Below are positions 1 to 45,741 of a DNA stretch of 45,741 nt, in pieces; positions within the stretch are counted from its first letter, which is position 1; each line of letters starts with the position of its first letter. The notes beneath the pieces were generated by a model. The model was not told the origin of the DNA, did not search any database, and saw only the letters and a list, made by a program, of their open reading frames with translations. A program made the translations under genes and the position numbers. The stretch is taken from the NCBI GenBank assembly GCA_014383445.1, contig JACNHV010000259.1, positions 1 through 45,741 on the forward strand, read 5' to 3'. The stretch is from Candidatus Desulfobacula maris. GTDB taxonomy: Bacteria > Desulfobacterota > Desulfobacteria > Desulfobacterales > Desulfobacteraceae.

Positions 1-54
1 ACTGATGGTTTTTTCTCACTACTCAAAACTCAAATCTCACTACTTTCATATAAA
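1..54 (+). repeat. 54-bp repeat, left copy (inverted relative to 18072-18125)
   Basis: Bases 1-54 are the exact reverse complement of bases 18072-18125, with no mismatch. Inside the unit the decamer TCTCACTACT occurs twice, at 14-23 and 35-44. Identity stops right after base 54, just before the stop codon of the minus-strand gene ending at 58. The repeat may extend left of the window. No transposase lies between the copies, so this looks like an interspersed non-coding repeat rather than insertion-sequence ends. Confidence 0.95.
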
Positions 55-57
55 AAT

Positions 58-738
58 CTATTGTCCCTTTTTTGCATTGTTCAAAATACCCATTGCCCTG
101 GTGGTATTGAAGACTCCGCATACACAGAATTTTGCCATGGTGCGGGTGGCATCTTCTGGATCCATGCGGCCTTCTTTTACATGGGTCAGCATTTTTTTTG
201 CAAAGTTTGCCGAAACCATTCCATGACCGCACATGGTTGAAAGAGACAGGGTTTCCCGGTCCGGGAGCCTGGATGTATCCCCGTGGAATCCAAGGGTATA
301 CTCTACTGCATGGGGAGTGATGTCCACTTCTCCGCAGATATCTCGCACATTGTCTACCAGTGCACTCATATTAATAGAAAGACCCAGATCCAGTTTTTTC
401 ACATCTTGAATGAACTGAGTCACTTTCTTGCGATCATCGAACACTACTGCAGCTGAACCGGAATTGGGGATTTCATCTATGAGTTTTTCATAGGTTATTT
501 TTTCCTGTCTGCCAATAAAGTAAAGTTTAAAGAAACTGAGGTTTTTTTCCGGCCGATAGAGCGAATTGATAAGGCCGTTGCCCATATTTATAGGGTTGTA
601 TTTGATTGCAGCACGCAAAAAAGCTTGTGCTTTTTCAAGAGCCCCTTCTTCATTGAATCCTTTGCCTGCCATGGCAAAAACAATATAATCGTCAGATAAT
701 GTTTCAGGTTTTCCAAACCTGTGCAGCGTATTGGTCAT
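58..738 (-). CDS. Conserved protein of unknown function, partner of the ferredoxin-domain protein
   Basis: This 226-residue soluble protein is not one I can assign to a named family. Its ATG overlaps the stop codon of the upstream gene by one base (TAATG), so the two are probably translationally coupled and work together. The C-terminal third has two cysteine motifs, MCGHGM (about residue 169) and CVCGVFN (about residue 205), that look like metal or Fe-S ligands and are the best candidates for functional residues. There is no signal peptide or membrane segment. An in-frame start 23 codons earlier exists, but it lies inside the upstream gene. The neighbour suggests a redox role (inference only). 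It ends four bases from the 54-bp repeat. Confidence 0.8.
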   Translation of the reverse strand: MTNTLHRFGKPETLSDDYIVFAMAGKGFNEEGALEKAQAFLRAAIKYNPINMGNGLINSLYRPEKNLSFFKLYFIGRQEKITYEKLIDEIPNSGSAAVVFDDRKKVTQFIQDVKKLDLGLSINMSALVDNVRDICGEVDITPHAVEYTLGFHGDTSRLPDRETLSLSTMCGHGMVSANFAKKMLTHVKEGRMDPEDATRTMAKFCVCGVFNTTRAMGILNNAKKGQ

Positions 739-1562
739 TATAAGTTCTCCCTGCTGGTGAAAGAAGAGTTGGTAGCGCGCCCAAGTCCAAGATTTAATTT
801 TGCCCACCCCGTCTCATATCCTTGTTGTGTCAGGATGTCTCTAAGTGGTTCTGAGCCATCTTCTTCACAAACGGTAGAAACCCCGATACTGACCACTGTC
901 TCTGAAGCTTTGCAGATCTCTTTTATAATAGTGAGCGTGTGGACTATATCCTGGATCGTGGTGGTGATTTCTACAATGCAGGAAAGGACTTTCTCGTTAA
1001 GCACGTCTTCCTGGATGTCGCCGGTTGCAGGGTTAGTCATCATTTTAGTAACCGGGTTTCCTTGTTCAAACCTGGCACCGGCTGTAGCCATAACTCTGGT
1101 TGCCTTCTGAACTTCTCTGAAAAAGACGCCTATTCCTGGTCGGCCAAATTCCACCACCAGCCCGACTTCGCCCTTTTTAATTCTATGGCTTACATCATTG
1201 GTCTTGACTTCTTCAGTTCCCCGGCCATGTACACCCGTGGACTCATGGGTAACCATGGGATCGGAAAAAGCTTGCCGAACAATGCGTGGCCATTCCAGGT
1301 CTTCCGGAACAATAGCTTCAGTGGGGCATATATCAGGATCAGGTTGAAATCGCAGGCTTATTTTTTTCAGAAGCCTTCTGATTGTTCTCGTAAAGCTTGG
1401 CCGTAGATGTTCAAAACTCAGACTCCGATAGCAATTGTGGCATTCCACACATTCGTCAGCATTTATGTTTGCTAAGCCATCTTCATCTATATAGATGGCT
1501 CCAACGGTACAGACAGGAACGCAATTGGCGCAGCCAACGCATTTTTCCTTTGATATCCTCAT
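738..1562 (-). CDS. Ferredoxin-domain (4Fe-4S) protein with C-terminal domain of unknown function
   Basis: A 274-residue protein. The N-terminus has a canonical 4Fe-4S motif C8-x2-C11-x2-C14-x3-C18. A second cluster begins CVECHNC, but the fourth cysteine (in CPTEAI) comes only after 34 residues instead of the usual three. The inserted stretch is basic and helical-looking. The remaining ~170 residues form a soluble domain with an EFGRPGIG motif and a C-terminal LNLGLGR motif that I cannot name. Start chosen at 1562 because AAGGAAG precedes it; a start at 1658 would add an unlikely basic tail. It is first in a two-gene operon with the gene at 58-738 and diverges from a GntR regulator whose putative operator sits just downstream of its -10 box. 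Confidence 0.85.
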   Translation of the reverse strand: MRISKEKCVGCANCVPVCTVGAIYIDEDGLANINADECVECHNCYRSLSFEHLRPSFTRTIRRLLKKISLRFQPDPDICPTEAIVPEDLEWPRIVRQAFSDPMVTHESTGVHGRGTEEVKTNDVSHRIKKGEVGLVVEFGRPGIGVFFREVQKATRVMATAGARFEQGNPVTKMMTNPATGDIQEDVLNEKVLSCIVEITTTIQDIVHTLTIIKEICKASETVVSIGVSTVCEEDGSEPLRDILTQQGYETGWAKLNLGLGRATNSSFTSRENL

Positions 1563-1630
1563 AGCCCGCTTCCTTTTAAATATTTTGTTTTTATTGCTAA
1601 TAGTCACTCTGTGTGATGGCGGCAAAAACA

Positions 1631-1640
1631 TTGTATCCAA
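1631..1640. promoter_or_regulatory. Putative GntR operator 1
   Basis: TTGTATCCAA is the reverse complement of the site at 1818-1827; with flanking A/T bases the match is 13 bp. It resembles the TTGTATACAA-type palindromes bound by FCD-domain GntR regulators. It begins four bases downstream of the minus-strand -10 box (TATAAT, 1650-1645), where a bound repressor would block the ferredoxin-protein operon. Confidence 0.6.
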
Positions 1641-1644
1641 AAAT

Positions 1645-1675
1645 ATTATAGAATGCAATATTTAATCCCTGTGAA
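1645..1675 (-). promoter_or_regulatory. Putative promoter of the ferredoxin-protein operon
   Basis: On the minus strand a perfect TATAAT lies at 1650-1645, with TTCACA about 19 bp upstream as a possible -35. The spacing is long, so activity may be weak. The GntR-like site follows the -10 directly. Confidence 0.45.
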
Positions 1676-1817
1676 ATATTCATAAATGCCTTAAAGATAA
1701 TTTGTCTATGTATCTGGTAATGCACTGCTATTCTTTTTTTACCCTTCCATTTTAGATGGAATTATGTTCTTGACGCTGAAAGTTATATTGGTTACATAAT
1801 AAATTATAAACCATTTT

Positions 1818-1827
1818 TTGGATACAA
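1818..1827. promoter_or_regulatory. Putative GntR operator 2
   Basis: TTGGATACAA, the inverted counterpart of 1631-1640, lies two bases upstream of the preferred ATG (1830) of the GntR gene and overlaps an alternative TTG start at 1818. The position suggests autoregulation by blocking transcription or translation initiation. Confidence 0.6.
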
Positions 1828-1829
1828 TA

Positions 1830-2501
1830 ATGATAAAACCACTGCCAAAAAGCTCCAAAAATTCTCTTTCTGTAAGAGAAAAGACTTATAGTCTTTTAAA
1901 AAAACAGATACTGACAGGGCAGTTTCCACCTAAGAAAAAATTGACAGAAGAGTCCCTGGCCAAAAAATTCGGAGTGAGCAGGACACCTGTCAGGGATGCC
2001 CTGCACAAATTGGAATTGGAAGGTCTGGTAAAGGTGGCGGGTGCCCGAGGATTTTGTGTGCCCGAGGATTCTGTGGAGGACATGAGTGAGATCTTTGAAA
2101 TTCGGGCAGTCCTGGAAGGGCATGCCCTGGCCTGTGTATGTAAAATAATCACGGATAAGGATATCCAATCGCTCAAAGAACTTGTTCAATCTGCTGAACA
2201 GGCTTTTTTTAGGGGAAAATTAGAACACATTTTTGATTATAATACCAGGTTTCATGATCTGCTTTATGGCATGCTTGTCTCACAAAAGCCGAGACTTTTC
2301 AGCATCATAGAAGACATGCGGGAATATGTTTTGCGATACCGGAAAAATACGCTTACCCATCCCAAAGGTATTCGGAGGAGCATTAGCGGGCATAAAAAAA
2401 TATTGATGGCTTTGGAGCTTAGAGATCCTCAGTTGTGTGAGCGTATTATGAGGAATCATATTTATGAAGCAAAAGAGGATACGATATTGTACAGCAAATA
2501 A
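1830..2501 (+). CDS. GntR-family regulator, FCD (FadR/VanR) subfamily
   Basis: A 223-residue protein. A winged helix-turn-helix spans about residues 10-75, with the typical VSRTPVRDALHKLELEGLV recognition segment. An all-helical FCD ligand-binding domain follows (about 85-220), with spaced His/Asp residues (FHDLLYG, SGHKKIL, RNHIYEA) that bind metal or carboxylates in this subfamily. I chose ATG 1830, preceded by GGA; TTG 1818 would add four residues and lies inside the putative operator. It diverges from the ferredoxin-protein operon and probably controls that operon, itself and the aldo/keto reductase 96 bases downstream. The effector is likely a small organic acid, from the subfamily's known preferences. 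Confidence 0.9.
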   Translation: MIKPLPKSSKNSLSVREKTYSLLKKQILTGQFPPKKKLTEESLAKKFGVSRTPVRDALHKLELEGLVKVAGARGFCVPEDSVEDMSEIFEIRAVLEGHALACVCKIITDKDIQSLKELVQSAEQAFFRGKLEHIFDYNTRFHDLLYGMLVSQKPRLFSIIEDMREYVLRYRKNTLTHPKGIRRSISGHKKILMALELRDPQLCERIMRNHIYEAKEDTILYSK

Positions 2502-2597
2502 ATCTTACCAAAAAAAAGGCAAGGCTATCACAGATTAAACGGCTAACTGTCGGAAAGATAGTGGAAATTAAAATAAAAAAATGGGGAGGGGAAAAAA

Positions 2598-3569
2598 ATG
2601 GAATATAAATTTCTTGGTTCTACAGGGATCAGGGTTTCTCAGCTGTGCATGGGCACGATGACATTTGGAAATGAGGCTGATAAAGTCGAATCTGCAGCCA
2701 TGTATAATCGCTGCCGGGATGTTGGGATTAATTTTTTTGACTGCGCTAATATTTATAGTCAGGGCAAGGCAGAAAAAATTCTGGGAGACCTGATCGCAGG
2801 ATCCAGGGATGAGCTGGTCATAACCAGTAAAGCCTGGGGCCAAATGGGCACGGATATCAATGCAAAAGGTTCATCCCGGCGAAACATTATCGCTTGTGTG
2901 GAAGCAAGTCTCAGGCGACTGAATACTTCTTATATTGATATTTATTTTTTGCATAGATTTGATCCCCACACAGCTCTTGAGGAAACCCTTGCCACACTCG
3001 ATGATTTGGTGACCCAGGGAAAAATACGTTATATTGGAGCAAGCAATTTTGCAGCCTGGCAGGTGGCCAAAGCGCTTGGCGTATCAGCGCTGCATGACTG
3101 GGCCTCATTTAAGTGCATTCAGCCAATGTATAATCTTGTCAAACGCCAGGCAGAGGTGGAAATTCTGCCTCTTGCTCTTTCTGAGAATATTGGTGTGGTC
3201 AGTTATAATCCATTGGGTGGTGGTTTACTGACAGGAAAATATGGTCATAAAATAGAATCCTCCCAGAATCGGCTTGGCAGGGTAGAAATGTATAAAAAAA
3301 GATATGGTGATGACTGGATGCTCGATGCTGCAATGAGGTATGAGGCCTTTGCCCGTGATAATGATATTAATCCGGTAAGTCTTGCAGTGGCCTGGGTTGC
3401 TGCACATCCAGGAGTAACTGCACCGATTCTGGGGGCCAGAAATGTGGGGCAGCTGGAAGACTCGTTACGTTCCATTGAAATCAACATGACGACTGAGTTG
3501 TACCAAAAACTGGCAAGTCTGACACCAGCACCGGCACCAGCCACTGATCGGACGGAAGATTTCAGATAA
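2598..3569 (+). CDS. Aldo/keto reductase
   Basis: A 323-residue TIM-barrel NAD(P)H-dependent oxidoreductase. The full catalytic tetrad is visible: D48 and Y53 (FFDCANIYSQG), K78 (ITSKAW) and H119 (YFLHRFD). The SNFAAWQ segment (about 148) and the C-terminal GARNVGQLEDSL segment are cofactor-side motifs of the family. Length is normal. A GGAGGGG ribosome-binding site precedes the ATG. It follows the GntR gene in the same direction, so it may reduce an aldehyde or ketone made or sensed by that system. The substrate cannot be read from the sequence; members of this clade (YajO/Gre3-like) are often promiscuous. Confidence 0.93.
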   Translation: MEYKFLGSTGIRVSQLCMGTMTFGNEADKVESAAMYNRCRDVGINFFDCANIYSQGKAEKILGDLIAGSRDELVITSKAWGQMGTDINAKGSSRRNIIACVEASLRRLNTSYIDIYFLHRFDPHTALEETLATLDDLVTQGKIRYIGASNFAAWQVAKALGVSALHDWASFKCIQPMYNLVKRQAEVEILPLALSENIGVVSYNPLGGGLLTGKYGHKIESSQNRLGRVEMYKKRYGDDWMLDAAMRYEAFARDNDINPVSLAVAWVAAHPGVTAPILGARNVGQLEDSLRSIEINMTTELYQKLASLTPAPAPATDRTEDFR

Positions 3570-3675
3570 AATTGTTGATGCGATTGTGTACCGCATAAAA
3601 TTTTATCCGGAAAAAGAAAGTTTTTCAGAATTTGTAAAAATGAAATGATAGATATCTGATCAAACCATATCTAAT

Positions 3676-3688
3676 CTGGTACGACCAG
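3676..3688. promoter_or_regulatory. FadR-like operator, upstream site
   Basis: CTGGTACGACCAG is a perfect 5-3-5 palindrome. With the preceding AT it equals the core of the well-known E. coli FadR site ATCTGGTACGACCAGAT. It lies about 265 bp before the CoA-ligase operon and 149 bp (centre to centre) from a second site. A FadR/LldR-subfamily regulator is encoded at 13013-13723. Confidence 0.7.
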
Positions 3689-3791
3689 CCAAAAAGTTGA
3701 ATAGCTATTAAATTAAATACAAAAAATTAATCGGCTAAAGACAATATCAGAATTGTTTTAAAAGAAAGCCAAATTTTCCCCAAAAAACTAT

Positions 3792-3820
3792 TTGACAATA
3801 ATGGTTTGATATGTTTTTAT
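3792..3820 (+). promoter_or_regulatory. Putative promoter of the CoA-ligase/glycolate-oxidase operon
   Basis: TTGACA at 3792-3797 is followed after 17 bp by TTTTAT at 3815-3820. The FadR-like site at 3825-3837 covers the expected start point. This lies in the 372-base gap 3570-3941, which otherwise holds the second operator at 3676-3688, AT-rich sequence and no recognisable gene. The predicted leader is about 115 bases and shows no riboswitch I recognise. Confidence 0.55.
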
Positions 3821-3824
3821 GTAC

Positions 3825-3837
3825 CAGGTCAGACCAG
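3825..3837. promoter_or_regulatory. FadR-like operator, promoter-proximal site
   Basis: CAGGTCAGACCAG (reverse complement CTGGTCTGACCTG) fits the CTGGTnnGACCnG consensus of FadR-type GntR proteins with one arm mismatch. It lies immediately after the proposed -10 box, a repressing position. Confidence 0.65.
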
Positions 3838-3941
3838 ATAGCAACCAGCATATATTGTTTGTCAGGTCTATGGCCAAAGGTAATTTTTCAGTTAAAAGCA
3901 AAACGCTGGGAAAAAAATCAATATTTGGTTATGGAGGATAA

Positions 3942-5198
3942 ATGGCAAAGTTTTTAGAATATCAGGGCAAAGAATTTTTCAAACAGTCCAAGATACCCAT
4001 CCCTGAAGGTATAGTGGCCAATACCCCTGAAGAAGCAAAAGCGGCAGTGCTGAAGCTGGCAAGACCTGTTGTGGTCAAGGCCCAGGTATTTGCCGGAGGC
4101 AGGGGAAAAGCCGGTGGGGTCAAATTTGCTGAAACACCGGAACAGGCGGGAATCCTGGCCCGGGAAATTTTAGGAATGAATATAAAGGGGCTTAAAGTTA
4201 AACAGGTTCTGGTGGAAGAACAACTGGACATTGTCCAGGAATTTTATGCCGGGATTATTATTAATTCTGCCCAGGATGTTCGGGGGCCCGTACTGATGTT
4301 CAGCCCTGAGGGGGGAATGGATATTGAATCTGTATCCCAGGATAAAATTGCAATAATGAATGTGGATGTAATCAAAGGATTAATGCCCTATGATACATTA
4401 AACCTGGTGGCATCAATGGGAATTACTGGCAAGCCTTTGAGGCAGATTGCGGATATAGTATTCAAGCTTTTTAAGATTTTCCAGAAGATGGATTGTCGTA
4501 GTCTTGAGATCAATCCTCTTGTATTAACAACTGATGGCAGGGTGCTGGCTGCAGATTGCCGCATGGCTGTTGATGATCAGGCCCTTTTCAGACACCCTGA
4601 ACTGGGCATTAAAATCGGTCGTGAATTCTTAAAGGAACCCACTGAGTTTGACCTTATTGGCTGGTCATTTGAGGCCAGTGATTTTAGGGGCACAAGTTAT
4701 GTTGCTGAGATGGCAACGCCTGAAGAAGTAGCCCAGGGCGGTTATGTGGGATACCACGGCATTGGCGGCGGTGCTGCCATGATCGGTATGGATGCCCTTA
4801 ACCGGGTGGGACTGAAAATAGCAGATTATGCAGATACCAGTGGGAATCCAACAGCTTCCAAAGTATATAGAACCACCAAGCTGATTATGTCCCAGCCAGG
4901 TATTGAAGCATATTTTCTTGCAGGATTCATGATGGCTAATCAGGAACAATGGCACCATGCCCATGGGGTTGTCAAGGCGTTAAGGGAAGAATTGCCCAAA
5001 AAACCTGCCGGCTTTCCAGTTGTTCTGCTTTTGTGCGGCAACAAAGAAAAAGAATCCCAGGAGATTTTAAAGGAAGGTCTGGCAGATTTGGATGCCAGGA
5101 TAGAAATTTATGATCGGGAGTATGTCTACGATGCCACATTTATTGCCGGCAGAGTCAAGGCGCTGGTCGATGAATACCATGAAAAGTCAGTATCATAG
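3942..5198 (+). CDS. NDP-forming acyl-CoA ligase beta subunit (ATP-grasp), SucC/MtkA/citryl-CoA-synthetase-like
   Basis: A 418-residue protein. An N-terminal ATP-grasp domain (1-~235) has K46, the glycine-rich AGGRGKAGGVK loop (51-61) and EINPL (189-193), the Mg-nucleotide motifs of succinyl-CoA synthetase beta subunits. The C-terminal ligase domain departs from SucC: the stretch ADYADTSGNPTASKVY (294-309) and the AN...HGVVKALRE segment (332-349) resemble ATP-citrate lyase or citryl-CoA synthetase large subunits. It is also ~25-30 residues longer than SucC. GGAGG precedes the ATG. It is first gene of the operon with the 7-Cys protein, alpha subunit and lyase. Malate, citrate or citramalate are all possible acids; malate fits the glycolate-oxidase context best (inference). 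Confidence 0.88.
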   Translation: MAKFLEYQGKEFFKQSKIPIPEGIVANTPEEAKAAVLKLARPVVVKAQVFAGGRGKAGGVKFAETPEQAGILAREILGMNIKGLKVKQVLVEEQLDIVQEFYAGIIINSAQDVRGPVLMFSPEGGMDIESVSQDKIAIMNVDVIKGLMPYDTLNLVASMGITGKPLRQIADIVFKLFKIFQKMDCRSLEINPLVLTTDGRVLAADCRMAVDDQALFRHPELGIKIGREFLKEPTEFDLIGWSFEASDFRGTSYVAEMATPEEVAQGGYVGYHGIGGGAAMIGMDALNRVGLKIADYADTSGNPTASKVYRTTKLIMSQPGIEAYFLAGFMMANQEQWHHAHGVVKALREELPKKPAGFPVVLLLCGNKEKESQEILKEGLADLDARIEIYDREYVYDATFIAGRVKALVDEYHEKSVS

Positions 5199-5211
5199 AA
5201 GGGAGAAACAA

Positions 5212-5496
5212 ATGGAATTTCATGAAAGAACAATAAAAATCATCATTGATGAATCTAAATGTGATGATTGCACAACCCATGCCTGTGTGGAAGCCTGTAA
5301 AACTTTCAGCAGGGGTATTCTGGGTTTGAAAGATGGAAAACCCTTTGTGAAAGACTCTGTTGATGAGCTGGCACGCAAAGGAACAGAATGCCTGGCCTGC
5401 GAATATGCATGCTGGTTCAGGGGGAATAGTGCCATTACCATTGAGGTGCCTATCAAAGGTTTATCCGAATACAGGCAAAGACACGGAACAAATTAG
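5212..5496 (+). CDS. Small 7-Cys (putative Fe-S) protein between the CoA-ligase subunits
   Basis: A 94-residue soluble protein. Cysteines are C17-x2-C20-x4-C25-x3-C29 and C60-x2-C63-x3-C67, a ferredoxin-like arrangement with a longer second gap and one missing ligand in the second set. That would permit one 4Fe-4S cluster, perhaps plus a three-ligand site or a zinc site. The ATG at 5212 has AGGGAG upstream; earlier in-frame Mets lie inside the beta-subunit gene. It is tightly spaced (13 bases after the beta gene, 12 before the alpha gene), so it should be made in stoichiometry with both subunits. I know of no such subunit in characterised succinyl- or malate-CoA ligases. Confidence 0.85.
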   Translation: MEFHERTIKIIIDESKCDDCTTHACVEACKTFSRGILGLKDGKPFVKDSVDELARKGTECLACEYACWFRGNSAITIEVPIKGLSEYRQRHGTN

Positions 5497-5508
5497 CAGG
5501 GGGGAAAA

Positions 5509-6405
5509 ATGTCCATATTATTGGATGAAAATACAAAGGTTGTTGTACAGGGACTGACAGGAAGAGAAGGCTCCCTGCGTTCACAATTTATGAAAGAGTA
5601 TGGTACAAAGGTGGTGGCTGGTGTGACACCAGGTCGCGGAGGCGTTGAGGTCCATGGGATTCCAGTGTTTGATACTATAAAACAAGCCATGGAGAAGGTT
5701 GGAATGATTGATGCCGCAGTTACCTTTATCCCTGGTCCTGCTTTGAAAAGCGCTGTTTATGAAGCCATTGATGCCGGCATTAAATTTGTGGTTTCCCCGG
5801 TGGAGCGTATTCCGATTCAGGATGTTATTGAAATGGTCCATTATGCCTTGAAAAATGATGTAAAACTTTTGGGACCTGGCAGCCTCGGACTGATCAGTCC
5901 GGGCAGAGCCGCCATTGGCTGGCTGGGCGGAAGTTTGGAATGGGCCCGAGCATTGTTTGATTCGGGTCCAGTAGGGGTTATCTCCCGCAGCGGCGGGCAG
6001 TCCGGTACTGTGCCCTGGGCACTCAAGGTAGCAGGGCTTGGTATCAGCACAGCTCTTCACATTGGTACAGAACCCGTATTGGGGATGACCATGGCTGATG
6101 TATTGAAAATGTTTGAAATTGATGACCAGACAAAAGCAGTGGCGATTTTTGGTGAAATCGGTGGAACCCTTGAAGAGGAAGCAGCCGAGTGTGTTGCCAA
6201 GGGCGAGTTTACAAAACCGCTTGTTGTTTTTATTGCAGGTGCCTGGGCACCCGAGGGCATGAGATTTTCCCATGCCAGCAGTATTGTTGAAAAAGGAAGA
6301 GGGACTGCCAAGGGCAAGATGAAAGCCTTGACTGAGGCAGGAGCCCACATCGTGGACAGCCCTGAAAAGATTGCCCCTAAAATTAAAGAACTGATCCAAT
6401 TATAA
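5509..6405 (+). CDS. NDP-forming acyl-CoA ligase alpha subunit, divergent SucD/MtkB-like
   Basis: A 298-residue protein. A CoA-binding Rossmann domain (1-~120; VQGLTGREG, GVTPGRGG) is followed by a ligase domain carrying the phospho-acceptor histidine H255 (RFSHASSIV). Three signatures differ from SucD/MtkB: the usual GPNCPG is GPGSLG (122-127), SRSGT is SRSGGQSG (159-166), and the GIGGDP turn is HIGTEP. The first two resemble the corresponding part of ATP-citrate lyase. This says the enzyme is probably not an ordinary succinyl-CoA synthetase. It ends in a cluster of ATAATTAAA repeats before the lyase gene. It pairs with the beta subunit at 3942-5198 and the 7-Cys protein between them. Confidence 0.88.
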   Translation: MSILLDENTKVVVQGLTGREGSLRSQFMKEYGTKVVAGVTPGRGGVEVHGIPVFDTIKQAMEKVGMIDAAVTFIPGPALKSAVYEAIDAGIKFVVSPVERIPIQDVIEMVHYALKNDVKLLGPGSLGLISPGRAAIGWLGGSLEWARALFDSGPVGVISRSGGQSGTVPWALKVAGLGISTALHIGTEPVLGMTMADVLKMFEIDDQTKAVAIFGEIGGTLEEEAAECVAKGEFTKPLVVFIAGAWAPEGMRFSHASSIVEKGRGTAKGKMKALTEAGAHIVDSPEKIAPKIKELIQL

Positions 6406-6455
6406 TTAAATTGGGTTATAATTAAATCAGGCATAATTAAAAAAGCATAATTAAA
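6402..6455. repeat. Four phased ATAATTAAA repeats in the alpha-subunit/lyase gap
   Basis: ATAATTAAA occurs at 6402-6410, 6418-6426, 6433-6441 and 6447-6455, with spacings of 16, 15 and 14 bases. The first copy contains the alpha-subunit stop codon. The unit is A/T-only and may be replication slippage, or an AU-rich leader that keeps the downstream ribosome-binding site unstructured. Confidence 0.7.
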
Positions 6456-6486
6456 CAACAAATTATATTAAAAGGAGAAAATGATC

Positions 6487-7377
6487 ATGGCAGTTATGAG
6501 ATCTGTATTTTATGTACCAAGCAATAACGAAAAAATGGTTGGCAAGGCCACAAGCATTGAAGCAGACATATTAACCCTGGATCTTGAAGATTCAGTACCT
6601 CCGGCGGAAAAAGCCAGGGGTCGTGAAGAGATCAAAAAATATCTTGATTCAAGCAGAGCGTCACAGAAGGCAAAATATCTCTATGTTCGTGTTAACAACT
6701 GGGAAACAGAGATGACCAATGACGATCTTGAGGCTGTTGTCTATCCTGGTCTTGATGGTGTCTGCCTTGCAAAATGCGGAAGCGGCGAGAATGTAAAACG
6801 TCTGGACTGGAAACTTGAAGAGCTGGAACAGAGAAGGGGTATGAAGGTCGGCTCCGTTGCCATCCAGCTGCTCATTGAAACTGCCAAAGGCGTTATCAAT
6901 GCGTATGAAGCTGCATCTGCAAGCTGCCGGGTCAATTCTCTGATATTTGGTGCAGTGGATTTCACAAAAGACATGAGGGTTACCTTGACCTCTGAAGGCA
7001 AAGAACAGCTTTATGCCCGCTTCCATACTGCCGTGGCCGCCAGAGCAGCTGGATGCGTTGCCATTGATTGTCCTTATGTTGCATTTCAGGATACAGAAGG
7101 GTATAAAAAGAGTACGGAAGAAGGTCGTCAGATGGGATATGAAGGCAGAATGCTGATTCATCCAAGCCAGATCGAACCCTCCCATGAGATTTATACCCCC
7201 TCTGCAGCCAGTATCGAATGGGCGGAAGGCGTAAAAAAAGTATTTGAAGAAGAGGGTATTGCAAAAGGCACAGCCGCAGTTACCTATCTTGGCAAGATGG
7301 TGGATACCCCCGTATATGAAAATGCCATGCAGATTTTAAGAACCATGGAAGAGATTCGTGCTGCCGATGCTAAATAG
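6487..7377 (+). CDS. HpcH/HpaI-family CoA lyase (malyl-CoA / citramalyl-CoA / CitE-type)
   Basis: A 296-residue TIM-barrel lyase. Family motifs are in order: RSVFYVP (5-11), DLEDSVPPAEKAR (32-44), VRVN (67-70), the magnesium ligands E131 (LIETAKG) and D158 (FGAVDFTKDM), and RMLIHPSQI near 226. These enzymes reversibly cleave 3-hydroxyacyl-CoAs to acetyl-CoA or propionyl-CoA plus glyoxylate, pyruvate or oxaloacetate. I prefer ATG 6487 (nine bases after GGAG) to 6481 (three bases). Lying after the CoA ligase and before a glycolate-oxidase-like complex, malyl-CoA (glyoxylate + acetyl-CoA) is the likeliest substrate. CitE-type citryl-CoA lyase remains possible. Its stop codon lies in the repeat element at 7375-7519. 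Confidence 0.9.
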   Translation: MAVMRSVFYVPSNNEKMVGKATSIEADILTLDLEDSVPPAEKARGREEIKKYLDSSRASQKAKYLYVRVNNWETEMTNDDLEAVVYPGLDGVCLAKCGSGENVKRLDWKLEELEQRRGMKVGSVAIQLLIETAKGVINAYEAASASCRVNSLIFGAVDFTKDMRVTLTSEGKEQLYARFHTAVAARAAGCVAIDCPYVAFQDTEGYKKSTEEGRQMGYEGRMLIHPSQIEPSHEIYTPSAASIEWAEGVKKVFEEEGIAKGTAAVTYLGKMVDTPVYENAMQILRTMEEIRAADAK

Positions 7378-7519
7378 TGCCTGGACGAAAACCTGAAAAT
7401 TTTTTTGAGTACAAGGCGGGTGATAATTTTAACCGGAGGAATACATTGAGTATTTCGAGGATTAAAATTTGAATCCAACGCAGTAATCGGGAAAATTGGC
7501 GGTTTTCGGTCGGGCACTA
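7375..7519. repeat. 145-bp MITE/REP-like inverted-repeat element
   Basis: The left end (7375-7393) and right end (7501-7519) are 19-bp inverted arms with 16 matches; the shared core is TAGTGCC...CGAAAACC. The left arm begins at the stop codon of the lyase gene. The interior is non-coding. It occupies most of the first half of the 312-base gap 7378-7689. No second copy was seen in this window. Confidence 0.6.
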
Positions 7520-7549
7520 AATAAGCATTGACCTGTTGATGTTATTGAC

Positions 7550-7591
7550 ATGGGGACCCGGGTTTTTAACCATAATTCCGCGGGTTCCCAT
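7550..7591. other. GC-rich palindrome (hairpin or operator)
   Basis: ATGGGGACCCG (7550-7560) and CGGGTTCCCAT (7581-7591) pair at 10 of 11 positions around a 20-base loop. TTGACA at 7545-7550 abuts the left arm and CATAAT lies at 7571-7576, but their 20-bp spacing is too long for a confident promoter. There is no T-tract, so it is not a classical terminator. It could control the small gene at 7690. Confidence 0.4.
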
Positions 7592-7689
7592 AGTCGGCAA
7601 TCCATTGCAAAATTGTAATGGAAATAAGAGGAAAAAATAAAACCAGGAAATAACAGATTTTTTTTGTGAAATTCTAAAGGGAAGACAAA

Positions 7690-7977
7690 ATGATTCTAGC
7701 ACAATTGTCAGTATATCCAATAGGCGAGGGTACAAGTTTAGGATCCTTTGTAAGAAAAGGAATTCAGGTGATAAAAGATTCAGGGTATACCTATAGTGTT
7801 GGAGGACTCTCTACTGCCATTGAAGTCCCTGACATGGATTCCCTGTTTGCTTTGGTAAAAGAGGTACGCCAGGCCCATCTTGACCAGGGGGCAAAACGTA
7901 TTGTTGTTGATTTGAAAATCGATGACAGAGGGGATAAAGACGCGACGCTTAAGAGCAAAATCAATTCAGTTACTTAG
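7690..7977 (+). CDS. MTH1187/YkoF-type thiamine-binding family protein
   Basis: A 95-residue ferredoxin-fold protein of the MTH1187 (DUF77, Thiamine_BP) family. Matching features are the N-terminal LSVYPIGEGTSLGSFVRKGI strand-helix, a YSVGGLSTAIEV segment, and a C-terminal RIVVDLKIDDR strand. Family members bind thiamine or a related pyrimidine and act as small oligomeric chaperones or carriers. A GGGAAG site precedes the ATG. It stands alone between an inverted-repeat element and a methyltransferase, in the direction of the operon. A link to thiamine diphosphate enzymes such as pyruvate:ferredoxin oxidoreductase, whose remnant lies at 12822, is only speculation. Confidence 0.85.
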   Translation: MILAQLSVYPIGEGTSLGSFVRKGIQVIKDSGYTYSVGGLSTAIEVPDMDSLFALVKEVRQAHLDQGAKRIVVDLKIDDRGDKDATLKSKINSVT

Positions 7978-8078
7978 GCGCTTAATTGCGATTGGGTTTT
8001 ATATAAAACAAGATCTGGCGGATTAATAAAACATAGTTTTACCTCTGTGAAATCCTGACAGGTCTTGTGGGAAAAAAG

Positions 8079-8762
8079 ATGACAACCACTCTTTTTGATA
8101 AATGGACTGACCGATATGATTGCTGGTTTGAAACGCAATGCGGTATTCTCGTTAAGCAGTATGAATCAGAGCTGCTGCTTAAACTTCTAAATCCCCTTTC
8201 CGGGGAAAAAATTCTTGATGTGGGCTGTGGTACCGGGGTTTTCACCATTGATGTGATGGCTCTGGGATCCAGGATTACAGGCATTGATATATCCGAACCC
8301 ATGCTCAGGAAGGCTGTTAATAAAATTGACAAAATTCCCAGATATGCTTTCATCGGTATTTGCGCAGACATGTGTGCGCTGCCCTTTGCAGATAATAGTT
8401 TTGATAAAGTTCTGTCCATGACAGCCATTGAATTTATAGAGGATGCAAACAAGGCTGTTGCCGAGCTTGACCGCGTGACCCGACAGGGAGGGACTATTGT
8501 ATTAACCACTCTGAACAGTCTCAGTCCATGGGCAGAGCAAAGGCGCAAGGCAGCAGAAAACGGGCATGATTTATTTCAAAAAACATTTTTCAGGTCTCCG
8601 GATGATATGCGCTCCCTTATTCCAGCAAATCCTGTTGTGAAAACAGCTATTCATTTTCAAAAGGAAGATTGCCTTTCAGATATTCCTGAAATTGAACGTC
8701 ATGGAAAAAAGAATAATTCTGACAAAGGTGCATTTCTGGCTGTTAAGTGGAAGAAAACTTAA
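8079..8762 (+). CDS. Class I SAM-dependent methyltransferase
   Basis: A 227-residue protein of the Methyltransf_11/UbiE type. Motif I is ILDVGCGTGVFTID (about 45-58), followed by the acidic ITGIDISEPML loop, DMCALPFADNSFD and a TRQGGTIVLTTLN strand. There is no membrane segment. ATG 8079 is chosen (GGGA upstream); GTG 8067 would add four residues. It lies 46 bases before the GlcDE fusion gene in the same direction. The methyl acceptor (quinone, lipid or small molecule) cannot be told from sequence. Confidence 0.88.
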   Translation: MTTTLFDKWTDRYDCWFETQCGILVKQYESELLLKLLNPLSGEKILDVGCGTGVFTIDVMALGSRITGIDISEPMLRKAVNKIDKIPRYAFIGICADMCALPFADNSFDKVLSMTAIEFIEDANKAVAELDRVTRQGGTIVLTTLNSLSPWAEQRRKAAENGHDLFQKTFFRSPDDMRSLIPANPVVKTAIHFQKEDCLSDIPEIERHGKKNNSDKGAFLAVKWKKT

Positions 8763-8807
8763 AGTAAATGCAGGCAAAATAAAAAGTTCTGCTTGTGGGG
8801 GGAAACA

Positions 8808-11459
8808 ATGGTTAATGAAAATTTTATTCGTGAATTGGAAAAAATAGTAGGCAAATCCAATGTGTCAGTGACCAATACGGGTATTGAACTATACTCCTAT
8901 GATGCCTCCCTGGTAAAAGGGAATCCCGGGGTTGTCGTGTTTCCGGCAAATACCCAGGAGGTTTCCCAATTAGTAAAAGCTGCCAATAAAGAGGGAATTG
9001 ATATTGTTCCCCGGGGGTTTGGTACCAATTTATCCGGCGGCACCATCTCTATCACCCACGGCCTTGTGATCTGTCTGTCTCGATTCAATAAGATCCTGGG
9101 TATTCACCCTGAAAGTCGATATGCCGTTGTTCAACCCGGGGTGACCAATCTGGAAGTACAACAGGCCCTGGCAAAGGTTGGTGCCTTTTACGCTCCAGAC
9201 CCGGCCAGCCAGAAAGTGGCCACTCTTGGCGGAAATGCAGGAGAAAATTCAGGAGGCCCTCTTTGTCTGAAATATGGTGTCACCTCCAACCATATCCTGG
9301 GGATGGAAATAGTGATGGCTGATGGCGAAATTCTGAGAATAGGTGGGCCGGCTCTGGATCCTCCCGGGTTTGATCTGCGTGGGCTAATGGTGGGCAGCGA
9401 AGGAGCCATGGCCATTACAACGGAGCTGACTCTGCGTACTTTGCCCAAAACCCAATCAGTTATAACCATGTTAGCTGTTTATGATGATATCCAGGCAGCT
9501 GCCCTTTCTGTTTCAAAAATCATATCAGCTGGAATTCTCCCAAATACCCTTGAAATGATGGATGCCCTGGTAATTGAAGCAGTAGAAGCCAGTATTTCAT
9601 GCGGGTACCCTCTGGACGCGGCGGCTGTGTTGATTATTGAAGTTGAAGGCATGATAGTTGGGCTTAAGGAGCAGGCTGAGCAGATCAAAGAAATCTGTAT
9701 GACCAACCAGTGCCGGGACATCAAGATCGCTAAAAATCAAGAGGAACGAAACCTGTTATGGAAGGGCCGGAAAGGAGCCTTTGGCGCTATTGCCCGCCTG
9801 GCACCGAATTACCTTGTAAATGATGCCACTGTACCTAGAACCAGTCTGCCCAAAGCTCTGGAGCAGATTAAGATAATTGCCCAAAAATATGAATGCCGGG
9901 TTGGTAATGTTTTCCATGCCGGGGATGGTAATATGCACCCTCTTTTATTGTTTGATTCAAGGAATGAAGGAGAATTGGAACAAGTGCACAAGGCTGGATG
10001 GGATATAATGAAAGCCTGTGTTGATCTGGGTGGTACCATATCAGGCGAGCATGGTATTGGCCGGGAAAAACAAGAGGCCATGAAAATGATTTTTTCCGGT
10101 GATGATCTAAATACCCAGCAAACAGTAAAATTTGCCTTTGATCCGGAAAACATATTAAATCCAAATAAGGTGATCCCCCTGTCCAAATCGCCTGGCCGAC
10201 CTTTGGAATCTTTTGAGCCCACAATATTGAAACGGCTGGGTGGGGCATCCTGTAAAGGGGTTGTCCAAGCTATGGCTGCCATTAAAAATGCAAAAGATGC
10301 TGGCAAGTCTGTAATCGTTGTTGGGGCCGACACCTTCAGTCATTACGGCAATATCTGCAAACAGGATGTTACACCTGTCAGCACACTGTCCATGACAGAT
10401 ATCATTGAGTATGACTCTGATAACCAGTTTATCACTCTGGGGGCTGGAATGTCCCTGCATGGACTTCAGGAGATTCTGGGTAAAAATAATCAATGGCTGC
10501 CCCTGCGCCCGCCTTTTTTTGGCAATAAGGCCAGCATGGGTTCTCTGGTCGCCATGGGAATCAGCGGTCCTGAACGTATGTTTTATGGGGCTCCCAGGGA
10601 TTTTTTACTGGGGCTTCAATATATTGACAGCCAGGGTAGAATAATTTCCACGGGAGGCAAGGTGGTTAAAAATGTTGCCGGATATGACATGACCCGGCTT
10701 TTGACCGGAAGCAATGGAAGCCTTGGAATAATTACCGAAGCCACCTGGCGACTCTTAACAAGGCCTGAACTGTGCAAGGCCTTATCCATGACAGGAAACC
10801 TGGATGATTGTTTTGGAGCTGTGCTGGAGCTTATGAATGCCAATCTGTTCCCTGCCTTTGTAACAGCTGTTCCAGTAAATAATATTCCAGAAGATAATGG
10901 TACAGACCAATTCCCAAAACTATGGAAAATGGTCGTGGGTTTTGAAGGCATGGCCAATGTTGTTGAACACCAGGTGGAACAATGCTCCCTTCTATTGGGT
11001 AAACACAAATTAAAGGAATTGGAAACCTGGGATTATCCCTTGATTGACGGGTGTTTTAAAGATATTTTTAATAAAATTGCAATGGCTCCTTATACCTTGA
11101 AACTTGCGACAGCCACTGGAAAGATGCTGGATCTTATCAATGTCATCAATTCTATCGATGGGATCAAGGCCCAGGCAAGGATGTCAGACTGGCTCCTTGA
11201 TTTTGGATGCGGCAGGATATTCAGTGCTCTGGATTCATTGGATAAAGATCAATGGGCTTCTTTGACCCATGGGGCCATATCCCTTGATGGGCATGTGCAC
11301 CTTGAAAAAGCGCCGGATGACTTCAGGCGCGAACAGGATGTTTTCGGAGGAGTTCTACGGCCGGAATGGGCCATGATGCACAAGATCAAAAAGGCCCTGG
11401 ATCCCCATTCATTGTTTGCACCCGGACGTATGCCCGGAAAGAAGGAATATGAGGTTTAA
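8808..11459 (+). CDS. GlcD-GlcE fusion, FAD-dependent glycolate/2-hydroxyacid oxidase
   Basis: An 883-residue fusion of two FAD_binding_4 oxidases. Residues 1-~460 are GlcD-like: PRGFGTNLSGGT (68-79), a GNAGENSGGP segment, and the C-terminal-domain motifs HAGDGNMHP and GEHGIGREK. Residues ~465-883 are GlcE-like; the GGKVVKNVAGYD...LLTGSNGSLG stretch (about 616-640) is a GlcE hallmark. GlcD alone (~470 aa) plus GlcF would suit D-lactate dehydrogenase; adding GlcE points to a GlcDEF glycolate oxidase. Start ATG 8808 follows GGGGGG; TTG 8793 is less likely. GlcF follows after 26 bases. The likely reaction is glycolate to glyoxylate with electrons passing to GlcF and then to quinone or another acceptor (family knowledge plus inference). 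Confidence 0.92.
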   Translation: MVNENFIRELEKIVGKSNVSVTNTGIELYSYDASLVKGNPGVVVFPANTQEVSQLVKAANKEGIDIVPRGFGTNLSGGTISITHGLVICLSRFNKILGIHPESRYAVVQPGVTNLEVQQALAKVGAFYAPDPASQKVATLGGNAGENSGGPLCLKYGVTSNHILGMEIVMADGEILRIGGPALDPPGFDLRGLMVGSEGAMAITTELTLRTLPKTQSVITMLAVYDDIQAAALSVSKIISAGILPNTLEMMDALVIEAVEASISCGYPLDAAAVLIIEVEGMIVGLKEQAEQIKEICMTNQCRDIKIAKNQEERNLLWKGRKGAFGAIARLAPNYLVNDATVPRTSLPKALEQIKIIAQKYECRVGNVFHAGDGNMHPLLLFDSRNEGELEQVHKAGWDIMKACVDLGGTISGEHGIGREKQEAMKMIFSGDDLNTQQTVKFAFDPENILNPNKVIPLSKSPGRPLESFEPTILKRLGGASCKGVVQAMAAIKNAKDAGKSVIVVGADTFSHYGNICKQDVTPVSTLSMTDIIEYDSDNQFITLGAGMSLHGLQEILGKNNQWLPLRPPFFGNKASMGSLVAMGISGPERMFYGAPRDFLLGLQYIDSQGRIISTGGKVVKNVAGYDMTRLLTGSNGSLGIITEATWRLLTRPELCKALSMTGNLDDCFGAVLELMNANLFPAFVTAVPVNNIPEDNGTDQFPKLWKMVVGFEGMANVVEHQVEQCSLLLGKHKLKELETWDYPLIDGCFKDIFNKIAMAPYTLKLATATGKMLDLINVINSIDGIKAQARMSDWLLDFGCGRIFSALDSLDKDQWASLTHGAISLDGHVHLEKAPDDFRREQDVFGGVLRPEWAMMHKIKKALDPHSLFAPGRMPGKKEYEV

Positions 11460-11485
11460 AGCCAGATCAAGGAGAGGTATGGGCT

Positions 11486-12745
11486 ATGAATATTTTTGAA
11501 GATTACGATGCAATTTCCCAATGTAATAAATGCGGTTTCTGCCAGGAGGCCTGCCCAGTATTTCGTTCAACCGGTCATGAGTCCGGTGTTGCCAGGGGAC
11601 GACTGGCATTGATGCGCGGCATTATTGAAGATCGTGTTCAATGGACCAAAGAACTGGAAGATCCTTTGTTTAACTGCCTGGGGTGTGGAGCATGTACTGC
11701 CAGCTGTCTGGCTGATGTTCCCACAGCCGATCTGGTCATTAAGGGCAGGGCAGAGTATCTGGAAAAAGTAGGAAGAAAACCCATCCACAAGCTGTTGTTT
11801 GAACAGCTGCTTCCCTATCCCAAGAGGCTGCACATGGCAGCACGGGCAGCAGCCTTTGGGAAAAATTCAGGTATGTCAAAGGTTGCCAAAGCCCTGGGTC
11901 TCCTCAGGATTCTGGGCAGAGATTTTGCCAAGGCTGAAAATATTGTCGAAAAACTTCCTCCCGTCCCTTTTCGGGGGCTTGTTAAGCCAGGTGAATACCC
12001 AGGCACGGGAGACACTCTTCGCATTGGTTATTTTATAGGCTGCGGGGTTGATGTTATCCAGCAGGAAGCCGGGCAGGAGAGCTTAAAAATACTGAAAAAA
12101 ATTGGTAAAACAGTGACTGTACTTGACAATTGCTGCTGTGGGCTGCCTGCATGGACCTATGGTGATATTGATGCAGCTCAAAAGCTGGCATTGAAAAATC
12201 TTGAAGCCTTTTCATCTCAATCCTTTGACGTAATTGTCACAGATTGCTCAAGCTGCGCCTCGTTTTTAAAGAAATACCCCAAAGTATTTCAAGGCGATGA
12301 AAAAAATCAGGACCTTGCCCAGGCACAGACTCCCCTTTTCCAGGACATGGTGGAATTTATTTTTAAAAATGGATATTCAACTCCAACAGGCAAATCACCC
12401 ATTGTGGTGACCTTTCATGATCCCTGCCATGCAGTTCGCGGCCAGGGAATATCCAGGGAAAACCGGGAAATTTTAAAGAATATTCAAGGAGTTGAATTCA
12501 GAGAGATGCCGGAAGCTGACTGGTGCTGCGGCGGTGCTGGCTCCTACGCATTAACGCACTATGATCTTTCCATGAAGGTGCTGGATCGAAAAATGAAAAA
12601 TGTGGAGTCAACTGAAGCGGATTTTCTGGTGACCTCCTGTCCGGCCTGCATGATTCAGCTTTCCCACGGTATCCGTAGAGCTGGATTAAATACAAAAGTC
12701 TGTCACATCTCTGAGATTGTTACTGGAGCTAAACCCAAAGGATAA
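11486..12745 (+). CDS. glcF: GlcF-type Fe-S subunit of glycolate/2-hydroxyacid oxidase
   Basis: A 419-residue protein. Two ferredoxin motifs lie near the N-terminus, C13-x2-C16-x2-C19-x3-C23 and C64-x2-C67-x2-C70-x3-C74. Two CCG domains follow, with the DNCCCGLP and CSSCASFL pair and then DWCCGGAGSY and CPACMIQL. This is the standard GlcF/LutA/HdrB layout, carrying electrons from the flavin subunit. No membrane helix is predicted, so it is probably peripheral. GGAGAGG lies upstream. It is the last clearly intact gene of the 3942-12745 run. GlcF and D-lactate-dehydrogenase Fe-S subunits are hard to separate by sequence alone; the GlcE fusion next door favours glycolate. Confidence 0.9.
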   Translation: MNIFEDYDAISQCNKCGFCQEACPVFRSTGHESGVARGRLALMRGIIEDRVQWTKELEDPLFNCLGCGACTASCLADVPTADLVIKGRAEYLEKVGRKPIHKLLFEQLLPYPKRLHMAARAAAFGKNSGMSKVAKALGLLRILGRDFAKAENIVEKLPPVPFRGLVKPGEYPGTGDTLRIGYFIGCGVDVIQQEAGQESLKILKKIGKTVTVLDNCCCGLPAWTYGDIDAAQKLALKNLEAFSSQSFDVIVTDCSSCASFLKKYPKVFQGDEKNQDLAQAQTPLFQDMVEFIFKNGYSTPTGKSPIVVTFHDPCHAVRGQGISRENREILKNIQGVEFREMPEADWCCGGAGSYALTHYDLSMKVLDRKMKNVESTEADFLVTSCPACMIQLSHGIRRAGLNTKVCHISEIVTGAKPKG

Positions 12746-12821
12746 TAATATTAATTTATTAAACTATACTACTTGTCATTTTTGATTTTTAAATAATGAT
12801 ATTTTTAAATGAGGTAAATTT

Positions 12822-12947
12822 ATGAAATGGAACATGCAGACAATTGACGGTAATACAGCGGCAACCCATGTGGCATACGGGATGTCTGAAAAATTACATT
12901 CTTTTATTGGACAAAGGATGAATATTTCGATACATAATGCTTTGTAG
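12822..12947 (+). pseudogene. N-terminal remnant of pyruvate:ferredoxin oxidoreductase
   Basis: A 41-codon frame behind GAGGTAAATTT reads MKWNMQTIDGNTAATHVAYG, the characteristic start of pyruvate:ferredoxin (flavodoxin) oxidoreductase (NifJ/Por type). After MSE the similarity ends and a stop follows at 12945. The full enzyme has about 1,170-1,200 residues, so only the first ~23 remain. In Desulfovibrio-type lactate-utilisation loci a complete por gene stands beside glcD/glcF-like and lldGH genes, so the site is where an intact gene would be expected. The ribosome-binding site is intact, so a short leader peptide could still be made. The rest of the gap 12746-13012 holds AT-rich sequence with no gene. 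Confidence 0.8.
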
Positions 12948-13012
12948 CGGTATAAGTTTATCAGAGAATCTTAATTTGAACGATGTAAAAAAAAATTAAA
13001 ATGGTGAAATAA

Positions 13013-13723
13013 ATGAATCATCCCGATTATCAGCCAATTAAACAAGTTAAAATTTCAACTTTGATTGTTGATCAGATAAAAGCTCACATTATTAAGGGCA
13101 ATTTAAACCCTGGAGATCCGCTTCCTTCGGAAAGGGAGCTTATGAGTCTCTTTAATGTGAGTCGGTCCTCATTACGGGAAGCATTGAAAATCCTCGATAC
13201 CATTGGGTTTGTGGAAATCTCCCAGAGAAAACGGACCCGTGTGAAATCCATTGTACCGAAAGGATTTATCGAGCCCATACGCAAGCTTTTAAAAGAGGAC
13301 ATTGACACTGTTCTGGAGGTACATGATGTCAGAAGGTGCCTGGAGTCCTGGAATTCCTATTACGCTGCTGAAAGGGCAACAAAAGAGGATATCGAACTTT
13401 TAAGGCAAAATCTTGAATCCATGGAAGAAGGTATCCCGAAAAAAGTGAGTCTTATAGATGATGATGCAGCATTTCACCTTGCAATATCCAGCGCAGCCCA
13501 CAATAAAATTCAGACCCATTTAATGTATTCCATATACGCTCTTATCCAGAGTACCGTTGGTATCTGCTATGAGGCCAACGAAAGCTGGGATATATTGGAG
13601 GAGCATAGAGCCGTATACCAGGCCATCAAGGATAAAAACCCAGTGCTTGCCCGTGAAAAAATGCACATTCACCTGGATAAGGTTCTGGCTCGAATCCATT
13701 ATTTTTTTGAAAAAAAAACTTAG
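13013..13723 (+). CDS. GntR-family regulator, FadR/LldR subfamily
   Basis: A 236-residue protein. The wHTH (about 14-80) contains LPSERELMSLFNVSRSSLREALKIL, very close to the FadR/LldR/PdhR recognition helix. The FCD domain carries the usual metal-site pattern: D/H in DDDAAFHLAI, H in SSAAHNKI, and H in EEHRAVYQ. Members bind TGGTnnnACCA-type palindromes and respond to lactate, pyruvate, glycolate or acyl-CoA. The two CTGGTnnGACC(A/T)G sites before the CoA-ligase operon are therefore its most likely targets. No such site is seen upstream of its own gene. The ribosome-binding site (GGTGA) is weak. It precedes the transporter and lut genes. Confidence 0.92.
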   Translation: MNHPDYQPIKQVKISTLIVDQIKAHIIKGNLNPGDPLPSERELMSLFNVSRSSLREALKILDTIGFVEISQRKRTRVKSIVPKGFIEPIRKLLKEDIDTVLEVHDVRRCLESWNSYYAAERATKEDIELLRQNLESMEEGIPKKVSLIDDDAAFHLAISSAAHNKIQTHLMYSIYALIQSTVGICYEANESWDILEEHRAVYQAIKDKNPVLAREKMHIHLDKVLARIHYFFEKKT

Positions 13724-13764
13724 CTGTTTTATTATAAGATAAATAAAACCAGGAAAGGCCTACT

Positions 13765-14673
13765 ATGTATCTTCAGGTTCTGAAGATCTTTATTGATATT
13801 GTCACACCCGTATTTTTTCTGATCTTTCTGGGGTATTATGTCGGCCCCCGTCTGGAACTGGATGCCAGAACATTGTCCAGGACAGCCTATTTTCTTTTGA
13901 TACCCTGTTTTGTGTTTGATATCATCAGCAAGGTAGATATTGATATTGCAGTGGCAGGCCAGATGATCCTGTATACTACATTGACCCATATATTAGTGGC
14001 AGTGGCTGCTTTTATCCTGGCCAAACTCCTGAAACGTTCCAGGGAAGTGACAGCTGCCTTTGTTATTATCGCCACCTTCGGGAATGTGGGAAATCTGGGG
14101 CTTTCCCTTATTGACTTCAGGCTGGGTCAGGCTGCCCAGACATCTGCCACCATCTATTTCATAACTATTGTGCTGCTATCCTTTGTGGTCTGCGTGGGGA
14201 TTTCAAGCTGGACCCGGGGAACGGGTTTGTCAGCTGTGTTGTCCGTATTTAAAACACCGGCCCTGATTGCCATGGTGCCGGCCATGTTTTTCTATGGCAC
14301 TGATTTTGAGCCTCCACTGTTTTTATCCAGGATCACGGGACTTTTAGGCAGGGCTATGATCCCCGTGATGCTGGTAACCCTGGGGGTTCAATTATCAAAT
14401 CTGGCTAAATTCAATTTCAGCCTTGATTTAGTCATAGCTTCTTGTCTGAGGCTTATCGCAGCCCCTCTTATTGCCTTTGGATTGAGCTTTGTTTTTTCTC
14501 TGTCTGGCATGGAAATTCGTTCAGGAATTCTTCAGGCCGGTATGCCTGTGGCAGTTCTGGGATCCATTATTGCCATTGAATATAATATCAGGCCAAAATT
14601 TGTTACAACAGCCGTATTATTCACTACAGTGCTGAGCCTTGTAACATTGACTATTCTACTTTATATGGTATAA
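13765..14673 (+). CDS. AEC-family (auxin efflux carrier-type) transporter
   Basis: A 302-residue polytopic inner-membrane protein with about ten hydrophobic segments in two five-helix halves, the AEC/Mem_trans layout. Conserved-looking features are the polar break FGNVGNLGLSL near residue 108 and the C-terminal GMPVAVLGSIIAIEYN segment. Bacterial relatives carry malate, malonate, lactate or other carboxylates. AGGAAAGG precedes the ATG. It lies between the GntR regulator and lutC, so uptake of glycolate, lactate or a related hydroxyacid is the obvious role (inference). Direction of transport is not visible from sequence. Confidence 0.9.
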   Translation: MYLQVLKIFIDIVTPVFFLIFLGYYVGPRLELDARTLSRTAYFLLIPCFVFDIISKVDIDIAVAGQMILYTTLTHILVAVAAFILAKLLKRSREVTAAFVIIATFGNVGNLGLSLIDFRLGQAAQTSATIYFITIVLLSFVVCVGISSWTRGTGLSAVLSVFKTPALIAMVPAMFFYGTDFEPPLFLSRITGLLGRAMIPVMLVTLGVQLSNLAKFNFSLDLVIASCLRLIAAPLIAFGLSFVFSLSGMEIRSGILQAGMPVAVLGSIIAIEYNIRPKFVTTAVLFTTVLSLVTLTILLYMV

Positions 14674-14744
14674 CGAAGGATAATCCTATAGCAGCTTAAG
14701 CTTTGAAGCCCAGGGATAAAACTATTTTTTATAGGGAACATGGA

Positions 14745-15305
14745 ATGGAAAAAAAAAATTTAATCCAGATAATGACAGAAAAGGCTGTTGCCGTGGGAAC
14801 CATTGTCCATGAAATATCTTCGGTTTCCGACGCTCTTCAGTATGCTGTTGACCTGAACAAAGAGAAAAATTTGAAAACCCTGGCATGCCCGGGCCTGGAT
14901 TCTGAAGACCAGGACAGGCTGCTGGATCTGTGTAATTCAGCAAACCTGGATCTATTGGAGGAGCCACTGCGAAATCAGGCCTCTTCCATAGACACTTCAC
15001 TCACATGGGTTAATTACGGCATTGCTGACACAGGCACCCTGATGCTGGCATCTGATTCTGAAGAAATCCGCATTGCCACCATGCTGGCCAAGATCCATAT
15101 TGCCATGTTGCCCGTATCAAAAATAAGGCTGGACACAGGATCTATTGAAGCTGCGCTCAATGATATCCTGAAAAAAGATTCTGCCTCCTACACTGCATTT
15201 ATTACGGGCCCCAGCCGAACGGCTGATATTGAACGGGTGCTGGCCATCGGAGTCCACGGCCCTGTTGAGCTTCATCTACTCTTGATAAAGGATATGCAGC
15301 CATGA
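14745..15305 (+). CDS. lutC: LutC/LldG-family (LUD domain) protein
   Basis: A 186-residue LUD (DUF162) protein. The diagnostic C-terminal stretch is present: NYGIADTGTLML, then AKIHIAMLPVSKI and TGPSRTADIERVLAIGVHGP. LutC works with LutA and LutB in quinone-linked L-lactate oxidation. ATG 14745 is preferred (AGGGAAC upstream); TTG 14703 would add 14 atypical residues. Its TGA overlaps the next ATG by four bases (ATGA), indicating translational coupling with the LutB-LutA fusion. A length near 190 residues is normal for the short form. Confidence 0.93.
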   Translation: MEKKNLIQIMTEKAVAVGTIVHEISSVSDALQYAVDLNKEKNLKTLACPGLDSEDQDRLLDLCNSANLDLLEEPLRNQASSIDTSLTWVNYGIADTGTLMLASDSEEIRIATMLAKIHIAMLPVSKIRLDTGSIEAALNDILKKDSASYTAFITGPSRTADIERVLAIGVHGPVELHLLLIKDMQP

Positions 15306-17455
15306 TCAAAACTGCCCAGGATATGAAATCCTATAAAAAAAAGATTCGCCAGGCCCTTGGAGATTCATTTTTACGCTCTGCCCTGGATGAGTTCAACACA
15401 GCCTATCGTGAAAACCGTCCCAATGTTTACAAGGATATTGATTTTAACAGTCTCAGGGATATCATTGCAGAAAATAAGGACAGCCTGATCCCTTTTCTTG
15501 AAGTCTTATTTGAAGAATTCAGGCTCAATGCCCAAAAGGCCGGTGCCATAGTCCACAGGGCAAAGGATGCCAGGCAGGCCAATGAGATCATTGCCCGGAT
15601 CGCTAAAGAAAACAAGGTTAAAAAGATCATTAAATCCAAATCCATGACTGCCGAAGAAACTTTTTTAAATGATTACCTTGAAAAACAAGGATTTATTGTC
15701 ACTGAGACCGATCTTGGAGAATGGATCATCCAGCTTAAGCATGAAGGTCCTTCCCACATGGTCATGCCAGCCATCCATCTTTCCAGGTATCAGGTTGGAG
15801 AGCTGTTTGAAAAACAAACAGATTTAAAGGTTGATGCGCAAAATATTGACAAGCTGGTTAAGGTGGCAAGGCGTGAGCTTCGCCCCAGATTCCTTGAAGC
15901 AGACATGGGAATTACGGGCGCTAATTTTGCCATTGCAGATTCCGGCACCCTGGGGATGGTCACCAATGAAGGCAATATGCGCCTTACCACTACGCTTCCC
16001 AGGGTTCATGTGGCCCTGGTGGGATTTGATAAACTTGTTTCAGACCTTGGATCTGCCCTGCGCATTTTAAAACTTTTGCCCAGGAATGCAACGGGCCAGG
16101 CCATAACCTCCTATGTGACCTGGATCAAAGGGGCCAACCAAAGTTTGAATACTCCTTTCGGGAAAAAAGAGATGCATGTTGTTTTCCTGGACAACGGCCG
16201 GCTTTCCCTTTCAAAAGATCCCTTGTTTTGCACAAGTCTTCGGTGCATCCGGTGCGGTGCCTGTGCCAATGTATGTCCCATTTATTCAAAAGTGGGCGGG
16301 CACAGATATGGTCATGTCTATATAGGTGCCATTGGCCTGATTTTAACATTATTCTTCCATGGCAAGGATAATGACAGGGCCATTGTGAGAAATTGTATCA
16401 ACTGCCAGGCCTGCAAGGAAGTGTGTCCCGTGAGTATAGATCTTCCCCATCTCATCAAAAAGACCTATGCCCGGGTGATCAAAGAAGAAGGCAAAACCCC
16501 GGTTAAAAATTTTCTCCTGGCAAAGGTGATGAAGAATAGAAAGCTGTTTCATTTTATTTTGCGATCAGCCTATCTGGCACAGCAGCCCCTTTCCAAAGGC
16601 AGGCCTTTGATACGTCATCTGCCAGCTTTCCTGGAGAAAGATCATGGATTCAGGAGTCTTCCCACTATTGCCAAAATCCCGTTAAGGGATCTTTGGCAAA
16701 CCCTTAGCCCCAAACTGGAAAACCCTTCACTTAGAATCGCTCTTTTTGCCGGATGTGCCATGGATTTTATTTATCCTGACCATGGAAAGGACCTCTTAAA
16801 ACTGCTGAAAAAGGCCAATATCCAGGTGGATTTTCCTTTGGATCAGACCTGCTGCGGCCTGCCTGCAATGATGGCGGCAGAAGAAAAAACAGCTAAAGAG
16901 CTAGCTGTTAAGAACATCCAGGCCTTTGAAGCAGAATCATATGATTATATCCTGACCCTGTGCGCATCATGTGCCTCCCATCTGACCCACAATTATGAAA
17001 AGATTTTCAGGGAAGCTAAAGAACCTGCCATGGATCTTAAATTATTTACAGATAAGATTATCGATTTCTCATCCTTTATGGACAGGGTATATAAATTCCC
17101 CCAAACGGATCAGAATATGAATAAACAAGTAACCTATCATGCCCCCTGCCATTTGTGCCGGGGACTTCATGTGACAGATGAGCCCAGAGCCCTGATTCAA
17201 AAGGCCGGATATACCTATGTCCCCTCAAAGGATGAAGATGTCTGCTGTGGATTCGGCGGTTCCTATTCCGTGGATTTTCCTGAAATATCCTCGGAAATTC
17301 TTAAAAAAAAGCTGGATAATGTTGAGGCATCAGGAGCCGACATACTGGTTACAGACTGCCCGGGTTGCGTCATGCAATTGAGTGGCGGCCTGGACAAGCG
17401 CCAAAGCCATATTAAAGTGCTCCATCTTGTTGAACTTCTGGCCAACAAAAAATAG
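15302..17455 (+). CDS. LutB-LutA fusion (LldH-type L-lactate dehydrogenase Fe-S subunit)
   Basis: A 717-residue fusion. Residues ~60-300 are the LUD domain (GITGANFAIADSGTLGMVTNEGN, ARVHVALVGFDKL-like region). Next come two ferredoxin motifs, CIRCGACANVC and CINCQACKEVC (about 316-375). From ~480 the protein continues as a complete LutA: two CCG domains with QTCCGLP and CASCASH, then DVCCGFGGSY and CPGCVMQL. Bacillus encodes LutA and LutB separately; fused forms are known in sulfate reducers. With LutC it should oxidise L-lactate (or another L-2-hydroxyacid) to the keto acid at the cytoplasmic membrane. A 17-bp-stem hairpin follows the stop codon. Confidence 0.93.
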   Translation: MIKTAQDMKSYKKKIRQALGDSFLRSALDEFNTAYRENRPNVYKDIDFNSLRDIIAENKDSLIPFLEVLFEEFRLNAQKAGAIVHRAKDARQANEIIARIAKENKVKKIIKSKSMTAEETFLNDYLEKQGFIVTETDLGEWIIQLKHEGPSHMVMPAIHLSRYQVGELFEKQTDLKVDAQNIDKLVKVARRELRPRFLEADMGITGANFAIADSGTLGMVTNEGNMRLTTTLPRVHVALVGFDKLVSDLGSALRILKLLPRNATGQAITSYVTWIKGANQSLNTPFGKKEMHVVFLDNGRLSLSKDPLFCTSLRCIRCGACANVCPIYSKVGGHRYGHVYIGAIGLILTLFFHGKDNDRAIVRNCINCQACKEVCPVSIDLPHLIKKTYARVIKEEGKTPVKNFLLAKVMKNRKLFHFILRSAYLAQQPLSKGRPLIRHLPAFLEKDHGFRSLPTIAKIPLRDLWQTLSPKLENPSLRIALFAGCAMDFIYPDHGKDLLKLLKKANIQVDFPLDQTCCGLPAMMAAEEKTAKELAVKNIQAFEAESYDYILTLCASCASHLTHNYEKIFREAKEPAMDLKLFTDKIIDFSSFMDRVYKFPQTDQNMNKQVTYHAPCHLCRGLHVTDEPRALIQKAGYTYVPSKDEDVCCGFGGSYSVDFPEISSEILKKKLDNVEASGADILVTDCPGCVMQLSGGLDKRQSHIKVLHLVELLANKK

Positions 17456-17466
17456 TGAGCAAGCTA

Positions 17467-17504
17467 ATTTATCGGAAATACCAGAATTGGTATTTCCGAT
17501 AAAT
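17467..17504 (+). terminator. Perfect 17-bp hairpin after the lut genes
   Basis: ATTTATCGGAAATACCA (17467-17483) and its exact reverse complement (17488-17504) flank a GAAT loop, 11 bases after the stop codon. The stem is strong but lacks a downstream T-run, so it may end transcription inefficiently or protect the 3' end of the mRNA. Confidence 0.6.
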
Positions 17505-17545
17505 AGAAGGATCTTGCAACCATACGAGAGGCAGGAGTTGATGTC

Positions 17546-18071
17546 ATAATCAGCCGGATTCTTGAGCATGACGGCCGATACCGGAAACATGAGCCCACGC
17601 GGTACCATTCCCTTAAGTGAAAGGATGTTGTGTATCAGGAATCGATGTATTCGTCCGTTACCGTCTTCAAACGGATGCAGGAAAACAAAACCGTAGGCAA
17701 TTGCCGCTGCATGGATGACTGGTGCGACTTTACCTTCTTTCATCCGCTTGTGGGATTCAATCAGCCCGGACATCAGATTTGGAAGGTCACCAGGCTTTGG
17801 ACAGATAAAATGAATGACCTCCTTCTGATAAGCGATCGTTTGCCCGACATAATTCTGACCGACGCAATAATCGCTGTCTTTGAATCGAGGGTCAACGATC
17901 CGGTTCTGAAGTTATAACAGTCTCTCCTTCTCGCAGAAGTCCTCTTTTTCAGCAAGTTCCAGAGAGGTAATGAATTTTTCAGTTCGTAAGGCATTAGGCT
18001 TAATATGCTCAATCTCAAAGGATGACTTTGTCTCTTTATTATATAGGTAGCTCAGAGCCCTGCGAAGGAGC
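17546..18071 (-). pseudogene. Fic-family gene, C-terminal fragment with in-frame stop
   Basis: The frame reads from LLRRALSYLYN through SSFEIEHIKPNA, EKEDF and VIHFICPKPGD to the Fic catalytic motif HPFEDGNGRIHRF (near 17660), then SLKGMVPRGLMFPVSAVMLKNPADYD. An in-frame TAA at 17914-17912 (after EKERLL) splits it; the reading frame is otherwise conserved on both sides. Similarity ends at about 17546, so the C-terminus is also missing, and at 18072 the frame runs straight into the 54-bp repeat. Fic proteins transfer AMP to target proteins; this copy cannot make a full enzyme. It belongs with the N-terminal piece at 18246-18479. Confidence 0.85.
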
Positions 18072-18125
18072 TTTATATGAAAGTAGTGAGATTTGAGTTT
18101 TGAGTAGTGAGAAAAAACCATCAGT
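18072..18125 (-). repeat. 54-bp repeat, right copy (inverted relative to 1-54)
   Basis: Exact reverse complement of bases 1-54. It joins the Fic C-terminal fragment at 18071/18072. On its other side lies CT-rich sequence (18133-18166, repeated CTCATATCTCACATCTCA words) and a small CCCGCAAGGG hairpin. The whole 18072-18245 stretch therefore appears to be the inserted element that replaced the middle of the Fic gene. Confidence 0.95.
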
Positions 18126-18245
18126 CTATCCCCCCTCACATCTCATATCTCACATCTCATTACTCTTTCATTTTTTGTTGTGCCCGCAAGGGCATGGGTG
18201 TTAGTAGGATAAGAGGTGATTATATCCTCACATCTTTTCAGTAGA

Positions 18246-18479
18246 TCAACTGAATCCAATTTGGAAAGATTCTCGGTTCTTCTGATGATCGCTGACTTTT
18301 TCCCCGGGCCAGTACCTTATTGGATATATGTCTTCAATTGCACCATCCTGAACTTTAGTCCTGTAAGTTCCAGTTGGCGATACAAATGATGAATGCCAGT
18401 GTGGCATCCCGGCCAGCTCGAAATTTTTGAGTATATATGCATATCCTGCCGGACGAAATTCTAAAACCTTTATTTCCAT
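18246..18479 (-). pseudogene. Fic-family gene, N-terminal fragment
   Basis: A 77-codon frame with a good GAGG ribosome-binding site. Residues 1-~65 (MEIKVLEFRPAGYAYILKNF onward, including ELAGMPHWHSS and RYWPGEKVSDH) look like the N-terminal region of the same Fic subfamily as the fragment at 17546-18071. The last ~12 residues are unrelated. The order and strand are those of one original gene with its middle third replaced by the repeat element. A short peptide may still be translated, but no activity is expected. Confidence 0.65.
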
Positions 18480-18597
18480 GGTGTATCCTCGTAAAATTAT
18501 TATTCTGCTGGTAAAACAATTACAAATCGTCATTAGCCTGGCGAAATAATTACAAAGGTTGCCAAAGTTTATTTTATTTTCCTGATAATATTTTTTG

Positions 18598-18626
18598 TTG
18601 ACAATTGAGTTTAGCTTATATACACT
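18598..18626 (+). promoter_or_regulatory. Putative promoter of the MarR-methyltransferase pair
   Basis: TTGACA (18598-18603), a 17-bp spacer and TACACT (18621-18626). The preferred ATG is only eight bases further (18634), so the transcript could be leaderless. No Shine-Dalgarno sequence precedes that ATG. Confidence 0.5.
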
Positions 18627-18633
18627 ATGCCGT

Positions 18634-19095
18634 ATGAAAAATGAAAAATTGATTATCCATGGAAAGTTCCAATCCATTATGACGCTTGCACAGCAAATGG
18701 AGAAAACCCCCAAGAGTTTTGGTACAGGGGAGATGATTTCCGCTTCTGAAATTCATTTAATCGAGATTATTGGTGATACCGAGGATTTAAGCGTCACCGA
18801 TATTTCCAAGCACCTTAACATCACAAAAGGTGCAGTTTCCCAGAGTTTAAAACGACTTGAAACAAAAGGCTTCACAACAAAGAAAAGTGATCCGGAAAAT
18901 CTGTCTCGATCCATTGTAATGCTTACCTCCAAAGGCCAAACCGCCTATTGGTCACACAAGTACTGGCATGAAACAATGGATGGTGGATTTTTAAAATATT
19001 TGGATGAACTTGATGATCGTACATTCACTATCATCGTTAATTTCTTAGAAAGAGTAGAAGATTTTTTAACGCGACGGGTTGAGTCAGACGCGTAA
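18634..19095 (+). CDS. MarR-family transcriptional regulator
   Basis: A 153-residue dimeric winged-helix regulator. The DNA-binding domain is clear: LSVTDISKHLNITKGAVSQSLKRLETKGFTTKK (about 50-85), followed by the wing DPENLSRSIVMLTSKG. N- and C-terminal helices would form the dimer interface. ATG 18634 fits the domain start, although it lacks a ribosome-binding site; a TTG 39 bases upstream would overlap the -35 box. The methyltransferase 53 bases downstream is probably its target and co-transcribed. The ligand is unknown. Confidence 0.88.
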   Translation: MKNEKLIIHGKFQSIMTLAQQMEKTPKSFGTGEMISASEIHLIEIIGDTEDLSVTDISKHLNITKGAVSQSLKRLETKGFTTKKSDPENLSRSIVMLTSKGQTAYWSHKYWHETMDGGFLKYLDELDDRTFTIIVNFLERVEDFLTRRVESDA

Positions 19096-19148
19096 TATTT
19101 TTTTGGCTGAAGAGTATAGTATATAAACACATGGTAAGGATTATTATT

Positions 19149-19715
19149 ATGTATAACAAAGAGTTCAAAGGCGATGTTTGCAGTCACTCCCATTCTTTTT
19201 TTCTGGATAATTTTATTAGAAGGATTTTACAAAATCCAAAGAAAATTGTAGGGGAATATATCAGGCAGGGGGATACAGTGATCGACCTTGGTTGCGGACC
19301 TGGATTTTTTTCCATTGATATGGCAAAGATGGTAGGCGATACAGGAAAAGTCTATTCTGTTGATCTTCAAAAAGAGATGCTTGATGATGTTAAAATCAAG
19401 GCAGCTAAACAAAATTTATCTAAACAAATTGTTGTTCACAATTGTGGTCAGGACAAAATAGGTTTAAATGAAGAGGTGCAGGCCGATTTCATACTGGCCT
19501 TCTATATGATTCATGAGACACCAGATCCTATTGCTTTTGCAAAACAAGTGAAACAACTTTTAAAGAAAGGGGGTAAATTTCTTATTGTTGAGCCATTATT
19601 TCATGTCAGCAAAAAAAAATTCTTAACCATTTGCGAAGATTTTAAATCCATTGGATTTTCTGTTCTTGATACCCCCAAAAAGAAGGGTGGCAGAAGTCTG
19701 CTTTTAACAATTTAG
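19149..19715 (+). CDS. Class I SAM-dependent methyltransferase
   Basis: A 188-residue protein. Motif I is VIDLGCGPGFFSIDMAK (about 43-59), then VYSVDLQKEML (motif II), and LAFYMIHETPDP and KKGGKFLIVEPLFHVSKK toward the C-terminus, as in small UbiE/ArsM-like enzymes. ATG 19149 is chosen (AAGGA nine bases upstream); ATG 19131 would add six residues. It follows the MarR regulator, a pairing often seen where the methyltransferase detoxifies a small molecule, but the substrate is not evident. The N-terminal CSHSH segment could bind metal. Confidence 0.87.
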   Translation: MYNKEFKGDVCSHSHSFFLDNFIRRILQNPKKIVGEYIRQGDTVIDLGCGPGFFSIDMAKMVGDTGKVYSVDLQKEMLDDVKIKAAKQNLSKQIVVHNCGQDKIGLNEEVQADFILAFYMIHETPDPIAFAKQVKQLLKKGGKFLIVEPLFHVSKKKFLTICEDFKSIGFSVLDTPKKKGGRSLLLTI

Positions 19716-19817
19716 GATTTTATAAAAAGGTTTAAATTATCAGGAATACCGAAAATAATCATCAACAGACACGGGTTGAGTTTTTCATTTGCGTGTCCTT
19801 AGGGGGGAAAACAGGAA

Positions 19818-20633
19818 ATGATCATGACCGATAACAGGATCAGGCTGGAAAGAAAAAATAAGATTGCACTTGTCTTTATGGACCGCCCTGAGAAGAATAA
19901 TGCCTTTGATACGTCCATGTTTGAAGCCTTGGAACAGCTTACCCTGGAATTGGAACGGGATCATCCCAGAGCTGTTGTTCTCACCGGAACCGGTGATCGG
20001 GCGTTTTGCGCAGGATTTGATGTCAATCTGGAAAATCCTATGGCAACAGAGTTCCTGGATGCGGTAAATAAAAAAGATACTGCTTTGGCCGGAAAACTTA
20101 TCAACCGCATGCGGCGTGCCATTGACGGGTTTGTCGGTCTGCCAGTTCCCATCATTGCAGCCATCAACGGCCTGGCATATGGAGGGGGCATGGAACTGGC
20201 AACACGGTGCGATTTACGGGTGATGGATATTGGGGCGGAATTGTGTTTTTCAGAAGTGCGGCTGGGCCTGATGCCGGACTGGGGAGGAGGGGTTTGCCTG
20301 GCCCGGCTTGTAGGATCTGCTCATGCTACCGACTTGATTCTTACTGCCCGGGTCGTAAAGGCGGATGAAGCAGCCAGGATAGGATTGATCAACCGTGTGA
20401 GTGATAAAGGCCGTTGCCTTGATGATGCAATGAAGCTGGCAGAACAGATCAGCCTAAACGGGCCAAAGGCAGTAAGCCATGCACTGACTGTCCTGCGGCA
20501 AAGCAGTGAACTTCCCCTTAAAGAGGCCCTTGAAAAAGAGGCCGAGGCTGCCGCAAAATTAATTGCATCAGGTGAATGCATCCACGGCATTACAGCATTC
20601 ATGGAAAAAAAGGCACCACAGTTTCCAGATTGA
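19818..20633 (+). CDS. Enoyl-CoA hydratase/isomerase (crotonase) family protein
   Basis: A 271-residue crotonase fold. The oxyanion-hole segments are present: DRAFCAGFDVN (about 55-65) and AAINGLAYGGGMELATRCDL (about 112-132). SEVRLGLMPDWGG (about 140-152) supplies the catalytic-region acid(s); the glutamate aligning with rat ECH Glu144 is present, and the second acidic position may be Asp. It can act on an acyl-CoA as hydratase or isomerase; the exact substrate is not clear. ATG 19818 follows GGGGGG; ATG 19824 is an alternative. No obvious operon partner; the convergent neighbour is an SCP2-like gene. Confidence 0.9.
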   Translation: MIMTDNRIRLERKNKIALVFMDRPEKNNAFDTSMFEALEQLTLELERDHPRAVVLTGTGDRAFCAGFDVNLENPMATEFLDAVNKKDTALAGKLINRMRRAIDGFVGLPVPIIAAINGLAYGGGMELATRCDLRVMDIGAELCFSEVRLGLMPDWGGGVCLARLVGSAHATDLILTARVVKADEAARIGLINRVSDKGRCLDDAMKLAEQISLNGPKAVSHALTVLRQSSELPLKEALEKEAEAAAKLIASGECIHGITAFMEKKAPQFPD

Positions 20634-20636
20634 TGG

Positions 20637-20678
20637 ACTCAAGCTTAAGCATCCAAAGGATGCAAGTTATGGTTGAGT
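20637..20678. terminator. Imperfect hairpin between convergent genes
   Basis: GCATCC/GGATGC with an outer ACTCAA/TTGAGT pairing forms an imperfect stem just after the crotonase stop codon. There is no T-tract. It may act as a weak bidirectional terminator. The rest of the gap to 20802 shows nothing clear. Confidence 0.35.
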
Positions 20679-20801
20679 TTCCGGCTTGCAACATAAGCCA
20701 GCAGTCCTCGCCTCAATTTGCCTCGGTTTGATCTGCCAGATTTTATATATCAGGTCACCAATAACAAAAAAAGGCCAACACCTCAGCCATTCTTTTCGAA
20801 G

Positions 20802-21203
20802 TTACCCCTCATCTGGCAGATCACCATTGGAAACGTCAAGCCAGATCTTTGCCGGAGTGTTAATGGTCATAGTCGGATTTTCATATTCGCCTTCCGTATA
20901 AGTACATTTCTCGTCGCGGATAGTAAAAAAGCAGTTGATTACTTCATCGCCGGTAATGTGAAACTGAATGGTAACATCTTTTCCAGATGCTTTTTTCTTG
21001 TTCAAACCGTAAGGCATGGCTGCAAACATTTCACCAATTGATGTAAACCGAATGGTATCGACACCCATTTTCTGCTGCAGATAATTCGGCAGAAATTTTG
21101 TAATGGGATACCCAATGCCCAACAGAATAGAGATAGTGACAACGTTCTGCAGTATTTGCTGGAGCACCATATTATCTGAATATGTGATCAGGGTGAGTAA
21201 CAT
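20802..21203 (-). CDS. Membrane-anchored SCP2-like sterol-carrier domain protein, C-terminally short
   Basis: A 133-residue protein. A hydrophobic segment (about 14-35, VVTISILLGIGYPITKFL) could anchor or signal it. Residues ~55-130 match the SCP2 fold pattern: KDVTIQFHITGDE, CFFTIRDEKCTYTEGEYENPT and MTINTPAKIWLDVSNGD. A full SCP2 domain normally continues 25-30 residues beyond this point, with the last helix; here the frame stops at DLPDEG, so it may be truncated. ATG 21203 sits four bases after GGGAGG. SCP2 domains bind lipids or acyl-CoAs. Function is unassigned. Confidence 0.65.
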   Translation of the reverse strand: MLLTLITYSDNMVLQQILQNVVTISILLGIGYPITKFLPNYLQQKMGVDTIRFTSIGEMFAAMPYGLNKKKASGKDVTIQFHITGDEVINCFFTIRDEKCTYTEGEYENPTMTINTPAKIWLDVSNGDLPDEG

Positions 21204-21354
21204 CATTCCTCCCAAATAATTTCAGTTAAATCTCGTTTTGTACAGCCAGTTAAAACAATTTGACAACCATGATCCAATCATGACGACTTAAAATTGAGTT
21301 GAATATCCAAATGAGATGACTCGTGCGCAAATTATAGAAAGATTTGATTTAAAA

Positions 21355-22707
21355 TTATTTCATGAGAAAAATTCTTAGATCCATGACATTTGTATTGGTG
21401 GGACCGGTTATGATTAGATCATCTATCTTCTTAAAAAAATTATATGAATCATGGGCTGTTAAAAACTGTTTTGCAGAGATTCCAAGATCCCGGGCTTTTT
21501 CAAGGGTGTTGCCATCAGCAATTGCCCCTGCTGCATCTGTTGGGCCGTCAGTACCATCTGTTCCAGCAGAAAGAACAACAATGTTGTTTTCTTTTGCAAT
21601 CTCAATGGCAGATGCCAGTACAAATTCCTGATTTCGTCCTCCAAGCCCATGATGATCCATGGTGACGATTGTTTCCCCTCCTGAAATAATGCATCCGGGC
21701 AATGGTACAGGATTGCCTGTTTTAAGGACTTCTTTTGCTATGGCTGCGTGCATCTTTGCAATATCCTTTGTCTCTCCCTCAATCAAAGAAGATAAAATTA
21801 TTGTGTTATACCCCAGGGATTCAGCTTTGGCTCTGGCAGCGATGAGTGTATTAAAATTATTCCCGATGATCAGGTTCTTAACTTTTTTAAAATATGGATC
21901 ATCAGGCTTGGGGGTTTCAGGAATTTCACAGTTACATCCTTTATTAATATGATCCAGGACATTTTTTGGCAGTTTTAAGGAAATATTATATGATTCTATG
22001 ATATTTTTACAATCTTCGAAAGTGCCTGTGTCTGGAACTGTAAGGCCTGAAGCTATGATATCAAGATCATCACCCACAACATCGGACAGGATCAAAGAGA
22101 TGATGGTTGCAGGAAAAGCTGCTTTTGCAAGACCTCCGCCCTTGATAAGGGAAAGATGCTTGCGGATGGTATTTATTTCATGAATTCTAGCGCCACAGGA
22201 AAGCAGGATTTTTGTTGTTTCCTGTTTTTCAGCCAGGGATATGCCATCACATGGTAAAGGTGAAAGTGCAGACCCGCCACCTGAAATAAGGCAGAAAACA
22301 AGAGTTTTTTCATGGGCATTTTTTGCCATGTCAAAAAGTTTTTTTGCCCCAAATCTTCCATTTTCATCTGGAATGGGGTGGCCTGCCTCAACCAGTTCAA
22401 TGGTTTCAAGACTTGCAATGTGATCATATTTTACATTAATACTTCCCCGGGTTATTCTTGAACCCAGAATGTTTTCAAGTTCCTTTGCCATGGCAGCACT
22501 GGCTTTGCCTGCTCCAATAACCAGGATTTCTTCAAACTCTGCAAGATCAAATGTGGTATCTCCTACTTTAAGCATATTTTCACAAAGCGTAAGATGGCTG
22601 TTGATTGCAATGGCAGGATCTGCCGATAAAAGACCGGCATGGAAAATATCTTTGGCATCTTTTCTGAGATCTAAAAGATCAGAATATTTTTCTTGTTGAA
22701 TAGGCAT
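21355..22707 (-). CDS. Glycerate 2-kinase (GckA/MOFRL family)
   Basis: A 450-residue protein of the DUF4147/MOFRL glycerate kinase family. Visible motifs are VIGAGKASAAMAKELE (about 66-82), CLISGGGSALSPLP, the SDVVGDDLDIIASG loop, and the C-terminal GGRNQEFVLASA and LSAGTDGTDGPTDAAGA (MOFRL). It phosphorylates D-glycerate to 2-phosphoglycerate, feeding lower glycolysis. A GGAGAAG site lies inside the end of the upstream gene, and its ATG directly abuts the upstream stop codon (TAAATG). The neighbour is a LarA-type racemase, so glycerate stereochemistry may be handled by the pair (inference). Confidence 0.93.
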   Translation of the reverse strand: MPIQQEKYSDLLDLRKDAKDIFHAGLLSADPAIAINSHLTLCENMLKVGDTTFDLAEFEEILVIGAGKASAAMAKELENILGSRITRGSINVKYDHIASLETIELVEAGHPIPDENGRFGAKKLFDMAKNAHEKTLVFCLISGGGSALSPLPCDGISLAEKQETTKILLSCGARIHEINTIRKHLSLIKGGGLAKAAFPATIISLILSDVVGDDLDIIASGLTVPDTGTFEDCKNIIESYNISLKLPKNVLDHINKGCNCEIPETPKPDDPYFKKVKNLIIGNNFNTLIAARAKAESLGYNTIILSSLIEGETKDIAKMHAAIAKEVLKTGNPVPLPGCIISGGETIVTMDHHGLGGRNQEFVLASAIEIAKENNIVVLSAGTDGTDGPTDAAGAIADGNTLEKARDLGISAKQFLTAHDSYNFFKKIDDLIITGPTNTNVMDLRIFLMK

Positions 22708-24000
22708 TTACTTCTCCTTTTTTTTTTCATAAAAAGGTATTACATAAGGCCCTTCAGGGATAACAGCTATTTTTCTATTGCCTGATCTTTTAATGGATTC
22801 ACAAAGCATTTTATTTAAATCAAAAATATTATTTACATAGGTATATTTTCTATGTTTTTCTGAAAGTTTTGGGGCAAACAAATGGATGTTTCCGATACGC
22901 ATGGGTTTTAACTGCATTTCAGTCTGCCATTCATCGATCTCAGCATATTCCCGCGAGTTTAATTTTTCAAGAAATGCTTGTTTTCCAAGTTTGAATAAAA
23001 GTTTCTGTGCAGTTAAATACTCATCTGACCCCATGCCTTCGGAACATTCTGATACAACAATGATATCTCCGCCTGGCTCAAGTATATCCAGGGCAGTAAC
23101 CATTGCTTTTACAGTCTGGTAATAGGTTTTATCCAAAGGATATCCACCGGCACTTGTAAGAATTGTAGAAAATTTTTCTGAAATTTTAATTTCCGCATAT
23201 TGTTTTAAATATTGAATTGCCCTGGCATGGCTTTTTTCAATATCCCCAAAATTTACAAAGGAAAGATTTCTTTTTTCATCAATGACAACATTAACAGCAA
23301 AAAGATTGGATAATGTTCTTATACCCTCAAGCTGGAATTCATGAAAGGGGTTCCCTTTAAGATTGCAGGTCCTTGAGCAGGGGTGTTCAAGAAATTTTGC
23401 AGTATGAAACCCTGTAATGGTTTTATGGTGGGCTACCCCGGGGATAACAAGCTTTCTACCTCCTGAATACCCTGCCATGAAATGGGGTTCCACAAGTCCT
23501 ACTACGATCTTAAGATCAGCCATGGCAAAACGCCTGTCGATTTTTATGGCAAGACCGGATTTTGAAGTACACAAGACAACATGATCTTCATCTTTTCTTG
23601 CATAATGGTTTTCCACCCTCACCGTTTCAAGGACTTTTTTACTCCCCACAATTTCTAAAAGTTCGTCTCCAATATTTGGTCTGTGCAGACCAGTAGCAAC
23701 AAGCACATTGATACAATCTTTTTTAATTCCTGCTTTTATCAGCCTTTCAATCAGTTGAGGCAGTATAAGCCCGTTGGGAACAGGCCTGGTAACATCACAG
23801 ATCAATATGCAGACAGAAGATTTTCCTTTTGCCACCTCTTCCAGTGATCCTGATTCATCTGCTTTGGAAAAGGCCTTTGATATGGCAGACAAAGGGTCAT
23901 CAATAACAGGCATATCCTGTTTTTCTATTATAGTTGCTTCCCAGTCCTTATCAAGACTGATCCCAAGACTGGTTTTTCCGTAATTTAATGAAATATCCAT
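22708..24000 (-). CDS. LarA-family nickel-dependent hydroxyacid racemase
   Basis: A 430-residue LarA (DUF2088) protein. All four catalytic/cofactor positions of Lactobacillus LarA (H108, H174, K184, H200) are present with almost the same numbering: H106 (ATGLHR), H173 (VEPHF), K183 (GGRKLVIPG) and H199 (GFHT). The CDVTRPVP segment is also there. These enzymes use a nickel-pincer nucleotide bound to the lysine to racemise or epimerise 2-hydroxyacids. ATG 24000 follows AGGA; an upstream TTG at 24033 is less likely. Co-transcribed with glycerate kinase. LarBCE cofactor-synthesis genes are not in the window. The substrate could be lactate, malate or glycerate. Confidence 0.92.
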   Translation of the reverse strand: MDISLNYGKTSLGISLDKDWEATIIEKQDMPVIDDPLSAISKAFSKADESGSLEEVAKGKSSVCILICDVTRPVPNGLILPQLIERLIKAGIKKDCINVLVATGLHRPNIGDELLEIVGSKKVLETVRVENHYARKDEDHVVLCTSKSGLAIKIDRRFAMADLKIVVGLVEPHFMAGYSGGRKLVIPGVAHHKTITGFHTAKFLEHPCSRTCNLKGNPFHEFQLEGIRTLSNLFAVNVVIDEKRNLSFVNFGDIEKSHARAIQYLKQYAEIKISEKFSTILTSAGGYPLDKTYYQTVKAMVTALDILEPGGDIIVVSECSEGMGSDEYLTAQKLLFKLGKQAFLEKLNSREYAEIDEWQTEMQLKPMRIGNIHLFAPKLSEKHRKYTYVNNIFDLNKMLCESIKRSGNRKIAVIPEGPYVIPFYEKKKEK

Positions 24001-24395
24001 TATACAAGTCCTATTTTTTTGTTTCCTTTTCAAGGTGCCTATAAGATAGCTTATTTTCCAGTTTGGTGCATACTAAAAATTAATAATATTGTCAATTTTG
24101 TAAGGGCACAAAACAAACGAACAATCTTGATGTTTGCATTTGAGTATAAGATTATCAGTCTGGAAATTTTAAGACAAGTCCATAAATTCATCGTGAAAAA
24201 CTTTGTCATATACCTGTTCAAGCCTTGCCAGAGCTTTTGTCCAGATATGCTTTTTATATATTCGCCTTATTCAAGCCGTGTTTTACAGATGCTTTTTAAA
24301 ATTACAATCAGGTTGACCCGGTTTTTCGTTGAATTGGATGCTGTATTTCATGTATATGAGAACTGGCTGTTAATTTATATATATAGAGTTTAAAA
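24001..24395. other. 395-base AT-rich divergent intergenic region
   Basis: This gap separates the larA-type gene (minus) from an acyltransferase gene (plus) and should hold both promoters. I see no convincing promoter pair, operator or RNA structure. Open stretches on both strands lack ribosome-binding sites and protein-like composition, apart from a ~30-codon minus-strand run at about 24265-24170 that might be a gene remnant. Confidence 0.5.
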
Positions 24396-25514
24396 ATGGG
24401 AAAACAAAATAAAAGACTGCATGGTCTTGATCATTTGCGTTCAGCAGCCATAATCCTTGTTTTATTATTTCACTATAAAGTCTATTACGGGGTTCCTGAA
24501 TGGATAAACAGCTTTAGCAGTTTTGGATGGTCTGGTGTGGACCTGTTTTTTGTATTAAGCGGCTATCTCATTACTGAGAAACTATTTTCTGAACATGAAA
24601 AAACAGGCCGGATTAATTTTAAAGGATTTTATTGGAACCGTTTTTTTCGCATTATACCAGCATATCTGACTATTGTACTATTCTATTATTATTTTCCACA
24701 GCTTAGAGAAGGCCGGGGCCTTCAACCGCTATGGAAATTTCTTACTTTTACCCAAAATATTTCCATAGACATGTATTTAAACACATTTTCTCATGCGTGG
24801 TCATTATGTGCAGAAGAACATTTTTATCTGCTTTTGCCGATGGTTCTTTACATTATTTTTTCAAAAAAACTGACCAACAAAACATTCTATTTTCTTGCAA
24901 TAGTTTTAGTCATGGGGCTGATCATCCGGTATTCTGTGTGGGAAATATTTATCCAGCCGGCCCTGGGACGTCAACGACTGATTTTAGCCATCAAATATAT
25001 CTATTATCCAACCTATATGAGAATGGATGGATTATTGGCAGGTGTCGCTGTAGCAACCATATTCAGATATTGTCCTCTATTAAAAGAAAAAATGGTAAAG
25101 CATGGGAATTTTTTATTTTTAATTTCTGTATTTTTGCTTTTCATAGCATATTTTCAATTTGGAGGTTCTGTGCTGTCTATGAAATTTACTTCTCTGGGAA
25201 CATCACTTTTTGGCTTCCCCTTGATATCGTTTGCATACGGCCTGATGGTAATTGCAGCTTTGAGCCCTGATTCGGCATTGTATAAGTTTCAATTCCGGCC
25301 ATCAAGAATGCTTGCAACACTTTCTTATTCCATTTATTTAATCCACAAAATCACCAATCATTTAATGAATACAAAATTGGCTGATAATTTTACAATGAGA
25401 ACGGACCAAATATTTTTAATGTCCTTATTTGCAGCCGTCCTTGGTGGTTTTGCTCTATATATAATAGTTGAAAAACCGTTTCTCATACTACGTGATAGAT
25501 ACAAATTCAATTAG
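24396..25514 (+). CDS. Acyltransferase 3 family (OafA/YrhL-type) membrane protein
   Basis: A 372-residue polytopic inner-membrane protein with about ten hydrophobic helices. The family signatures are present: GLDHLRSAAIILVLLFHY (10-27; catalytic-type His), the SGVDLFFVLSGYLIT turn (about 47-61), the FKGFYWNRFFRIIPAYL stretch and AWSLCAEEHFYLLLPMVL (about 135-152). These enzymes O-acylate surface polysaccharides, peptidoglycan, lipids or antibiotics. There is no C-terminal SGNH domain. The ribosome-binding site is weak. No polysaccharide genes surround it, so it looks like an isolated insertion. Convergent with the GMC dehydrogenase. Confidence 0.92.
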   Translation: MGKQNKRLHGLDHLRSAAIILVLLFHYKVYYGVPEWINSFSSFGWSGVDLFFVLSGYLITEKLFSEHEKTGRINFKGFYWNRFFRIIPAYLTIVLFYYYFPQLREGRGLQPLWKFLTFTQNISIDMYLNTFSHAWSLCAEEHFYLLLPMVLYIIFSKKLTNKTFYFLAIVLVMGLIIRYSVWEIFIQPALGRQRLILAIKYIYYPTYMRMDGLLAGVAVATIFRYCPLLKEKMVKHGNFLFLISVFLLFIAYFQFGGSVLSMKFTSLGTSLFGFPLISFAYGLMVIAALSPDSALYKFQFRPSRMLATLSYSIYLIHKITNHLMNTKLADNFTMRTDQIFLMSLFAAVLGGFALYIIVEKPFLILRDRYKFN

Positions 25515-25552
25515 TGTGTTTGAGATTTTTAATAGGTAACTTTTGGGCTGCA

Positions 25553-25602
25553 ACCAACCCCAACCAGGTACAGATAAAATCTTATGAACCGGTTGGGGTG
25601 GT
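25553..25602. terminator. Hairpin between convergent acyltransferase and GMC genes
   Basis: ACCAACCCCAACC (25553-25565) pairs with GGTTGGGGTGGT (25591-25602) with one bulged base and a 25-base loop. It lies between two converging genes and is GC-rich, but neither strand has a clear T-run. Probably a bidirectional or rho-assisted stop. Confidence 0.45.
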
Positions 25603-25611
25603 AAAGGTTTT

Positions 25612-27264
25612 TCAGGCTTTGTGCCGGTAAAATACCGCCTTGGAAGGCGGCTCCGGAGTATTGCCCAGGATGAGGTCACAGGCTTTTTCCGCAACCATCA
25701 TGGTGGGGGCGTAGATATTGCCGTTGGTCACATAGGGCATTACAGATGCATCCACGACGCGCAGATTTTCCACCCCGTGAACCTTCATGGTATCTGGATC
25801 CACTACAGCCATGTCATCTTTGCCCATTTTACAGGTGCACGAGGGGTGCAGGGCTGTTTCTGCATCTTTTGCCACCCAGTCCAGGATATCCTGGTCTGTC
25901 TGGATATGGTTGCCCGGGGAGGTTTCACCCCCGTTGAATTCGCTGAAGGCCGGCTGGTTCATTATTTTTCTTGCACATCTGACAGCTTCCACCCATTCCT
26001 TGCGATCCTGGTCCGTGGACAGATAGTTGAACTTAAGGGCAGGGTGCTGCCGGGGATCTGTAGATTTTATTTTAACCGATCCCTTGGAATTGGAATACAT
26101 GGGGCCGACATGGACCTGATAGCCGTGGTCGTGGCTGGGCTGGCTGCCGTCATAGCGGATGGCCAGAGGCAGGAAATGGAACTGGATATTGGGGTATTTA
26201 ACATCCTCATTGCTCCTGATAAATCCGCCCGCCTCAAAATGATTGGTGGCAGCAGGCCCGGATCTGTGGAAAAGCCACTGGTAGCCGATAAAGGGTTTTT
26301 TCCACCATTTGAGGGCCGGATTCATGGACACGGGTTTTTTGCTTTTGTACTGGACATAGACTTCCAAATGATCCTGCATGTTTTCTCCCACACCTGGCAG
26401 ATCATGGACCACATTGATGCCAAGCTCTTTTAGCTCCTGTGCATTTCCAACGCCTGACAGCTGCAGAACCTGGGGAGAGTTGATGGCACCGGAGCAGACA
26501 ATGACTTCTCCTGCATGGACGGTTTTCGGACTGCCTTTTTTACCTTTGACAAATTCCACACCAATGGCTTTTTTATTATCAAACAAAACCCGGGTGGTAA
26601 GCGCCCGGCAGATGACATTCAGATTGGGCCGTTTTTTCAGGACCGGGTGCAGATAAGCCCTTGCAGCACTGATACGGCGGCCTCGGCTGATATTTCGGTC
26701 AAAGGCGCCAAATCCTTCCTGCTGATATCCATTGACATCATTGGTCAAAGGATACCCAGCCTGCTCAGTGGAATTGAGGAATGCAGCAAAGAGCGGGTTC
26801 TTACAGGGTCCTGTTTCAAGGATTAGGGGACCGTCTGTGCCGTGATAGTCATCCGGCCCTTTTAGACGATTTTCAGCACGTTTAAAATAGGGCAGGTTGT
26901 GGGCGTAATCCCAGTTTGCCATGCCTTCGTCTTTGGCCCATTTTTCATAATCCATGGCATTGCCCCGGATGTAGATCATGCCGTTTATACTGGAAGAGCC
27001 GCCAAGGACCTTGCCCCGGCCATGGAAAACCTTTCGGCCGTGCATGTGGGGTTCAGGTTCTGACTCATAACACCAATCATAATATTTATTCCCCAGAGGA
27101 TAGGTGAGGCCTGCGGGCATGTGGATAAAAACATCCCAGATATAATCCGGCCGGCCGGCTTCCAGGACCAATACCCTGTGTTCCGGGTTCTGGCTGAGGC
27201 GATTGGCCAGAACACAGCCGGCAGATCCGCCGCCAATAATAATATAATCATATGTTTCTTTCAT
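25612..27264 (-). CDS. GMC-family FAD alcohol dehydrogenase (choline dehydrogenase-like)
   Basis: A 550-residue GMC oxidoreductase. The FAD-binding [16 protein letters not shown] (8-23), the [15 protein letters not shown] signature (about 86-100), the second signature [15 protein letters not shown] (about 262-276), and the catalytic C-terminal H ([11 protein letters not shown]) and N ([10 protein letters not shown]) are all present. Length equals BetA, and the overall pattern fits choline or medium-chain/polyether alcohol dehydrogenases. GGAGTTAAGAG precedes the ATG. It is last in an operon with a ferredoxin, AOR and TetR. Choline is only one option, because no betaine aldehyde dehydrogenase is beside it; AOR could take the aldehyde (inference). 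Confidence 0.92.
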
Positions 27265-27285
27265 TCTCTTAACTCCTTTTTTAGA

Positions 27286-27876
27286 TTACCGGTTTAAGGT
27301 CATAAGGGTACTAAATCCTGCCACCAGTTCATCAATGTTCATTTCACCTTCCCGGATAAGGGCCTGGAGGGCAACTCCCTGGAGGCCTGAAATAAAACAC
27401 ACGGCTGCAGCACGATTGGTTTTATTCTGGGAAATCCGGTTCAGAGCATTTTCAAATGCATCCACAAATTTGTCATAGGCTGCCTGGATTTTTGCCATGA
27501 CAGGCCCTTTGATATGGCTGAATTCGGCTGCCAGAGACGCCAGTACAATGATGGTATCCGGATGGTCGCAAAACCGGGCCATAAAAATATTCATCATGCC
27601 GTGGATCATTTTTTTATAATCTTCATGGTCAAGGTCAAGGTACTCAATGTATTGGTCAAAACTATGGTCAAGCGCTTCCACCACATCTTCTAAAATTTCC
27701 GGTTTTGAATTATAGTGGTGAAACACAGCTCCCGTTGTCATGCCGATATGATTGGCAATATCCTGGATCGTTGTTTTATGGTATCCCAGCCGGGCAAATA
27801 AATGGGTGGCCGCTTCAAGAACCCTTCCTTTTGTTGCGATCCGTTTGGTCTCTTTTTTATTTATGGTGTCCGGCAT
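27286..27876 (-). CDS. TetR-family transcriptional regulator
   Basis: A 196-residue protein. The N-terminal HTH is standard: TKGRVLEAATHLFARLGYHKTTIQDIANHIGMTTGAVFHHY (about 15-57). The rest is an all-helical ligand/dimer domain. Its start overlaps the end of the AOR gene by 20 bases, and the GMC gene follows 21 bases later, so it is embedded in the operon it probably represses. The likely operators are the two ATCACATA-n8-TATGTGAT-type sites upstream of the operon (30159-30182 and 30229-30252). The inducer would be an alcohol, aldehyde or acid of the pathway (inference). Confidence 0.93.
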   Translation of the reverse strand: MPDTINKKETKRIATKGRVLEAATHLFARLGYHKTTIQDIANHIGMTTGAVFHHYNSKPEILEDVVEALDHSFDQYIEYLDLDHEDYKKMIHGMMNIFMARFCDHPDTIIVLASLAAEFSHIKGPVMAKIQAAYDKFVDAFENALNRISQNKTNRAAAVCFISGLQGVALQALIREGEMNIDELVAGFSTLMTLNR

Positions 27877-29701
27877 AGGCGATCCTCAATTGATTCAATC
27901 TTTTGTCAAGGGGAATCCCTTTTTTGTCCCATCCCCTCAATTGATAGTATTCCTGTCTCATATAATCCATATCTTCTGCTGAAATCCGATGACCCTTTGA
28001 AGGTCCGTCAGGAAGCGGTTCGTTTACAAACCTGGGAGCAAGGGTATCCTTTTTCGGATCCAGCCCCTGGGCCAGGTTAAAACACCTGACCAGGTTCCAT
28101 ATCCGTTCACCCGTTTCGACAAGGGTAGCAGGATCTGTTTTCTGTCCTGTTGCTGCGCTGAGAAGTTCTGCATAAGTGTCGTCTGAGATGCCGTAACTGC
28201 CAAAATCGCAATTGACAAGGGTGTCTCTGCCGGCGGAATAATTCTGCAGTGCTATCACCATCCGGGCCTTGCCTTTCGGTGAGAGCGGATCAAGCGGTGC
28301 TCCTTTCCATTCTCCGGATAATTCATAGGTCACGGTAAATCCACGCTGGTGACAGCCGCCCCGGTCCGTTGTCATATAGGCAAGACCCATGCCGGATACC
28401 CCCCTGGGACCCCAGGCAGGTGATTCAAGGCCTTTGGCGTGCACAGCCAGGTCTATTGCCGTTATGCCGATTTCTTCTGAAGCCTGTTTCACGCCTTTGG
28501 ACAGAAGCATTCCAAGCTCGCCCGTTCGGTTGGCGATGGCATGAACCAGGTATTCGGCAGCATCAATATTGCCAAAGCACAGGCTGATCCCCTGGGGTGA
28601 TGGGATCACTCCTTTCTCACAGGCTTCCATGGCAAAGCCGATGAGATTACCGCAGGACATGGAATCCATACCATAAAGATCGCATAGCTTTGTCAGGTGT
28701 GCCACAGCCCGGATATCTGAAATATCCAGGTTGGAACCCATGAGAGCGGCAGATTCATACTCTATAATATCGGTGATAGTTCCTTTGTATTTTCCGCTCC
28801 TGATGGCCCCGATTTTGGAACACCTGATGGGGCACCCCATGCAGGCAGCGCTTCCCAGCCACAGATGCCTGGCCTGTCCTTTGTCAGCAAGTTTTGATGC
28901 TTTTGAAAAGGTCCCGTTTTGATAATTTTTATGGGGTAAAAGGCCTGTCTCATTGGCAAAATCAACGGAAGCGGCTGTGCCGGCAACCCGGAAAGCCTCT
29001 ACATCCGGGCTTGCTTCAAGCTCTTTAAACGCCGTGGCGCAGGCTTTGGTAAATCGTTTCGGATCATGTATTGAAACCAGTTTTGAACCCTTTATGGCAA
29101 TTGCTTTGAGGTTTTTGGAACCCATGACGGCGCCAGCACCGCCCCGGCCGGCCTGGCGGTTGTATTCACAGCAGACCAGGGCAAAAAGGACCTGGTTTTC
29201 ACCTGCCTGGCCGATACTGGCAATTTTTATGGTGTCGTCGTTAAGTTCAGTTTTGATTTGCTCATTGGCTTTAAGGGTGTCTGTTCCCCATAAATGCCAG
29301 GCATCCCGGATTTCGACTGTGTCGTCGTTAATCCAGATATACACAGGTTTTTTGGCCTGTCCTTTAATGATGAGACCGTCATAACCGGCATATTTGATTT
29401 CAGGTGCAAAGCTGCCCCCAAAATAGGAATCCAGAAAAATTCCCGTCAATGGCGATTTTGTCACCACACATCCCCGCATGGCAGGGGCCATGGTGCCTGT
29501 TAAAGGGCCTGTCATAAACATGAGCACATTATCTTTTCCCAAGGGATCGGTTTCCGGAAGAACCATGTCATAAAGAAGCTTTGCTCCAAATCCCTTTCCA
29601 CCGATAAAATCCTTTTTAAGGTCATTGGACACGGGAAGGGTTTCAAAGGATTCACGGGACAAATCAATCATCAGCAGTTTATTTGTGTAGGCGCTACTCA
29701 T
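27857..29701 (-). CDS. Aldehyde:ferredoxin oxidoreductase (AOR family, tungsten)
   Basis: A 614-residue member of the AOR family. It shows the N-terminal domain (GGKGFGAKLLYD near 34, GPLTGT and SPLTGIFLDSYFGG, which contact the pterin), a GRGGAGAVMGSKNLKA stretch (about 187-202), and the 4Fe-4S ligands CMGCPIRC (C-x2-C-x3-C, about 290) with the distal cysteine in LVNCDFGSYG. It oxidises aldehydes to carboxylic acids with reduction of ferredoxin and needs tungstopterin. ATG 29701 has GAGGAAA upstream; its first codons overlap the end of the ferredoxin gene by eight bases. The small partner ferredoxin and the GMC alcohol dehydrogenase suggest alcohol to aldehyde to acid. Substrate unknown. Confidence 0.93.
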   Translation of the reverse strand: MSSAYTNKLLMIDLSRESFETLPVSNDLKKDFIGGKGFGAKLLYDMVLPETDPLGKDNVLMFMTGPLTGTMAPAMRGCVVTKSPLTGIFLDSYFGGSFAPEIKYAGYDGLIIKGQAKKPVYIWINDDTVEIRDAWHLWGTDTLKANEQIKTELNDDTIKIASIGQAGENQVLFALVCCEYNRQAGRGGAGAVMGSKNLKAIAIKGSKLVSIHDPKRFTKACATAFKELEASPDVEAFRVAGTAASVDFANETGLLPHKNYQNGTFSKASKLADKGQARHLWLGSAACMGCPIRCSKIGAIRSGKYKGTITDIIEYESAALMGSNLDISDIRAVAHLTKLCDLYGMDSMSCGNLIGFAMEACEKGVIPSPQGISLCFGNIDAAEYLVHAIANRTGELGMLLSKGVKQASEEIGITAIDLAVHAKGLESPAWGPRGVSGMGLAYMTTDRGGCHQRGFTVTYELSGEWKGAPLDPLSPKGKARMVIALQNYSAGRDTLVNCDFGSYGISDDTYAELLSAATGQKTDPATLVETGERIWNLVRCFNLAQGLDPKKDTLAPRFVNEPLPDGPSKGHRISAEDMDYMRQEYYQLRGWDKKGIPLDKRLNQLRIAYAGHHK

Positions 29702-30116
29702 TGATATTTCCTCTATAAACAAGTTCAAGGGCAAAAGTGGGGCAAACTTCAACGCACAAAGGTTCCCCCTGGCACAATTCGCATTTAACGGCTTTTTGGG
29801 TGTCAGGATCCAGCGTTACCATTCCTATAGGGCAGAATTGGGCACATAGACCACAGCTGATACATTTGTCAGGGTCTATACAGACAATGCCGTCATCATT
29901 GCGCTGGATGGCTTTGGAAGGACAGACATTCATGCAGTAGGCATTTTCACATTGATTGCATACGGCCGGGATATGGTAGAGGTTTTCCGTCTTGAGTTCA
30001 ATCAACAGGCGGGCGCGTCTCGGATTATACCCCCCGGTCAGGTCCATGCTGCATGCCAGCTGGCAGATACGGCATCCTGTGCATTTGTCAAAGTGTGTTT
30101 GGATAAAGGTTTTGAT
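29694..30116 (-). CDS. Four-cluster (16-Cys) ferredoxin-type electron-transfer subunit for AOR; non-ATG start
   Basis: The protein should be 140 residues with four cysteine sets: C12/15/18/22, C53/56/61/65, C85/88/91/95 and C112/115/121/125. This is the HycB/DmsB-like multicluster ferredoxin typical of AOR partners. The first ATG, at 30047, would remove the complete first set. The frame is open from 30116, where ATC follows GAGGAG by six bases; an ATT lies at 30131. No ATG, GTG or TTG starts this part of the frame before a TGA. I therefore propose an unusual ATC (or ATT) start. It would pass electrons from AOR to a quinone or hydrogenase-type acceptor. Confidence 0.8.
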   Translation of the reverse strand: MKTFIQTHFDKCTGCRICQLACSMDLTGGYNPRRARLLIELKTENLYHIPAVCNQCENAYCMNVCPSKAIQRNDDGIVCIDPDKCISCGLCAQFCPIGMVTLDPDTQKAVKCELCQGEPLCVEVCPTFALELVYRGNINE

Positions 30117-30158
30117 GGCGCTCTCCTCAATAGAATTTCAGTGCTGAAATAAGAAAAT

Positions 30159-30182
30159 ATCACATATTACGTACTATGTAAA
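30159..30182. promoter_or_regulatory. Putative operator A, AOR/ABC divergent region
   Basis: ATCACATA-8 bp-TATGTAAA. The left arm is identical to, and the right arm similar to, operator B at 30229-30252; the centre-to-centre distance is exactly 70 bp. A 24-bp inverted repeat with an 8-bp core suits a TetR dimer. It is nearer the ferredoxin/AOR operon. Confidence 0.65.
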
Positions 30183-30228
30183 CAGGTTTTTATTATTGCT
30201 TTAAGAAAACAGCCATGGTATGCCTTAG

Positions 30229-30252
30229 ATCACATATCATGTATTATGTGAT
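30229..30252. promoter_or_regulatory. Putative operator B, AOR/ABC divergent region
   Basis: ATCACATA-TCATGTAT-TATGTGAT: a perfect inverted repeat of 8-bp arms. It lies 45 bases upstream of the livG-type ATG, near the transporter operon's expected promoter. Both sites probably bind the TetR encoded at 27286. Confidence 0.7.
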
Positions 30253-30296
30253 AGAAAACAGCACTCAATTTCAATCGGGGGAAAGGAAGAGGTAAA

Positions 30297-31010
30297 ATGC
30301 TCAAGGCGATCAATATTACCAAAAAGTTTGGAGCGTTGGCAGCTGTCGACGACCTGAGCTTTGAGGTGGAAGCAGGCCAGGTATTTGGAATAGCCGGTCC
30401 AAACGGTGCGGGTAAATCAACCCTGTATAACCTGATCACGGGATTTTATAAATATGAAGGTAAAATAGAATTTGACGGTAAGGATATAACAGGCCTTCCC
30501 ACCCATAAAATTGCCCGCCTCGGTATTTCAAGAACCTTTCAGATTCCCCATATTTTTGAAAGTCTTACCGTGGAGGAAAGCGTGAACCTGGGCTGCCGTT
30601 TCGGCAACAGCGGCAAATATGATCCGGGGTATTCAGATGAGATGATCTCTTTTGCCAGCCTTACGCAGGAGCGCGGCAATAAAACGGATCTGTTGAACCT
30701 GTTGGGCAAAAAAAGATTGATGATCGCCTCTGCCCTGGCCACAAAGCCCAAAATACTCATGGTTGACGAGCCCATGGCAGGGCTTAACGCCATAGAGATT
30801 CAGCAAATGACACAGCTCATCAAAAAAATCAATCAAGACCTTAACATCACCGTTGTCATCATCGAGCACTTTATGAAGGTTTTAACAGAGCTTGCCAATC
30901 CTATCCTGGTTATACAGAACGGAAGCGAGATCTGTACGGGGACTCCTGAACAAATAACCTGCAATAGCGAAGTGATTGAATGCTACCTGGGAGATTCACA
31001 TGATGCTTAG
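30297..31010 (+). CDS. LivG-type ABC transporter ATPase with altered signature motif
   Basis: A 237-residue ABC ATPase of the branched-chain-amino-acid (HAAT) family. Walker A GPNGAGKST (34-42), Walker B ILMVDEP (153-159) and the switch histidine (IIEHFM) are normal. The signature loop is not: where relatives have LxxGQ(K/R)KR, this protein has LNLLGKKR (133-140), so the conserved glycine is displaced by leucine. This may affect its ATP site, but the transporter has a second ATPase. GGAAGAGG precedes the ATG. It is first in the operon LivG-LivF-LivH-LivM-binding protein, and its stop overlaps livF by 11 bases. Confidence 0.92.
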   Translation: MLKAINITKKFGALAAVDDLSFEVEAGQVFGIAGPNGAGKSTLYNLITGFYKYEGKIEFDGKDITGLPTHKIARLGISRTFQIPHIFESLTVEESVNLGCRFGNSGKYDPGYSDEMISFASLTQERGNKTDLLNLLGKKRLMIASALATKPKILMVDEPMAGLNAIEIQQMTQLIKKINQDLNITVVIIEHFMKVLTELANPILVIQNGSEICTGTPEQITCNSEVIECYLGDSHDA

Positions 31011-31710
31011 TATTGAAAACCTGAACGCATATTATGGACAGGCACACGTGCTCAAAGATGTGTCTATTAAGGTTAACAAAGGTCAAGTGGTGGTGATGCT
31101 CGGACCCAATGGTCACGGCAAGAGCACGTTGTTAAAAAGCCTTTGCGGTATGGTGGATTCCAAGAAGGGCAGGATATCCTACAAAGATCAGGATATTATT
31201 CGATTGCCTTCTGAAAAGATTGTCAACCTGGGAATTACCTATATTGCTGAAAACAGGGAATTGTTTCCCTATATGTCCGTCATGGAAAACCTTAAACTTG
31301 GGGCGTATTCCAAAAACGCACGAAAACATGAAAAGGAAAACCTGGAAAGGGTGTTTACACTATTTCCTCGATTGGCCCAACGCAAGAAACAATATGCATC
31401 CACCATGAGCGGCGGTGAAGCCAAAATGCTTGCCATTGCCAGAGGATTGATGTCAAATGCGGATTTTCTGGCCATTGACGAACCGTCCCTTGGGTTACAA
31501 CCCAATCTAAGGACGGAGGTGGCCAGGATTATACGGGAGATTAATAATCAGGGTAAAACAATTCTGGTGGTGGAGCAGAATATTCCCCAGATAACGGATC
31601 TGGCGGACAAGCTCTATGTGCTGGAGGAGGGCCGCATAACATTTGAGGGTAGTAAAGATGATGCCTTAAGCAATGATCGTCTAAAGGAAATTTTTCTGGG
31701 AATGTGCTAA
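31000..31710 (+). CDS. livF: LivF-type ABC transporter ATPase
   Basis: A 236-residue ABC ATPase. Walker A is GPNGHGKST (about 35-43; H for the usual A), the signature MSGGEAKMLAIARGLM is intact, and Walker B is FLAIDEPSLGL. The C-terminal VLEEGRITFEG is typical of LivF. ATG 31000 has GGGAG upstream and overlaps the LivG gene. It should dimerise with LivG on the cytoplasmic face. The intact signature here may compensate the altered one in LivG. Confidence 0.93.
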   Translation: MMLSIENLNAYYGQAHVLKDVSIKVNKGQVVVMLGPNGHGKSTLLKSLCGMVDSKKGRISYKDQDIIRLPSEKIVNLGITYIAENRELFPYMSVMENLKLGAYSKNARKHEKENLERVFTLFPRLAQRKKQYASTMSGGEAKMLAIARGLMSNADFLAIDEPSLGLQPNLRTEVARIIREINNQGKTILVVEQNIPQITDLADKLYVLEEGRITFEGSKDDALSNDRLKEIFLGMC

Positions 31711-31779
31711 AGTGCAGGAATAGGGAGTTGGGGTGAACATATGGTGGACTGAACCTGCTTATGGGGGAGAAAACGATAG

Positions 31780-32652
31780 ATGTTTGTAGAGATTATTGAT
31801 GTTATTATCAGCGGTTTATTAAATGGTTCGGTTTATGCCCTTATGGCCATTGGTCTCGCACTTGTATACGGGGTAACAAAGGCCTTTAATTTTGCCTATG
31901 GGTCTTTCTACACCATGGGCGGCTATTTTGCCTGGGTATTTCTGGTTCCCTTAAATTTACCAGGGGGATATTATACGGTTTTTCTGACGGCAATTCCCTT
32001 TTTGTTTGTTGTGGGCTTCTTTTTGGAAAAATTCCTGGTAGCCCCCCTGCGAAAGAGATCCGACTGGCAGATGAAAGCCATGATGTTAACCCTGGGGCTG
32101 GCTTTGTTTCTGGATATCGGATATATGGCAATTTTTGGCCCGCGGCTTAAATCATTACCCGATATTGTGGAAGGGACGCTTGATCTTGGTCAATTGGTCT
32201 TTATGAAACAGGATGTGGTTATCTTTATATTATCGATTACAGGCTTATTGTGTTTTGCCTGGTTGTTAAACAATACCCGTGTCGGCATGGCAGTAAAGGC
32301 GGTTGCCCAGAATCCGGTCGGCGCACAGATCGTCGGTATTCCCAAGGACCGGGTGTTTGCAGCCACCTTTGCGATCTCAACCATCATGGTGGGTATTGGC
32401 GGAATTTTACTTTCCCAGAAAAATTTTGTTAATCCCCAGGCCAGCACAGGCATCATGATCAAAGCCTGGGTCATCACCGCCTTTGGCGGCATGGGATCTA
32501 TCCGGGGCAGTCTTTATGCAGCGCTTATTATCGGAATGCTGGAGGCTTTTGTCGGATATTATCTGGGAATGATACACATCGATATCGCAGTTTTAACAGT
32601 ACTTTTAATAACCTTGGCATTTCGTCCCCAGGGTCTGATGGGAAGGGAATAA
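31780..32652 (+). CDS. livH: LivH-type ABC transporter permease
   Basis: A 290-residue inner-membrane permease with about eight hydrophobic segments. It has the LivH features SGLLNGSVYALMAIGLALVYGV (10-31), the AVAQNPVGAQIVGI EAA-like coupling loop (about 172-185), and AFGGMGSIRGSLYAALIIGMLE (about 231-252). GGGGGAGAAAA precedes the ATG by nine bases. It belongs to the same HAAT-family importer as the adjacent LivM and ATPases. Substrates for such systems outside amino acids include amides, urea and aromatic or short-chain acids. Confidence 0.93.
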   Translation: MFVEIIDVIISGLLNGSVYALMAIGLALVYGVTKAFNFAYGSFYTMGGYFAWVFLVPLNLPGGYYTVFLTAIPFLFVVGFFLEKFLVAPLRKRSDWQMKAMMLTLGLALFLDIGYMAIFGPRLKSLPDIVEGTLDLGQLVFMKQDVVIFILSITGLLCFAWLLNNTRVGMAVKAVAQNPVGAQIVGIPKDRVFAATFAISTIMVGIGGILLSQKNFVNPQASTGIMIKAWVITAFGGMGSIRGSLYAALIIGMLEAFVGYYLGMIHIDIAVLTVLLITLAFRPQGLMGRE

Positions 32653-32655
32653 ATC

Positions 32656-33642
32656 ATGAAAGCGAAAAGCATGATCAAGATTCTTGCGCTTACATATGGG
32701 TTGATTGGAATTCTGCCGATATTTGTCAGTGACAGCTCTATCATGATGCGAATTTTAACCATGATTTTGATATGGTCTGTGGTTGCCTCCTGCTGGGATC
32801 TCATCATGGGGTATGCAGGCATATTTTCTTTTGGCCAGGTGGCATTCTATGTCATCGGCGCCTATTCATCGGCCATACTGTCCGTATCATGGAACGTGCC
32901 GCCCATAATTGCCGTATTCATGGCCGGTATTATCACAGCCATTATCGGTGTGCTGGTGGGCCTGCCCTGTCTTAAACTTGCCGGACCATATATTGCTTTG
33001 GTGACATTTGCATTTCAACTGGCTTTGGAACCTTTTTTGAAGGGTCCCCTTGGCAAAGCCATTGGTTCAGGCGGATCACGGGGCATTATCAGTGTTCCCC
33101 CGATTGAGATTTTCGGTTATTCCTTCAGTTCCTCGGAACTGGTACCGTTCTTTTATCTTGCTTTTATTATGACCCTTATCTGCAGTGCTATCATTGTGGT
33201 GATCTTAAAATCCCACTGGGGTACGGCCTTTCTGGCGTTAAAAGATTCCGAGGATTTTGCCGCAAGTCTGGGTGTCAGCGCATTTAAATATAAGCTTCTG
33301 GTGTTTGGGATTACCTCTTTTATCACGGGTCTGTTTGGCGCTCTTTATGTGCACTATGTCGGCATATTGTCAACTCGAATGCTGAGTATGGAAGTATTTA
33401 CGGTTCTTTTGATCATGATTGTAGTGGGCGGAATCGGCCAATATCCCGGTGTTGTACTTGGCGCCATGGTTACGGTCACCATGAATGAACTTTTAAGACC
33501 CATGGGTATTTATCGCCTCCTGATCATGGGCGGGATGGTGGTTGTGGTTGTATTACTGCTTCCAGATGGGGTTACAGGTTTGATTCGAAAATTCACGGCT
33601 CCTAAGTTTAGACGGAAAACGGGAGCCGGTTCATTGAGATAG
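32656..33642 (+). CDS. livM: LivM-type ABC transporter permease
   Basis: A 328-residue permease with about nine to ten hydrophobic segments. Typical stretches are WDLIMGYAGIFSFGQVAFYVIGAY (about 47-70), the coupling loop ALKDSEDFAASLGVSAFKYKLL (about 194-215), and IVVGGIGQYPGVVLGAMV near 255. The start codon lies three bases after the livH stop, so translation is coupled. The C-terminus is basic and cytoplasmic. It pairs with LivH to form the transmembrane pore. Confidence 0.93.
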   Translation: MKAKSMIKILALTYGLIGILPIFVSDSSIMMRILTMILIWSVVASCWDLIMGYAGIFSFGQVAFYVIGAYSSAILSVSWNVPPIIAVFMAGIITAIIGVLVGLPCLKLAGPYIALVTFAFQLALEPFLKGPLGKAIGSGGSRGIISVPPIEIFGYSFSSSELVPFFYLAFIMTLICSAIIVVILKSHWGTAFLALKDSEDFAASLGVSAFKYKLLVFGITSFITGLFGALYVHYVGILSTRMLSMEVFTVLLIMIVVGGIGQYPGVVLGAMVTVTMNELLRPMGIYRLLIMGGMVVVVVLLLPDGVTGLIRKFTAPKFRRKTGAGSLR

Positions 33643-33726
33643 TTGAGTGAATGAATGATTTATCATAGTCGGAAAAGGGATTTTTAGTATAACATCTCTA
33701 ACTTATAAAATGGAGGAAATTAAGAA

Positions 33727-34947
33727 ATGAAAAAATTTGGTTTGATGTCGTTGGTTGTTGCAGTCTTTATGGTATTGGGATCATGGGCAATTGCCGCTGA
33801 TACCATTAAGGTGGGTTGCGCGTTCTCTTTGACCGGAGATTATGCAGGTTCCGGAGATAATTACTTTAAAGGCGTTGAGATGGCTGTAGAAGAGGTCAAT
33901 GCAGCCGGTGGTCTTTTAGGCAAACAGCTTGAGGTTGTTATGTTTGATAATCAGGATTTTGCACCGGAAGTGGTTATGCAGGGTGCTGATTTTCTGATGG
34001 ATCAAAAGAAGGTCGCGGTTGTGGTTGCGGGCTGGGCCGGCGCTGGAGCGGATGTAAGGGCATATGGAAAATACGATGCCCCATTTTTTCTGGATGATGG
34101 TTCCCAGGCATCCGTTGACGTGTACAAGGAAGATCCGGAAAAATATTATAATGCTTACTTTATGACCCCTGTTGCAGCAGATCAAGGCAGCAGTGTGTTT
34201 AACGTATTGCAAAAATTACCCTATGATTATCCCAATAAAAAGGTTGTGCTCATCAATACGGATGATGCCTGGGGTGGTGAAATAGGAGCAGTTATGGCCA
34301 AACGGTTTGAAGAGATCGGATGGGAAGTGGCGCTTCATGAAGTTGTACCTTACGGCACCAATGAGTGGGGCCCTATTTTAACCAAAATAAGACGGATCAA
34401 ACCTGCCGTTATCCATTTTGAAATAGCCGCTTCTCAGGAACCGATCACTTTTGTTCGTCAATTCCTTAAAAAACCGACCAATACCATTATCAGTCTGGGA
34501 TGGAGTATTACCCCGCTTGAGGTTGTAGCAACTCTGGGCAAGAAAGCCGATGGTGTTATGGGTGATATGCCTGCAGGCGTGCCTGTACCAAAAGCACCCA
34601 ATGCTGAAGCACAGGCATGGCTGGACAAATACAAAAAACGGTACAACCATGATCTGGGTGTGGGTTCTTTTGTCACCTATACCAGTTTTATGGCCTGGGC
34701 AGAAGCTGCAAAAGCTGCAGGCGATGCGTATGATTTTAAAGCCGTTAACAAACATCTTAAGAGCGTCCCTTATAAGGGATTAATGGGGGATATCACCTGG
34801 GGTGAAAATAATACCCTGCATCCACAACCAGGAGCACCCATGGTTCACTACCAGGTTCAGAACGGTGAGCTTGTAACGCTTTTTACAGCCCCCCCTGTAA
34901 CACCTTACAAGGATAATAAGTTCATTAAACCGCAGTGGATTAAGTAA
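33727..34947 (+). CDS. Periplasmic ligand-binding protein of the HAAT ABC transporter
   Basis: A 406-residue Peripla_BP_6-family protein. A signal peptide (MKKFGLMSLVVAVFMVLGSWAIA) ends at AIA-AD, residue 23/24, for Sec export. The mature protein begins DTIKVGCAFSLTGDYAGSG, the usual first strand and ligand loop, followed by GVEMAVEEVNAAGGLLG. GGAGG precedes the ATG. Many aromatic residues in ligand-loop positions would suit a non-amino-acid substrate, but I cannot name it. A strong terminator follows, separating it from the alcohol dehydrogenase gene. Confidence 0.93.
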   Translation: MKKFGLMSLVVAVFMVLGSWAIAADTIKVGCAFSLTGDYAGSGDNYFKGVEMAVEEVNAAGGLLGKQLEVVMFDNQDFAPEVVMQGADFLMDQKKVAVVVAGWAGAGADVRAYGKYDAPFFLDDGSQASVDVYKEDPEKYYNAYFMTPVAADQGSSVFNVLQKLPYDYPNKKVVLINTDDAWGGEIGAVMAKRFEEIGWEVALHEVVPYGTNEWGPILTKIRRIKPAVIHFEIAASQEPITFVRQFLKKPTNTIISLGWSITPLEVVATLGKKADGVMGDMPAGVPVPKAPNAEAQAWLDKYKKRYNHDLGVGSFVTYTSFMAWAEAAKAAGDAYDFKAVNKHLKSVPYKGLMGDITWGENNTLHPQPGAPMVHYQVQNGELVTLFTAPPVTPYKDNKFIKPQWIK

Positions 34948-34965
34948 ACAAGACAATTTTATAGC

Positions 34966-35007
34966 AAAATTTCACCCCAGACCAGTGGCCTGGGGTGAAA
35001 TTTTTTT
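34966..35007 (+). terminator. Intrinsic terminator after the ABC-transporter operon
   Basis: A perfect 15-bp stem (34966-34980 with 34990-35004), loop 34981-34989, followed by and overlapping a run of T (35001-35007). This is a textbook rho-independent terminator. It lies 19 bases after the binding-protein stop codon. Confidence 0.92.
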
Positions 35008-35036
35008 GGAAATATATAAATACATAAGGATGCAAA

Positions 35037-36194
35037 ATGCCTGTCAAACACATTTTTTTATCGCCTGAACAGGTTTTATTTGGAATAGGAGCTGTCGAAC
35101 AACTTGGGGATTGTGTTACTTCTCTAAAAGGGAAAAAGGTTTTTATCGTAACAGACAAAGTTGTTGTCGGCCTGGATTCGTTTAAAGCCGTGGAAAAATC
35201 CCTTAGGCTAAAAAATATTGAATACCATCTTTATACGGATGTTGAAGCCAATCCAACAGATGTGCAGATCGACAACGGTGCAAAATTATACAAACAAACG
35301 AATTCGGATAGTATTCTGGCCGTTGGCGGTGGAAGTTCCATTGACAGCGCAAAAGCCATTGGAATCGTCGTCAGTAATGGCGGATCTATACGAGATTACG
35401 AGGCATATGATTCCGTTGTCAATACCATTCCTCCCTTGATAGCGATTCCAACAACCGCTGGTACGGGATGTGAGGTTTCTGCCTGGGCCGTAATCACCAA
35501 TACCCAGAAAAATTACAAATTTTGTCCGGGTGGAGCGCGTATCATACCCAAGATTGCCCTGGTGGATCCTGAGTTGACGGTCAGCATGCCTCCTGGTATA
35601 ACTGCTGCCACGGGCATGGATGCTCTCAGCCATGCGATTGAGGCGATCTGCAGTCCTTATGCCATGCCCCAGACAGATGCATATGCGTTTTCAGCGATAC
35701 GACTGGTTGTAAAACACCTGGGTTCTGCCGTGGCTGACGGCAGCAACATGGCGGCCAGAGAGGGAATGGCAATGGCTGCTTTAGAAGCAGGCCTTGCCAT
35801 GAATGCCAATACGGGCGGGGTTCACGCCCTGGGTCACCAGCTCAGCACACAATATGGTATCCCCCATGGTGTTGCCATGGGATTGATGATGCCGATAATA
35901 ATGGATTTTAATATGATCGCCTGCCTGGATCGAATGGCTGATATTGCCGTGGCCATGGGAGAGGATATAACGGGTTTGAGTAAACAAGAGGCTGCAGGCA
36001 AGGCTCCGGCTGCAGTACTTGAATTGCAGAAATCGCTCGGGCTTCCGACATCATTATCAGAGTGCAATGCTGATCCAACGTTGATAAAGGTTTGCGCAAA
36101 ATGGGCAATGACCGATACGAGTATACCCGGAAACCCGCGGGAAATGACGCAGGAACAAATAGAAGCGCTTTTCAAAAAAGCCTTTGAAGAATAG
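35037..36194 (+). CDS. Iron-containing alcohol dehydrogenase
   Basis: A 385-residue group III (Fe-ADH) enzyme. The NAD-binding GGGS (97-100) and SIDSAK motif are present, as are the metal ligands D195, H199, H263 and H277 (GMDALSHAIEA and HALGHQLSTQYGIPHG). It interconverts an alcohol and an aldehyde with NAD(H). The TTAGTGCE-type region is TTAGTGCEVSAWAV. AAGGATG precedes the ATG. It lies just downstream of the transporter terminator, so it has either read-through or its own promoter. It could work with AOR and the GMC dehydrogenase on the same alcohol/aldehyde. Confidence 0.93.
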   Translation: MPVKHIFLSPEQVLFGIGAVEQLGDCVTSLKGKKVFIVTDKVVVGLDSFKAVEKSLRLKNIEYHLYTDVEANPTDVQIDNGAKLYKQTNSDSILAVGGGSSIDSAKAIGIVVSNGGSIRDYEAYDSVVNTIPPLIAIPTTAGTGCEVSAWAVITNTQKNYKFCPGGARIIPKIALVDPELTVSMPPGITAATGMDALSHAIEAICSPYAMPQTDAYAFSAIRLVVKHLGSAVADGSNMAAREGMAMAALEAGLAMNANTGGVHALGHQLSTQYGIPHGVAMGLMMPIIMDFNMIACLDRMADIAVAMGEDITGLSKQEAAGKAPAAVLELQKSLGLPTSLSECNADPTLIKVCAKWAMTDTSIPGNPREMTQEQIEALFKKAFEE

Positions 36195-36202
36195 GGAAAA
36201 CC

Positions 36203-36397
36203 ATGCCCGGCCTAAAACTTTTTTCTGAGAAAAAATGCCAGATATGGGGCTGGTTACTTTTTATTGTATCTGCTCTTTTTTATGGCGCAGCAGCCATCCG
36301 GGTCGGTGATCTGCTCGCCATTCTGGGCAGCCTGGCTTTTCTGGTTGCCTGTTTTGTTTTTCTTATTCCCTTTGTTTTTCCGGGTCGATTCCGTTAA
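36203..36397 (+). CDS. Small two-helix membrane protein
   Basis: A 64-residue protein with two hydrophobic helices (about 15-32 and 36-58) and charged ends. Its start is nine bases after the alcohol-dehydrogenase stop codon and is preceded by AGGGAAA. Nineteen bases separate it from the MFS gene, so it sits between the two and is probably co-transcribed. I recognise no family. Confidence 0.65.
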   Translation: MPGLKLFSEKKCQIWGWLLFIVSALFYGAAAIRVGDLLAILGSLAFLVACFVFLIPFVFPGRFR

Positions 36398-36416
36398 AGA
36401 TGGTAATTTCAAAAAC

Positions 36417-37937
36417 ATGAATCAAACCATAAAAACCGGTCGTATCGCTATTATCGGCGCTTCCCTTCTGGCACTTTTTTTAGGGGCCATGGATGCCCTT
36501 GTCATTTCTGCGGCCATGCCCACTATAATTACGGAACTGGGTGGTCTTCATCTTTATGCATGGGTTTATTCGGCGTATTTTCTGGCAAGGGCCGTTGCGT
36601 TGCCCGTATTTGGAAAGTTGAGTGACCTGTTAGATACCAAACGTCTGTTTTTATTTTCCATAGGACTTTTTATTTTGAGCTCTGTGGCAGCAGGCGCATC
36701 TCCATCCATGGCATTTCTTATTGCTGCCAGGGTATTCCAGGGAATCGGGGCAGGAGGTATTTTTGCACTGGTCTATATTGTACTGTCTGATATTTCCTTG
36801 CCGGGTCAGCGGGCAAAAACCCTTTCCTTTGCAAGTTCGATCTGGGGAATTTCAAGCATTATCGGGCCAACTCTGGGAGGCTTTATTGTTACCTATTTCT
36901 CATGGAGATGGATTTTTTATATCAATATGCCCCTGGGGGTTATCTCCTTTGTCGGGATCAGTATTTTCCTGAAGGAATTCAGGGAAAAAAAGAAAACGGT
37001 CTTTCTGGATATTGCAGGGGTAATCTTTTTGTCAGGATTTATCCTTGCTTTGTTAACCATATTTATTACGGGCGGCAGGGAATTTGAATGGAACTCCTGG
37101 CAGATTATGAGTTTATCTTTTACAACCCTTATTTTTGGAGCAGGGTTTTACCTGGCTGAAAAGCGGGCAAAAGATCCCATCCTTGATCTTCGCTTTTTCA
37201 GGCATAAACGGTTTGCTTATGGCAACCTTGCCAGCTTTTTCAGCAGTTTTTCCATTTTTGCGTTGTTTGCCTATGCACCCTTGTTCCTTCAGGGGGCTCT
37301 GGAACAGACTCCTATGCAGGTGGGTTGGGCCATGCTTTCATTGAGCCTTGGCTGGTCTATGGGGTCTTTGGTGCTTGGCAGGATCATGAGCAGGGGTGGT
37401 GCAAAAACAGCAGCCCTGGCCGGAGGGTTGCTGATGGTGACTGGCAGTGCCCTGACCTTTGGATTTACCCTTACAACCACAATGGTTAACAGCTTTATCG
37501 TATTCCTGGTGATGGGACTGGGCATGGGATTTATTACCCTTTCAACGCTGATTATGGTCCAGGAAAGCCTTCCTAAAAAAGACCTTGGTGTGGCAACCTC
37601 ATTTCATCAATTTTCCCGGACATTTGGTGGAACCATTGGTGTTGGGATTTGTGGAGGGCTTGCCACTTCAGGACTCTTAAACCGTATGGAAGAGGCCTCC
37701 CATGTGTTGAACCCGCAGCTTTTGGCCCAGCTTCGGGAGAGCATGGAGAATCTGTTTAAACCTGAATTTACAGCCATGATGACCCAGAGTGCAAGGCAAA
37801 TTCTTCAGGAAGCTGTCTTAAAAGGGGTTTCATCCATTTTCCTGATCGTTTTTATATCTTCCATACTGTGTTTGGTCTGTTGCCTTCTGCTTCCGGGAGA
37901 TGTTGAACAGGAGAAAAAAGAAAGGGTCAAAACCTGA
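36417..37937 (+). CDS. MFS transporter, DHA2 (EmrB/QacA) type, 14 helices
   Basis: A 506-residue inner-membrane protein with about 14 hydrophobic segments. It shows the first-helix pattern LGAMDALVISAAMPTI, motif A GKLSDLLDTKRLFL (about 66-79), and motif C-like GPTLGGFIVTYFSWRWIFYINMPLG (about 149-173), typical of proton-linked multidrug or metabolite exporters. ATG 36417 begins the first helix correctly; a start at 36264 would overlap the small membrane protein and add an irrelevant hydrophobic stretch. It could export pathway products or give tolerance to the operon's substrate. Confidence 0.92.
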   Translation: MNQTIKTGRIAIIGASLLALFLGAMDALVISAAMPTIITELGGLHLYAWVYSAYFLARAVALPVFGKLSDLLDTKRLFLFSIGLFILSSVAAGASPSMAFLIAARVFQGIGAGGIFALVYIVLSDISLPGQRAKTLSFASSIWGISSIIGPTLGGFIVTYFSWRWIFYINMPLGVISFVGISIFLKEFREKKKTVFLDIAGVIFLSGFILALLTIFITGGREFEWNSWQIMSLSFTTLIFGAGFYLAEKRAKDPILDLRFFRHKRFAYGNLASFFSSFSIFALFAYAPLFLQGALEQTPMQVGWAMLSLSLGWSMGSLVLGRIMSRGGAKTAALAGGLLMVTGSALTFGFTLTTTMVNSFIVFLVMGLGMGFITLSTLIMVQESLPKKDLGVATSFHQFSRTFGGTIGVGICGGLATSGLLNRMEEASHVLNPQLLAQLRESMENLFKPEFTAMMTQSARQILQEAVLKGVSSIFLIVFISSILCLVCCLLLPGDVEQEKKERVKT

Positions 37938-37987
37938 CCTGCTTAATATCTATCCGGCCGCATGATTCTTCCTATATCCTTTGTCCC

Positions 37988-38278
37988 CTATCCATTAATT
38001 TTCAAATCTGATTTAATTGCATCAAGCCCTATTCTTTCAACCATGCGTCCCATACGTTCGCGTTTTGAATATTTTGTGTAGTAATCTATCACCCGGGCTA
38101 CCATGGCCTGAGCCGTTTCAAAAGAAAGGTCTTCCAACAGGATATCAGCCAGCCTTGGCCTTGCTGAACCATTGCCGCCAATCATTAGTGTCCAGCCATC
38201 CTGGGTCCCATAAAGGGAAATATCCTTAATACAGTTTTCAGCACATTGAATTTTATAGCCACTGACACCCATTTTCAT
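37988..38278 (-). CDS. Siroheme/4Fe-4S reductase-like mini-protein
   Basis: A 96-residue protein resembling only the C-terminal 4Fe-4S/siroheme portion of nitrite/sulfite reductases: the C12-x3-C16 pair (IQCAENCIKDI), SLYGTQDGWTLMIGGNGSARPRL-type glycine-rich loop (21-43), and VERIGLDAI at the end. The upstream C-x5-C half-site of a complete enzyme is absent, and the usual VSGC is VSGY. AAAGGAGCGGGG precedes the ATG, so it is likely expressed. It is either a free-standing domain of a two-part reductase or a remnant. It lies between convergent/unrelated genes, close to NadE. Confidence 0.78.
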   Translation of the reverse strand: MKMGVSGYKIQCAENCIKDISLYGTQDGWTLMIGGNGSARPRLADILLEDLSFETAQAMVARVIDYYTKYSKRERMGRMVERIGLDAIKSDLKING

Positions 38279-38426
38279 TTTCCCCGCTCCTTTGACGAAT
38301 TACCCCTTTTTCACCATCTTTAAGCATAACCTGACTCCTGTAATATCCTTTTTTCCTGAAACGGTTAAAAATTACACCCGGGGGACGGCTGGATCGGTTC
38401 ACCGGGAATATATACAGCTTTCCTGA

Positions 38427-39203
38427 TTATTTTAAATTTTCAGGAATGCGGCAAACGGGTATGGGATCCATTTTATGTTTATTGGCCGTATGAAATTTTT
38501 TATAAATGGAAATAATATTTTTTTGTCTTTCATTCAAAGGGCCTTTTTGGGAAGAATCCAGATACTGCATGGCCCATTCCAATTCTGAATAAGAGGCACC
38601 AATCTGGCTTTCATCCGTCCTATTGTCTTCCCACAGGCCATCTGTCGGCTCTGCAGTCAGGATTTTTTCCATAATGCCCAGATATTTTCCCAGGGCATAC
38701 ACCTGTGTTTTAGTGAGATCAGCAATGGGGGAAATATCCACACCTCCATCCCCATACTTGGTATAAAAACCAACCCCGAAATCTTCAACTTTATTCCCGG
38801 TTCCTGCCACCAGCATCTTATGGCTGGAAGCAAAGGCATACAAGGTCAGCATGCGAAGCCTGGAACGCGTGTTAGCCATGGTCATGCCGTCTTGAATAGA
38901 GTCTGGAAAGCTGTCTTTAATTTGATCAAAAACAGGAGAAAGATCAACATCATAGCCTTTTACATTATCAAATTTTTTTTTAAGCCATTCAATATGTGCA
39001 AGAGATCTGGATACCTGGTCTTTTGCCTGGTAAATTGGCATATTAAGCGCAAGGACAGGCTTACCCGTTTTGGCACAAATGCATGATGTAACTGCAGAAT
39101 CTATGCCCCCTGAAACACCAATGACAAAGCCTGATAAACCGGATTTGCCAAGATATGCATCCAGCCATTGGACAATATGATCAATTACTTTATTTGTTTT
39201 CAT
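38427..39203 (-). CDS. nadE: NAD synthase (NadE)
   Basis: A 258-residue N-type ATP pyrophosphatase. SGGIDSAVTS (31-40) is the P-loop, AGTGNKVEDFGVGFYTKYGDGGVDISPIADL (about 137-167) binds deamido-NAD, and ADLTKTQVYALGKYLGI follows. It makes NAD from deamido-NAD and ammonia; no glutaminase domain is attached, so it is ammonia-dependent or uses a partner. ATG 39203 sits nine bases after AGGA; ATG 39212 directly abuts it. It probably stands alone. Confidence 0.93.
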   Translation of the reverse strand: MKTNKVIDHIVQWLDAYLGKSGLSGFVIGVSGGIDSAVTSCICAKTGKPVLALNMPIYQAKDQVSRSLAHIEWLKKKFDNVKGYDVDLSPVFDQIKDSFPDSIQDGMTMANTRSRLRMLTLYAFASSHKMLVAGTGNKVEDFGVGFYTKYGDGGVDISPIADLTKTQVYALGKYLGIMEKILTAEPTDGLWEDNRTDESQIGASYSELEWAMQYLDSSQKGPLNERQKNIISIYKKFHTANKHKMDPIPVCRIPENLK

Positions 39204-39347
39204 GGATATCATTCCTGGCCTTTTGTTATTGTCTGGGACAGCCTTTTATGTTTAATGATGATATTAAGAACTCAGACTTTTTTTGTCAATCCTTCCATAT
39301 CAGTCTGACTTTGTGGGGTCCTATACACTTTCCCTATTGTCTGGTAT

Positions 39348-40790
39348 TTACTTAGCCAATTGTTTTTTGGCGGTTTTTAATATTCTGTCCAGTTCCTGTG
39401 TCAGTTTTTCTTCCAGCGGGGGCACACTATGATCCTTCATTATGGCAGCCATTTTTTCTACAGCCCGGTCAATGATTGTCCTGGGATTTTTTTGCCACTC
39501 CAGCAGGGGACGTCCGTCAAAAAGATAAGGCTTGAAACGGGTCTCTTTGCGCAGGTGGTTGAAGGTGTGCGGGTCTTCAAGGTATTTGCCTTTATGGTCG
39601 TCTCGAATAATTACCTCGACCGCCATTGTCTCCTGGTTTATATCGACTCCCCCCAGCAATCTTTTAACATAGGCAATGATCTCATTTTCGATCACGACTA
39701 ACTCGGGGCTTGTGGTCAGGCCGTTTTCTATGCCTCCCACGCCTCCTACTTCATTGATGCCGGCAAGAGCAGTCATTGTCAGGCTTGTACCCCTTTCAAA
39801 CATAATCTGGTGGGCCTGGCAACTATTACCCATAACGGGGGAGGTTGCTGCTGGCAGGTCATAGTGTCGGGCCAGCTGCATAAGAGCAGTTTCAACAAGC
39901 ATTATTTCAGGGTTTACAAACTGGGTATAGCCTTTACCCATATCCATGGACTGAACAAGCGCATAGTACCAGGTGGGAATTTTGGGGCAGAGGGTTTGCA
40001 GCACAACCAGACTGCCAAGGGCTTCGGCATTGGTCTGGGTGATGGTGCCTGCCAGGGTATAAGGTGCATTGGCACCGATGATGGGTGCCAATGGAACCCG
40101 GACGGGAAGGTTGTATTCCCCATACAACAGCAGTCTTTCGATTTCATCAAAAGGAAAATAAAGCGGCGCAATCAGGCATACAATTCCACTGCAGATAGGC
40201 CTTTTGCTCAAAGCCTGCCTGTTGCCGGCAACAGCCTCCATCATTTCAAGCTGGTATTTGAGGTTTTTTGAATCTGTGGTAAGTGCCCATATATGTTTGC
40301 GGCCTTTTTCCAACATTATTTTCAGGGTTTCGATGTCATAGGTCTCAAGTTGAATGTCCTGGGGTGTCAAAGCCCCAAGGATATTTAAGTTCGAAAGTCC
40401 GTCCACCAGATGGGTCATGTCACCGCAGTCCTTTATGCCGATGGGCCGGGACTCGTTGGTGCTCAGATTATAGATATTGATGGCTCCACCCACCGTGCGG
40501 AATGAAGGCATTTGATCCTGACCGGTTTTCCTGACCAGAAAATCGAATTCTGGTGTTCGCCCGGCACAGGTAAAGCTTTTGGGAGCTGTTTTTAATGCCT
40601 GTTCAACCATGTCGCTGGAGAGATAGACCCGTTGGTTTCCTTTTTCCACCCGTGCGCCGGCAGCGGCCAGTTTTTCCAGGGCTACGGGATGGTCCACGCG
40701 CAGTCCTGTTTTTTCAAGAACCTCGATAGATGCCTCATGGATTTGACTAAGCTTTTCATCGGTAAGCATGTTGTAGAAATTATCTATCAT
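39348..40790 (-). CDS. MttB-family (trimethylamine/betaine methyltransferase-like), non-pyrrolysine
   Basis: A 480-residue member of the MttB superfamily. It starts MIDNFYNMLTDEKLSQIHEAS, a typical opening, and continues with GLRVDHPVALEKLAAAGA, RTVGGAINIYNL and GIENGLTTSPELVVIENEI, the conserved family stretches. True trimethylamine methyltransferase has an in-frame TAG for pyrrolysine; none occurs here, so it belongs with the non-Pyl enzymes such as glycine betaine methyltransferase (MtgB). It would transfer a methyl group from a quaternary amine to a corrinoid protein. No corrinoid protein gene is adjacent. ATG 40790 follows AGGATGGAC; a further upstream start is unlikely. Confidence 0.9.
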   Translation of the reverse strand: MIDNFYNMLTDEKLSQIHEASIEVLEKTGLRVDHPVALEKLAAAGARVEKGNQRVYLSSDMVEQALKTAPKSFTCAGRTPEFDFLVRKTGQDQMPSFRTVGGAINIYNLSTNESRPIGIKDCGDMTHLVDGLSNLNILGALTPQDIQLETYDIETLKIMLEKGRKHIWALTTDSKNLKYQLEMMEAVAGNRQALSKRPICSGIVCLIAPLYFPFDEIERLLLYGEYNLPVRVPLAPIIGANAPYTLAGTITQTNAEALGSLVVLQTLCPKIPTWYYALVQSMDMGKGYTQFVNPEIMLVETALMQLARHYDLPAATSPVMGNSCQAHQIMFERGTSLTMTALAGINEVGGVGGIENGLTTSPELVVIENEIIAYVKRLLGGVDINQETMAVEVIIRDDHKGKYLEDPHTFNHLRKETRFKPYLFDGRPLLEWQKNPRTIIDRAVEKMAAIMKDHSVPPLEEKLTQELDRILKTAKKQLAK

Positions 40791-40876
40791 AGTCCATCCT
40801 TTGCAAGTCGTAAACGGTTTGTTTGATTTTGAGTTTTTATATTTCTTTATGGGCTTTGGCAAGAAATAAGTACAGT

Positions 40877-41776
40877 TTAAATCTCTTTTTTATTTTGAAA
40901 CAAGATTTTAAGGATTTGCTTAATGTCATTATCTGCTATTGACGCTTGCAGGGTGCAGCCCCCGGCACCGGCATGGCCGCCTCCGCCAAATCTTGCCAGA
41001 AGATTTCCAATGTTTACATGACAATTCTGGTTAAAAATATTGCGGCTTATACTGATCAGTACATAATTTTGTTCAGGCCCATCAAATCTGATTTTGACAC
41101 TGGCATGGCATTCCGGGAAAAGTGAATAAATTAAAAACCTGTTGCCTTCGGGTACAATGTCAAGACCCCTGAAATCGGCAATTGATATGTTATGACGTAT
41201 TTTTGTGTGGTCAATTAAATATTTTTCATAGGCAATATTTTCGTCAATAACCCTTTCACAGCGGCTTTTTATTTCCGGATCCTCAAGAATATGGTCAATG
41301 CCTGTCTCCATCAAGAGATCAACTATCTTATTCCAATAGGCAAGATCTGTATAGTCCTGGTTTTTTATGGTCATGGATAAAATAATATAAGGGTAGTTTT
41401 CAGGGTGTTGTACCTGATCCCGGGTTAAATCGGCAGCGTCTATGATATCTGTATTAAAGACCAGTTCATCATATCGGTTGTCAAGCGTCCCTTTTGCTTT
41501 ATAATACTCATAAATAACCCGGGCAGCTGACGGGGCGATGTCAAATGCGCCTTGAAAATTATCCTTGGGCTTATTGGAGATGTGGTGATCAAACCATAGG
41601 GAGCAATTTGGTGAATAGGGGAGATTTGCCATGATATCACCCTTTAAAATATGAGCTTTTCCCGTTTGAATTTCATTGGGCTCAACCCATTTAATATCTG
41701 CATCAATTTTTTCAGCCTGATAAAGCAGAACTGCGCATACAATTCCGTCAAAATCGGGCCGGGTTACAATTCTCAT
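40877..41776 (-). CDS. DHH-family phosphoesterase
   Basis: A 299-residue protein of the DHH/DHHA1 superfamily. It has the N-terminal TRPDFDGIVCAV (5-16), the DHH signature in SLWFDHHISN (about 59-68), DAADL later, and the C-terminal DHHA1 glycine motif RFGGGGHAGAGGC (about 265-277). Members hydrolyse cyclic dinucleotides, nanoRNA or polyphosphate; I cannot pick one. AGGAAAGG precedes the ATG. It lies upstream of the MttB-like gene on the same strand, with a gap of 86 bases. Confidence 0.9.
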   Translation of the reverse strand: MRIVTRPDFDGIVCAVLLYQAEKIDADIKWVEPNEIQTGKAHILKGDIMANLPYSPNCSLWFDHHISNKPKDNFQGAFDIAPSAARVIYEYYKAKGTLDNRYDELVFNTDIIDAADLTRDQVQHPENYPYIILSMTIKNQDYTDLAYWNKIVDLLMETGIDHILEDPEIKSRCERVIDENIAYEKYLIDHTKIRHNISIADFRGLDIVPEGNRFLIYSLFPECHASVKIRFDGPEQNYVLISISRNIFNQNCHVNIGNLLARFGGGGHAGAGGCTLQASIADNDIKQILKILFQNKKEI

Positions 41777-42014
41777 ATATCTGAACCTTTCCTAATAAAT
41801 AAAGTTGCCATTCCCTTGTTTTCTTGATAGCCGTTATGTGTTATTTGATTGGTTATTTTTACATGATAAACAGAAAAAAAACTATAAAATTATCGTTAAG
41901 GAACAAATAGTCAGAGTAATCACTTGGCGCTAAGAAAATAGTTAAACAGGCTTTTAAAGTACTTAAGGAATTTTATGATAGGCGACTTGTTCATTTTTGG
42001 GGAATAATGAAAAT

Positions 42015-42638
42015 ATGATGGATGAACATTATTTTTATTCAATTGAACATCAACGGACAACAACCATAAAAATCAAACGATCTGTTTTTATCTGCACCCT
42101 GGAATATGTGGACTCCATTGGAAAAGCAAAAAACTTTATTTCCCGGATTTCAAAGGAGAATAAAACGGCCACCCATAATTGCTGGGCATATATTTTAGGA
42201 GAAAAAGGGGATGTTTTTCATTGTTCTGATGCAGGAGAGCCCTCGGGGACTGCCGGAAAACCCATGCTGAATACAATGCAAAACCATGACATGACCAATA
42301 TTGCAGCCGTTGTGACCCGGCATTTCGGTGGTGTTAAACTGGGTGTCAGAGGGTTGATTGATGCCTATTGTGCATCTGTGGAAAATACCATAGAGCTGAA
42401 AAAACTTAAAAAACTGATTCAGGCGGTGAGTATTCTAATTGAGGTCACTTATGAATTTAATGATTTCCTGCTTATTCAGATAAAAAATTATTTGACCAGG
42501 ATTATGGATACAACCTATACAGATAAAATTGTTCATACAATTGAGATTGAGCAAAAAGATTATGCCAAAGTGGACAGACTACTCTCTGAATACCAATCCC
42601 GGGGAAAATTGAAATTCACCATGATACGGCAAAGGTGA
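42015..42638 (+). CDS. YigZ/IMPACT family protein
   Basis: A 207-residue protein of the IMPACT (UPF0029) family. The signature SDAGEPSGTAGKPML (about 71-85) and VVTRHFGGVKLGVRGLIDAY (about 98-117) are unmistakable; the C-terminal ~75 residues form the small ferredoxin-like domain. Its biochemical role in bacteria is uncertain (ribosome or translation-linked). The start is ambiguous between ATG 42015 and 42018; TTG 41997 is less likely. There is no obvious operon. Confidence 0.92.
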   Translation: MMDEHYFYSIEHQRTTTIKIKRSVFICTLEYVDSIGKAKNFISRISKENKTATHNCWAYILGEKGDVFHCSDAGEPSGTAGKPMLNTMQNHDMTNIAAVVTRHFGGVKLGVRGLIDAYCASVENTIELKKLKKLIQAVSILIEVTYEFNDFLLIQIKNYLTRIMDTTYTDKIVHTIEIEQKDYAKVDRLLSEYQSRGKLKFTMIRQR

Positions 42639-42746
42639 GCTTAAAAATTTGTTAAAATTATTTGCCCGTCTTTTCTTGAACAGTTCTCGCTTTTTTTGAT
42701 TATTACGATTTTTCCGGGCAAGGTCAAAGCCTGGCTTAAAATTATA

Positions 42747-42774
42747 TTGACAATATAATTTTTTTAAGTATGAT
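42747..42774 (+). promoter_or_regulatory. Promoter of the XRE-cupin/LeuCD-type operon
   Basis: TTGACA (42747-42752), a 16-bp spacer and TATGAT (42769-42774). The -10 box lies inside the left arm of the inverted repeat at 42765-42797. This is one of the best promoter matches in the window. Confidence 0.7.
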
Positions 42775-42797
42775 TAAATTTTAATTAATTATACTTA
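42765..42797. promoter_or_regulatory. Inverted repeat over the promoter of the XRE-cupin gene
   Basis: TAAGTATGATTAA (42765-42777) and TTAATTATACTTA (42785-42797) pair at 12 of 13 positions. The repeat covers the -10 box and start point and ends 14 bases before the ATG, suggesting autoregulation by the HTH protein. Confidence 0.65.
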
Positions 42798-42811
42798 AAA
42801 ATGGTGAGTCC

Positions 42812-43396
42812 ATGAAAACAAAACTTGGTGCACTTCTCAGACCTATTCGAAATTCAAGACATTTTACAATTAAAGAAGTTGCAGCAAAGGCAGGTATCAG
42901 TTCCAGTTTATTGTCCCAGATAGAAAGGAATCGGATATCGCCTTCCCTGGACACTTTGTTACATATTTTAGAAGTATATGGGGTGCCGCCAAGTAAATTT
43001 TTTAAAGATTTTGAAACCAACTCCAAAGTTGAGATTGTCAGGAAAGATGAACGAAAGATTTATCATAGAAAAGGCTTTAAATATGAAACTCTTTGCGGCG
43101 ACAGCCAGGCCAAAGGCAATCATTCTTTTAATGCTTTTTTCCTGGAGCTGGCACCTGGCCAGAAGAGAGGGGATACAAAAGAAGGGCATCTTGGCCGCGA
43201 GCTGGGAATCGTTGTTAAAGGGTCTGCACAATTACTTTATGGTCAGGAGACATATGAACTTCACAAAGGCGATTCCGTGTCATTTTTTTCACAAATCCCC
43301 CATGTGATTCAAAATTTGTCTGACCAGATATTTTCAGCATACTGGGTGGTTACACCTGCAGAAGGAGAAGATTATTTTGGAGATAAAACTATATAG
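42812..43396 (+). CDS. XRE-family regulator with cupin domain
   Basis: A 194-residue protein. An N-terminal HTH_3 domain (about 5-60; FTIKEVAAKAGISSSLLSQIER) is followed by a short linker and a cupin_2 domain (about 110-185; HLGRELGIVVKGSAQLLYG, ELHKGDSVSFFSQIPHVIQNLSD). Such regulators sense a small molecule through the cupin and often control a short metabolic operon next door. Here that is the LeuC/LeuD-type pair 15 bases downstream. GGTGAG precedes the ATG. It sits behind the best promoter in the region and its own apparent operator. Confidence 0.92.
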   Translation: MKTKLGALLRPIRNSRHFTIKEVAAKAGISSSLLSQIERNRISPSLDTLLHILEVYGVPPSKFFKDFETNSKVEIVRKDERKIYHRKGFKYETLCGDSQAKGNHSFNAFFLELAPGQKRGDTKEGHLGRELGIVVKGSAQLLYGQETYELHKGDSVSFFSQIPHVIQNLSDQIFSAYWVVTPAEGEDYFGDKTI

Positions 43397-43411
43397 GATC
43401 TGGAGAGAATA

Positions 43412-44707
43412 ATGGGAAAAACCATTGCAGAAAAAATTTTTAAGGCCCATTTAGTAGATGAACCCTTTGGAGATGTCAGTGTGTTAAAACTGGACAGGGT
43501 TTTTTGTCATGAAATAACAACACCCATGGCTATCCAGGATCTAATGGCAAGGGGAAAGGACCGGGTCTTTGATCCGGATAAGATCAAAGCAGTTATTGAT
43601 CATGTAAGTCCTGCCAAAGACTCTAAAACGGCCATGCAGGGAAAAATTCTGCGTGAGTGGGCCAAACGGCACAAGATTAAAGACTTTTTTGATATCGGGT
43701 ATAACGGGGTGTGCCATGCCCTTTTTCCGGAAAAAGGTTTTGTACAACCCGGGTTTGTCATTATTATGGGAGACTCACATACCTGTACCCACGGTGCTTT
43801 TGGAGCTTTTGCAGCTGGTGTGGGAACAACAGATCTTGAAGTGGGTATCTTAAAAGGGGTCTGCACCTTTAAAACTCCTCAAACCTATAAGATTGAGATC
43901 GTTGGAAAACTTGCCGACGGTGTATATGCCAAAGATATTATCCTTAAGGTTATCAAAGACATAAGTGTAAGCGGGGCCACCAATATGGTTATTGAATTCA
44001 CAGGGAATATTGTGGATGAAATGAGCATGGATCAGCGGATGACCTTGTCCAATATGGCTGTTGAAGCAGGTGCCACAAGCGGCATATGCCTTCCGGATAT
44101 GACAACTGTTGATTACCTTTGGGAGTTTATAAAAAATCAATATAAAACCAGGCAGGATGCATTGGAAGCATTTTCAAAGTTTAGATCAGATGATGATGCA
44201 GTATATGCAAAATTAAAAACAATAGATGTCAGTGATCTTGAGCCCTTAACCACATTTGGATATAAGCCGGACAATGTAATACCCGTATCGCAGATGTTGG
44301 GGACAAAGATCAATCAGGTATATATTGGTTCGTGTACCAATGGGCGGCTTGAAGATTTGAGAATTGCGGCAAAGGTTCTTGCCGGCCACACCATAAGCCC
44401 AAATGTCCGGGGAATTGTATCTCCTGCCACACCAAAAATATTTTCCCAGGCCCTGGAACAAGGGATAATCAAAACCTTTATGGATTCAGGCTTTTGCGTG
44501 ACAAATCCCACCTGTGGTGCCTGTCTTGGCATGAGCAACGGTGTATTGGCTCAAGGTGAGGTGGCAGCTTCCACAACCAATCGAAATTTTATCGGCCGCA
44601 TGGGCAAGGGCGGTATGGTTCACCTGATGAGCCCGGCAACAGCAGCTGCCAGTGCCATTAAAGGTGAAATTTCAAATTCCAGTCTTTTTTGTGAACAAGG
44701 AAAATAA
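43412..44707 (+). CDS. Aconitase-superfamily hydro-lyase large subunit (LeuC/homoaconitase type)
   Basis: A 431-residue large subunit. The three 4Fe-4S cysteines are present: GSCTNGRLEDL (about 307) and NPTCGACLGM (about 365 and 368). GDSHTCTHGAFGAFAAGVGTTD (about 118-139) is the substrate-side signature. Length and style match archaeal/HACN-type 3-isopropylmalate dehydratase. It needs LeuD, which starts two bases after its stop codon. The substrate could be isopropylmalate, homocitrate, citramalate or a dimethylmalate-type acid; there is no leuA or leuB here, and the XRE-cupin regulator hints at a catabolic acid. Confidence 0.9.
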   Translation: MGKTIAEKIFKAHLVDEPFGDVSVLKLDRVFCHEITTPMAIQDLMARGKDRVFDPDKIKAVIDHVSPAKDSKTAMQGKILREWAKRHKIKDFFDIGYNGVCHALFPEKGFVQPGFVIIMGDSHTCTHGAFGAFAAGVGTTDLEVGILKGVCTFKTPQTYKIEIVGKLADGVYAKDIILKVIKDISVSGATNMVIEFTGNIVDEMSMDQRMTLSNMAVEAGATSGICLPDMTTVDYLWEFIKNQYKTRQDALEAFSKFRSDDDAVYAKLKTIDVSDLEPLTTFGYKPDNVIPVSQMLGTKINQVYIGSCTNGRLEDLRIAAKVLAGHTISPNVRGIVSPATPKIFSQALEQGIIKTFMDSGFCVTNPTCGACLGMSNGVLAQGEVAASTTNRNFIGRMGKGGMVHLMSPATAAASAIKGEISNSSLFCEQGK

Positions 44708-44709
44708 TC

Positions 44710-45234
44710 ATGAAAGAATTTAAAGGAAATGTTTTGTTTCTTGACCGCTCAGATATCAATACAGATGAAGTCATTCCAGCCAAATACCTTACGGAAATTG
44801 AGAAAACAGCTTTGAAAACGCATTTATTTGAAGATATAAAATTAGATGGCTTTAATCCTGAAATGGATATTAAAGAAAAAGCCGTCATTGTCACCCGGGA
44901 GAATTTCGGCTGCGGATCTTCAAGAGAGCATGCTCCCTGGGCCCTTGAAGTAAACGGTATCCATGTTGTGATTGCACCAAGTTTTGCAAGAATCTTCAGG
45001 CAGAATATGTTCAACGGCGGTATGCTTGCCATTGAACTTTCTGAAGATAGGATCAATACCATTTTTAAGGAGTTTAAAAACAGCGATACCCAAATTTCAG
45101 TGGATATGGAAGCTCTTGAGATCATGATTCAATCAAAAGATCAAACAAAAACAATAGACTTTCAAATTTCAGAATTTGACAAAGCCCTTATTCAGACGGG
45201 TGGATGGGTAGAGTATGCAGACACGCATTATTAG
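44710..45234 (+). CDS. Aconitase-superfamily hydro-lyase small subunit (LeuD type)
   Basis: A 174-residue swivel-domain subunit. The motifs INTDEVIPAKYLT (about 16-28) and RENFGCGSSREHAPWAL (about 62-78) are diagnostic. It supplies the arginine of the active site to the large subunit encoded two bases upstream. The loop that sets substrate preference (after the first motif) is EIEKTALKTHLFED and does not point to a known specificity. It converges with the NAD kinase gene with only six bases between. Confidence 0.9.
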   Translation: MKEFKGNVLFLDRSDINTDEVIPAKYLTEIEKTALKTHLFEDIKLDGFNPEMDIKEKAVIVTRENFGCGSSREHAPWALEVNGIHVVIAPSFARIFRQNMFNGGMLAIELSEDRINTIFKEFKNSDTQISVDMEALEIMIQSKDQTKTIDFQISEFDKALIQTGGWVEYADTHY

Positions 45235-45240
45235 ATCAAA

Positions 45241-45741
45241 CTAACTTCTACCCCCGCTCCATTTAAGACGGGTTTTTAAAATTTTAAAATAGGACTGGTT
45301 TTCAAAGGATATCATTTTTATATCGTTCCGGCTTTTTTTGATAAAGATTTTATCCCCGGGATCCATTTCAAATCCTTCCTGGCCATCAAGGGTGAGAACC
45401 ATGTCTTCAGGGCTGCCTTCCAGCCGGATTTCAATTTTTATTAAATCTGGAATGATCAAAGGCCTGTTTGTCAGTGTAAAGGGACAGATTGGGGTCAGGA
45501 TAATGGAAGGAACCTCCGGACTCACAACTGGTCCACCCGCGGCCAGAGAATAGGCAGTTGAACCCGTCGGGGTTCCGATAATCAGGCCGTCTGCCCGATA
45601 GGTTGTCAGATAGATTGAATCAAGATAGACCTCACACGAAGCCAGCCTTGACAGGGCTGATTTGTTAATCACAGCATCATTGAGGACATCCACATCAATA
45701 ATCTGCTCATTGCCCCGCATAACTTTGATATCAAGGCGGGT
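45241..45741 (-). CDS. nadK: NAD kinase, C-terminal part (gene runs off the window)
   Basis: The frame is open from the right edge (45741) to the stop at 45241; the visible part is 166 codons and lacks the N-terminal DG/GGD motif region, which is beyond the window. The C-terminal half has GLIIGTPTGSTAYSLAAGGPVVSP (about 51-74 of the visible part), the NAD kinase substrate-binding motif, and ICPFTLTNRPLIIPDL, both family hallmarks. It makes NADP from NAD and ATP. The internal ATG at 45720 is not the real start, because upstream codons continue in frame. Confidence 0.95.
   Translation of the reverse strand, partial: TRLDIKVMRGNEQIIDVDVLNDAVINKSALSRLASCEVYLDSIYLTTYRADGLIIGTPTGSTAYSLAAGGPVVSPEVPSIILTPICPFTLTNRPLIIPDLIKIEIRLEGSPEDMVLTLDGQEGFEMDPGDKIFIKKSRNDIKMISFENQSYFKILKTRLKWSGGRS

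Follow-up and report, generated by a model that had tools for sequence, protein, structure and literature searches.

Putative malyl-CoA glycolate-oxidation genes with a predicted ferredoxin-like partner protein in Candidatus Desulfobacula maris

The malyl-CoA pathway of anaerobic glycolate oxidisers such as Syntrophobotulus glycolicus, Desulfofustis glycolicus and Moorella is known as a physiology and as enzyme activities (PMC8092247, PMC6313629), but in the literature searched, which covered few subscription papers, we saw no paper that assigns genes for its energy-conserving ligase. Malate-CoA ligases are described from the serine cycle, where MtkAB converts malate, ATP and CoA to malyl-CoA, which is then cleaved to acetyl-CoA and glyoxylate. 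MtkAB belongs to the same superfamily as succinyl-CoA synthetase SucCD, with an alpha/beta split and a phosphohistidine, and a CoA ester lyase lies nearby. Citryl-CoA synthetase CcsAB with citryl-CoA lyase follows a similar ligase-plus-lyase logic, and CcsAB is not known to have a third subunit; in our searches only its large and its small subunit came up. Malyl-CoA lyases (MCL) are found in the serine and ethylmalonyl-CoA pathways. Here, we compare these systems with a gene run of Candidatus Desulfobacula maris (assembly GCA_014383445.1, contig JACNHV010000259.1), the whole stretch analysed, termed the window, being 45,741 nucleotides long.

Architecture of the gene run

A sequence-only reading had proposed that eight plus-strand genes of the window, in the order ligase beta, 7-Cys protein, ligase alpha, HpcH/HpaI lyase, thiamine-binding-type protein, methyltransferase, GlcD-GlcE fusion and GlcF, form an ATP-yielding malyl-CoA module. 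We confirmed the gene run itself, as all eight genes are open and lie on the plus strand in that order. The run and its downstream flank comprise the following features.

3942-5198 (+): BETA, SucC-like ATP-grasp subunit of the putative malate-CoA ligase, 418 aa (PF08442, 186 bits)
5212-5496 (+): CYS7, ferredoxin-like 7-Cys protein, putative third ligase subunit, 94 aa
5509-6405 (+): ALPHA, SucD-like CoA-binding and phosphohistidine subunit of the ligase, 298 aa (PF02629, PF00549)
6481-7377 (+): LYASE, HpcH/HpaI (CitE-like) C-C lyase, putative malyl-CoA lyase, 298 aa (PF03328, 152.9 bits)
7690-7977 (+): Thiamine_BP-type small protein of unknown role (PF01910, 84.1 bits)
8079-8762 (+): SAM methyltransferase of unknown role (PF08241, 85.7 bits); a GTG start at 8067 is possible
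8808-11459 (+): GlcD-GlcE fusion, FAD subunits of glycolate dehydrogenase (two FAD_binding_4 stretches plus FAD-oxidase_C); a TTG start at 8793 is possible
11486-12745 (+): GlcF-type iron-sulphur subunit (two CCG stretches, PF02754; Fer4_8, PF13183)
12822-12890 (+): relic of the first 23 codons of a pyruvate:ferredoxin oxidoreductase (PFOR) gene, otherwise deleted
13013-13723 (+): GntR-type regulator by blastp labels, possibly regulating this run or the lactate genes after it

The gaps between the eight genes are 13, 12, 75-78 (depending on the start chosen), 312, 101, 45 and 26 bp. The CYS7 reading frame listed from 5110 overlaps BETA, but relatives support the start at 5212. The 312-bp gap after the lyase leaves room for a second promoter, and a promoter and terminator scan of positions 3500-13100 gave no more hits than shuffled sequences (21 against a mean of 18.5, and 9 against 11.4) and is thus not informative on operon limits. 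A search against Rfam gave no match in the window. The PFOR relic, which directly follows glcF, is identical in 22 of 23 residues to the PFOR that follows glcF in a sister genome, and homologues of the GntR-type regulator lie beside the block in many relatives. Lactate-utilisation-type genes follow at 14703-17455.

Conservation of the block and its neighbours

To test if the gene order is more than a chance arrangement we collected 80 loci from named genomes, chosen on CYS7 alone. BETA lies just upstream in 76 of these and LYASE just downstream in 76, the block order holding in 76 of 80 loci, so that the arrangement is more than chance. The BETA-CYS7-ALPHA-LYASE block recurs in Desulfobacterota, Bacillota, and Chloroflexota and archaeal bins. 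Relatives of the Thiamine_BP-type protein and of the methyltransferase are found downstream of the block in 13 and 14 of 80 loci, respectively. In contrast, twelve control loci of other SucC genes show none of CYS7, LYASE, glycolate-dehydrogenase-type (GLC) genes or malic enzyme nearby.

Next, we asked which genes accompany the block. GlcD/E/F-type genes lie beside it on the same strand in 47 of 80 loci (41 downstream, 6 upstream), and malic enzyme is found in 14 of 80, 69-235 bp after the lyase in 13 and 5.2 kb after it in one more, so that one or the other is present in 54 of 80. In the remaining 26 loci no same-strand GLC gene and no malic enzyme was seen; 22 of these also lack an opposite-strand GLC gene upstream, 10 of them with at least 6.7 kb of downstream sequence. 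Malic enzyme follows in 10 of 10 stretches retrieved out of the 46 CYS7-bearing genomes of the class of strain RM, although one of the ten, L196, is the same locus as L126. Pfam searches confirmed malic enzyme in M. mulderi, strain RM, a Desulfosporosinus, S. glycolicus and Moorella thermoacetica; in the last two it follows the block at once. One deltaproteobacterial bin carries the run BETA-CYS7-ALPHA-LYASE-FMT-Thiamine_BP-MDH-PFOR-GlcD, which contains both malate dehydrogenase and PFOR.

The block is present in D. glycolicus DSM 9705, S. glycolicus and M. thermoacetica DSM 521, species that are listed as users of the malyl-CoA pathway (PMC6313629). In six genomes checked by profile searches PFOR is over its cut-off in 6 of 6 and a malic enzyme domain is present in 6 of 6, whereas malate synthase was found in 0 of 6. 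The genome of the window itself contains a malic enzyme domain and PFOR, and thus a predicted route from malate back to acetyl-CoA, and gave no malate synthase match. The malate dehydrogenase model TIGR01763 is over cut-off in 0 of 6 genomes, so malic enzyme must carry this step.

Affiliation of the ligase, the lyase and the 7-Cys protein

The remark of the sequence-only reading that the ligase is unlike known malate-CoA ligases is right. BETA scores 245.7 against the SucC model TIGR01016 (cut-off 375.55) and 174 against the MtkA model (cut-off 604), and ALPHA scores 281.3 against the SucD model TIGR01019 (cut-off 353.2). Plasmid hits named malate-CoA ligase are about 29-33% identical to BETA. 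In a phylogenetic tree MtkA groups with E. coli SucC (98/79) while BETA of the cassette forms a separate clade at 100/100, and membership in MtkAB was rejected on the cut-off and the tree; CcsA falls outside the cassette clade, but on a branch of 2.57 that makes its placement unsafe. BETA matches the large subunit of CcsAB (6hxq_B) at 157 bits, yet the lyase of the run is of the HpcH/HpaI type and not of the citrate-synthase type. In three MtkAB loci on annotated plasmids the two ligase genes abut, leaving no room for a 7-Cys gene.

As expected for NDP-forming acyl-CoA synthetases, the phosphohistidine and its partner Glu in ALPHA are each kept in 71 of 71 cassette rows, and the catalytic Glu of BETA (E. 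coli SucC Glu197) is kept in 68 of 68. The substrate loops, however, are replaced: the SucC loop NIFGG is GFMMANQEQWHHAH in BETA here, and E. coli GPNCPG and SRSGTLTYE are GPGSLG and SRSGGQSGT in ALPHA, respectively. The loops were compared by alignment only, as a literature search on the succinate site returned one paper, which was unrelated.

The lyase keeps the seven catalytic positions of malyl-CoA lyase (D42, E44, D45, R76, E141, D168 and D299 in MCLR numbering; PMC3832036) in 74 of 74 cassette rows, but E. coli CitE and 1sgj share them, so that they do not tell the subgroups apart. It lacks the MCL-specific insertion after strand 6, the window lyase having 15 residues where 4l9y has 28 (MCLR 172-199), and the MCL Trp near the substrate is Met in 74 of 74. 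It reaches 79 bits against the haloarchaeal MCL model (cut-off 500) and forms a clade separate from MCL. Membership in CitE (191.8 against a cut-off of 443.4) or RipC was rejected on cut-offs, and neither citD nor citF is among the eight genes of the run. A contig of the window genome carries a SucC-like piece together with a second HpcH/HpaI gene.

The GlcD part of the fusion is over the cut-off of TIGR00387 (597.7 against 567.9), although the E. coli-type model NF008408 is not reached (504.7 against 897). GlcE (NF008439, 231.9 against 284) and GlcF (NF008434, 148.7 against 333) fall below their curated cut-offs, so the substrate of the oxidase is not fixed by family; the best NCBIfam match of the GlcF-type protein is LdhH, again below cut-off (264.5 against 800).

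CYS7 gave no Pfam, NCBIfam or PDB sequence hit at the thresholds applied, and a PDB profile search returned two chance-level hits. Weak Fer4-type matches were obtained for most of 47 members, the window member being below all cut-offs. The seven cysteines keep their spacing in 80 of 80 relatives, but one of two peptides used to search for relatives contained C60 and C63, so that only the other five are an independent test; the eighth position of two four-cysteine motifs is Gly in 80 of 80. An AlphaFold model (pLDDT 88.7) is ferredoxin-like, with Foldseek hits that include the archaeal RNA polymerase D subunit, HgcB and a [3Fe-4S] ferredoxin, none at an E value of 0.001 or below.

In one genome a CYS7-like domain with eight cysteines is fused to a BETA paralogue that sits beside citryl-CoA lyase (locus L051), and in a second paralogous locus, L050, another CitE-type lyase lies between MmgE genes. 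Searching 395 genomes with the 8-Cys domain of L051 gave 24 places at E below 1e-9, comprising L051 itself, the L050 paralogue, 20 mapped malyl-type blocks and two further places. Of 24 weaker places one was retrieved and had no such ligase nearby.

A proposed role in anaerobic glycolate oxidation

The sequence-only reading had inferred from one locus that glycolate is oxidised to glyoxylate, condensed with acetyl-CoA and released as malate with ATP synthesis, and the comparison across genomes supports this interpretation. By family and residues the run combines a glycolate dehydrogenase, a C-C lyase of the malyl-CoA type and an ADP-linked ligase, and these are probably the malate-CoA ligase and malyl-CoA lyase genes of anaerobic glycolate oxidation, with a new partner. 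In this model, which we hold with good confidence, GlcDE-GlcF would oxidise glycolate to glyoxylate and pass electrons to the membrane, LYASE would condense glyoxylate with acetyl-CoA to malyl-CoA, and BETA-ALPHA, with CYS7 as partner, would convert malyl-CoA, ADP and Pi to malate, CoA and ATP through a phosphohistidine. Malate would then return to acetyl-CoA through malic enzyme and PFOR, encoded elsewhere in this genome, closing the cycle. CYS7 is most likely a small ferredoxin-like subunit of the ligase carrying one or two iron-sulphur clusters; as the first cysteine expected in its second motif is a glycine, that site would be a [3Fe-4S] or an open-site [4Fe-4S] cluster. Our data demonstrate the gene order, its conservation, the kept catalytic residues, the linkage to malic enzyme, PFOR and GlcDEF-type genes and the presence in documented glycolate oxidisers, whereas every reaction with its substrate specificity, direction and ATP yield, enzyme activity and growth on glycolate, expression and co-transcription, and the cluster and role of CYS7 are inferred. 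The proteome of one host points to another glyoxylate route: strain RM has the block with malic enzyme, yet glyoxylate carboligase is reported to be raised log2 8-9 on dichloroacetate in this strain, for which the glycerate route was proposed and canonical malyl-CoA lyase genes were stated to be lacking (PMC8092247).

Among the alternatives, the one that survives best concerns CYS7 only and is otherwise compatible with the model. CYS7 might be a free electron carrier for GlcDEF or PFOR, or a structural or assembly factor, rather than a subunit that affects catalysis, which the ferredoxin-like model and the Foldseek hits would allow. However, it lies between the two ligase genes, 13 and 12 bp apart, stays between them across phyla, also in loci without GLC genes, and is fused to BETA in L051, so that we regard this reading as possible but less likely. 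Equally tentative is a more far-reaching view, in which the ligase is a new branch of the acyl-CoA synthetases, a three-subunit, iron-sulphur-containing enzyme that works with interchangeable C-C lyases (malyl-CoA lyase here, citryl-CoA lyase in L051, another CitE-type lyase in L050), gained malate as substrate independently of MtkAB, and uses its cluster to tie ATP formation to the redox state of the ferredoxin pool or the membrane electron chain.

We consider it improbable that the same enzymes run in the opposite direction, from malate, ATP and CoA through malyl-CoA to acetyl-CoA and glyoxylate as in the serine cycle, feeding assimilation. Lyase reactions are reversible (PMC3832036), and MtkAB with a CoA ester lyase lies among serine-cycle-type genes in the three annotated plasmids (aminotransferase and glycerate dehydrogenase in all three, glyA in one), but what lies beside the present block are glycolate-dehydrogenase-type and malate-oxidising genes. 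Similarly improbable is that the substrate is pyruvate, with the GlcD-type enzyme oxidising lactate, the lyase making citramalyl-CoA and the ligase releasing citramalate. GlcD-type enzymes include D-lactate dehydrogenases, the GlcF-type protein scores best, below cut-off, against a lactate dehydrogenase model, lactate-utilisation-type genes follow the run, and Met in place of the MCL Trp could widen the pocket. On the other hand, malic enzyme or malate dehydrogenase beside the block has no role in this route, several hosts are documented glycolate oxidisers, and the Pro of the MCL pocket is kept in 74 of 74 while E. coli CitE and 1sgj have Val, though the paralogue L050 also has Pro. Finally, that BETA-ALPHA is an ordinary succinate-CoA ligase, as the best curated matches (SucC and SucD) and the shared catalytic residues might suggest, is rejected on the scores well below cut-off, the replaced loops, the separate clade, and the presence of another SucC over cut-off in 6 of 8 genomes and of two pieces of another SucC, one at 370 bits, in the window genome, an argument that fails for strain RM, which has no other SucC match.

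Glycolate is a large algal and photorespiratory waste product. The malyl-CoA physiology of its anaerobic breakdown is already known, whereas the candidate genes for the energy-conserving ligase and the small partner protein are new as far as the literature searched shows. The finding also bears on the statement that strain RM lacks malyl-CoA lyase. An iron-sulphur partner for a succinyl-CoA-synthetase-type ligase would be unexpected, since none is known for SucCD, MtkAB or CcsAB. As a marker, the block would allow genomes and metagenomes to be scored for the trait, and it predicts anaerobic glycolate oxidation in Desulfobacula-type bacteria, Syntrophaceae, Desulfosporosinus, and Chloroflexota and archaeal bins.

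Distribution and gene order of the ligase-lyase block

The window corresponds to contig 372 of a 4.85-Mb assembly, and its nearest named rows in the BETA tree are an unclassified 'Proteobacteria' bin (locus L052), a Desulfobacula bin (L053) and Desulfospira joergensenii (L057), from which the host is inferred to be a Desulfobacteraceae-type bacterium. The observation made in the sequence-only reading held, as the eight genes stand as described there. BETA, CYS7 and ALPHA are separated by 13 and 12 bp and ALPHA and LYASE by 75-78 bp, followed by a 312-bp gap, the Thiamine_BP gene, the methyltransferase gene, GlcDE and GlcF. Outside or next to this run the window contains the following features:

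58-1658, - strand: a protein without Pfam match beside a Fer4 protein; the pair is conserved in L029/L053 at 85%
12822-12890: remnant of the start of a PFOR gene
13765-17455: a membrane-transport (AEC-type) gene followed by LutC-like and LUD/Fer4/CCG lactate-utilisation-type genes, behind a GntR-type regulator
21355-24033, - strand: a glycerate-kinase-type (DUF4147/MOFRL) gene next to a LarA-type gene

We next asked how widely CYS7, the most diagnostic gene, is distributed. It occurs in 5 of 145 relatives and in 18 of 297 genomes drawn across the phylum, the window genome being counted in both, and as several same-genus genomes lack it, it is an accessory trait. Scanning the genomes of named species with a 16-row alignment identified 112 relatives, the best 80 of which were kept for further analysis. 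Hosts include Desulfofustis glycolicus DSM 9705, D. joergensenii, Syntrophaceae, Moorella mulderi, M. stamsii, M. sulfitireducens, Candidatus Dichloromethanomonas elyunquensis RM, Desulfosporosinus, Dehalococcoidia, a Thermoleophilia bin and a Nitrososphaeria bin. Most of these are metagenome bins, so that single odd taxa could be binning errors, and the presence of the block in archaeal, Chloroflexota, Thermoleophilia and Thiobacillaceae bins (loci L105, L088, L091, L122 and L127) suggests either transfer between phyla or such errors. CYS7 is present in 46 of 82 genomes of the class of strain RM and in 9 of 11 genomes of the genus of M. mulderi.

To test if the gene order is conserved, we mapped the neighbourhood of these 80 loci, which had been chosen by CYS7 alone. 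BETA lies just upstream in 76, the other 4 having less than 500 bp of upstream sequence, and LYASE lies just downstream of ALPHA in 76; of the other 4 one is cut at once, one has 3.3 kb and two have about 9 kb without it. GlcD/E/F-type genes (GLC, defined as a blastp match to GlcD, GlcE or GlcF references at over 90 bits, which may include lactate dehydrogenases) lie on the same strand downstream in 41 loci and upstream in 6, with no overlap (47 of 80). Malic enzyme is found in 14 loci, either GLC or malic enzyme in 54, PFOR in 8 and malate dehydrogenase in 1. A formyltransferase-like gene (FMT; PF00551 plus PF02911, below the fmt cut-off) recurs downstream of the block in L042 (12120-13046), in L032 (6946-7854) and in 24 of the 80 loci, often between lyase and glcD, but no role was found for it. 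Of the 56 loci with at least 4 kb downstream, 39 have GLC and 45 have GLC or malic enzyme, whereas 26 of all 80 show neither a same-strand GLC gene nor malic enzyme, some because the contig is short. As controls we mapped 12 loci of other SucC-type genes, namely nine from the genomes of D. glycolicus, D. joergensenii, two Moorella and two Desulfosporosinus (seven of these SucC over the TIGR01016 cut-off), two pieces in the window genome and E. coli. None of them shows CYS7, LYASE, GLC or malic enzyme in stretches running to about 10 kb on either side, less for six of them.

Linkage to malate-converting enzymes and to glycolate oxidisers

In 13 of the 14 loci with malic enzyme its gene starts 69-235 bp after LYASE, whereas in D. 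joergensenii it lies 5.2 kb further on. In Bacillota the gene after LYASE is malic enzyme, with PF00390 plus PF03949 detected in loci L094, L119 (strain RM), L125, L188 and L223, and ten stretches fetched from the 46 CYS7-bearing genomes of the class of strain RM all have it, although one of them, L196, repeats L126. In locus L032, which is on the same contig as L063, the run is BETA-CYS7-ALPHA-LYASE-FMT-Thiamine_BP-MDH-PFOR-GlcD, with MDH (malate dehydrogenase; TIGR01763, 473.6 bits) and PFOR (TIGR02176, 1956 bits) scoring over their cut-offs. In the window, the gap after glcF holds 23 codons of a PFOR start, while the sister locus L049 has the whole 1172-aa gene at this place. The two sequences meet again 11 bp before the end of that gene, so about 3.4 kb was lost. 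Another full PFOR is encoded on contig 3 of the window genome.

We then compared the hosts with documented glycolate oxidisers. D. glycolicus, S. glycolicus, Moorella sp. HUC22-1, M. thermoacetica and a Lachnospiraceae strain are listed as anaerobic glycolate converters using the malyl-CoA pathway (PMC6313629), and S. glycolicus was proposed, on physiological and enzymatic evidence, to metabolise glyoxylate via malyl-CoA (PMC8092247). Of these we looked at D. glycolicus, S. glycolicus and M. thermoacetica. D. glycolicus carries the block with the GlcDE fusion, GlcF and PFOR behind it, and TRAP transporter genes (L054, 4235-7704, - strand) diverge from the block, possibly serving glycolate uptake. 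A genome assigned to S. glycolicus (3,406,739 bp; PMC3156405) contains BETA-CYS7-ALPHA-LYASE followed by malic enzyme, and a genome assigned to M. thermoacetica DSM 521 (2,527,564 bp; PMC4599090) carries the same five genes. The main text of the S. glycolicus genome paper (PMC3156405) contains neither 'malyl', 'malate' nor 'ligase'.

To see if the remaining steps could be encoded elsewhere, we searched the genomes of the window organism, D. glycolicus, D. joergensenii, M. mulderi, strain RM and S. glycolicus. PFOR is over cut-off in 6 of 6 and a malic enzyme domain is present in 6 of 6, whereas malate synthase was found in 0 of 6 (the control gave a match in 6 of 14 known genomes), malate dehydrogenase TIGR01763 is over cut-off in 0 of 6, and glyoxylate carboligase is over cut-off in 1 of 6, D. 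glycolicus. A SucC over cut-off is present in 6 of 8 genomes examined; the window genome has two SucC pieces on other contigs, one at 370 bits, and strain RM has only the cassette BETA.

Ligase and lyase clades and the 7-Cys protein

In the BETA tree (84 rows) the 68 cassette rows and the paralogues from loci L050 and L051 form one clade (100/100, branch 1.13). SucC and MtkA stand together elsewhere, with MtkA beside E. coli SucC (98/79, not a starred fork), and one SucC-like row below cut-off (L209) pairs with CcsA next to the cassette clade; the tree contains long branches, CcsA above all, and the placement of CcsA is unsafe. The lyase tree separates the 74 cassette lyases (99/96) from MCL (100/100) and from CitE. 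Catalytic residues are kept throughout, whereas loops that face the substrate differ from SucCD and MtkAB. For the lyase the catalytic positions were taken from PMC3832036; the MCL Pro is kept and the MCL Trp is Met in 74 of 74.

The window CYS7 passes no family cut-off, but most of 47 members give weak Fer4-type matches (E up to 1). The AlphaFold model has a pLDDT of 88.7 and a pTM of 0.74, although two of the five models were poor (59.5 and 50.2), and Foldseek returned mostly small iron-sulphur ferredoxin folds and the archaeal RNA polymerase D subunit, none of them significant. The cysteine pattern is CxxCx4CxxxC then (G)xxCxxCxxxC, with all seven cysteines and the Gly conserved in 80 of 80. 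The L051 paralogue has a Cys at the position of that Gly, giving eight, and is fused to the end of BETA. It lies in a run FrdA-FrdB-FumB-FumA-(BETA:CYS7)-ALPHA-citryl-CoA lyase (L051, 211-7252), a possible reductive citric-acid-cycle run with an iron-sulphur ligase, so its substrate may be citrate or succinate. A second paralogous system, for which no substrate can be named, is arranged as MmgE-BETA-CYS7-ALPHA-CitE-like lyase-MmgE (L050, 1768-8116), with Liv-type transporter and amidohydrolase genes further on. We read the fusion, which is a single case, as evidence that CYS7 is a ligase subunit, whereas redox control is a guess.

Interpretation of the gene run

Two observations argue against assigning the run to the malyl-CoA glycolate pathway. 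Strain RM (L119) has the block together with malic enzyme, yet its proteome on dichloroacetate points to glyoxylate carboligase, and the authors state that it lacks canonical malyl-CoA lyase genes (PMC8092247); the words succinyl, malic and citrate lyase do not occur in the main text of that study. Either the block serves another condition in strain RM or our reading is wrong for that host. The second is the 26 of 80 loci with neither a same-strand GLC gene nor malic enzyme, some of which lie on short contigs.

The chemistry of the pathway is old, whereas the gene assignment and the partner protein appear new within the literature searched. The gene order, its recurrence and its linkage to malic enzyme, PFOR and GLC genes are observed, while the enzymatic functions are inferred from sequence and gene context alone. 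In summary, the proposal of the sequence-only reading that this run is an ATP-yielding malyl-CoA module for glycolate is supported, and the best-supported interpretation is that it represents the gene set of the anaerobic malyl-CoA glycolate pathway, with a putative malate-CoA ligase from a clade other than MtkAB and a new, predicted ferredoxin-like partner.
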